Of a stretch of 36,110 nucleotides of DNA, positions 1 through 36,110 are shown in pieces. Numbering within the stretch: the stretch's first letter is position 1; each line of letters opens with the position of its first letter. Source of the stretch: Actinomycetota bacterium (lineage in GTDB: Bacteria; Actinomycetota; CADDZG01; WHSQ01); contig JACDCD010000024.1 of NCBI GenBank assembly GCA_013694625.1, positions 1-36,110 of the forward strand, written 5' to 3'. A program made the position numbers and the translations under genes. The notes under the pieces were generated by a model. It was not told where the DNA came from. It saw only the letters and a program-made list of their open reading frames with translations, and did no database searches.

Positions 1-69
1 GCCGCGGGGAGGGCGGCGGCCAAACTGGCCGGCGCGGGGGCGGCGCGCGGGGGCGGGGACGAGCGGTGA
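1..69 (+). CDS. C-terminal end of an unidentified upstream gene (partial)
   Basis: Reading from base 1 gives 22 codons rich in Ala, Gly and Arg, ending with TGA at 67-69. The stop overlaps the GTG start of the next gene in a GTGA junction, which is typical of co-translated genes. Too little is present to identify it. In related actinobacterial operons the gene before MoxR is often a DUF4350 membrane protein; that identification is context only. Confidence 0.5.
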   Translation, partial: AAGRAAAKLAGAGAARGGGDER

Positions 70-1040
70 ACGAGACCGCCGCCGGCGACCGGCGGAACGG
101 GGTCGCCGAGCTTCGCAGCAGAGTCGGGGCCGAGGTGGGAAAGGTCGTGCTCGGACAGGGCCCGGCCCTCGATCTGATGCTTGCCGCCCTCATGGTCTCG
201 GGGCACGTGTTGCTCGAGGGCGTTCCCGGAGTGGCCAAGACGCTGCTGGCCAACGCGGCAGCGCGCGCCCTGGACGTCGAGTTCCGGCGCCTCCAGTTCA
301 CCCCCGACATGCTCCCTTCGGATGTGACCGGGACGATGACGCTGCGTCCCGGCGGGGCGGGCGAGCTTGCCTTCCGTCCGGGCCCGGTGTTCGCCTCCGT
401 GGTTCTGGCGGACGAGATCAACCGCACGCCCCCCAAGACCCAGGCGGCCCTGCTCGAGGCCATGCAGGAGCGGCAGGTGACGATCGAAGGGATCCCCCAC
501 CCGTTGCCCGATCCCTTCCTGGTGGTCGCGACCCAGAACCCCATCGAGTACGAGGGCACCTATCCGCTTCCGGAGGCGCAACTGGATCGCTTCCTGGTCA
601 AGGTCGACATCGGCTACCCGTCCGAGGACGACGAGGTCCGTATGCTGCGGCTCGCGCACCAGGGGGTCACTTCGGCGGCCCTGGACGACGTCGCCCGGGT
701 GGCCGGGCCCGAGGACGTCCGGGCGGCGCGCGCCGAGGTTGGCGCCACCACCGTGGCCGACCCCGTGGCGGCCTACATCGCAGGCCTGGTCCGGGTCACC
801 CGCACCCTCCCGAGTGTCGCCCTCGGCGCGAGCCCGCGCGCATCGGTCCATCTGCTCGCCGCGTCGAAGGCCGCCGCGCGTCTGGCGGGGCGCAGCTTCG
901 TCACCCCCGACGACGTCACCTCGATGGCCCCTCCGGTTCTCCGGCACCGGCTGATCATGAGGCCGGAGGCGGAGCTCGAGGGCTACGGTCCGGACGATGC
1001 CATCGCCACCGCCCTGGCCTCCGTCCCCGTCCCCCGGTAA
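66..1040 (+). CDS. MoxR-family AAA+ ATPase (copy 1)
   Basis: A 324-aa ATPase of the MoxR/RavA class. Members act as chaperone-like ATPases that help mature or activate partner proteins, often DUF58/von Willebrand-like proteins encoded next door. Walker A is GVPGVAKT near residues 52-59. Walker B is VVLADEIN near 112-118 and is followed by the family signature with PPKTQAALLEAMQERQVT. A sensor-type ATQNPIEYEGTYPLPEAQLD segment follows. The GTG start at 66 overlaps the stop of the preceding gene by 4 bp. The DUF58 gene starts 3 bp downstream, so the two are almost certainly one operon. The substrate is unknown. A paralogue lies at 24276-25247. Confidence 0.93.
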   Translation: MNETAAGDRRNGVAELRSRVGAEVGKVVLGQGPALDLMLAALMVSGHVLLEGVPGVAKTLLANAAARALDVEFRRLQFTPDMLPSDVTGTMTLRPGGAGELAFRPGPVFASVVLADEINRTPPKTQAALLEAMQERQVTIEGIPHPLPDPFLVVATQNPIEYEGTYPLPEAQLDRFLVKVDIGYPSEDDEVRMLRLAHQGVTSAALDDVARVAGPEDVRAARAEVGATTVADPVAAYIAGLVRVTRTLPSVALGASPRASVHLLAASKAAARLAGRSFVTPDDVTSMAPPVLRHRLIMRPEAELEGYGPDDAIATALASVPVPR

Positions 1041-1042
1041 CC

Positions 1043-2302
1043 GTGGCCCCCACCACTCGTACCGCCGGGCTCCTTGCGGCTGCGGCACTCGGGGCGCTCG
1101 TCGTGCCGCCTGCGCTGGCCGCGCTGATCGCGCTGGGGCTGCTGGCGGCTGCCGCTGCCGATGCCTGGACCGTGCGCCTGCCCCCGGCCCTGGATCTCAA
1201 CCGCCACGCCGCGCTGTCGCGCGGCGTGGGCGCAACCTTCACCTGCACGCAGCGCATTCCGGCCCTCGGCAGGAGCCGCCTGCGCCAGCCGCTGCCCCCC
1301 GGCATCACGTTGACCCCGTCCGAAGGCTACGACCAGATCGTTGGCACCATCGTCGCGCGTCGCCGGGGTCGCCACACTCTTCCCAGCCTGGCCATCCAGC
1401 GCGACGGGCCGCTCCGGCTCGGCAGTTGGTACCACCGCGCCGGCGGGGCCGAGGAAATCCTCGTCTTCCCCGACCTCCCGGCCGCCCGCCGCCTCGCCAT
1501 CGCCGTGCGCAGGGGCCGCTTTGCCCAGCAGGGCCGAATAGCGCGGGGACCCCTCGGCCTCGGGACCGATTTCGAATCGATACGCGACTACCTGCCCGAC
1601 GACGACATCCGGAGCGTCAACTGGAGCGCGAGCGCGCGCCTGGGACGCCCGATGAGCAATCGCTACCGGATCGAGTCGGACCGGGACATCGTCTGCGTGG
1701 TCGACTGCGGCCGCTTGATGGCCGCGCCTTCCGGGAGCGACTCCACCCTGCACACCCGCCTCGACACCGCGATAGACGCGGTTGCGGCGGTTGCGCTCGT
1801 GGCGGACGAGGCGGGGGATCGCTGCGGAGCCCTGGCCTTCGATGCGACCGTCCGCCGGGCCCTTCGCCCGCGCCGCAACGGAGGGGATGCGGTGGTGCGG
1901 GCGCTCTTCGATCTCGAACCCGCCCCGGTCGACAGCGATTACGGGCTCGCTTTCCGAAGCCTGGGCGAGGCCAAACGCGCCCTGGTGATCGTCTTCACCG
2001 ACGTGATCGAACCCGTGGCGGCACGGCCTCTCGTCGACGCCCTTGGGCCTCTGGCGCGCAAGCATGCGGTGGTGGTGGCGATCGCAGCCGACACGAACCT
2101 GGCCGATCGAGCGGTGCGCCCGCCAGGCTCGCCACTCGATGTCTACCGGGCGGCCGCTGCGGTCACGGCACTGGAGGAACGGAAGGAGGTCTCGGTCCGG
2201 CTACGCTCCGCCGGAGCCGAGGTGGTCGAGGCGCCGCCTGGAGCCCTCGGCGAGGCCAGCGTGGCCGCCTACCTGAAAGCCAAGGCGAGGGCGCGCCTCT
2301 AG
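1043..2302 (+). CDS. DUF58 domain protein (copy 1), MoxR partner
   Basis: A 419-aa protein with a hydrophobic N-terminus (residues about 8-42, probably two membrane passes) and then the DUF58 core. The family hallmark is visible as G-x-DFESIRDYLPDDDIRSVNW followed by SARLGRP, then a von Willebrand A-like stretch beginning DIVCVVDCGR. DUF58 proteins usually sit beside MoxR ATPases and are thought to be their clients or adaptors at the membrane, but the biochemical role is unsettled. The GTG start lies 2 bp after the MoxR stop. The gene converges with the SpoIIM-like gene, with 19 bp between the two stops. Confidence 0.9.
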   Translation: MAPTTRTAGLLAAAALGALVVPPALAALIALGLLAAAAADAWTVRLPPALDLNRHAALSRGVGATFTCTQRIPALGRSRLRQPLPPGITLTPSEGYDQIVGTIVARRRGRHTLPSLAIQRDGPLRLGSWYHRAGGAEEILVFPDLPAARRLAIAVRRGRFAQQGRIARGPLGLGTDFESIRDYLPDDDIRSVNWSASARLGRPMSNRYRIESDRDIVCVVDCGRLMAAPSGSDSTLHTRLDTAIDAVAAVALVADEAGDRCGALAFDATVRRALRPRRNGGDAVVRALFDLEPAPVDSDYGLAFRSLGEAKRALVIVFTDVIEPVAARPLVDALGPLARKHAVVVAIAADTNLADRAVRPPGSPLDVYRAAAAVTALEERKEVSVRLRSAGAEVVEAPPGALGEASVAAYLKAKARARL

Positions 2303-2321
2303 TTCTGGCGGGTGGGCGCTA

Positions 2322-3305
2322 TCACCGGTCCATGTCCGTAGCGGGCCCGCCCCCCGCCGGACGTCCCCGCCACCATGCGAGCCCCCAGAAGAAGGCGCCC
2401 AGGGACAGACCGATAACCAGGGCCGGCCCGAGCCCCAGTCCGGCGGGGGTGATGAAACCCTCCACGATTCCGGCGAGCACCAGCCAGGGCAGCGTGCCCA
2501 GGAGCATGAGCACCGCAGGGCGTGCCTCTGCGACGAGAGCGTCAACCCGCCGCCGGCGGCCCGGGCGCAGGGGGGCCCATCCGAGGCGGAGGCCGGCGGC
2601 CGCACACACCGCGATGCAGGAGAGCTCCAGCACGCCGTGAGGGCTTATCAGCTCGACCAGGACCAAACCATTCCCGGCGCCGAAGGCGAGGCCGGTCACC
2701 GTGCCCAGCAGCATTCCGTTGGTGACCAGCACGAAAGCCGTGCCGAGCCCCGCCGCAATTCCCCCGGCGAAGGCCACGAGCGAGACCCTGATGTTGTTGA
2801 CGAAGATCGTGCTCGAGAGAGCGGTCTGCTCACCGGGGCTCAGTCCCAGGGAGACGCCGGGCGTCCTGGGCTCGGTCACCGAGCGGTAGGCCGCCGGCAC
2901 CAAGCCGCCGGCAGCGCCGGGATCATCCAGCGCCCACACCGCGGTCAGCAGAGCAGGCGCCAGCAGCAGCGCCCAGGCGACCAGCAGGAACATCGGCCTC
3001 CCGGTCAGGAGTCGCCAGTAGTCACGTCCGAAGAAAGTCAGCGGTGATCCGTCCCGGTCGCTCTCGCTGTTGTAGACGAGGACCCTGGCCTCGGCGACGA
3101 GATCCTGCAGATCGGCGGACTCGGGCCTCACCGGCCACGCGCGCCGAAGGTGGGCGAGATCGGCGGCGGCCGCCCGGTAGAGCTCGCCGAGGCGGCGGAC
3201 TCCGCTGGGCCCGAGACGTTCGGGGCGCCCGCCTGCGGACCCCACCAGAGACCTCAGCTCGGCCCACGACGGCTCTCGTTCGCTCAGGAACCGGTCTAGT
3301 TTCAT
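2322..3305 (-). CDS. Stage II sporulation protein M (SpoIIM) family membrane protein
   Basis: A 327-aa integral membrane protein. A soluble N-terminal helical region (about 1-100) carries the actinobacterial signature LxELYRxAAADLAHLRR. About five or six hydrophobic segments follow, with the family motif SPHGVLELSCI near residue 220. SpoIIM-family proteins in non-sporulating actinobacteria commonly accompany MoxR, DUF58 and RDD genes, as here; their function is not known, and sporulation is not implied. The ATG at 3305 is 3 bp from the divergent RDD start, so any promoter for this gene must lie inside the RDD coding sequence. Confidence 0.88.
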   Translation of the reverse strand: MKLDRFLSEREPSWAELRSLVGSAGGRPERLGPSGVRRLGELYRAAAADLAHLRRAWPVRPESADLQDLVAEARVLVYNSESDRDGSPLTFFGRDYWRLLTGRPMFLLVAWALLLAPALLTAVWALDDPGAAGGLVPAAYRSVTEPRTPGVSLGLSPGEQTALSSTIFVNNIRVSLVAFAGGIAAGLGTAFVLVTNGMLLGTVTGLAFGAGNGLVLVELISPHGVLELSCIAVCAAAGLRLGWAPLRPGRRRRVDALVAEARPAVLMLLGTLPWLVLAGIVEGFITPAGLGLGPALVIGLSLGAFFWGLAWWRGRPAGGGPATDMDR

Positions 3306-3308
3306 CGT

Positions 3309-4079
3309 GTGGACTTCGAGGATCGCATCTCCATCGCTACACCGGAAGGCGTCGACATCGAGCTCGATCTCGCAGGCGCCGGGTCACGCATGGCGGCCGG
3401 GCTCATCGATGTTGCGATTCAAGGGACCATCCTCCTCGCCCTGGGGGTGTTGACCCTGGGCCGCGAGACGGTGGGAGTCGCGATCTTCACAGTGGCAGCC
3501 TTCGGGGTCATCTTCGTCTATCCCCTGTTCTTCGAGACCCTCATGTCGGGACGCACACCCGGCAAGCGCCTCACCGGCCTGAGGGTGATCCGGATGGGAG
3601 GACGTCCCGTGGGCTTCGTAGCCAGCGCGGTCCGCAACGTCGTACGCCTGGCGGACTGGTTGCCGGCCGGTTACGGCATCGGCATCGTCGCCATTATCGC
3701 AAGCCCTCGGGATCAGCGCCTGGGCGACCTTGCCGCAGGCACGGTGGTGGTCCGGGAACGAAGCTCCCGGAGGGCGAGGCGTTCGATCGTAGAAGCCCGC
3801 GATGGCGTCCTCGGCGCAGGCCTGGACGGGGCCGGGCGCGACCCCTCGGGGGGTTCTCCCCCAGGGTCGGGTTGGGATGTGGGGGCGGTCACCCCCCGGG
3901 AGGTGGCGACCGTGCGGCGCTTCATGATGCGGCGGGGCGACCTGAACCCGAAGGCGCGCCTCGAGCTCGCCGAAGAGCTTGTCCAACGGCTTCAGGCCAA
4001 GGTTGCGGGCGCGCCCGAAGGTCTTCCGCCGGAGATCTTCCTGGAGAAGCTTCTGCAGGCGAAGGAAAGACTCCTCTGA
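3309..4079 (+). CDS. RDD family membrane protein
   Basis: A 256-aa protein with an RDD domain at about residues 8-150. The name-giving residues are visible: Arg in GSRMAAGLID, Asp in LID, and Asp in QRLGDLAAGTVVV. Between them lie hydrophobic segments at about 36-52 and 57-78 and the conserved GRTPGKRLTGLRV. The C-terminal 100 residues are soluble, charged and helical and are less conserved in the family. RDD proteins are small membrane proteins, some linked to ion transport, but the function here is unknown. The GTG start is preceded by TAGTTT, a TAnnnT-type -10, ending 6 nt upstream, so the transcript may be leaderless. Confidence 0.88.
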   Translation: MDFEDRISIATPEGVDIELDLAGAGSRMAAGLIDVAIQGTILLALGVLTLGRETVGVAIFTVAAFGVIFVYPLFFETLMSGRTPGKRLTGLRVIRMGGRPVGFVASAVRNVVRLADWLPAGYGIGIVAIIASPRDQRLGDLAAGTVVVRERSSRRARRSIVEARDGVLGAGLDGAGRDPSGGSPPGSGWDVGAVTPREVATVRRFMMRRGDLNPKARLELAEELVQRLQAKVAGAPEGLPPEIFLEKLLQAKERLL

Positions 4080-4114
4080 CGACGGGCCCGAGCCAACCTC
4101 CCCCGCCCCAGGGC

Positions 4115-4143
4115 GGCCTCAGATGATGGCCGGTCTCTGAGCC
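4115..4143. terminator. Possible bidirectional hairpin between convergent genes
   Basis: GGCCTCAGA and TCTGAGCC form an imperfect stem in the 112-bp gap between the convergent RDD and 55-aa membrane-protein genes. A second short GC stem (CCGCCC-CA-GGGCGG) lies just before it, at about 4103-4116. Neither has a clear T-run, so intrinsic termination is only a guess from position. Confidence 0.25.
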
Positions 4144-4191
4144 CTGCCCGCAGGTCGACGGGAGAAGGTCCGATCGCCACACTCCACCCGG

Positions 4192-4359
4192 CTACGGATT
4201 GCGGCTGCGGTGGTACGCGAGGGACATCAGAACCGCCGCCAGCACCTCTGCCCCTATCGAGACGAACAACAGGGTCTGATCCGTTGTCGTCCACCCAAGC
4301 ACGAGGGCCGCGCCTCCACCGATGATGCCGAACAGTGACGTCGCCATCAGCCAGGTCAT
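4192..4359 (-). CDS. Small two-pass membrane protein, 55 aa, downstream of divIVA
   Basis: The ORF can be extended upstream into divIVA, but ATG at 4359 is preferred. It has a good ribosome binding site (GGAGG, 6 nt upstream) and lies 28 bp after the divIVA stop. The 55-aa product starts MTWLMATSLFGIIGGGAALV and has two hydrophobic segments (about 4-20 and 28-47) separated by a short polar turn, with a basic tail (YHRSRNP). It is apparently the last gene of the division operon. I do not recognise a family. The longer alternative start at 4410 would overlap divIVA. Confidence 0.62.
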   Translation of the reverse strand: MTWLMATSLFGIIGGGAALVLGWTTTDQTLLFVSIGAEVLAAVLMSLAYHRSRNP

Positions 4360-4387
4360 CGCACCCCTCCACCGGCCCTCCGGCAGC

Positions 4388-5272
4388 TCACAGACGCTGG
4401 TCTGGCCCATCCTCTTCCCGGGGAGCATCGGGGGCAGCGTCCGTGGCGCCGGCGTCCCGTGGGACGATCCGCACCCCTTCGTCCTCGGCCTCGAGGTTGA
4501 TGGTCTGCTCATCGTCGGCGCCCGATCCTTCGGGCCCGATCATGGGCCTCAGCGCTGCGGCTCCTTCGTCGCGACCGAACAGATTGCGCAGGGTGCGGCG
4601 GTAATGGCCCTCTTCCGGGTGGGCCTCGGCTCCCTCCGAGGTCGCCGCCTCGTCACCGGGTGTGGGGCTCAGTCCCGCGTAGGGGGCCACCTGCGCACCG
4701 CCGCCGGCTCGACCCACCGCCTGGGGCGGGGCCTGAACTGCGCCACCGCGGAGGACTTTTCTCTCAGCGAGCACGCTGAGGGCCTCGAGCTGCTGCTCGA
4801 GGAACGTTTTCAGCCGCAGCCTCAGTTCGCCTTCGTAGGCCTCCAGACGCTCTATCGTCCCGTCCAGGTCGCGTCGCTTCTGCTCGGTCGCCTTATCCGC
4901 CGCGTCCATGGAGCTCTGTATCTCGGCATCGGAGATCCGTTTGCGCTCCTCCATTTCGCCGCCGAGCCGTCCGGCTCTCTCCTCCGCCTCGGCGACGATC
5001 ACATCCGCCTTCGCCTGGGCGCTGGCGATGGCCTCCTCGGCCGCTCGCTGCGCGCTCACCAGCGTCTTCTTGAGCATCTCTTCGGTGTCGCGCGCCGTCG
5101 CCACCGCCTGCCCCAGATCGTGATTGCGCTCCTTCAGTGCGGCATTCTCCCTCAGGGCCCGATCCAGCGCTTCAGAGATCTGATCGAGGAAGTCATCGAC
5201 CTCCTCCTGCCGGTAGCCCCTCCACGCATCGTGGAACTGCTTCTCCTGAATCTCTTGCGCGGTTAGGTCCAT
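4388..5272 (-). CDS. divIVA: DivIVA / Wag31 cell-division and polar-growth protein
   Basis: A 294-aa coiled-coil protein. The N-terminal membrane-targeting domain (MDLTAQEIQEKQF, then FHDAWRGYRQEEVDDFLDQI) is diagnostic. A long heptad-rich coiled coil runs over about 30-170 and is rich in Ala, Glu and Arg. The tail is low-complexity, acidic and Gly/Pro/Ala-rich. In actinobacteria DivIVA binds curved membrane, recruits wall-synthesis enzymes at poles and septa, and is often essential. ATG at 5272 is chosen over an upstream in-frame TTG at 5293 because family members begin with this M-(D/A)-L-T motif. It lies 60 bp after yggT and is likely co-transcribed with sepF and yggT. Confidence 0.95.
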   Translation of the reverse strand: MDLTAQEIQEKQFHDAWRGYRQEEVDDFLDQISEALDRALRENAALKERNHDLGQAVATARDTEEMLKKTLVSAQRAAEEAIASAQAKADVIVAEAEERAGRLGGEMEERKRISDAEIQSSMDAADKATEQKRRDLDGTIERLEAYEGELRLRLKTFLEQQLEALSVLAERKVLRGGAVQAPPQAVGRAGGGAQVAPYAGLSPTPGDEAATSEGAEAHPEEGHYRRTLRNLFGRDEGAAALRPMIGPEGSGADDEQTINLEAEDEGVRIVPRDAGATDAAPDAPREEDGPDQRL

Positions 5273-5332
5273 GGCCTGCAGTATCGCGAACAATTGACCG
5301 AAGTGGGAAACACCATCAATAGAGCGCGTCCG

Positions 5333-5584
5333 CTAGCAACCAAGAAGCCCCTGGGCGATTCGGATCGCAATGAAGATAATGATGGGGGAAAGATCGAGTC
5401 CCCCGGCGGAAGGGATGTAGCGGCGGAGGAAACCCATGACGGGTTCGGTGAGGTCGTAGACGACACGGATCACGGGGGCAAGCGCCTCGGGGGGTGTCCA
5501 GCCGAACACCTGCGTCCAGGACAGGATGATCCTCACCAGCAGCACAAACGAGTACACACTCAGGGCTACACAGAGGATCTGCAC
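5333..5584 (-). CDS. YggT family membrane protein
   Basis: An 83-aa protein with two hydrophobic helices (about 1-24 and 66-81). Between them lies the conserved YggT signature, visible as LVRIILSW and VYDLTEPVMGFLRRYIPSAG. YggT proteins regularly sit between sepF and divIVA in Gram-positive division clusters. A role in membrane or division-site organisation is inferred from this context; no enzymatic activity is known. It begins with GTG 9 bp after the sepF stop, without an obvious Shine-Dalgarno sequence, suggesting translational coupling. Confidence 0.92.
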   Translation of the reverse strand: MQILCVALSVYSFVLLVRIILSWTQVFGWTPPEALAPVIRVVYDLTEPVMGFLRRYIPSAGGLDLSPIIIFIAIRIAQGLLGC

Positions 5585-5593
5585 AGGAAGAAT

Positions 5594-6064
5594 CTACGCC
5601 TGGTTGTAGAAACCGCGCTCTTCGAGGAAGCGCCGTCGCTCCTCGGCAGAGACCTGCACCCCGTTGGGCGTAATCAGAAAAACCTTGTCGGCCACGGGCT
5701 GCAGTGAGCCGTTCAGGCCGTAGGCGAGCCCGCTTGCGAAATCCACCAGCCGGCGCGATAGATCCGAGTCCGCGGCCTGGAGGTTCATCAACACGGAAAA
5801 GCCTTCGCGGAACTTGTCGCCGACCTCTTGTGCATCGTTGAACGAGTACGGATGCACGAGGTGGAACTTTGCCGCCGGAGTGGGCGGCATGACGCGCACG
5901 ACCGCTCCCTTGCCCGATGGGGACTGATTGTCGGCGATCCTCCTGACGCTCCCAGACCGGCGCGCCGAACCTGCTTCGATCTCGGTTCCCGGGTCGTCGT
6001 ATTCTTCGTCTTCATCCTGGGCAAGGCCGAGATAGATCAGCGTTTTGGTCCACAGGGTTGGCAT
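5594..6064 (-). CDS. sepF: SepF, FtsZ membrane-anchor / septum protein
   Basis: A 156-aa protein. The N-terminus (MPTLWTKTLIYLGLAQDEDEEYDD) matches the amphipathic membrane-binding helix plus acidic linker of SepF. The C-terminal core from about residue 65 (VVRVMPPTPAAKFHLVHPYSF through AADSDLSRRLVDFASGLAYGL) is the FtsZ-binding SepF fold. Actinobacteria lack FtsA, and SepF is their main FtsZ membrane anchor. ATG at 6064 is chosen from the family N-terminus; the frame remains open upstream without a ribosome binding site. A stem (AAAGGCG / CGCCTTT) lies in the leader at about 6092-6114. Confidence 0.94.
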   Translation of the reverse strand: MPTLWTKTLIYLGLAQDEDEEYDDPGTEIEAGSARRSGSVRRIADNQSPSGKGAVVRVMPPTPAAKFHLVHPYSFNDAQEVGDKFREGFSVLMNLQAADSDLSRRLVDFASGLAYGLNGSLQPVADKVFLITPNGVQVSAEERRRFLEERGFYNQA

Positions 6065-6224
6065 GCCGCTAAGAATAGCCAATCGGGCGCCGAAAAGGCG
6101 GGTTATTGCGCCTTTCTTGGCGAGCCGGATCAATCATGGCCTGCGGCCCGCCGGATCGCCGGGCGCTTCGTGGGCCAAGTCACGACGCATCCGCCGGACT
6201 TGCGCACTTTGAGCAGGCGAAGCA

Positions 6225-6902
6225 TCAGTTCCGCGCCCCGAATACCGCCTCGCCGACCCGCACCATCGTTGCCCCCTCCTGTACTGCGATCTCGAAGTCG
6301 CGGCTCATGCCCATCGACAGCTCGGGTGCTCCGGCCCAACGATCCGCAAGCATCGCCCCCAGCCCTGCGAGCTTCTTGAACCACGGGCGCGAGGACTCGG
6401 GATCGCGCCCGAACGGCGGCAGCGTCATGAGGCCCCGCAGCTCGATTCCCTCGAGAGCGGCGACGCGCTCTGCGAAGCCCATCACCTCGTCCGGGTCGAC
6501 GCCGTGCTTGGCCGGCTCGCGTGCGACGTTCACCTGTACGAGCACCGGTTGGGACACCCCCGACCGCTCGGCGCGTCGTGAGATGGCCTCGGCGATGGCG
6601 ATGCGGTCGACCGAGTGAACCAACGCTACCTTGCCCACGACCAGGCTTGCTTTGTTCGTCTGCAGCGCCCCGACGAAGTGCCACGTCCCGACGTTCCCCA
6701 CGACCGACAGCTTGTGGGTGAGCTCCTGCGCCCTGTTCTCTCCGAAGTCGGAGATGCCGGCTTCGGCCGCCGCCCGCACGGCCTCCGGGGGCCACGACTT
6801 GGAGACGGCGATGAGCCGCACGCCGGAGGCGTCCCGGCCTGTGGACGCAGCGGCCCGTTCGATCCGCCCCCGCACCTCGGCAATCCGGTCCGGGATCGTC
6901 AC
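6225..6902 (-). CDS. yggS: YggS/PLPBP family pyridoxal-phosphate homeostasis protein
   Basis: A 225-aa single-domain TIM-barrel protein related to the N-terminal half of alanine racemase. It binds PLP and buffers vitamin B6 and amino-acid pools without known catalysis. The PLP lysine is visible in RLIAVSKSW (about K35). FGENRAQEL, WHFVGALQTNK, and a C-terminal SMGMSRDFEIAVQEGATMVRVGEAVFG phosphate-binding segment are all family-typical. The GTG start at 6902 overlaps the pgeF stop in a GTGA junction, which is why the longer upstream frame is rejected. yggS between ftsZ/pgeF and sepF is the usual actinobacterial order. Confidence 0.94.
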   Translation of the reverse strand: MTIPDRIAEVRGRIERAAASTGRDASGVRLIAVSKSWPPEAVRAAAEAGISDFGENRAQELTHKLSVVGNVGTWHFVGALQTNKASLVVGKVALVHSVDRIAIAEAISRRAERSGVSQPVLVQVNVAREPAKHGVDPDEVMGFAERVAALEGIELRGLMTLPPFGRDPESSRPWFKKLAGLGAMLADRWAGAPELSMGMSRDFEIAVQEGATMVRVGEAVFGARN

Positions 6903-7633
6903 AGGGGTGAGATGAAAGCGCCGTGGCGGCCCGTGATGCCGTCCCGGCGGTAGGAGAAGAAGTTGTCCCCACAGGCGGTGCACTCGTCAAGGGAGGCGAC
7001 GGCGGGGACGCCGGCGGTGCGAAGCTCGGCCACGGCGGCGCGCCGCGGGTCGACGTGTGAAGAATCGGCCACCGGTAACCCCCGCCGGTTCCACGCCTGG
7101 ACGACATCATCACCAACCTCGTAGCAACACGCTCCGATCGCGGGCCCCACCCAGGCCGCCCTCACCGGTTCGACCGCCCTCACGCCGCGCTCGATGATGC
7201 CCCCGGCCAAGCCGCGCCATCCCGCGTGCACGAGCGCAACGCCCCCTGCGCCGGCGATCGCCACCGCGGCACAGTCGGCGCTGAGGATGCCGAGCACGAC
7301 GCCTGCCTGGTCGGTCACGAGCCCGTCGGCCTCACCCACCATCCCGCCGGCGTCGGGGGCCGCCCGCCTGAGCTCGACCCCGTGCACCTGGCGCGTGAGC
7401 GCGAGCCGTTCAACGTCAAAACCCGCTGCCTGTGCGACGAAGGCGCGGTTGGCGCCAACCGCTTCGGGGCTGTCACCGGCGCGCCCGCCGAGGTTCAGCG
7501 AATGGAATGGCGCCCGGCTCACCCCCCCATGTCGTTCGCTGAACGCGACCAGCACACCTGCCTGGAGGGCGCCGGGGTCGATCCACACCCGCAGCCCCCC
7601 ACTGCTTCTGCGCTCGAGGCTGGGAGATGGCAT
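6899..7633 (-). CDS. pgeF: PgeF (YfiH/laccase-domain) peptidoglycan editing factor
   Basis: A 244-aa protein of the multicopper-oxidase-like YfiH family. E. coli PgeF removes UDP-MurNAc-L-Ser errors, and others have purine-nucleoside activity. The metal/catalytic residues can be seen: His in LTRQVHGVEL (about H84), Cys in LSADCAAVAI (about C121) and His in VHAGWRGL (about H136). FSERHGGVS and SLNLGGRAGD are also conserved. The ATG at 7633 is inferred; the frame is open to 7723 but has no ribosome binding site there. It follows ftsZ after a 116-bp gap containing a strong inverted repeat, and overlaps yggS by 4 bp. Confidence 0.9.
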   Translation of the reverse strand: MPSPSLERRSSGGLRVWIDPGALQAGVLVAFSERHGGVSRAPFHSLNLGGRAGDSPEAVGANRAFVAQAAGFDVERLALTRQVHGVELRRAAPDAGGMVGEADGLVTDQAGVVLGILSADCAAVAIAGAGGVALVHAGWRGLAGGIIERGVRAVEPVRAAWVGPAIGACCYEVGDDVVQAWNRRGLPVADSSHVDPRRAAVAELRTAGVPAVASLDECTACGDNFFSYRRDGITGRHGAFISPL

Positions 7634-7690
7634 CGCCGTCAGCGTACGGCGCGCATGAGGTCCCGACGCGCCGATTCGCAGTGCGCCGGT

Positions 7691-7739
7691 GCCGGGTGGG
7701 TGAGGGTTGTGAAGAATCCACATTCGGCACCCACCCGGC
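7691..7739. repeat. Palindromic repeat between ftsZ and pgeF (repeat family 1, copy 1)
   Basis: GCCGGGTGGGTG (7691-7702) and CACCCACCCGGC (7728-7739) form a perfect 12-bp inverted repeat around a 25-nt loop that contains AATCCACAT. It lies 10 bp after the ftsZ stop. A related sequence with the same arms and core is embedded, in the opposite orientation, in dnaE2 at about 32201-32244. There is no T-run, so it is better described as a dispersed palindromic element than a classic terminator, although it could attenuate transcription out of ftsZ. Confidence 0.65.
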
Positions 7740-7749
7740 CTCGTGCTCC

Positions 7750-8847
7750 TTAGTGCCTGCGCATGAACTCCGGAACCTCGAGGTCGTCGTCTTCGAACAC
7801 CAGCGCTTTGCGGCCTTGACCGACGGCCACCGGGCGCGGTTCGGGCGCCACGGTCAGCTCGTCCTCGGCGCGCGTCTGAGGCTCGGGTGCCTGCTTCTCA
7901 GCCCGATCGAACCCTGCGGCGATAACCGTGACCCGCACCTCATCACCGAGTGTGTCGTCGACCACCGCACCGAAGATGATGTTCGCGTCGGCGTGGGCAG
8001 CTTGCGAGATTGCCTTGGCCGCTTCGTTCACCTCGAAGAGACCGAGGCCCGATCCGCCGGCGATATTGATCAGCACACCGCGCGCTCCCTCGATCGACGC
8101 CTCGAGCAAAGGGGACGAGACCGCGGCCCGCGCCGCTTCCACCGAGCGGTTGTCGCCGCGCGCCTGTCCGATGCCCATGAGCGACGAGCCGGCGTCCGTC
8201 ATCACCGCTTTGACGTCGGCGAAGTCGAGGTTGATCAACCCGGGGGTCGTTATCAACTCGGTGATGCCCTGAACTCCTTGCAACAGCACCTCATCGGCCA
8301 TACGGAACGCCTCCAGCACCGAGGTCGTCGCGTCCCCGACGTCGAGCAGGCGGTCGTTGGGTATGACAATCAGCGTGTCGACCTTGTCCTTGAGGTTCGC
8401 AATCCCCTGCTCGGCCTTGACCGCACGCTGCCGCCCTTCGAACGCAAACGGCCGGGTGACCACGCCGATGGTCAGGGCCCCGACCGACTTCGCAATCTCG
8501 GCAATGACCGGGGCGCCACCAGTCCCCGTGCCGCCACCCTTGCCGGCGGTGATGAAGACCATGTCGGCGCCCTTGAGAATCTGCTCGATCTCGTCCTTGT
8601 GCTCTTCGGCGGCAAGCCGTCCAATCTCGGGATCTGCTCCGGCGCCCAAGCCGCGCGTCAGGTTGCGACCGATGTCCAGCTTCACGTCGGCGTCCGACAT
8701 CAGCAGCGATTGGGCGTCGGTGTTTGCGGAGATGAACTCGACGCCGTTCAACCCGACCTCGATCATCCGGTTCACGGCGTTCACTCCACCCCCGCCGATC
8801 CCGACGACCTTGATCACCGCCAAATAATTCTGGGGACCTGTCGTCAT
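7750..8847 (-). CDS. ftsZ: Cell division protein FtsZ
   Basis: A 365-aa tubulin-like GTPase that forms the Z-ring. The tubulin signature GGGTGTG is at residues 104-110, the P-loop-like [13 protein letters not shown] is near the N-terminus, and the catalytic T7 loop [11 protein letters not shown] is at about 206-216. The C-terminal peptide [13 protein letters not shown] matches the conserved SepF-binding tail. The linker of about 45 residues is short. ATG at 8847 has a strong Shine-Dalgarno (GGAAGGAG, 6 nt upstream). The frame can be read 22 codons further, but that part is non-coding leader. The gene has its own promoter region in the 302-bp gap after ftsQ. Confidence 0.98.
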
Positions 8848-9149
8848 CTCAGTCTCCTTCCAATAGATCAATGACCACTTGAAGGTTTGTTGATCTCCCC
8901 CCAACCACAGCATCTTTGCTGCTCACGCCCAACGGAAAGCTTGAACTTAAACTTTAGCCTTAAGGTTGATTGGGCTATAGCGTTAGTTGAGGAATATATA
9001 GATTCCCTTTCGGGGGCGTCAAGGACATTCGCTATCATGCCGTGAGTTTTCGTCGCCGTTCTCCCTGGGCGGTGCAGGTTCAGCTTCGCAGCAGGCGCAG
9101 GCAACCCCCTGATGCCCTTGGTGGGGGACGGTCCTCAGTGCTGTGGAGG
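8848..9149 (-). promoter_or_regulatory. ftsQ-ftsZ intergenic region: long AT-rich ftsZ leader
   Basis: A non-coding stretch of 302 bp, distinctly AT-rich against its neighbours between about 8941 and 9005. It holds the putative ftsZ promoter (8995-9022), then a roughly 140-nt leader. The leader contains CCTTAAGG and CTATAG palindromes, a small CAGCA/TGCTG hairpin (about 8910-8923) and the ftsZ ribosome binding site (about 8854-8861). I see no ORF with coding character. Confidence 0.6.
8995..9022 (-). promoter_or_regulatory. Putative sigma-70-type promoter of ftsZ
   Basis: On the minus strand, TTGACG (9022-9017) is followed after 16 bp by TATATA (9000-8995). An 18-bp spacing gives the alternative TATATT. 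Either is close to the vegetative consensus and stands out in a GC-rich genome. The predicted start is near 8987, giving a leader of about 140 nt. Independent ftsZ promoters downstream of ftsQ are common in actinobacteria. Confidence 0.6.
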
Positions 9150-9914
9150 TCAGGGCGAGACGGCGGGGCTGGTCGGTACCCGTACGTCGATGTAAGCCGC
9201 AGTTCGCCCCTCTTGACTGAGACGCCGTGACACCGCTCGCAGCACCTTTTGCTTTGCTTCCAAGCGCGTGGCCGAGCCCAGTCGCACCACGGTTGAGTCC
9301 TCGAGCGTGAGGCTGATTCTTTCGGGTGTGGGCGCAACTACGGCGATCACGGATTGCCTGAGGCCGCCATCGAGTGCGCGCCATACCTTGAGCGCGCCGG
9401 TTCCCTCCGGGCCGTCGATGACGTCCCCGACCTCCAGGCCGGCATCCCCCCAGCCGCTAATCACGGGCAAATCATCATCGTTCTGAGCGCTCAGGACATG
9501 TCCCTGAGCATCAATGGTCCAGTTGATGCCTCCCAAGGCAGTCACCAGTGCCGGCTCCCTCTCGGCCACTCGAACCCTCACGGTGCCGGGCAATAGCCGC
9601 TCCACCTCTGCGGATCTGACCCATGGAAGCCGTTCGATGCGACGGCCGACCTCCGAGGTCGCCAAGAGCAGCAGGTTGTCGGCGTCACTCAACGCGCTCG
9701 CCGCTATGACCGCCTGAGGCTCGGTGTGCTCTGCACCCACGACTTCCACGGCACGCACTTGGAGCAGCGGTGAGAAGAATGCCGCCCACACGCCAGCACC
9801 CAGGATCACCAGCGCAACGAAGCACAGCCACAGTCGTCTCTTGCGTGAGCGCGCCACCGCACTGCGTCTGCGGCTTATGCGCGGGTGGGTTCTGCTCCTG
9901 GTCGTGGTGCTCAA
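9150..9914 (-). CDS. ftsQ: Cell division protein FtsQ / DivIB
   Basis: A 254-aa bitopic membrane protein of the FtsQ-FtsL-FtsB divisome subcomplex. It has a basic cytoplasmic N-terminus (RSRTHPRISRRRS, RSRKRR), a single transmembrane helix at about 28-47, a POTRA domain starting LQVRAVEVVGAEHTEPQAVI, and a FtsQ beta-domain reaching the C-terminus. LPWVRSAEVERLLPGTVRVRVAEREP is the most conserved stretch. The TTG start at 9914 overlaps the murB stop in a TTGA junction, so translation is coupled to murB. Confidence 0.94.
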   Translation of the reverse strand: MSTTTRSRTHPRISRRRSAVARSRKRRLWLCFVALVILGAGVWAAFFSPLLQVRAVEVVGAEHTEPQAVIAASALSDADNLLLLATSEVGRRIERLPWVRSAEVERLLPGTVRVRVAEREPALVTALGGINWTIDAQGHVLSAQNDDDLPVISGWGDAGLEVGDVIDGPEGTGALKVWRALDGGLRQSVIAVVAPTPERISLTLEDSTVVRLGSATRLEAKQKVLRAVSRRLSQEGRTAAYIDVRVPTSPAVSP

Positions 9915-10900
9915 GCCGGATCCTGCTGCTTGAAGGCACCCACGAAACGGATTTCGGGCTCGAGGTCCACACCCGATGCCGCATGCACGGCCGCATGCAC
10001 GTGCTCGACGAGGTCACGGACATCTTGCGCACGCGCCCCGGGCCCGGCAACGAAGAAGTTGGCATGAAGCGAAGAAACGGCTGCGCCTCCCTGTCTGTGC
10101 CCCTTTAGGCCGGCCGCCTCGATGAGGCGTCCCGCGCTGTCGCCGGACGGGTTCCTGAATACGCTGCCTGCGTTCTGGGCGGCGCCCGGTTGGGTCGAGG
10201 CACGGTGGCGCCTGTATTCGTTCATACGTTTCCTTATAGCAGCGGTGTCTCCCCGCGCAAGCAGGAAGTCTGCGTCGACCACGAGATCGTGCTCGCTCAA
10301 GTTCGATTTCCGGTAAGCAAACCCCAGCTCTGTTCGGCTGCGCTCTTCCACCACCAAGCGGTCGAGGCTGAAAACCCGCACCCCCGCCACACACTCCGCA
10401 ATCTCGCGCCCGTAGGCGCCGGCGTTCATCCGCAACCCCCCGCCGACACTTCCGGGTATCGCAACTGCAAACTCCATTCCTCCGAGTCCCCGGCGCGCCG
10501 CCCAGTTGGCGAGCTGGGGTAATGCGGTGGCCGCCCCCGCCGTCACCCCAGGGGGTGCTTCCTCCGGGTCGCCGGGCCCCCGGGGGGCCCATGGCTCGAT
10601 CCAGGCAGCCCGGGCCCCCAGTCTGATCACCACCCCGGGGATTCCGTCATCCGAGACGACCAGGTTCGATCCCCGGCCCAGCGGCAACACCGGAACCGCG
10701 CCCGCTTCGAGCCCCACGGCGCACAGCGCGGCCCCGAGGAGCTCGAGGTCGTGGGCGCCGGCGGGCTCCACGTAGAGCGCCGCAGGGCCGCCCAGACGAT
10801 AGGTCGTCAGAGGCGCCAGCGGCCACCTGCGCCCGACGCGCCCGGCGATCGAGCCCGACAGAGACTCGGCGACGCGATCCAAGGCGGCGTCGAGGTTCAT
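9911..10900 (-). CDS. murB: UDP-N-acetylenolpyruvoylglucosamine reductase MurB
   Basis: A 329-aa flavoprotein that reduces UDP-GlcNAc-enolpyruvate to UDP-MurNAc with NADPH. FAD-binding motifs are visible (TYRLGGPAALYVEP; LPLGRGSNLVVSDDGIPGVVI; FAVAIPGSVGGGLRMNAGAYG). The catalytic Ser lies in NAGSVFRNPSGDSAGRLIEAAGLKG, the type II arrangement. ATG at 10900 is the only plausible start. The frame is open upstream into murC, but the added residues are low-complexity. This leaves a GC-rich 91-bp gap after murC and no clear ribosome binding site. Confidence 0.95.
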   Translation of the reverse strand: MNLDAALDRVAESLSGSIAGRVGRRWPLAPLTTYRLGGPAALYVEPAGAHDLELLGAALCAVGLEAGAVPVLPLGRGSNLVVSDDGIPGVVIRLGARAAWIEPWAPRGPGDPEEAPPGVTAGAATALPQLANWAARRGLGGMEFAVAIPGSVGGGLRMNAGAYGREIAECVAGVRVFSLDRLVVEERSRTELGFAYRKSNLSEHDLVVDADFLLARGDTAAIRKRMNEYRRHRASTQPGAAQNAGSVFRNPSGDSAGRLIEAAGLKGHRQGGAAVSSLHANFFVAGPGARAQDVRDLVEHVHAAVHAASGVDLEPEIRFVGAFKQQDPA

Positions 10901-10991
10901 GCGGGACGAGAGCGACGGGCGACGCGCCGCGGGCTCCCATCTGCGCCGCCCCCCGGTCCCCCCCTCGCGGGCGACGCGCCCCGCCCTCGGC

Positions 10992-12368
10992 TCACTCCCC
11001 CGCCCGAAGCCGGTCCAGCATGGCGTCACCCACCAGAGTTACATCGCCCGCACCCAGTGTCAGCAGGAGATCCCCGGCGCGCACAAAACCGGTGAGGTAC
11101 CCCAGCAGCTCAGCGCGGTGGGGCAGATAGGCGACGGGCCGGCCCGGGTAGCACACACAGGCCGCGTCCGACACGAGCTTGCCGCTGACTCCGGGGACCG
11201 GCTGTTCGCGCGCTCCGTACACGTCGGTGATCACTATCACGTCGGCGCCCTCGAAAGCGGCGCCGAATTCATGCGCAAAGGCGGCAGTACGCGAATACAG
11301 GTGTGGTTGAAAGACCGCTACCAGACGTTGCCACCCCCCCAGCCGAGCCGCCGCCATGCTCGCCCTGACCTCGGTTGGGTGATGTGCATACTCATCGACC
11401 ACGGTGACGCCGTGCGCCCGTCCGCGCAACTGGAAGCGACGCTCGACGCCGCCGTAGCGCGACAGTCCCTGCGCCGCAGCCTCCAGGGATATCCCCATCT
11501 GCATGCACGCCGCAGCCGCAGCCAGTGCGTTCGCAACGTTGTGCATACCCGGCACGCACAGAGTTGTCTCCGCCACTCCCGACACTGTTCGCAAGCTGAA
11601 CCTCGTCCCCCAAGGATCAGGCACGGAGATGTTCTCGGCACGAACATCACCGCCCTCACCGAAGGTGACGACCCTTCGCCCGGCCGCGGCGGCCGCGGCG
11701 CGCAGCGGTAAGTCTTGCGCGGGCAGAACGACCGCGCCGTCCCGGGGTGTGCGCAAGATGAAAGACTCGAACGCCTCTTCGATGGCTTCCAGCGAAGTCC
11801 AGTGGTCGAGGTGATCGGCCTCGACGTTAGTGACGACTGCGACCGTCGGTGACAGCAACAGAAAGGAACCGTCGCTCTCGTCGGATTCGGCAACAACGAG
11901 ATCATCGCTCCCCGATTTCGCGTTCGAGCCGGCGTCGTTGAGTGCGCCACCCACGAGATAGGTGGGATCCAAGCCGGCAGCGCGCATTATCGAGATCGCC
12001 ATGGAAGTTGTCGTGGTCTTTCCATGCGTTCCCGAGACAACCAGGGAGGGATGCTCTTCGAGCAGCGCCGCCAGCGCTTCCCCGCGCGTCATTAGCATTA
12101 CCCCAAGCTCTCCGGCTCTGGTCCGCTCCACATTGCGTTTAGGTATTGCAGAGGAGAAGATCACAGCGTCTGCGCCGTTGACATTGACCGCAGCATGACC
12201 GAAAGAGATGCGCGCTCCCATCGCCTCGAGCATGGTGGCGGTACGCGAACGCTTCAGGTCTGAGCCGGTCACGAGTACCCCCCGCTCCATCAGCACCTTG
12301 GCGAGAGCCGACATCCCCGCTCCGCCTATGCCGATGAAATGCACGCGCGCAGCCTCGATGAGCTTCAT
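10992..12368 (-). CDS. murC: UDP-N-acetylmuramate-L-alanine ligase MurC
   Basis: A 458-aa ATP-dependent Mur ligase that adds the first L-Ala to UDP-MurNAc. It has an N-terminal Rossmann-like domain (HFIGIGGAGMSALAKVL), a central ATPase domain with the P-loop SGTHGKTTTTSM at about 113, the NVEADHLDHW segment, and a C-terminal domain with DEYAHHPTEVRA and FQPHLYSRTAAF. The length is normal. ATG at 12368 overlaps the murG stop by 4 bp (ATGA). Confidence 0.97.
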   Translation of the reverse strand: MKLIEAARVHFIGIGGAGMSALAKVLMERGVLVTGSDLKRSRTATMLEAMGARISFGHAAVNVNGADAVIFSSAIPKRNVERTRAGELGVMLMTRGEALAALLEEHPSLVVSGTHGKTTTTSMAISIMRAAGLDPTYLVGGALNDAGSNAKSGSDDLVVAESDESDGSFLLLSPTVAVVTNVEADHLDHWTSLEAIEEAFESFILRTPRDGAVVLPAQDLPLRAAAAAAGRRVVTFGEGGDVRAENISVPDPWGTRFSLRTVSGVAETTLCVPGMHNVANALAAAAACMQMGISLEAAAQGLSRYGGVERRFQLRGRAHGVTVVDEYAHHPTEVRASMAAARLGGWQRLVAVFQPHLYSRTAAFAHEFGAAFEGADVIVITDVYGAREQPVPGVSGKLVSDAACVCYPGRPVAYLPHRAELLGYLTGFVRAGDLLLTLGAGDVTLVGDAMLDRLRAGE

Positions 12369-13477
12369 CGCGCGCTCTCAGCAACGAGACGCGCCAACCG
12401 GCGGGCCGCGTCGGGGTGTCCGAGGTGCGCCGATTCGATACCCATCGATAGGAGTGCTGCCCTGTCGGTGAACAGCCGTTCGACCTCCGCAGCGACGCGC
12501 TCGGTTGTGGTCTCGGCGTCTGGGAGCATGGCTGCCGCGCCGGCATCCTCCAGCACGCGCGCATGGCGCTCTTGTTGACGATCTCGATGGTGCGGGTAGG
12601 GAACGATGATCGAGGGCAGGCCAACCGCAGTGAGCTCGGCTACAGTGCTCGCCCCTCCGCGGCACAACGCCAGATCGGCAACGGCGTAGGCCTCGAGCAT
12701 CCCGTCGAGGTAGTCGATCACCCGGTAGATGAGCCCCCCCGGGGAGATGGCGTGCTGCTCGACCTGCGCCTTGACGGCCCCGTACGCTCCGCTTCCCGCA
12801 ATGTGCACCACCTGGCGATCGGTTGCCCCCTTCCACAACCGGGCGAGTCCAGCAGCCGCTTCGTTGACGCACCGGGCTCCCTGGCTCCCGCCGAAGACCA
12901 GCAGGGTCATCCGGGCCGGATCCAGGTTCCATCGCCCGATCGCCCGCGTTCGCACCGCCGTCGCGTCGAAGCCCACAAGCTCGTCGGTGACGGGGTTGCC
13001 GGTCATCACGGCGCGCCGGCCCGCCTGACGCAGGGTTTCCATCCACGACACCGCCACCGCCCGGGCCCACGGCCGTGCAAACTTGTTGGCGAGCCCAAGC
13101 ACTATGTTCTGCTCGTGAAGCACGACCGGCCGCCGCAGGCTGCGCGCCGCGATGCATACCGGAAGGCTCACGTAACCACCCATGCCCACCACGATGTCTG
13201 CGGAGGAATCCGTGAGCGCCGCACGCGCCTGCATGATGGCACGACCTGCGCGCGCCCCCGTTGCAGGCAAGGTCATCGGCTTCGCACGGTCGAAGCCGAT
13301 GACATCGATTGTGCTTAGACTGAAGCCGGCCCCCGGTACGAGAGTCGCCTCGGCTCCGATTGCCGTTCCGATAAACGAGACTGCATGCGCCGAATGTTCC
13401 ATCTGAAGCGCACGCGCCAGTGCAATCGCCGGATTCACGTGGCCCGCCGTGCCGCCTCCGGCAATTGCGACCTTCAC
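12365..13477 (-). CDS. murG: MurG, lipid II synthase (GlcNAc transferase)
   Basis: A 370-aa GT28 glycosyltransferase on the cytoplasmic membrane face. It transfers GlcNAc from UDP-GlcNAc to lipid I. The N-domain glycine loop is IAGGGTAGHVNPAIALA, with GMGGYVSLP and LHEQNIVLGLANK following. The C-domain shows VFGGSQGARCVNEA and LCRGGASTVAEL. The donor-site segment usually written HQxxNA reads DRQQERHA, with His in place of Asn, an atypical but possibly lineage-specific variant. The GTG start at 13477 overlaps the ftsW stop in GTGA. Confidence 0.96.
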   Translation of the reverse strand: MKVAIAGGGTAGHVNPAIALARALQMEHSAHAVSFIGTAIGAEATLVPGAGFSLSTIDVIGFDRAKPMTLPATGARAGRAIMQARAALTDSSADIVVGMGGYVSLPVCIAARSLRRPVVLHEQNIVLGLANKFARPWARAVAVSWMETLRQAGRRAVMTGNPVTDELVGFDATAVRTRAIGRWNLDPARMTLLVFGGSQGARCVNEAAAGLARLWKGATDRQVVHIAGSGAYGAVKAQVEQHAISPGGLIYRVIDYLDGMLEAYAVADLALCRGGASTVAELTAVGLPSIIVPYPHHRDRQQERHARVLEDAGAAAMLPDAETTTERVAAEVERLFTDRAALLSMGIESAHLGHPDAARRLARLVAESAR

Positions 13478-14763
13478 CTGTGCGCCCGGTGAGCTCCCTG
13501 CGCGCCCGAGCTACGCCCGGCATCGGATGCGGTCCGGACACGGCGCGCTCGCTCGTGTCCTTTGTCGAAGAACCCGGAGACCGCAGTCCGGACCTCCGCG
13601 ATCGGGGCCCGGTTCACGTTCGGGCGCGTCGAAGCCCTCTTGGGCAGCGGCTTGGCATGCCGAGCGATGCTCGTGAGAATCCCCAACGCGGCCATGGACA
13701 CAACCAACGAGGTGCCCCCGAACGAAACCAGAGGCAGGGGGACGCCGGTGATCGGCAGGGTGGCGGTAACGGCTCCTATGTTCACCAGAGCCTGAAACCC
13801 TATCCAAATCGTGATGCCGCTTGCCACCATCATACCGAAGCGGTCACACGACCGGCGGGCTGTGCGAACCCCGAGATAGGTGAGAAACGCGAACAGCCCG
13901 AGGACCATCAACGTTCCGAACAGACCCATCTCCTCTCCGAGGATTGCGTAGATGAAGTCCGTATGCGCGTTGGGAATGTAGGACCACTTTTGGCGGCTGG
14001 CTCCGAGTCCGACGCCGAACCATCCACCCGAGCCCATCGCTATCAGCGATTGAATCGCCTGGTATCCGGTGTTCAGCGGATCCGCCCATGGGTCCTGGAA
14101 GGCCAGGATGCGCGCTCTCCGGTAGTCCTCACTGAACGCCATGACTCCACCAACTGCGAGGGCGACCGCCCCTATCGGGATGAGTTGAAGCGCCGGAGCG
14201 CCGGCCACGAACAACATGCAGAGACAGATTGCACCCAGAAGTACCGTGGTGCCGAGATCTGGCTGCAGCATCACCAGCAAGGTCAACAGTCCGATGGCGG
14301 GCATGAGTGGGATGAGCGTGTGCGAGAATTTGCCGAGGCTGCGCTCTGGTTTGCGCGACAGGATGTCGGCCGCGAAGAGGATGAGCGCCAGCTTCGCCAG
14401 CTCGGACGGCTGGAAGGAGAACGGACCAAGATCAAGCCACCTGACGCTCCCGCCTTTCAGCGCGCCCACTCCCGGAAGGAGGACTGCGACCAGGAGCGCC
14501 ACGACGAATAGGTAGGCGCCGTACCCCCAGCCCTTGAGGCGCCTGTAGTCCATCGAAGCGAAGACCATGAACCCGATGGTGCCGACGGCCGCCCACAGGA
14601 GCTGCCGCTTGAAGAAATAGAAAGACGTTCCGTATGCCGTATAGGACACCACGGAGCTGGCGGACAAGATCATCACCAGCCCCAGGACAACGAGCGCACC
14701 GGCCGTTATGCCCAGAAGGACTGCCGGGTTGCCAGACGAGCCTCGCGGCCTCTGTTCAGCCAT
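13474..14763 (-). CDS. ftsW: FtsW, SEDS peptidoglycan glycosyltransferase
   Basis: A 429-aa polytopic protein with about ten hydrophobic segments. It polymerises lipid II at the septum together with FtsI. SEDS motifs are present: FQPSELAKLALILFAAD after the first segments, NTGYQAIQSLIAMGSGGWFGVGLG, and the HTDFIYAILGEEMGLFG loop near the catalytic region. The end motif is LPLVSFGGTSLV. The C-terminal tail of about 60 residues is basic and cytoplasmic. ATG at 14763 has a GGGGAA-type ribosome binding site and overlaps murD by 8 bp; the longer frame runs into murD. Confidence 0.95.
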   Translation of the reverse strand: MAEQRPRGSSGNPAVLLGITAGALVVLGLVMILSASSVVSYTAYGTSFYFFKRQLLWAAVGTIGFMVFASMDYRRLKGWGYGAYLFVVALLVAVLLPGVGALKGGSVRWLDLGPFSFQPSELAKLALILFAADILSRKPERSLGKFSHTLIPLMPAIGLLTLLVMLQPDLGTTVLLGAICLCMLFVAGAPALQLIPIGAVALAVGGVMAFSEDYRRARILAFQDPWADPLNTGYQAIQSLIAMGSGGWFGVGLGASRQKWSYIPNAHTDFIYAILGEEMGLFGTLMVLGLFAFLTYLGVRTARRSCDRFGMMVASGITIWIGFQALVNIGAVTATLPITGVPLPLVSFGGTSLVVSMAALGILTSIARHAKPLPKRASTRPNVNRAPIAEVRTAVSGFFDKGHERARRVRTASDAGRSSGAQGAHRAHR

Positions 14764-16144
14764 TTCCCCTGCCTTGATTCGTATTGTTCGGATCGTTGCC
14801 GAGTGATGCCCGAACCGCTTGCGAAAAATGCTCGCCGCGCCGGGCGTAGCCCTCGTACATGTCCAGACTGGCACAGCCCGGTGACAAGAGCACGGATCCT
14901 GGTGACCTTGCCAGCTCTTTCGCCAGCCGGACAGCGTGAATCATGTCTGGCGCCTGCTCGACCGGGATCAGGCCATCGAAGGTTCGGACAATCTCGGGCG
15001 CAGCCTCGCCCATTGCAATCACCGCAATCACCGGAGGGACGGTGTGCGCGAGGACCGAGAGGTCGATGCCTTTGCTGCGCCCGCCTGCAATGAGCACGAC
15101 GTTGACCAGCCCCTTGACCGCGGTGAGAGTCGCGTGCGGATTCGTGGCCTTGGAGTCATCGATGTAGGTGACTCCGTCCTGCTCTGCGATCACCTCGAGG
15201 CGATGGGGAGGAGCACGGAAACCCTTGGTCGCCCGGACAACCGCGCCGGGCTCCACACCGTAAGCCAGAGCCGCTCCCGCGGCGGCAACCGCGTCCTCCA
15301 GCCCGGCGCGCCCGGGAAGGGGAATGTCATCACATCTGAAGATCATCCGGCCCCGCCACCACACCCCGCCGGCGTCGACGCCGATGCCGTTCTCGGGAGC
15401 CGAGTCGGCAGAGAACGGGAGCACGCGGGCGGGGGCGCGCCGGGCGATGTCCATGGCCGCGTCGTCCGCGAGATTGGGGAGGTAGAAATCCTCGGGTTGC
15501 TGGTTGGCGACGATTCTTTCTTTGGCCGCCGCGTACTGCTTGAACGATCCATGCCAGTCGGTGTGATCCTCGGCCACATTGAGCACGACGGCGACGCGCG
15601 GGCGAAAACGATCGATCGAAGCGAGCTGGAAGCTGGAGACCTCGGCCGCCACCGCACCGTTCTCGGGCAAGGTGCAGACCGCCTCGACCAGCGGCCGGCC
15701 GATGTTGCCTGCGGCGGTCGACGGGATGCCGCCCTCATCGAGCATCGCTGCAAGCAGGCTGATGGTGGTTGTCTTGCCGTTGGTTCCCGTAACTGCGAGG
15801 AAATCGCAGCGGGCAAGCCTGTAGGCGAGCTCGATCTCGCTCCACACCTCCGTCCCCTTCAACCCGAGCGCGCTCGCCACCGCGCTGTGAGGTGCTATCC
15901 CCGGGCTCATGATCGCTAGATCGGCGTCCAACCTGGTGAGGTCGTGGCCTCCGAGCTCGACCTCTGCGCCCGCATCCCTCAGCGCCTTCGCCCGGGTCTC
16001 CGCAAGCGCATCGGCGCCCGCTTCGGTGACCCGCACCACGGCCCCCAGAGCAAGCAGGGCGTGCGCCGCAGCGTAACCACTGGTCCCGAGCCCCACAACG
16101 AGGACCCGCCGGTCGGCCCACCGATCCCCGCCGGGCTCGCTCAC
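14756..16144 (-). CDS. murD: UDP-N-acetylmuramoyl-L-alanine-D-glutamate ligase MurD
   Basis: A 462-aa Mur ligase that adds D-Glu to UDP-MurNAc-L-Ala. The N-domain begins RRVLVVGLGTSGYAAA. The P-loop is AVTGTNGKTTTISLL, followed by EVSSFQLASIDRF, NVAEDHTDWH and the C-domain motif YIDDSKATNPHATLTAV. The length is typical. The GTG at 16144 overlaps the mraY stop in GTGA; the longer open frame would run into mraY and is rejected. Confidence 0.96.
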   Translation of the reverse strand: MSEPGGDRWADRRVLVVGLGTSGYAAAHALLALGAVVRVTEAGADALAETRAKALRDAGAEVELGGHDLTRLDADLAIMSPGIAPHSAVASALGLKGTEVWSEIELAYRLARCDFLAVTGTNGKTTTISLLAAMLDEGGIPSTAAGNIGRPLVEAVCTLPENGAVAAEVSSFQLASIDRFRPRVAVVLNVAEDHTDWHGSFKQYAAAKERIVANQQPEDFYLPNLADDAAMDIARRAPARVLPFSADSAPENGIGVDAGGVWWRGRMIFRCDDIPLPGRAGLEDAVAAAGAALAYGVEPGAVVRATKGFRAPPHRLEVIAEQDGVTYIDDSKATNPHATLTAVKGLVNVVLIAGGRSKGIDLSVLAHTVPPVIAVIAMGEAAPEIVRTFDGLIPVEQAPDMIHAVRLAKELARSPGSVLLSPGCASLDMYEGYARRGEHFSQAVRASLGNDPNNTNQGRGNG

Positions 16145-17184
16145 AGCTCGCCTCCCTTGGAGAGGAAATCGGCGTAGAACAACCCCAGCCCGAAGGCAAC
16201 CGAGAGACCGGACAAGACCCAGAAGCGAACGATCACGGTGAACTCGGGCCATCCGTCGAGCTCGAAATGATGGTGTATCGGCGCCATCAGGAAGATTCGC
16301 CTGCCGGTCCTCTTGAACACCAGCACCTGCATGATGACTGAGGCTGTCTCGATGACGTAAAGACCGCCCATGATGATCAACATGAGCTGCGTATTGAGCA
16401 GGATCGCGAACACCGCCATCGAACCGCCGAGCATCAACGAGCCCGTGTCACCCATGAAGATTTTTGCGGGAGCTGTATTCCACCACAGGAAGCCGGCACA
16501 GGCGCCGAACATGGCCGCCGCGACTATGGCGACGTCAAAGGGGTCGGAGCCCGCTGCCCTGAGATCGTAGAAGACTTCGTGGCGGAACTGCCAGAAACCG
16601 ATCACGACAAAAGCGCCGAAGATCTGCGCCGCCGAGCCAACCGCAAGCCCGTCGAGACCGTCGGTCAGGTTCACTCCGTTGGACGACGCGGTGATCATCA
16701 CGAAGACCCACACGTAGAACGCGATCCCGAGGTCCAGCTTCGTCGAGCGAAAGAACGACAGGTCGGTCCCGATCCCGATAACGTGAACCGCCAGAACCCC
16801 AAAGAGGGCCGCAATCAACAACTGCCCAACAAACTTGGCGCGCGTATGCAAACCAAGGGAGCGCGACTTGTGGATCTTGATGAAGTCGTCGACGAAGCCG
16901 AGCGCGCCCAGAGCGATGATCGTGCCGATGGCCAGTACACCGCTGTCGGTGAGCGGGGAGATGTCGGATCTGCCGATGTGGCCCAGTAGATAGCCGGCTA
17001 TGGTCGCCACCAGGATCACGAGGCCACCCATCGTCGGCGTACCTCTTTTTTCGTAGTGCGCCTTGGGACCTTCCTCCCTGATGAGCTGGCCCCATCCGCG
17101 TTTTCTGAAGAGCCGGACCGCAAGCGGCGTTCCCAGGAGCGAGAACACCAGCCCGATCACACCGGCGAGCATGATGTTTGTCAC
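16141..17184 (-). CDS. mraY: MraY, phospho-MurNAc-pentapeptide transferase
   Basis: A 347-aa polytopic enzyme that moves phospho-MurNAc-pentapeptide onto undecaprenyl phosphate to form lipid I. Conserved elements include GPKAHYEKRGTPTMGGL, the Asp pair in GFVDDFIKI, SSNGVNLTDGLDGLA, IFMGDTGSLMLGG and the histidine cluster in MAPIHHHFELDGW. The start is GTG 17184 with AGGAG 6 nt upstream; a longer frame to 17301 lacks coding character. murF should lie immediately upstream but does not. MraY works on the product of MurF, so that activity must come from elsewhere in the genome. Confidence 0.96.
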   Translation of the reverse strand: MTNIMLAGVIGLVFSLLGTPLAVRLFRKRGWGQLIREEGPKAHYEKRGTPTMGGLVILVATIAGYLLGHIGRSDISPLTDSGVLAIGTIIALGALGFVDDFIKIHKSRSLGLHTRAKFVGQLLIAALFGVLAVHVIGIGTDLSFFRSTKLDLGIAFYVWVFVMITASSNGVNLTDGLDGLAVGSAAQIFGAFVVIGFWQFRHEVFYDLRAAGSDPFDVAIVAAAMFGACAGFLWWNTAPAKIFMGDTGSLMLGGSMAVFAILLNTQLMLIIMGGLYVIETASVIMQVLVFKRTGRRIFLMAPIHHHFELDGWPEFTVIVRFWVLSGLSVAFGLGLFYADFLSKGGEL

Positions 17185-17401
17185 CTGGTGCTCCTGCGCG
17201 GAAGTAACGCCAGCGTCCAGGGCGGCACCTGCGCGGCGAGGGCAAGGCGCGAGGAGTCGTGCGTACCCGTAGGGTACGTGCGCGACGAGCAACGCAGCCA
17301 TCGTCGATGCGGGGCGGTCCTGGGGCGACGGGACTTACGCAAAGGTGCACTAGCCGCCCCGCTCTCCGCCCGAATGGGTGTCGGTTGTGCATGTTTCACA
17401 C
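17185..17401 (-). promoter_or_regulatory. murE-mraY gap where murF is normally found; two inverted repeats
   Basis: 217 bp with no ORF resembling MurF. It contains a 9-bp inverted repeat GCGGGGCGG/CCGCCCCGC (17309-17317 and 17354-17362) and a tight hairpin CGTACCC-GTA-GGGTACG (17262-17278). The first lies about 40 bp after the murE stop. Neither has a T-run. The mraY ribosome binding site is at the end nearest mraY (about 17191-17195). I find no clear promoter and no recognisable murF remnant in any minus-strand frame. Confidence 0.5.
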
Positions 17402-18934
17402 TCACCACCCGCTCGGCGCGAGATCGCGCAACGCGGCGCGCGCCACGTCCCTGTCGTCGAACGGAACGGTGCGATCGGCGAACTCCTGGCGCTTTTCGTG
17501 ACCCTTGCCGGCCACTACCACGACATCGCCGCGGCGCGCCCCGGCGAGCGCATGCCGGATGGCCTCGGCCCGGTCGGGGATCGTCGCGTCCGGGCCCTCG
17601 GCGCGCACCGCGTTCACCCCCTCGAGGATGGCGCCGATGATGGCCTGCGGACTCTCGCTGCGGGGGTTGTCCGAGGTGACCACGACGACGTCGGCCCCGC
17701 GCGCCGCCACCGCGCCCATCAGGGGGCGCTTGGCCCTGTCCCGATCGCCGCCGCAGCCGAATACGCAGATAACCCGGGCGGAATGGTCGGCCTGCGCGAG
17801 CCTGCGGGCGGCGCCCAGGACGTTGTCGAGCGAGTCCGGGGTGTGCGCGTAATCCACCACCACGGCGAACGGCTGCCCCTCGGCGATGCCCTCGAAGCGC
17901 CCGGGGACGCCGGCCAGGGCGGTTAGACCTTCCCCTACCGCGTCCAGCCCGATGCCGCCCCCCAGGGCGCCCGAGGCGGCCGCCAGCGCGTTCCACACGT
18001 TGAACTCCCCGAGGAGTGGGGACCGGACCTCGACCTCCCCGTGGTCCGGCGCCTTCCCGGAGGCGACCAGGGTGAAACGGTTGCCCTGGGGGGTCAGCCG
18101 CACGTCGGCCGGGCGGACGTCGGCGTCGTCGGAGGATCCGAAGCTGATGCACGGTATCGGAGCGGACTCTGCGATCCTTCGTCCGTACGGATCGTCGACG
18201 TTAACGACTCCGACCTCGGCGCGATCCGAGACGAACAGTGACCTCTTCGTCTCGAAGTAGTCCTCCATGCCCCGGTGGAAGTCGAGGTGATCCTGGGTCA
18301 GGTTGGTGAAGACGGCGGAGGCGAAGTGCAGACCCTCGGCTCGGTGCAGCGCAAGTGCGTGAGAGGTCACCTCCATCACGACCGAGTCCACGCCTTCGTC
18401 ACGCATCTCCGCCAGCAGTGCCTGGAGGTCGGCCGATTCCGGAGTGGTGCGTACACCGGGACGTCGCGTGCCGCGGATGCGCGTCTCGATGGTGCCGATC
18501 AGCCCGGTGGAACGCCCCTCGGCCTCCAGGATCGAGTCCAAGAGGTAGGCCGTGGTGGTCTTGCCGTTCGTTCCGGTGATCCCGAACAGCGCCAGGTCGG
18601 ATGCCGGTTCGCCCCAGAAGCACCCCGCCACACGTCCCATGGCGCGCCGGACGTCATGCACCACGAGCTGGGCCACGGGCCGGGAAGACGGCAGATCGAC
18701 ATGGTGCTCGACGCACAGCGCAACCGCGCCCGCCGCCACCGCCTCCGGTGCGTAGAGGTGCCCGTCGCTTCGGGCGCCCGTAACGCAGAAGAACAGATCG
18801 CCCGGCCCGACTGCCCGGGAGCTGTAGGAGACGCCCTCGACGACCGTTCCGGGGTCGCCCTCGATGCGCACGGACAGATCACCCGCCCCGCGCGCAAGCA
18901 TCGCCAGCGTTTTCGTGGTCCTCACGCCGCTCAT
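17402..18934 (-). CDS. murE: MurE, UDP-MurNAc-tripeptide synthetase (meso-DAP-adding type)
   Basis: A 510-aa Mur ligase that adds the third residue to UDP-MurNAc-L-Ala-D-Glu. The ATP site is FGITGTNGKTTTAYLLDSIL at about 115, followed by FTNLTQDHLDFH and DYAHTPDSLDNVL. The substrate-selectivity motif is DNPRSESP; DNPR is the diaminopimelate-type signature, so the wall is predicted to contain meso-DAP. ATG at 18934 fits the family N-terminus. No ribosome binding site precedes it, but TAGTGT (18947-18942) lies 7 nt upstream and could be a -10 of a leaderless promoter. Before it lies a 110-bp gap to ftsI. Confidence 0.95.
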   Translation of the reverse strand: MSGVRTTKTLAMLARGAGDLSVRIEGDPGTVVEGVSYSSRAVGPGDLFFCVTGARSDGHLYAPEAVAAGAVALCVEHHVDLPSSRPVAQLVVHDVRRAMGRVAGCFWGEPASDLALFGITGTNGKTTTAYLLDSILEAEGRSTGLIGTIETRIRGTRRPGVRTTPESADLQALLAEMRDEGVDSVVMEVTSHALALHRAEGLHFASAVFTNLTQDHLDFHRGMEDYFETKRSLFVSDRAEVGVVNVDDPYGRRIAESAPIPCISFGSSDDADVRPADVRLTPQGNRFTLVASGKAPDHGEVEVRSPLLGEFNVWNALAAASGALGGGIGLDAVGEGLTALAGVPGRFEGIAEGQPFAVVVDYAHTPDSLDNVLGAARRLAQADHSARVICVFGCGGDRDRAKRPLMGAVAARGADVVVVTSDNPRSESPQAIIGAILEGVNAVRAEGPDATIPDRAEAIRHALAGARRGDVVVVAGKGHEKRQEFADRTVPFDDRDVARAALRDLAPSGW

Positions 18935-19044
18935 GGGGGAAACACTAGTGGGCAGGAACCAGGTCCGGCACGGACGCCGAGCTTCGCTGGTGTCTGAATG
19001 ACCTTCACCTATAGAACACGACGGTGACTTGTGCGCCGAGGCAC

Positions 19045-20787
19045 TCAGTCGCGGATCGACGGATCCGCTGGCTCCGGCGGCTCGGTGGTCCCGGTCGCGT
19101 TCCGCGTCGGCGCTATGCGCAGGTGGCTCAGGGCAAATTCCATGATGGTCTTGAAGGTGGGCGCCGCGGTCACACCTCCCCAGATCGGGCTTGGTTCGTC
19201 GAGCACGACAATGACCGCGATCTGCGGGTCGCTCGCAGGGGCGAAACCGGCGAAGGAGCCGACGTAGGCGTTGCCGTATCCGCCCGTGGGCAGTGGTTTC
19301 TGGGCCGTTCCGGTCTTGCCGGCGACCTCGAAACCCGGAATTTGAGCCTCGACTCCGGTGCCCTCGTCGACCACGCGCGTGAGCATCTTCGTCGCTTTGC
19401 CGGTTGCCTCCTCCATTACGACCCGGCGCGTCGCCGGCGGGGAGGAGGAGGTGCGCCCGGTCGAGTCCACAGTCGACAGCAGAAGCTTGGGTTCGACCCA
19501 CACTCCGTCGTTGGCAATCGTCGAGTACGCGCTGGCCATCTGCATCGGCGTGACCGCCACCCCCTGGCCGATCGGCACGGTCGCCTCGGTCGCGCCCGTC
19601 CAATCGGCCGCGTCCGGCACCATCCCGGGCTGCTCGGCCGGGAAGTCCAAACCGGTTGGCGACCCGAAGCCGAAGTCACGTACGTACTGTCGGAACACCC
19701 CGCGGTCGAACTCAAGCCCGATCTTGATGGTCCCGACATTGGACGACTCGGTGATGATGTCGGTGACCCTCATCGACTCCGTCGCGTGCACGTGAGAGTC
19801 GTTGAAGATCTCTCCGGCATAGGGCAACGAGTCCGGCACGATGAATTTGCGTTGCGGTGTCACCACCCCCGCGTCGAGAGCAGCCGACAGCGTCACCGCT
19901 TTGAAAGCGGAGCCTGGCTCGTAGAGGTCTGTGACGGCGCGGTTACGGTGATCGCCGTCAGCGTAGGCGCCGGCGTCGTTGGGGTCGAAGTCGGGGACAT
20001 TCGCCATCGCGAGGATCTCGCCGCTGGAAGGCCGCATGACCACCGCACTACCGCCACTTGCGTCATAAGCCGCGGTTGCCTCGGCAAGCGCATCCTCGGT
20101 GAAGTACTGGAGCTCCTTGTCGATGGTCAGAAACAGCTCTCGTCCCTGCAGGGGCTCCTGGTACGAGGAGTCCGCCTGTGGCAGCGGGCGGCCCTTGGGA
20201 TCCTGCTCGATGGTCATTCGCCCCGGACGACCCTCGAGGACCTGCTGGTACTGGAGCTCAACCCCGGCCAGACCCCTGCCGTCGACGTCGACGAAACCCA
20301 AGATGTGCGACGCGAGCTTTCCCCCCGGATAGAAGCGCTTGGGCTCTGTCTCCGTATAGATGCCCGGCAGATCCAAAGCCTCGACCCGGTCGGCTACCTC
20401 AGCGGGTATCTGGCGCGCCAGATAGACATAGCGCGTTTTCTCGGTGAGCTTGGCCGCAAGCTCACCGGCATCGGCCTGGTCACCGAGCACCGGCGCAAGC
20501 CTGGCCGCGGTCTGACGCGGGTTCTCGACGAAGTAGGGGTCGGCGTAGATCGTCTTCATGTCGACCGACACCGCCAGCGCCTGGCCGTCCCGATCCAGAA
20601 TCGCGCCGCGCCGCGCCGCAAACTCGATAACCCGCTCTCTTTGATCGGCGGCCAGACGGGCGTAGGCCGGCCCTTCGACAACCTGAAGGACGATCAGGCG
20701 GCCTGCCATTGCGAGGTAGGTCAGGGACAGCAGCAGGAAGAGTGCAATAAGTCGGCCCGGAGAACGGGAGCGACGGCGCTGCGGCAC
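19045..20787 (-). CDS. ftsI: FtsI / PBP3-type septal penicillin-binding protein
   Basis: A 580-aa class B PBP that cross-links septal peptidoglycan with FtsW. It has a basic N-terminus, one transmembrane anchor (about 12-36), a pedestal domain with the conserved RRGAILDRDGQALAVS, and a transpeptidase domain. All three active-site motifs are intact: SAFK with nucleophile Ser near 293, SSN near 348-350, and KTGTAQ near 491. The C-terminal tail is Pro/Thr-rich. GTG at 20787 shares one base with the ftsL stop (TAGTG). Confidence 0.96.
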   Translation of the reverse strand: MPQRRRSRSPGRLIALFLLLSLTYLAMAGRLIVLQVVEGPAYARLAADQRERVIEFAARRGAILDRDGQALAVSVDMKTIYADPYFVENPRQTAARLAPVLGDQADAGELAAKLTEKTRYVYLARQIPAEVADRVEALDLPGIYTETEPKRFYPGGKLASHILGFVDVDGRGLAGVELQYQQVLEGRPGRMTIEQDPKGRPLPQADSSYQEPLQGRELFLTIDKELQYFTEDALAEATAAYDASGGSAVVMRPSSGEILAMANVPDFDPNDAGAYADGDHRNRAVTDLYEPGSAFKAVTLSAALDAGVVTPQRKFIVPDSLPYAGEIFNDSHVHATESMRVTDIITESSNVGTIKIGLEFDRGVFRQYVRDFGFGSPTGLDFPAEQPGMVPDAADWTGATEATVPIGQGVAVTPMQMASAYSTIANDGVWVEPKLLLSTVDSTGRTSSSPPATRRVVMEEATGKATKMLTRVVDEGTGVEAQIPGFEVAGKTGTAQKPLPTGGYGNAYVGSFAGFAPASDPQIAVIVVLDEPSPIWGGVTAAPTFKTIMEFALSHLRIAPTRNATGTTEPPEPADPSIRD

Positions 20788-21275
20788 TATGGGCCGGACG
20801 AGCTCGCCTGGTCCGTCTCCGCTGCGGCGCCGATAGCCGCTGCGGGAGAGCCTGACAGCGAGCTTCTCCTGGCCGATTGGGCGAGACCCGGCGACCTCGG
20901 CGCCTTCACGTCGGCGATCACATACTCGGACAGAGGTGGCTCGATCATCCCGAGCTCGTCACGGGCATAACGCTCGATGCGCTCGGGGCTTTCGAGCTGG
21001 GAGGCCTCGAACATGGCTCGCTCGTGCCGGGCCTGAACCGTGGCAAGGTCTGACCTGAGGCGCGACAGCTCGAACGCCGACTGGGCGAGTATCACCTGCT
21101 CGAGCAGGATGGCGAAGATGACGGCCACGACACCGATAGCGCCGAGGATCGCCGCAGGCGCCAAGCGACGCACCGGGCTCCTGCGAATGAGCCCCTTGGA
21201 GCGCCGGCGTACAACCTCGAGACCCGGCGCCAGCCGCGGTTTGGCCGGCTCGGTGCGCCGCTCAGCTCGGGCCAT
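20787..21275 (-). CDS. ftsL: FtsL-like septum protein
   Basis: A 162-aa bitopic protein in the ftsL position between rsmH and ftsI. It has a basic N-terminus (1-37), one transmembrane helix (about 38-62, LAPAAILGAIGVVAVIFAILL) and then a short coiled coil (LSRLRSDLATVQARHERAMFEASQLESPERIERYARDELGMIEP), the typical septum-formation-initiator pattern. The C-terminal 40 residues are low-complexity Ala/Ser. FtsL pairs with FtsB/DivIC and activates FtsWI. ATG at 21275 overlaps rsmH by 14 bp. Sequence identity is weak in this family, so the call rests on topology and location. Confidence 0.88.
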   Translation of the reverse strand: MARAERRTEPAKPRLAPGLEVVRRRSKGLIRRSPVRRLAPAAILGAIGVVAVIFAILLEQVILAQSAFELSRLRSDLATVQARHERAMFEASQLESPERIERYARDELGMIEPPLSEYVIADVKAPRSPGLAQSARRSSLSGSPAAAIGAAAETDQASSSGP

Positions 21276-22212
21276 GGCTCACCCCTGTGGCCAGGCGCTC
21301 TGCGGCGCGCAGCTTGGCCGCAGTCGAACGGGGGTTGCTCGCCTGCTCCTCCTCAGGAGGGCGAATCGGGCGCTTGACCAGGACCCTTATCCGAGCGTGG
21401 GCCCCGCAGGTGCACACCGGAAAGTCGGGGGGGCAGGTGCAGTCCCTCGACTCTTCGACGAAGCGGCGTTTGACGACACGATCCTCCAGCGAGTGGTACG
21501 AGATGGCGACGACACGGCAACCCGGCTCCAGAACGTCGATCGCCTGAGGAAGGGCTGCGGCCAGCTCGTCGATCTCGCGGTTGACCTCGAGCCGGAGGGC
21601 TTGAAAGGTGCGGCGCGCCGGATGTCCCCCGGTCCGCCTGGTGGCTGCGGGGATGGCGCCCCTGACCACCTCCGCCAGCGCAGCAGTGCCCCTGACCGGA
21701 CGCGCCCCGATGATCGCCTTGGCGATCCGGCGCGCGAAGCGCTCTTCACCGAGGCGGCCGATCACCCGCGCGAGATCATTCTCGGAGTACCCGTTCACGA
21801 TGTCCTCGGCGGACGCGGGCTGGGCCGGATCCATCCGCATATCCAGGGGTCCGTCCCCTCGGAAGCTGAAGCCCCGCCGGGGATCGTCCAACTGGGGGGA
21901 AGAAACGCCAAGGTCGAATAGGACTCCGCGAACCGGCGCAGCCCCGAGTCGTTCCAGCAGGGCCGCGAGCTCCGCGAACCGGCCCCGGACGAGGGTGACC
22001 CGGTCGCGGAACGGAGCGAGAGCCTTCCCCGATTCCTCCAGCGCATCCGGGTCCCGGTCGATGCCCACGAGCGTGGCCATGGGGGCGCGCCTGAGTACGG
22101 CGGCTGCGTGCCCTGCGCGCCCGAGCGTCGCGTCGACGAAGACTCCCCCGTCTTCCAGTGCAGGAGCGAGGAGGTCGACGGTGGGACCGACGAGAACTGG
22201 TCTGTGTTCCAC
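21262..22212 (-). CDS. rsmH: RsmH (MraW), 16S rRNA C1402 N4-methyltransferase
   Basis: A 316-aa SAM-dependent methyltransferase that modifies C1402 in the ribosomal P site. HRPVLVGPTVDLLAP at the start, the SAM motif FVDATLGRAGHA at about 24-35, VLFDLGVSSPQLDDPRRGFSF, LDMRMDP, AISYHSLEDRVVKRRF and CTCPPDFPVCTCG are all family hallmarks. GTG at 22212 is chosen over an upstream TTG (22254). It has GGAGG 4 nt upstream, follows the 75-aa ORF stop by 13 bp, and gives the family N-terminus VEHRPVL. Confidence 0.95.
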   Translation of the reverse strand: MEHRPVLVGPTVDLLAPALEDGGVFVDATLGRAGHAAAVLRRAPMATLVGIDRDPDALEESGKALAPFRDRVTLVRGRFAELAALLERLGAAPVRGVLFDLGVSSPQLDDPRRGFSFRGDGPLDMRMDPAQPASAEDIVNGYSENDLARVIGRLGEERFARRIAKAIIGARPVRGTAALAEVVRGAIPAATRRTGGHPARRTFQALRLEVNREIDELAAALPQAIDVLEPGCRVVAISYHSLEDRVVKRRFVEESRDCTCPPDFPVCTCGAHARIRVLVKRPIRPPEEEQASNPRSTAAKLRAAERLATGVSHGPS

Positions 22213-22225
22213 ACCGCCTCCATGG

Positions 22226-22453
22226 CTAACGCCCCAGTGCGTGGATAGCGACAACGACCATGCTCAGGCCGCCGCCGACGGACGAGCCGGTGACACCCAG
22301 CAGCGCCATGCTTCGCCCGATCTCGCGGACCACCGCGTTGCTCCGCACGGGCGTGCCGGTACCCGACACCGCATGCAGAGCCTCGAGCCGGGTCCCGGGC
22401 ACGTGAATGGCGTCGCGCCCGGGGCGGCGCCCCCCGGGCCGGAGGCCGGCCAT
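22226..22453 (-). CDS. 75-aa single-pass membrane protein between mraZ and rsmH
   Basis: ATG at 22453 overlaps the mraZ stop by one base (TGATG, a reinitiation junction). An AGGAG lies 11 nt upstream and the stop is 13 bp before rsmH. The product has a basic, Gly/Arg-rich N-terminus (MAGLRPGGRRPGRDAI), a middle segment ending NAVVREIGR, and a hydrophobic stretch at about 48-70 (SMALLGVTGSSVGGGLSMVVVAI), so the predicted topology is N-in with one membrane pass. I do not recognise a family. The slot between mraZ and rsmH is normally empty. The tight spacing on both sides argues for a real gene, but GC-rich DNA can leave frames open by chance. Confidence 0.6.
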   Translation of the reverse strand: MAGLRPGGRRPGRDAIHVPGTRLEALHAVSGTGTPVRSNAVVREIGRSMALLGVTGSSVGGGLSMVVVAIHALGR

Positions 22454-22884
22454 CAAAAGTTGAGCTCCTGAGCCAGCTCGTCGAGACGGCCCTCTTCGAC
22501 CTTCTCCTGCTCGGCCGCCCATCCGTCGGGGCTCCACACCTCTCCGTGATCGAGGGCGCCCGTCACGACCACCGCCCGGTCGATTCCCGCATAGGCGCGC
22601 AGATTGCCCGGGAGCGTGATGCGCCCCTGACGATCGACCTCGTCCTGGTGCGCGCTCGCCGCCACCAGGCGAACGACGGCGCGGGCGTCCTGTTTGCTCC
22701 GGCCGAGCAGGAGCAGGCTCCTCTCGAGATCCTCCCACCCGCGCCGGGACCACATGGCCACGCATCCGTTGAAATATTTGGTCAGGACCACTTGGCCCTC
22801 CTCCAGCTCGTCCCTGATGCGCGACGGGACGATCAACCGCCCTTTGGTATCGACGGTGTGACGGAATTCGCCGGTAAATGACAA
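22453..22884 (-). CDS. mraZ: MraZ, transcriptional regulator of the dcw cluster
   Basis: A 143-aa protein, the usual MraZ length, made of two SpoVT/AbrB-like halves. The first half shows FTGEFRHTVDTKGRLIVPSRIRDEL and the second QDEVDRQGRITLPGNLRAYAG, each with the DxxGRxxxP signature. MraZ binds direct repeats ahead of its own gene and usually represses the cluster. The TTG start at 22884 is preferred to upstream in-frame codons: it is preceded by GGAG (5 nt) and gives the family N-terminus. A matching 10-bp-period operator lies upstream, and the gene is followed by a TGATG-coupled small ORF. Confidence 0.93.
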   Translation of the reverse strand: MSFTGEFRHTVDTKGRLIVPSRIRDELEEGQVVLTKYFNGCVAMWSRRGWEDLERSLLLLGRSKQDARAVVRLVAASAHQDEVDRQGRITLPGNLRAYAGIDRAVVVTGALDHGEVWSPDGWAAEQEKVEEGRLDELAQELNF

Positions 22885-22950
22885 GGCTCTCCTGCTGTAA
22901 CTGGGTCTGAGGGAGGCGGCTGCGGGAACCGCGTTTGCTCCCCGATGCCA

Positions 22951-22983
22951 CCACTTCCCTCCATTTCGCACCACTTGGCACCA
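22951..22983 (-). promoter_or_regulatory. MraZ operator: 10-bp-period direct repeats
   Basis: On the minus strand three successive decamers read TGCCAAGTGG, TGCGAAATGG and AGGGAAGTGG. A further TGG (22983-22981) precedes them, keeping the exact 10-bp register. The core AA(G/A)TGG on one helix face matches the known MraZ-box architecture (short G-rich repeats at 10-bp spacing, e.g. AAAGTG in mycoplasmas and TGGGA in E. coli). The array begins at the -10 hexamer and runs over the predicted transcription start, as expected for autorepression. Confidence 0.75.
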
Positions 22984-23012
22984 CCGTAGCCCCCTCAGGA
23001 CCCACCAGTCAA
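22983..23012 (-). promoter_or_regulatory. Putative promoter of mraZ / dcw cluster
   Basis: TTGACT (23012-23007), an 18-bp spacer, then TACGGT (22988-22983), a TAnnnT-type actinobacterial -10. The predicted start is near 22976, inside the MraZ repeats. This is the main candidate promoter for the cluster through ftsI or beyond. Confidence 0.6.
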
Positions 23013-23024
23013 CGTTTGACCCTC

Positions 23025-23056
23025 TAATTACCATCTTGTTATTCGGATAATTACCA
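23025..23056. repeat. Two TAATTACCA direct repeats upstream of the mraZ promoter
   Basis: The nonamer TAATTACCA occurs at 23025-23033 and 23048-23056, 23 bp apart start to start (about two helical turns), just upstream of the mraZ -35. In this GC-rich sequence an exact AT-rich nonamer twice within 32 bp is unlikely by chance. It may be a site for an unidentified regulator or an UP-like element. Confidence 0.5.
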
Positions 23057-23197
23057 CAGTGTGATTTAGCTCGTGCGGTGATCGCGACGGATGCGCAAAG
23101 AGATCGTCCGTGGCCGGCGGTCCCGGATGGCCCCGGCTCGGTGTGAGGCGGCGGCGCGGCCTAGCTCTGCCGGACCCTCACGGACGGTCCAGGCGAT

Positions 23198-23716
23198 TCA
23201 GGCGGGTTGCGGCGCACGGGCGCGCGGCCCGCCGAGGTATTGCTCCCAGCACGGGTCGACACGATCCACAGCCACGACGATCCACACGCTCTCATGTGGA
23301 GGACGCGGCGCCCGGCGTAGCCGAAGGCCGACGTCTGCCGGGCTTCGGTTCTCCTTGCGCGCATTGCACGACCTGCAGGCGGCGACCACGTTGTCCCAGG
23401 ACTGCCCTCCGCCCCTGCTCTTGGGGATCACGTGGTCGACGTTCTCCGCCATCCGGCCGCAGTACTGGCAGGTGAACTCATCCCTCACGAACACCGCTCG
23501 GCGCGAGAGCGAGGAGCGCGCCCGGTAGGGAACCTTTACGAAGTAATTGAGCCGGACCACGCTCGGCGCGGACATCTCGATCGACTCCGAGTGGAACACC
23601 TGGCCGTTGGAGTGAAGCACCTCGGCCTTGCCCTTGAGGGCAAGCAGCAATGCCCGCCGCACCGGAACCACGCACAGCGGCTGGTAGGACACGTTGAGCA
23701 CCAGCGCTCTTGCCAC
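23198..23716 (-). CDS. HNH endonuclease family protein
   Basis: A 172-aa protein. The N-terminal half (ARALVLNVSYQPL, RRALLLALKGKAEVL, VRLNYFVKVPYR) is the conserved leader of a widespread actinobacterial HNH family. The C-terminal half is an HNH/zinc module: C84-x2-C87 in CQYCG, DHVIPKSRGG near 94-103, the NVVAAC segment, and C114-x2-C117 followed by NARKENR. The biological target is unknown; a role in DNA repair or defence is possible. The GTG at 23716 lies 8 nt after TATACT, so the message is probably leaderless and the longer upstream frame is not translated. Confidence 0.87.
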   Translation of the reverse strand: MARALVLNVSYQPLCVVPVRRALLLALKGKAEVLHSNGQVFHSESIEMSAPSVVRLNYFVKVPYRARSSLSRRAVFVRDEFTCQYCGRMAENVDHVIPKSRGGGQSWDNVVAACRSCNARKENRSPADVGLRLRRAPRPPHESVWIVVAVDRVDPCWEQYLGGPRARAPQPA

Positions 23717-23726
23717 GTGGACGAAG

Positions 23727-23756
23727 TATATAAACGGCCCTGGGACATCCCGGCAA
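23727..23756 (-). promoter_or_regulatory. Promoter of the HNH gene, likely leaderless
   Basis: TTGCCG (23756-23751), an 18-bp spacer and TATATA (23732-23727), overlapping a TATACT (23730-23725). With TATACT as -10, transcription would begin at or within about 3 nt of the GTG at 23716. No Shine-Dalgarno sequence is present. Confidence 0.6.
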
Positions 23757-23826
23757 TCCCGAGGGAGGGACCGGCACCGGTGGGGCGAGTGCCAGGGAAT
23801 GTGGTTCGGCGTGCTGAGAAATGGAA

Positions 23827-23881
23827 CTCGTGCCTGGGACCACACCATGTGTGGTGGGGACGCACGAGATCCCTCTTGTGC
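23827..23881. repeat. Imperfect palindrome upstream of the HNH gene (repeat family 2, copy B)
   Basis: CTCGTGC (23827-23833) and ACCACAC (23839-23845) pair with GTGTGGT (23849-23855) and GCACGAG (23862-23868), giving a two-part hairpin with a CAT loop. Its right half and the following bases (23844-23881) resemble 35321-35361 near the SOS promoter: both have ACCATG, TGTGGTG and GACGCAC in order. It lies in non-coding DNA between the HNH gene and the 71-aa ORF. Confidence 0.5.
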
Positions 23882-23915
23882 GCAACGGGCCACACGGAGT
23901 CGCCGCCCTCCCCGG

Positions 23916-24131
23916 TCAGAGGTCGGGGCCCTCCCCCATGCCCTGCACGTAGCGATGGAACGCGAGATGGTCCGAGCTGCACGAGGTCGACTCCCCACCC
24001 TTTCCAAGGATGACCCTGTCGGCCGGCCCTCCAGACGCGTCCCGATCCTCGGTGACCTCGACCACCTCCCAGCCGTCGGCGAGAAGGCCCCGCAGGCGCT
24101 CGAGCTCCGGGTCATCGCCCCAACCCGCCAC
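23916..24131 (-). CDS. Small hypothetical protein, 71 aa
   Basis: The GTG start at 24131 has a near-ideal ribosome binding site (AGGAGG 4-5 nt upstream). The product starts MAGWGDDPELERLRGLLADG and continues WEVVEVTEDRDASG with a balanced, coding-like composition and a compact alpha/beta pattern, unlike the Arg/Pro-rich shadow frames around it. No transmembrane segment or known motif is visible. It is transcribed away from the MoxR copy 2 operon and towards the HNH gene. The family is unknown. Confidence 0.55.
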   Translation of the reverse strand: MAGWGDDPELERLRGLLADGWEVVEVTEDRDASGGPADRVILGKGGESTSCSSDHLAFHRYVQGMGEGPDL

Positions 24132-24275
24132 ACGTCCTCCTCGCCTGGTCGACGTCGTCCTGACCCCTCGAGCCTACCTCCGGCGACGGCCCCGGTCCGG
24201 GAAAAGCCCGGTCAGGATAACGAGCGGGGCGCTGCTAACCTGATGACAGCGATCCACAGGGAGGGACACCTCGAA

Positions 24276-25247
24276 ATGACAGCCTCGTCAGGGCGCGACA
24301 TCGACGGTTTTCAGGCTGCATTCGAACGCATCGTGGCCAACGTCGAACGTGCGGTGCAGGGCAAGGGGGAAGCGGTAAGGCTCGCGTTGGTGGCGCTCAT
24401 CGGCGAGGGTCATCTCCTGCTCGAAGACGTTCCGGGCGTGGGGAAGACGATGCTGGCGAAGTCGCTCGCCAAATCCATCAATTGCACCTGGCGGCGGATC
24501 CAATTCACCCCCGACCTTCTGCCCACCGATATCACAGGCGTCAACATCTGGGACGCTGCCGGGGAGAGGTTCGAGTTCAAACCAGGCGCCGTATTTGCAA
24601 ACATCTGCCTGGGCGACGAAATCAACCGCGCCTCCCCGAAGACCCAATCCGCGCTACTCGAGTCGATGGAGGAGCGTCAGGTGACGGTCGACACCACCAC
24701 GTACAAGTTGCGGGAACCGTTCATGGTCATTGCAACCCAGAACCCCATAGAGCACGAGGGTACCTACCCGCTCCCCGAATCCCAGCTCGACCGCTTCATG
24801 ATGCGCGTCTCCATGGGATATCCGAGCCGCAGCGCCGAGCTCGAGATGCTCGACAAGCACGGAAGCCATGCGCCCCTGGATGAGCTCGAGCCCGTCACCG
24901 ATGCCCAGGAGGTCGTCGGGATGATAGCGACGGCGCGCCAAACCCACGTCGCAGCCACCCTCAAACGCTACATCGTCGATCTCACCGAGTCCACCCGCGA
25001 TCACCCCGACGTCTATCTCGGGGCCAGCCCGCGCGCCTCTCTCTACCTGCTGAAAGCCTCGCGCGCGCTTGCGTCGAGCCGAGGCCGCGACTACGTCGCA
25101 CCCGACGACATCAAAGACCTCACGGTCCCCGTTCTCGCCCACCGCGTGCTGCTGGCGCCGGAGGCCCAGATGCGGGGCGGAGGCGCCGAGGACGTGCTAG
25201 AGGGTCTGGTCGGCAGCGTGCCGATCCCCGCGCGCCAGCAGGCCTAG
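24276..25247 (+). CDS. MoxR-family AAA+ ATPase (copy 2)
   Basis: A 323-aa paralogue of the first MoxR gene. Walker A is DVPGVGKT at about 51-58; Walker B and its extension are NICLGDEINRASPKTQSALLESMEERQVTV. IATQNPIEHEGTYPLPESQLDRF and YLGASPRASLYLLKASRA follow. This copy has the canonical GVGKT where copy 1 has GVAKT. ATG at 24276 has GGGAGGG about 11 nt upstream; an in-frame ATG at 24243 is the alternative. It is followed after 10 bp by a DUF58 gene and then a transglutaminase, the classical MoxR-DUF58-TgpA set. Confidence 0.93.
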   Translation: MTASSGRDIDGFQAAFERIVANVERAVQGKGEAVRLALVALIGEGHLLLEDVPGVGKTMLAKSLAKSINCTWRRIQFTPDLLPTDITGVNIWDAAGERFEFKPGAVFANICLGDEINRASPKTQSALLESMEERQVTVDTTTYKLREPFMVIATQNPIEHEGTYPLPESQLDRFMMRVSMGYPSRSAELEMLDKHGSHAPLDELEPVTDAQEVVGMIATARQTHVAATLKRYIVDLTESTRDHPDVYLGASPRASLYLLKASRALASSRGRDYVAPDDIKDLTVPVLAHRVLLAPEAQMRGGGAEDVLEGLVGSVPIPARQQA

Positions 25248-25257
25248 TCCCCAGGAC

Positions 25258-26544
25258 GTGCCCACCACCCGCGGCCGGCTTGTAGCCGCCACCGGCTTCA
25301 TTGCCTTCGTGGTGGGTCGTTTGTTCGGCGCGACTCCACTCGAGCAGGTTGGCTTCGGCCTCATTGTCCTGGTAGCGGTGGCCGTCGGAGTCGTCCGCCT
25401 GGGGCGTCATGACATCGGCGTCGAGCGCTCGGTCAGTCCCGAACGCGCCCGCCCCGGGCAGCCGGTCTCGGTGAGGCTGAAGCTGGTCAATCGCGGGCGG
25501 GGGCCTGCGCCGCTCATGCTGTTCGAAGATCGCTTGCCTTCGGGTTTGGGGGGAGCATCACGTTTCGCCCTCAAGGGTGTCGAGGCGGGCGGGCACCGGA
25601 CGACGCAGTACGAGGTGAAGCCGGCGCGCCGGGGCCTCTACGCAGTCGGTCCCCTGGAGATGTTGTCCGTGGATCCCTTCGGCCTTGCGGGGGTGCGCTC
25701 GGAGGCCGCCGGGACTGCGCGCTTCCTCGTGCACCCCGCCGTTGAGCGTTTGACGTTGCCGCGCGACATGGGCGAGCAGCGGAGTCTCGCCTCGTCTGCG
25801 CTTCGTCAACCGACCGGCGCCCAGGGCGAGGAGTTCTACACCTTGCGGGAATACGTCGAAGGCGACGACCTTCGCAAGATTCACTGGGCGTCAACGGCCA
25901 AGCGGCGCAAGTACATGATCCGGCAGGAAGAGACCCCCTGGCACACGCGGGCAACGGTTCTCGTAGATGATCGCGCGGGCTCCTACGATGGCGCCTACAG
26001 CAGTTTCGAGCGCGCCGTCGAGGGCGCCGCATCCCTCGCCCACCTCTACCACCGTTCCGGCTACAGCCTGAGGCTCGCCGGTGCGCACCACCCCGGGCTA
26101 CCCGCCGGAAGAGGACTCGACAACCTCCACAGGTGCCTCGATCTGCTGGCGACGCTGCAGGCCCGCCCCGATGTCCCCGATCCCCTGCCCGCCAAGCTTG
26201 CGTCGCTCGAGGCCGGAGGAAGCCCGGAGGGCACCCTCGTGGTCGTGACCGGAACCCCCTCGGGGTCGCTGGCGGCGGTCTGCACCCGCGCCCGCCGCCG
26301 CTTCAGGGAGGTGGTGGTGGTGAGCTATCCGGCGCACCGGTACGGGAGTGGCCCCACCACCATGGCGCGTTGGGAGAGCGAGAAGGCGACGATGGAAGCG
26401 ATACGCCTGCTGTCCCGGTCCGGCCTTCGCGCGCTTGTCGTCGGTCCCGGTGAGCCGCTGGCCCTTGGCTGGACGACCGTCTCCTCCGGCGCGCGGCACC
26501 GGGGGGGTGAAGCAACGTGGGCTCAGAGGCCAGAGCTCGTCTAG
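25258..26544 (+). CDS. DUF58 domain protein (copy 2)
   Basis: A 428-aa protein. It has two N-terminal hydrophobic segments (about 6-20 and 25-43), a beta-rich region (SVSPERARPGQPVSVRLKLVNRG) and the DUF58 hallmark EEFYTLREYVEGDDLRKIHWASTAKRRKYMIRQEE at about 190-225, followed by a von Willebrand-like segment (TRATVLVDDRAGSY). It is the presumed partner of MoxR copy 2. The GTG start is 10 bp after the MoxR stop. The 3' end overlaps the transglutaminase gene by 28 bp, so the three genes form one operon. Confidence 0.92.
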   Translation: MPTTRGRLVAATGFIAFVVGRLFGATPLEQVGFGLIVLVAVAVGVVRLGRHDIGVERSVSPERARPGQPVSVRLKLVNRGRGPAPLMLFEDRLPSGLGGASRFALKGVEAGGHRTTQYEVKPARRGLYAVGPLEMLSVDPFGLAGVRSEAAGTARFLVHPAVERLTLPRDMGEQRSLASSALRQPTGAQGEEFYTLREYVEGDDLRKIHWASTAKRRKYMIRQEETPWHTRATVLVDDRAGSYDGAYSSFERAVEGAASLAHLYHRSGYSLRLAGAHHPGLPAGRGLDNLHRCLDLLATLQARPDVPDPLPAKLASLEAGGSPEGTLVVVTGTPSGSLAAVCTRARRRFREVVVVSYPAHRYGSGPTTMARWESEKATMEAIRLLSRSGLRALVVGPGEPLALGWTTVSSGARHRGGEATWAQRPELV

Positions 26545-28793
26545 GGCTGGCCGGGCTGTTGCTCGCCACCCTGGCCGGGTTCAACCGGGTCTTCGACGCA
26601 GGCGACTTCTTCGGCCCGGCGCTACTGGGTATGGCACTGGCTTGGGCCATCCTGATCGCCGCCAGGGCGAAGGGCATACGCGCCCACGTCACTGCGCTGG
26701 TTTCCGCCGCCGCCCTGCTCTGGTATCTCGCCGTCGTGTTCGAGTCCCCCTCTGTGGTTTACGGGCTCCCGACCGGCCGCACGTTCGGAGGGCTTGCTCT
26801 GGCCCTCGGGCGGATTGGGCAACAGAGCCAGCTCGACTACGCGCCGGTCCCCGTGCGTCCCGGATACATGATCCTGGTCGTCGTTGGAATGTGGGGCGCC
26901 GCAACGCTCGCGGAGCTCGCCTCGTTCGTGTGGCGCCGGCCGTTGCTCGCAAGCCTCCCCTGCGTGATCTTGTTCGCCGTGGCGCTCATCTTCGGCAACC
27001 GAACCGGTGCTTTCTTCTTCGTGGCCCTCTGGCTCGGCGCGCTGCTCACCTACTGGGCGCTCGAATCGTCCTACCTTCTGCGCTCGTGGGGGTCGTGGGT
27101 GTCGACCTGGCACGACGGTCCGGAGGACGAGGCGCCATCTTCGATCACCGGTGGCATCGCCCGGGGCATGGGGGCGACCTGTGTCGCGGCCGCCCTGATC
27201 GCTCCCGTGCTGCTGCCCTCGTTCGGCGGCGGAATGTCGTGGCGCAGCGGAAGCGGAGGCTCCGGGAGCGGGGGCAACGGAGCGGCCGTGCCGGGAGGCG
27301 TCATCGATCACCTCGTGTCGATGAAACCCAGGCTCGTGGCGCGCAACCCGGTTGCGTTGTTCTCGGTGCGCTCACCGGAGCCGTCCTACTGGCGGCTGAT
27401 CACACTCGCGAACTTTGACGGCGTCTCGTGGCAGCCGCTCCGGTTCAACGGCACCGATGTCGCCAGCGGAGGCTTCTCGGAGGTCGCGGACGTCCCCCCA
27501 CAGGGCCGTCGAGTGACTCAGTCCTTTACGATCCAGGGGCTCGGCGGGCAGCTCCTCCCCGCCGCCCCCCAGCCGGTTGCGATAGCGACCGACGAGGACA
27601 TCTATGACGAGACGCGCGTGGACCCTACGAGCGGCTATCTGCAGCTCTACGGCAACCTCGGGCCGGGCAGGACCTACTCGGTCGTATCGTCGGTCCCCGA
27701 TGTCGGCTACAAGGAGCTCCGAGGGGAGCGCTTTTTCGATCATCCGCTCGAGGACTACTCGCAGCTGCCGCCGGATCTCGATGTGGAGCGTGTCCGCCGT
27801 ATAGCAGCCGACTGGAGCGAGGGCGCCGACACACCGCTCGACCGGCTGCTCGCACTCCAGGACAGACTCAGGGAGTTCAGATACAACCTCTACGTCGAGG
27901 ACAAGGCGTCGTCCGACTACCTCCTCCGCTTCCTTACACGCACCCGCGAGGGCTATTGCCAGCAGTTCGCGACCGCATTCGCCGTGCTCGCCCGAACGCT
28001 CGGGTTCTCGACGAGGGTCTCAGTCGGCTTCCTGCCCGGCGCGCCGTCTCCGAGCGACCCCACCCAGTTCACCGTCCTCGGCACCGATGCGCACGCGTGG
28101 CCGGAGGTCTACTTCCGTGACTTCGGCTGGATTGCGTTCGAGCCGACCCCCCGCGATGATGGAGAGGCGGTGCCTCCTGCCTACACCGAACCCCCGATCC
28201 CCACCGATGGCATCGCAGGCCTGACGGGTGGGCCCGGCCAGACACCCAGTAGCGCCGACCTCGCCCGCGGCGTCGAGCCCGGCCGGCGCGCCGGAGCGGG
28301 GCTCTCCCTCACCGACCAGACCGTGGTGGACGGCGCGCCGGGACAATTCCGGTGGGAGCAGACCTTCACCCGCATCGCGCTCGGCGTGCTGGCCGCCGTA
28401 GCGCTGTTCCTGATTGCTGTGCCCCTGCTCAAGCAAGCGAAGGTCAGGCAGAGGTACCGCAGCGCGTCGGGACCGGTCGAGCTCGCCTCGGCCGCCTTCG
28501 CGGAGTTCGAAGAGGAGGCGACCGAGCTGGCGAGCCCTCGCCTTCGTGCAGAGTCGGCGCCCGCCTATGCCCGCCGGGTGGCAGGCCGGCGGAGCGTGTC
28601 GGAGCCCGACGCGGTGAAGCTTGCCCGCATCTACGAAGCCGCCCAGTACGCACTGACGGGCGTGCGCCCCGGCGAAGCCGACGAGGCGAAGACCCTGGCG
28701 CGCCGGCTCCGGGCTCGCCTGTGGGCCAACTCGTCATGGTGGGACCGGGCACAGAGGCTGTTCTCGGTGCGGGGGCTGCGCCGAGCGGCCTGA
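26517..28793 (+). CDS. TgpA-like membrane transglutaminase (DUF3488 - transglutaminase - DUF4129)
   Basis: A 758-aa protein. About six N-terminal transmembrane helices (to about residue 235) precede a Gly/Ser linker and a large extracytoplasmic region with a transglutaminase-like core. The probable triad is Cys481 in TREGYCQQFATAF, His526 in TDAHAWPEVYF, and the acidic residue in IAFEPTPRD (about 542). A further helix (about 624-643) and a cytoplasmic DUF4129-like tail follow. TgpA homologues are periplasmic or outer-face cysteine enzymes; the actinobacterial substrate is unknown but probably envelope protein. GTG at 26517 overlaps DUF58. Confidence 0.92.
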   Translation: MGSEARARLGLAGLLLATLAGFNRVFDAGDFFGPALLGMALAWAILIAARAKGIRAHVTALVSAAALLWYLAVVFESPSVVYGLPTGRTFGGLALALGRIGQQSQLDYAPVPVRPGYMILVVVGMWGAATLAELASFVWRRPLLASLPCVILFAVALIFGNRTGAFFFVALWLGALLTYWALESSYLLRSWGSWVSTWHDGPEDEAPSSITGGIARGMGATCVAAALIAPVLLPSFGGGMSWRSGSGGSGSGGNGAAVPGGVIDHLVSMKPRLVARNPVALFSVRSPEPSYWRLITLANFDGVSWQPLRFNGTDVASGGFSEVADVPPQGRRVTQSFTIQGLGGQLLPAAPQPVAIATDEDIYDETRVDPTSGYLQLYGNLGPGRTYSVVSSVPDVGYKELRGERFFDHPLEDYSQLPPDLDVERVRRIAADWSEGADTPLDRLLALQDRLREFRYNLYVEDKASSDYLLRFLTRTREGYCQQFATAFAVLARTLGFSTRVSVGFLPGAPSPSDPTQFTVLGTDAHAWPEVYFRDFGWIAFEPTPRDDGEAVPPAYTEPPIPTDGIAGLTGGPGQTPSSADLARGVEPGRRAGAGLSLTDQTVVDGAPGQFRWEQTFTRIALGVLAAVALFLIAVPLLKQAKVRQRYRSASGPVELASAAFAEFEEEATELASPRLRAESAPAYARRVAGRRSVSEPDAVKLARIYEAAQYALTGVRPGEADEAKTLARRLRARLWANSSWWDRAQRLFSVRGLRRAA

Positions 28794-28822
28794 CGGGCCG
28801 CGGCAAAGGAGGGCAAGCACCC

Positions 28823-29407
28823 TCAGGTAACGGCGGTCGGCACGCTCCTCGTCTCTTCGACCCGGAGCACGGCCGGCGCGCCCGACACGCCGGCCCATTG
28901 CAGCTCGGCGGGCTCCTGTACCGGCTCTTCTTCCTGCTGCAGAGTCGCCTCGACTTCGTTCAGAGCGGCGATGAAGCGTTCCCGGTCGTAGAGATACCCC
29001 GGGACGCGCCCGTCTGCGTTTCTTACGAGATCGTCGATGGTGGTGAAGAAAGCCATCTGTCCCTCCTTGAGGGCGTCGTATATAACCCCTTCGGAATTGC
29101 CCACCTCATAGATGCTGGCGCCGTCGGACATGAGCTTGACGGCTGAGAGGTGCTCTTCGAGCCGCTCCTTCTTGCGCAGATAGGTGAAGGCGCGCCGCAC
29201 CTGCTGCAAGCTCATCCCTGCGTTCAGAAGCGAACAAACCATCTTCAGCGCCACGAGATCCCTGAACGAGTACATCCGCCTGACCCCCGGGCGTCCCCCC
29301 GTTCTCTGAACGGATGGGCGCACCAAAGCGATCCGATCCCAGTAGCGAAGTTGGTGAGCAGTGCTGCCGGTGAAACGGGATGCCTGCTCTGCGGTGAACC
29401 CCTCCAT
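28823..29407 (-). CDS. MerR-family transcriptional regulator
   Basis: A 194-aa protein. The N-terminal winged-helix is typical of an actinobacterial MerR subgroup: GFTAEQASRFTGSTAHQLRYWDRIALVRPS, then VRRMYSFRDLVALKMVCSLLNAGMSLQQVRRAFTYL. A central segment (KLMSDGASIYEVGNSEGVIYDALKEGQMAFFTTIDDL) probably forms the effector or dimer domain. The C-terminus is acidic (EVEATLQQEEEPVQEP). No metal-binding Cys cluster is visible, so metal sensing is unlikely. ATG at 29407 is preferred over the GTG at 29419, which abuts GGGAG with no spacing. Confidence 0.88.
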   Translation of the reverse strand: MEGFTAEQASRFTGSTAHQLRYWDRIALVRPSVQRTGGRPGVRRMYSFRDLVALKMVCSLLNAGMSLQQVRRAFTYLRKKERLEEHLSAVKLMSDGASIYEVGNSEGVIYDALKEGQMAFFTTIDDLVRNADGRVPGYLYDRERFIAALNEVEATLQQEEEPVQEPAELQWAGVSGAPAVLRVEETRSVPTAVT

Positions 29408-29503
29408 CAGAACGCGCACCTCCCACTCAAGAATTTTGTGTCATTTTCGTTCCGCAGGCTGACGATTCCCCATCCCCAGAAGGAGGACCTGCGTTCTCAT
29501 CCA

Positions 29504-29533
29504 ATGTAGCGTGCGCCATCACGACGCGACAAG
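29504..29533 (-). promoter_or_regulatory. Putative promoter of the merR-type gene
   Basis: TTGTCG followed after 17-18 bp by TACATT (about 29509-29504), in the 190-bp gap between the DUF3040 gene and the MerR gene. The predicted leader is about 90 nt with GGGAGG near its end. Confidence 0.45.
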
Positions 29534-29598
29534 GTCGATGAACGCTAGATGTCGAGAGCGCGAACTTTTCTAGCCGCAGCGAGCCCGCCGCGGGAGGG

Positions 29599-29967
29599 CT
29601 ACTTGCCTTTGTAACGTTGGCGAACGCGCTTCTCCCATTCGGCCAACCACTGCGCAACCTGATCCCTGCGGCCCGGATCGGTAGACCGCTGGCCCGCCGC
29701 AATCTCGCGCAGCGCACCTGTAACGAGGACGATGCCTGCAACCATCGAAGCAAATGCCACGACGCCGGCGATTACCCACCCGGAAACGAAAAAAAGGATC
29801 AGAAAGGCAAACCCCACCAGGAACGTGGCAATCCCCCACTTGCTGCGCCTGATCTCGTCCATACGCGGGGCGCTTCGTCGGACTCCTCGCGCAAACGCCG
29901 GGTCCTCTTGATAGAGCTGTTTCTCGATGTCATCGAGGATCCGCTTTTCACGCTCAGACAAAGGCAC
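29599..29967 (-). CDS. DUF3040 small membrane protein
   Basis: A 122-aa protein typical of DUF3040. The family N-terminal helix is MPLSEREKRILDDIEKQLYQEDPAFA, followed by two adjacent transmembrane helices (about 45-62 and 66-84) and a charged C-terminus (QWLAEWEKRVRQRYKGK). DUF3040 is largely restricted to actinobacteria and has no assigned function. The GTG at 29967 stands 9 nt after a perfect TATAAT, and there is no Shine-Dalgarno, so a leaderless mRNA is likely. It therefore appears transcriptionally separate from dinB, 48 bp upstream. Confidence 0.9.
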   Translation of the reverse strand: MPLSEREKRILDDIEKQLYQEDPAFARGVRRSAPRMDEIRRSKWGIATFLVGFAFLILFFVSGWVIAGVVAFASMVAGIVLVTGALREIAAGQRSTDPGRRDQVAQWLAEWEKRVRQRYKGK

Positions 29968-29976
29968 TATGGAGTG

Positions 29977-29982
29977 ATTATA
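29977..29982 (-). promoter_or_regulatory. TATAAT -10 box for a leaderless DUF3040 transcript
   Basis: A consensus TATAAT on the minus strand, 9 nt before the GTG start, in the 48-bp dinB-DUF3040 gap. No good -35 is visible. Transcription should start within about 1-3 nt of the start codon. Confidence 0.55.
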
Positions 29983-30015
29983 GAGAAGCTCCGGCGCGTA
30001 TTCGGCCCCCTGAGT

Positions 30016-31191
30016 CTAGGGTGGGTCGAGAAGCGAGGCGAGGTCAAGAGCGCGTTCTCCGAAGCGGTTACGGATCGAATCGATCGCCTTCGACGCCTCC
30101 TGACGTCTCGGGCCGGTTGTGGTCGACAGCAGGTCGAGCTGGCGCGCCGGGGGGCCGGGGGCCAATCCGGAGACACTCACTCCGAGCAGCCGGATCCTGG
30201 GTCTTGCCGGGTCGAGCTTCAGATAAGTCGCCCTGGTGACGCCGTAGAGGTCGGCCGTGGCGTCGACCTCCTCCGGCAGCGTCCGGGAGCGGGTGATCGT
30301 CACGAAGTTGGAGAAGCGAACCTTCAGGGTCACGGTCCGTCCGCACAGCCCCTTCGCCCTCAGCCTCCCCGCAGTGCGATCCGCAAGGCGCAGGATCTCG
30401 CGCAGCACCACCTCGGTGTCGTCGAGGTCGTGCGGGTAGGTTTCCTCCGAGCCTACCGACTTTGCCGCCTCACCCGGGGTGACCGGGCGGTCGTCATTGC
30501 CTTTGGCCAGCGAGTGGAGGTGTGCGCCGAGTGCGTCCCCCAGGGCGCGCTCGAGTGTCCGGCGTGGGATATGGGCGAGATCTCCGACCGTCTTGAGCCC
30601 GAGGCGCTCGAGCGCCTCACCGGTCTGCGCTCCGACCCCCCATAGTGCGGTGACCGGCAGAGGGTGGAGGAATGCCTCGACACCCTCGGGTCTGATCACC
30701 AGAAGGCCGTCGGGCTTGGCGCGCGCGGACGCAACCTTTGCAAGGAACTTGTTCGGTGCGACACCCACCGTGCAGGTCAAGCCGAGCTCTGCGATGCGCC
30801 CCTTGATTCGGCGGCCGATAGCTTCGGCGTGACCGAAGAGCTTGACCGAGCCCGACACATCCAGGAAGGCTTCGTCCAACGAGAGGGGCTCCACCAGGGG
30901 GGTGAACGAGTTGAACACTGCGCCGATCTTGGCCGACACCTCTGTGTAGGCGGAGAAGTCGTTGGGCACGAACACGGCGTGGGGACAGAGGCGACGCGCC
31001 CTGATCATGGGCATCGCCGAGGTCACCCCGAAGGCGCGCGCTTCGTAAGAAGCCGAGGTGACGACGCCGCGGCCGCCCTGGCCGCCCACGATCAGCGGGA
31101 CTCCGGCGAGGGAGGGATCCTTGATGACCTCGACCGATGCGTAGAACGCGTCCATGTCGACGTGGAGGATGTTCGAGGGCGCCCCGGTCAC
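30016..31191 (-). CDS. dinB: DinB, Y-family DNA polymerase IV
   Basis: A 391-aa translesion polymerase. Catalytic acidic residues are intact: Asp12 in ILHVDMDAFYASVE and Asp106-Glu107 in PLSLDEAFLDVSG. This separates it from ImuB, which lacks them. The steric-gate region, the thumb (CTVGVAPNKFLAKVASARAKPDGL) and the HhH segment (LWGVGAQTGEALERLGLKTVGDLA) are normal. A C-terminal QLDLL fits a beta-clamp-binding motif. GTG 31191 is the best start, though a TTG nine codons upstream is possible. It is third in the SOS operon, behind dnaE2 after a 115-bp gap containing a hairpin. Confidence 0.92.
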   Translation of the reverse strand: MTGAPSNILHVDMDAFYASVEVIKDPSLAGVPLIVGGQGGRGVVTSASYEARAFGVTSAMPMIRARRLCPHAVFVPNDFSAYTEVSAKIGAVFNSFTPLVEPLSLDEAFLDVSGSVKLFGHAEAIGRRIKGRIAELGLTCTVGVAPNKFLAKVASARAKPDGLLVIRPEGVEAFLHPLPVTALWGVGAQTGEALERLGLKTVGDLAHIPRRTLERALGDALGAHLHSLAKGNDDRPVTPGEAAKSVGSEETYPHDLDDTEVVLREILRLADRTAGRLRAKGLCGRTVTLKVRFSNFVTITRSRTLPEEVDATADLYGVTRATYLKLDPARPRIRLLGVSVSGLAPGPPARQLDLLSTTTGPRRQEASKAIDSIRNRFGERALDLASLLDPP

Positions 31192-31222
31192 CGACGGCCC
31201 GAGACTCTGCAGTCGCAAACCC

Positions 31223-31259
31223 TGGTCGAAAATGTGCGCACAGCCGCGCTTTTCGACCA
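31223..31259 (-). repeat. Hairpin between dnaE2 and dinB
   Basis: TGGTCGAAAA and TTTTCGACCA form a perfect 10-bp inverted repeat around a 17-nt loop that itself contains GCGC...GCGC. It lies 32 bp before the dinB start. It could be an RNA-processing or stability element between the cistrons. There is no T-run downstream, and the geometry does not fit a LexA box. Confidence 0.5.
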
Positions 31260-31306
31260 GAGAACGCTCCCGGCAATCGTGCCGGAGGGAGTGATGCTCC
31301 GGAGTC

Positions 31307-34300
31307 TCACCCTCCGGCGCTGCCGCCGCTCGAGTGCCACAGGCGCGCCGGAGGTCGCAGGTCGCCGGAGGGAATGTGCAGGCCTCCTGCCTGTTTGCGG
31401 CGCTGGCGCCCGAGTGCGGTGGCTCGGGAGTGCCCGGCTCGGCGGTCGGAGGCCAACTCGGCGAGGTCGAATACCTCCTGGGCCACCACGGTGAGCCCGA
31501 CATTATGCGGGTTGGTGGGGTGGGTCAAAGATGCGCCACCCCGTTTTCGCACCACGCCTCTGACCGCCATCAACCACGAATGGAAAACGGTGTGCGCACA
31601 GCGCGCCTGGACGCGCTCGAACACGGTCACGTCGACGGGGCCGGTGTAATCGTCGAGCGTGACAAAAATGATCCTCTGGCCCGAGCGGATGGCGGGGGTC
31701 TGGCTGGCGACCTTGACCCCGGCGATCCACACATCCGAGTTGTTGCGCTCATCCCCCAGACGAGCCGCCGGCACACAGCCGAGCTCGGTGAGCAACGGGA
31801 GGTACAGCTCCATGATGTGCCGGCTGGCGTCGATGCCCGTCACTTCGAGCTCGGCCTCGGTTTCCTCGAGCTGGGTGTAGGGCGGAAGGCCCGCCAGCGC
31901 CTCGTGATCGGGTTCGTCAATCTCGAGCGACAACTGCGAACCCGCACTCGGTGGCGAAACGGCGCCGAGAGTCGTGGCACGCCACATGAGCTCGCGCTTG
32001 CCGCGGCTTCCCCTGATGCCGTCGAGGGCTCCGATATGGACGAGGTCGGTCAACACCGGACGTGATAGCTCGGCGCGCCGCCACAGATCCTCCATCGAGG
32101 TGAACGGGCCGGCCAGGCGCGCCGAGACGATCGAGTCCATCTCGGCCTCGGACATCCCTTTCACCTCCGAGAGCGCAAGCCTGATCCCCTTGGGCTCCGG
32201 CGCCGAGTGGGTGACAGATGTGGATAGTTCGCACCCACCCTGGGGGACGGACTCGGCCCGGTAGACGGTGTCGGAGGCATTGACGTCGATTGGGAGGATC
32301 GGGATGCCCATTGCCCTGGCGTCGGCGACGATGAGCCGGCGGGGATACATGCCCGGGTCGTGGGTCAGCACCCCGGCCAGGAACTCGACCGGGTAGTGCG
32401 CCTTCAGCCACGCCGAGACATAAGTGGGGAGCGCGAACGCAGCGGCGTGGGATTTGCAGAACCCGAACGAGGCGAACGCCACGACCTCCTTCCACAACAG
32501 GGTCGCCTCCGAGGCGGTGAAGCCGTTGGTCACGGCCGAGCCCTGAAACCACGCGCCGAGTCCGCCTCGAGGCGAGGCCACGTTCACCGGCTCGACCTGG
32601 ACCTCGTCCTCGGCGGAGCCGAGGTGGCGCCTCACATAGTCGGCGTCGTCCAGCGAGCAGCCCGTCACCGCGGCGATCACACGGATCACCTGTTCGTGAT
32701 AGACGATGATGCCGTTTGTCTCGGCCAGGATCGGCTTGAGGCTCGGATGGGGGTAGCGCGCCTGTTCGAACCCATGGCGGCGATCGAGAAACGGCGACAC
32801 CATGTCCGACTTGACCGGCCCCGGCCGGAACAACGAGATGTCGATGATCAGATCCTCGAAGCGATTGGGTTGAAAACGCGCCAGCAACTCGCGTTGACCG
32901 GGAGATTCGATCTGAAAGCATCCGAGTGTGCGAGAGCTCGAGATGAGCCTGAAGGTAGCCAAGTCTTCGTGCGGGAGTGCGTCGAGGTCCAGCTCGATGT
33001 TCTCGGTGCGCGCGATCTCGGCGCGTGCATGCGCGATCGAAGACAGCATCCTCACGCCGAGAACATCGAGCTTCACGAGCCCGAGATCCTCGACGTCGTC
33101 TTTATCGGCCTGGAGCATCGTGAAGCCTTGCCACGACGACTCCATCGGCACGCGATCGGCGAGGTCCGACGAGGACAGGATCACACCCGAAGGATGAAGC
33201 GCAAGGTGGCGTGGCCATCCGTCGATGGTGAGGCATAACCCGAAGAGCTGGTCGAGCTGGCCCGATCTAAGATTGGATCCGCTCAGTTCCGGGAGTTGAT
33301 CGAGGGCGCGCGGGATATCCCGGGCGCGGACATGCGGGAACGCTTTTGCGACGAGGTCTATCTCTTCGGCGGGCAGTCCCAGCGCCTTGCCGACTTCGCG
33401 AATTGCAAGGCGCGCCCTGAAAGTATCGACCATGCAGCAAACCGCGGTCTGCTCGGCGCCATAAGTCGCCGCTATGTAGTCAAGCACTTCTTCACGTCTG
33501 TGCGATTCGACGTCGACATCGATGTCGGGGAGCTCGTCGCGTCTCGAGTTCATAAAGCGCTCGAACAACAGGTTGTAACGAACAGGGTCGACATCGGAGA
33601 TGCCTAGTACATAGCAGACCAGCGAACCAGCTGCACTCCCCCGGCACGCACATCTGATCCCCATCACCTTGCGAACATGGTCGACGATGTCGGCCACGAG
33701 AATGAAATAGGCCGGCCACCCCATTCGAGAGATGAGCCTCAGCTCCTGCTGGAGGCGATCGTCGACTTCTCTTGTAAGCCGGTCATACCGGTGGCGCGCC
33801 CCTTCGAGGCAGCGCTTTGCAAGCATGCCCGCAGGATGCTGGCCTCGGGGGATGGGCATCTGTGGGAAGTGATAACCCTCGAGATCGAGATCGAAGTCGC
33901 AGGCATCCGCAATGCGCATCGATTCTTCGGCCGCCTCTGGTGCGTCACTGAAGAGGCTTCGCATCTCGCGTGCACTCTTCATGGAGTATTCGGAGTTGGC
34001 CCGGAGGGCCCTGGTACGGGACAACGGAACGATGTCTTTGATTGCGTGCAGGAGCTCGTGTGTGCCCGCGCCCTCGGGGGTCACATAATGAACGTCATTG
34101 GTTGCAACCGCCGGGATCTTTGTCTGCGCAGCAATATTCAAGAGGCGGTCTCGCAACGCGTGGTCGCCGTAACCACGGTGGTCGAAGACCTCGATGCGAT
34201 AGCCGTCGCCGATCGCGGCGCGCCACCTGTGGGCCGCGGCGATCGCCTCCGGGAGAGCACCGGCCGCCGCGAGCCGCGCGACTTCGCCGCGGGCGCAACC

Positions 34301-34687
34301 GGAGAGCACGAACAACCCGTCCGAGCGTTGTGCGATCTTCTCGAGCGAGGTGTGCGGCGCGCCGCGCTCGTGCGTCAGGTGCGCCTCGCTGATGAGCCGG
34401 CACAGGTTGGCATAACCCACCTTGTTCTGCGCAATGACCGTGACGTGCTCGGGCCGTGCAGGTTTGACGGGGCCGCCAACCGTCAGCTCCGCCCCGAAGA
34501 TCGGCTTGACGCCGGCGTCGCGGCACGCCTTCGAGAATCGCACCGCGCCGGTGAGCGCGTCGTGGTCGGTCATTGCAACTGCCTCGAACCCGGCCTCGGG
34601 GGCGGCATGGGCCAGTGTCTCGGCCGGGACGGCCCCGTCCAGCAGCGACCACGTCGTGTGACAATGGAGATGGACGAACCCACTCAT
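31307..34687 (-). CDS. dnaE2: DnaE2, error-prone DNA polymerase III alpha subunit
   Basis: A 1126-aa C-family polymerase of the damage-inducible DnaE2 class. The N-terminal PHP domain begins VHLHCHTTWSLLDG. The polymerase Asp triad is visible: PDIDVD at about 387-392 (two Asp) and Asp541 in LVKLDVLGVRML. A tandem HhH and a C-terminal OB-fold (RIIFVTLDDYTGPVDVTVFE) follow. DnaE2 mediates mutagenic bypass after DNA damage. Residues about 815-830 (QGGCELSTSVTHSA) are encoded by a palindromic repeat and look like an in-frame insertion. A second palindrome-rich patch is at about 31514-31543. ATG 34687 has only a weak ribosome binding site. Confidence 0.95.
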   Translation of the reverse strand: MSGFVHLHCHTTWSLLDGAVPAETLAHAAPEAGFEAVAMTDHDALTGAVRFSKACRDAGVKPIFGAELTVGGPVKPARPEHVTVIAQNKVGYANLCRLISEAHLTHERGAPHTSLEKIAQRSDGLFVLSGCARGEVARLAAAGALPEAIAAAHRWRAAIGDGYRIEVFDHRGYGDHALRDRLLNIAAQTKIPAVATNDVHYVTPEGAGTHELLHAIKDIVPLSRTRALRANSEYSMKSAREMRSLFSDAPEAAEESMRIADACDFDLDLEGYHFPQMPIPRGQHPAGMLAKRCLEGARHRYDRLTREVDDRLQQELRLISRMGWPAYFILVADIVDHVRKVMGIRCACRGSAAGSLVCYVLGISDVDPVRYNLLFERFMNSRRDELPDIDVDVESHRREEVLDYIAATYGAEQTAVCCMVDTFRARLAIREVGKALGLPAEEIDLVAKAFPHVRARDIPRALDQLPELSGSNLRSGQLDQLFGLCLTIDGWPRHLALHPSGVILSSSDLADRVPMESSWQGFTMLQADKDDVEDLGLVKLDVLGVRMLSSIAHARAEIARTENIELDLDALPHEDLATFRLISSSRTLGCFQIESPGQRELLARFQPNRFEDLIIDISLFRPGPVKSDMVSPFLDRRHGFEQARYPHPSLKPILAETNGIIVYHEQVIRVIAAVTGCSLDDADYVRRHLGSAEDEVQVEPVNVASPRGGLGAWFQGSAVTNGFTASEATLLWKEVVAFASFGFCKSHAAAFALPTYVSAWLKAHYPVEFLAGVLTHDPGMYPRRLIVADARAMGIPILPIDVNASDTVYRAESVPQGGCELSTSVTHSAPEPKGIRLALSEVKGMSEAEMDSIVSARLAGPFTSMEDLWRRAELSRPVLTDLVHIGALDGIRGSRGKRELMWRATTLGAVSPPSAGSQLSLEIDEPDHEALAGLPPYTQLEETEAELEVTGIDASRHIMELYLPLLTELGCVPAARLGDERNNSDVWIAGVKVASQTPAIRSGQRIIFVTLDDYTGPVDVTVFERVQARCAHTVFHSWLMAVRGVVRKRGGASLTHPTNPHNVGLTVVAQEVFDLAELASDRRAGHSRATALGRQRRKQAGGLHIPSGDLRPPARLWHSSGGSAGG
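31514..31543. repeat. Short palindrome in the 3' part of dnaE2 (possible family 1 remnant)
   Basis: GGGGTGG and CCACCCC form a 7-bp stem around a 12-nt loop. On the minus strand the order GGGTGG, ATCT, ACCCAC parallels the dnaE2 copy of repeat family 1 and is read in the same codon phase (GG..SLTHP here, GG..TSVTHS there). It could be a decayed or shortened copy, or chance. Confidence 0.3.
32201..32244. repeat. Palindromic repeat inside dnaE2 (repeat family 1, copy 2)
   Basis: GTGGGTG (32207-32213) and CACCCAC (32232-32238) pair around an 18-nt core. Read on the minus strand it shares GGGTGGGTG, GAA, ATCCACAT, CACCCAC and CGGC, in this order, with the intergenic palindrome at 7691-7739. It keeps the dnaE2 frame open. 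Confidence 0.6.
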
Positions 34688-34769
34688 CCCGGCGGGTCTA
34701 GTCGGGGGCCCCCACAGGAGCCCGGATGCCAGGGGGGCCGGGCGGGGCGTACGTGGACCGGCGCGCTAG

Positions 34770-35081
34770 TCAGTCCCACAACCTCGCCATCCGCCAGAAG
34801 TCCCCGGCGCGGTCCCTGTAGAGGTCGTAGACGGCCGAGAACGTTTGCAGGAACCCGTCGGCGTCGAGGTCGCCGGTCGACAGGAGCCCGGCCGGGCGGG
34901 CAAGGACCCGGTAGTACTCGCGGTCGCGCACCTTGCCGTGCCCGTTCCACCACTCCCCTGCCTCCCGCCAGACGGTGAGGTGCTGGTCGATCTCGTATCG
35001 GCGCCCGCGCCAGAGAAACGCCGCCGGCCCACCTTCTGTGTCCGGGGTGACGTCGATCGCCTCGTCGTACCGCTTTGCCAC
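34770..35081 (-). CDS. DUF6504-type protein, first gene of the SOS operon
   Basis: A 103-aa soluble protein with the pattern VTPDTEGGPAAFLWRGRRYEIDQHLTVWREAGEWW followed by REYYRVLARPAGLLSTGDLDADG. It closely resembles the small actinobacterial proteins (DUF6504) encoded beside dnaE2, imuB or dinB genes; I assign it by pattern and context. Its biochemical role is unknown, and a helper function in translesion synthesis is inferred from position. GTG at 35081 has GGAGGT 7 nt upstream. It is followed by dnaE2 after 82 bp. Upstream is a LexA-controlled promoter with a terminator-bearing leader. Confidence 0.78.
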   Translation of the reverse strand: MAKRYDEAIDVTPDTEGGPAAFLWRGRRYEIDQHLTVWREAGEWWNGHGKVRDREYYRVLARPAGLLSTGDLDADGFLQTFSAVYDLYRDRAGDFWRMARLWD

Positions 35082-35126
35082 TCACCAGACCTCCACGCCG
35101 ATTGCCACGAGGCGCTGCCCGATCCG

Positions 35127-35172
35127 TTAAAAGAAGGGCCCGACCAACCTGGTGCGAAGGCCGGTCGGGCCC
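35127..35172 (-). terminator. Intrinsic terminator within the SOS operon leader
   Basis: Perfect 10-bp inverted repeat GGGCCCGACC (35136-35145) / GGTCGGGCCC (35163-35172) with a 17-nt loop. On the minus strand it is followed at once by TTCTTTTAA (35135-35127). This is the clearest intrinsic terminator in the window. It lies between the LexA promoter (start near 35245) and the first gene (35081), so it would stop transcription after about 118 nt unless overcome. Confidence 0.75.
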
Positions 35173-35245
35173 CTGCAGAGTCCGGGCCCGGACGCCGGTG
35201 GGGGCCGGGGAGTCCCCCAACCGGTCGGTCTCCGAGTCGAACGTA
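35128..35245 (-). ncRNA. Candidate SOS-induced leader RNA / attenuator
   Basis: The predicted transcript from the LexA promoter folds into three stems. P1 is CCGGT-t-GGGGG / CCCCCACCGG (35225-35196). P2 is the self-complementary GTCCGGGCCCGGAC (about 35194-35181). P3 is the intrinsic terminator. The early segment GACCGACCGG (35230-35221) is also complementary to the GGTCGG of the terminator's second arm, so an anti-terminator fold is possible. No leader peptide ORF with a ribosome binding site is obvious. It may be a free small RNA of about 118 nt, an attenuator, or both. Confidence 0.45.
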
Positions 35246-35252
35246 TGTTCGA
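35237..35252 (-). promoter_or_regulatory. LexA (SOS) box
   Basis: TCGAACGTATGTTCGA, a perfect palindrome matching the actinobacterial/mycobacterial LexA consensus TCGAAC-N4-GTTCGA. It shares a base with the -10 hexamer and covers the predicted transcription start, the standard arrangement for LexA repression. Confidence 0.88.
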
Positions 35253-35281
35253 TAGTAGCCGCCTCCGGACAGGCCCGTCAA
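35252..35281 (-). promoter_or_regulatory. SOS promoter of the DUF6504-dnaE2-dinB operon
   Basis: TTGACG (35281-35276), an 18-bp spacer and TACTAT (35257-35252). The LexA box overlaps the -10 and start region. The predicted start is near 35245, which gives a roughly 160-nt leader. Confidence 0.7.
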
Positions 35282-35748
35282 CCCCCGTGGCGCAAATCAC
35301 GCCAACCTTCTGCCCCCGGAACCATGATGTGGTGCCTGGAGACGCACCACCTCTATTGCACTCTGGAGCTCGGTTCCCGGGCCCGCTGGTGCAAATAAAG
35401 CGTCTCCTGGCGCGCCGAGCCGGCGACCGGCATCCTCAGTGAGGCGCCTGCGCCTCGGCCGCCTCGCTACCCGGGGATAGGCTGCGAGCGAGGGGTTCGC
35501 CCGGCGCTCCAACGCCTCCTCCGGCGGGTCTAGACCGGCGTCGGCTTGACCGCTCCACGAGGTAACAGCGGTTCCACCCAATTGTCGAAAGGGCAAAGAG
35601 ATGAACGATCAAGAGATACGCGACCTGCTTACACAACCTCGACGCCGGGCAGGCCGGAAGGCTCCATTGCACTGTGGAACCCCCTAAACGGGCTCCAGAG
35701 TGCAATGAAGCTTGATACAGCTCGGGGGCCCGGCTGGCCGCGTTGCCT
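35282..35748. repeat. Hairpin-rich non-coding region, possible MITE-like element
   Basis: 467 bp without a convincing gene. It holds ATTGCACTCTGGAGC at 35355-35369 and its perfect inverse at 35692-35706, bounding about 352 bp; a near copy (ATTGCACTGTGGAAC) at 35666-35680 that pairs with the latter into a long hairpin (35658-35713); GGAGACGC/GCGTCTCC at 35338-35345 and 35400-35407; GTGGTGC/GCACCAC at about 35330-35350; and GAGGCGC-CT-GCGCCTC at 35441-35456. A 28-codon plus-strand ORF (35601-35687) runs into the right-hand hairpin. The 35658-35713 hairpin also follows the DUF59 stop and may end that transcript. Confidence 0.5.
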
Positions 35749-36063
35749 CTAGACGATGCCGAGTGCGGACTTCGCCAGCGGCGACATCTTTTCGGGGCTC
35801 CACGGCGGGTACATCACGAGCTCGGTCGTCACCTGGCCGATCCCCTCGATGTGGGCCGTCGCATCCTTGATCTGCTCGTCGATCATCGGCCCGATGGGGC
35901 AGCCCATCGTCGTCAGTGTGAATTCGACCTTCACGTCCCCCTTGTCGGAGATGTCGACCTCGTAGACGAGGCCGAGGTTCATTATGTCGATGCCGAGCTC
36001 GGGGTCGTCGACCGTCTTGAGCGCCTCGGTCACCTCTTCGCGGATGTCCTCTGTGTTTGCCAT
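35749..36063 (-). CDS. DUF59/MIP18 family Fe-S cluster assembly protein
   Basis: A 104-aa single-domain protein. The family pattern is complete: ALKTVDDPELGIDIMNLGLVYEVDI, a beta strand VKVEFTLTTMGCPIGPMIDEQI with the conserved Cys, and VTTELVMYPPWSPEKMSPLAKSALG at the end. Members (SufT/PaaD/MIP18-like) help mature Fe-S proteins. In actinobacteria the gene is often the last of the suf operon, which would lie beyond the right edge of this window. ATG at 36063 has TAGGGCG just upstream. The stop is followed after about 36 bp by a long hairpin. Confidence 0.92.
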   Translation of the reverse strand: MANTEDIREEVTEALKTVDDPELGIDIMNLGLVYEVDISDKGDVKVEFTLTTMGCPIGPMIDEQIKDATAHIEGIGQVTTELVMYPPWSPEKMSPLAKSALGIV

Positions 36064-36110
36064 GCGCCCTAGTTTACGCCCACAGGTCAGACGCTTATTC
36101 CCAGAAGGCG

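Follow-up and report, generated by a model that had tools for sequence, protein, structure and literature searches.

A folded leader RNA and a predicted terminator between a LexA-type promoter and the mutagenesis operon in one family of Actinomycetota

SOS mutagenesis is normally described as being controlled by LexA at the initiation of transcription. The locus described here, which lies in a 36,110-nucleotide stretch of DNA from an Actinomycetota bacterium (the window), raises the question of what a transcript that has left a LexA promoter still has to pass before it reaches the genes for error-prone polymerases. All the window's features given below are on the minus strand. The operon has the gene order DUF6504-dnaE2-dinB, and dnaE2 was found behind DUF6504 in every family genome whose contig extends far enough. 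The first gene encodes a DUF6504 protein of 103 amino acids (34770..35081; Pfam PF20114, E 1.3e-13) with a GTG start codon at 35081 and, from the sequence, a likely Shine-Dalgarno GGAGG at 35090..35094. The second encodes a DnaE-type polymerase III alpha subunit (31307..34687; Pfam PHP, DNA_pol3_alpha, finger, HHH_6 and OB); the protein fell below the cut-offs of both the NCBIfam DnaE and DnaE2 models and is called DnaE2-like, that is error-prone, by its gene context. The third encodes DNA polymerase IV (DinB; PF00817, E 3.3e-51; NCBIfam NF003015 above its cut-off), whose true start is probably inside the ORF at 30016..31503. The gap between DUF6504 and dnaE2 (34690-34769) is C-rich, includes GGGGGCCCCC and could form another hairpin. 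Weak DUF6504-like matches (33-36% identity) were also seen in Alphaproteobacteria, in Roseobacter-group genomes (loci L038 and L039), and a search of the full-text literature, mainly of its open part, returned no paper naming DUF6504.

Upstream of the operon, a promoter-motif scan and conservation within the family identified a sigma-70-type promoter, TTGACG-N18-TACTAT (35252..35281; TTGACG at 35281-35276 and TACTAT at 35257-35252), which was the sole promoter-like match in the scanned region 20000-36110. It adjoins the LexA operator TCGAACATACGTTCGA (35237..35252), one of only five copies of the perfect TCGAAC-N4-GTTCGA in the 2.72-Mb assembly (G000). The preliminary description had placed both elements at the right coordinates. 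Thirteen family genomes have a complete upstream region; in each of them TTGAC is followed after N17/18 by a -10 element adjoining the operator, and the 14-base operator core, CGAACATACGTTCG, is unchanged in 13/13 leaders. As the operator overlaps the core promoter of this DNA-damage operon, the genes are predicted to be under LexA (SOS) regulation. The spacing from the -10 element predicts A35244 as the transcript start, and the distance from the predicted start to the gene is 89-254 nt across the 13 genomes. The four other perfect boxes of the assembly (loci L001-L004) lie shortly upstream of ORFs, none of them with a leader; judged by sequence only, these ORFs encode an HNH/DUF222-like protein (L001), a radical-SAM protein (L002), a UvrD-type helicase (L003) and a DnaB helicase-like protein (L004). 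The base before GTTCG, read in gene orientation, is C in CGAACATACGTTCG of all 13 leaders and T in these four boxes.

The predicted transcript begins with ACGUUCG, the 3' half of the operator, and in every genome this start pairs with a downstream CG[A/G]AC, a motif present in 13/13 leaders. In the window, pairing analyses placed the 5' strand of this helix, P1 (GUUCG, a bulged A and CUCGGA), together with the predicted start A35244 at 35231..35244, and the 3' strand (UCCGGG-CC-CGGAC) at 35180..35192. Past the bulge the helix extends as P1b, whose sequence differs from genus to genus. P1 encloses the hairpin P3 (35195..35224), at the apex of which UCCCCGG (35211-35205) folds into a CCCC loop (35210-35207) closed by a U-G pair, the next pair being U-G or C-G. 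The UCCCCGG loop is invariant in 13/13 leaders. In longer leaders a variable P2 sits between P1 and P3, and in about six genomes the P2 region has a second C-rich (UCCCC) loop. This is the main feature that the preliminary description overlooked: the LexA half-site at the transcript start closes a fold that is conserved and whose C-rich loop is invariant. The LexA box of the leader may be held fixed by its second role in P1.

The pairing was compared with several kinds of control. When the P1 duplex of the first 20 nt was set against dinucleotide shuffles of the downstream region, nearly all genomes did better than the shuffles, with 0 to 42 of 500 being as good; the weakest duplex was the window's own (42/500), and in G005, where the duplex program favoured another partner, the full fold does show P1. 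Exchanging strands between genera weakened P1b from -13.9 to -8.8 kcal/mol (0/20000 permutations, one genome per genus) and P3 from -10.5 to -7.9 kcal/mol (1/20000). In an alignment made from sequence only, 87.3% of the cells pair as against 78.3% in shuffled alignments (0/500), with a covariation score of 0.335 as against 0.201 (0/500), and the pairing drops sharply once the partners are slid by one column. By folding energy alone the whole 164-nt leader is not unusually stable (z = -1.2); it is conservation across genera, not energy, that raises the leader above chance. The possibility that the downstream CGAAC is a second LexA half-site was rejected, as the CGGAC found in 5/13 keeps the RNA pair (G-U) and breaks the half-site, and there is no other half at N4. 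A leader-peptide attenuator was also rejected, since comparison of the leader ORFs found none common to the genera, and G012 and G005 have none at all in the 5' half.

How widely is this leader distributed? DUF6504 was found in 14/16 genomes of the window's family and also in other families, and every one of the 13 family genomes whose upstream region is complete (11 genera) has the promoter with the folded leader RNA. Sister families from the same class have no leader, and their LexA box is about 25-50 nt upstream of the start codon. For most of the other phylum members examined this distance is 30-90 nt, and nearly all of these other members lack the leader too. Its presence in 13/13 family genomes and its absence from the sister families suggest that it most likely arose within the window's family. 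The data are 14 usable leaders of one family (the 13 complete ones and a partial leader of G002), many of them in fragmented metagenome assemblies. A covariance model of P1-P3 found one copy per family genome, always at the DUF6504-dnaE2 operon, and gave no match at E <= 0.01 in the remainder of 297 phylum genomes; as the model was built from the family copies, only the absence elsewhere is new information. The window's own copy scored 8.2e-4 in one model search and was missed by a run with stricter filters. A weak match (G019:C11) was taken as chance, lying inside what by eye is an apparent ABC-transporter gene. None of the 4227 Rfam families matched the leader at or above its gathering score. 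The preliminary description knew of no DnaE2 operon built in this way, and a dnaE2 leader with a terminator was likewise not described in the full-text literature that we searched, to which subscription journals mostly do not belong. In another family, G025 (locus L030) has a LexA box about 290 nt upstream of a DUF6504-like gene, followed by a different hairpin, CCGCTC...GAGCGG around TTTTTT, perhaps an independent leader.

Downstream of P1, RNAfold predicted a terminator-like hairpin of 17 bp at 35134..35174 (35174-35158 paired with 35150-35134) with the outer stem GGGCCCGA/UCGGGCCC. It is followed by the T-rich tail CTTTTAA (35127..35133), recognised from the sequence and from family comparison, and the GTG of DUF6504 comes 45 nt past this tail, so that the structured leader and the hairpin are located before the first gene as had been described. 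The site had been called the best in the window, with a 10-bp stem; it does have the longest stem among the window's hairpin-plus-T-tail sites (the runner-up has 13 pairs and a poor tail), and the stem has 17 pairs rather than 10. Its folding energy is -32.5 kcal/mol, as against -17.1 +/- 2.9 for dinucleotide shuffles, 0/300 of which were as good. The interval from the hairpin to the first gene contains neither a further perfect LexA box nor a promoter-like site, which means that transcription of the operon has to start at the LexA promoter and cross the hairpin. In G003 (locus L008), a sequence of about 14 bases, GTCCAGACGTTTTG, is repeated in tandem, with three to four copies between the hairpin and the GTG.

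A check of the homologous loci for stem and T-run found the hairpin with a T-rich tail in 12/14 leaders, the partial G002 leader counted. Its usual build in these 12 is the outer stem GGGCCCGA/UCGGGCCC, usually a mismatch, and a variable inner stem. Because the outer stem is almost constant, standard pair counts on the terminator alone gave no more covariation than shuffles; the covariation evidence for the terminator is the swap test on the inner stem, in which exchanging strands between genera weakened the pairing from -15.9 to -10.6 kcal/mol (0/20000). A dispersed genomic repeat was rejected as an explanation, the near-palindrome GGGCCCGA...TCGGGCCC being only sporadic elsewhere. Over the nine bases after the hairpin in 10 genera, T occupies 50/90 positions (56%), whereas the leaders contain 16% T. 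We counted 92 hairpins with T-rich tails, one of them GGGGTCCGGC...GCCGGGCCCC-TTTCG, in 400 kb of a related genome, as against 54 in a Markov control (middle setting), suggesting that intrinsic terminators of this type are plausibly in use in the family. With a GC-rich hairpin and a U-rich tract both beyond chance, an intrinsic terminator is predicted at this position.

The tail is strong in G000 and G011 and is a weak tract in some genera. Since the T-runs are short or broken in several of them, such as G007 (TTAGTCATC) and G004 (TTGCATCTG), termination may be partial there. G012 keeps P1/P3 and has lost both hairpin and tail. The short leader of G010 (locus L018) has no separate hairpin and has UGUUUUU directly after P1, which could itself act as the terminator stem. 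The weak T-runs and the tail-less G012 fit a reading in which the hairpin is no terminator, its T-rich tail is there by accident, and the leader works on translation or on RNA stability. Highly structured leaders with a role in translation are known from SOS genes, and the tisB leader of E. coli acts on translation through a standby site (PMC7708055). Like the present operon, tisB has an SOS-induced mRNA with a long structured leader and, as we suppose here, control after LexA; unlike the dnaE2-operon leader, the tisB leader as described is without an intrinsic terminator (PMC7708055). We consider a non-terminating leader very improbable: the T content of the tail is far above the leader average, UGUUUUU directly follows P1 in G010, and we found no conserved helix that sequesters the Shine-Dalgarno sequence.

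If the hairpin does terminate, how might readthrough be controlled? Riboswitch-type transcription attenuators have a folded domain, a short linker, an intrinsic terminator and then the gene, and the present leader has the same layout; unlike them, it has no mutually exclusive antiterminator helix and no match to an Rfam riboswitch. Such a helix had been proposed in the preliminary description, from an early segment (35230-35221) and the second arm of the terminator. The string match is 8 bp, 35230-35223 with 35149-35142, and the proposal failed: the forced fold has -52.5 as against -69.1 kcal/mol, 16.6 kcal/mol worse, its ensemble probability is ~0 and it is not conserved. Of the overall picture given there, the LexA promoter, the structured leader and the terminator-like hairpin stand, without this antiterminator. 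Nor was a conserved alternative helix found elsewhere: in the 11 genomes compared, the best upstream partner of either terminator arm paired no better than shuffled upstream sequence did (z -1.8 to +1.0). P1/P3 and the terminator thus seem to be domains of their own, rather than the alternative helices of a switch, which would exclude each other. Pairing of GGCCCC on the 3' side of P3 with GGGGCC in the terminator 5' arm was seen transiently in partial-transcript folds of G000, and was rejected as shuffles did equally well and as it is missing in G015/G009. As a candidate partner of the loop CCCC, a GGGG is present at the base of the terminator in 10/12, and both sides hardly vary, leaving no covariation signal. 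We also compared the leader, by general description, with the ANTAR-target dual hexaloop RNA, in which two hairpins with hexaloops bearing A1 and G4 precede a terminator; the conserved loop UCCCCG has U at position 1, and this candidate was rejected.

That there is no conserved antiterminator and no uORF, and that tail strength varies, would suit a leaky terminator under no regulation, which simply lowers the output that a strong promoter gives the mutagenic operon, with P1/P3 merely stabilising the RNA 5' end. Such a throttle would have no need for an invariant loop or for a conserved, covarying P1 with a conserved bulge, and we regard it as improbable. The invariant loop and the maintained P1 argue instead for a partner that recognises the 5' domain, which could be a protein, a ligand, the RNA polymerase or, in trans, a target RNA. 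For the polymerase, the put RNA of phage HK022 is a precedent: it too is a nascent RNA folded close to the transcript start, from where it could act on RNA polymerase ahead of downstream terminators (PMC9378689); put is a phage element, and polymerase contact is here only a candidate.

Recognition of a target RNA in trans would have its counterpart in the 6C/B11 small RNA of Actinobacteria, which has a terminator at its 3' end. By analogy, the promoter would mainly make a stable SOS-induced small RNA of ~118 nt that binds G-rich sites in other mRNAs, and the operon would be expressed by readthrough. The would-be RNA has hairpins at both ends, its invariant UCCCCGG loop has no partner shown in cis, and about six genomes have the second UCCCC loop. 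C-rich hairpin loops are shared with 6C/B11 (RF01066; PMC10470900), whose mRNA targets are G-rich and whose mycobacterial form represses a target with a G-tract through these loops (PMC10470900). Unlike 6C/B11, the present leader has one invariant C-rich loop only, its closing helix begins in the LexA operator, and it lies in cis before an operon. It is not a 6C member: the RF01066 matches were all below the cut-off and elsewhere than at the locus. As the terminator is lost in G012 and every copy of the element that we found is at the operon, a small RNA seems rather unlikely to us.

We infer that premature termination with readthrough is the most economical reading, and we hold it an even call whether the locus is an attenuator leader that SOS induces and whose insulated sensing domain precedes the terminator. 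In such an attenuator, cleavage of LexA would let RNA polymerase start at about A35244, inside the operator. The extreme 5' end of the nascent RNA would pair with the CG[A/G]AC about 55-100 nt further on to form P1, presenting the CCCC-loop hairpin, and the independent hairpin with its U-rich tail would end most transcripts ahead of the ribosome-binding site, so that only readthrough transcripts would express DUF6504, dnaE2 and dinB. The fraction of readthrough would most likely be set by the P1/P3 domain, which would bind a factor or touch the polymerase directly, a competing antiterminator helix being the less likely route. It is conceivable, if doubtful, that P1 and the CCCC loop act as an RNA checkpoint that senses a factor or condition and licenses passage, expression then needing a second signal besides LexA cleavage.

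Among DNA-damage pathways, AlpA in Pseudomonas appears by analogy to have the most similar logic (PMC7969949). In the DNA-damage response of Pseudomonas aeruginosa, AlpA is a promoter-bound protein that lets polymerase pass intrinsic terminators (PMC7969949). Both systems have a damage-controlled operon and, as we suppose for the present one, intrinsic termination after the promoter that has to be bypassed, a second checkpoint; unlike AlpA, which is a protein on promoter DNA, the candidate here is a folded RNA behind the LexA operator.

In a whole family, a conserved RNA domain and a terminator-like barrier have thus been inserted downstream of the LexA promoter, ahead of the genes for error-prone polymerases. 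A single DNA sequence has two uses there, in repressor binding and in RNA folding, one strand of P1 being a LexA operator half-site. Switching on mutagenesis in these bacteria probably needs transcription past a second barrier after LexA has been removed and, if termination does occur at the hairpin, the leader would be an RNA-level gate on induced mutation.
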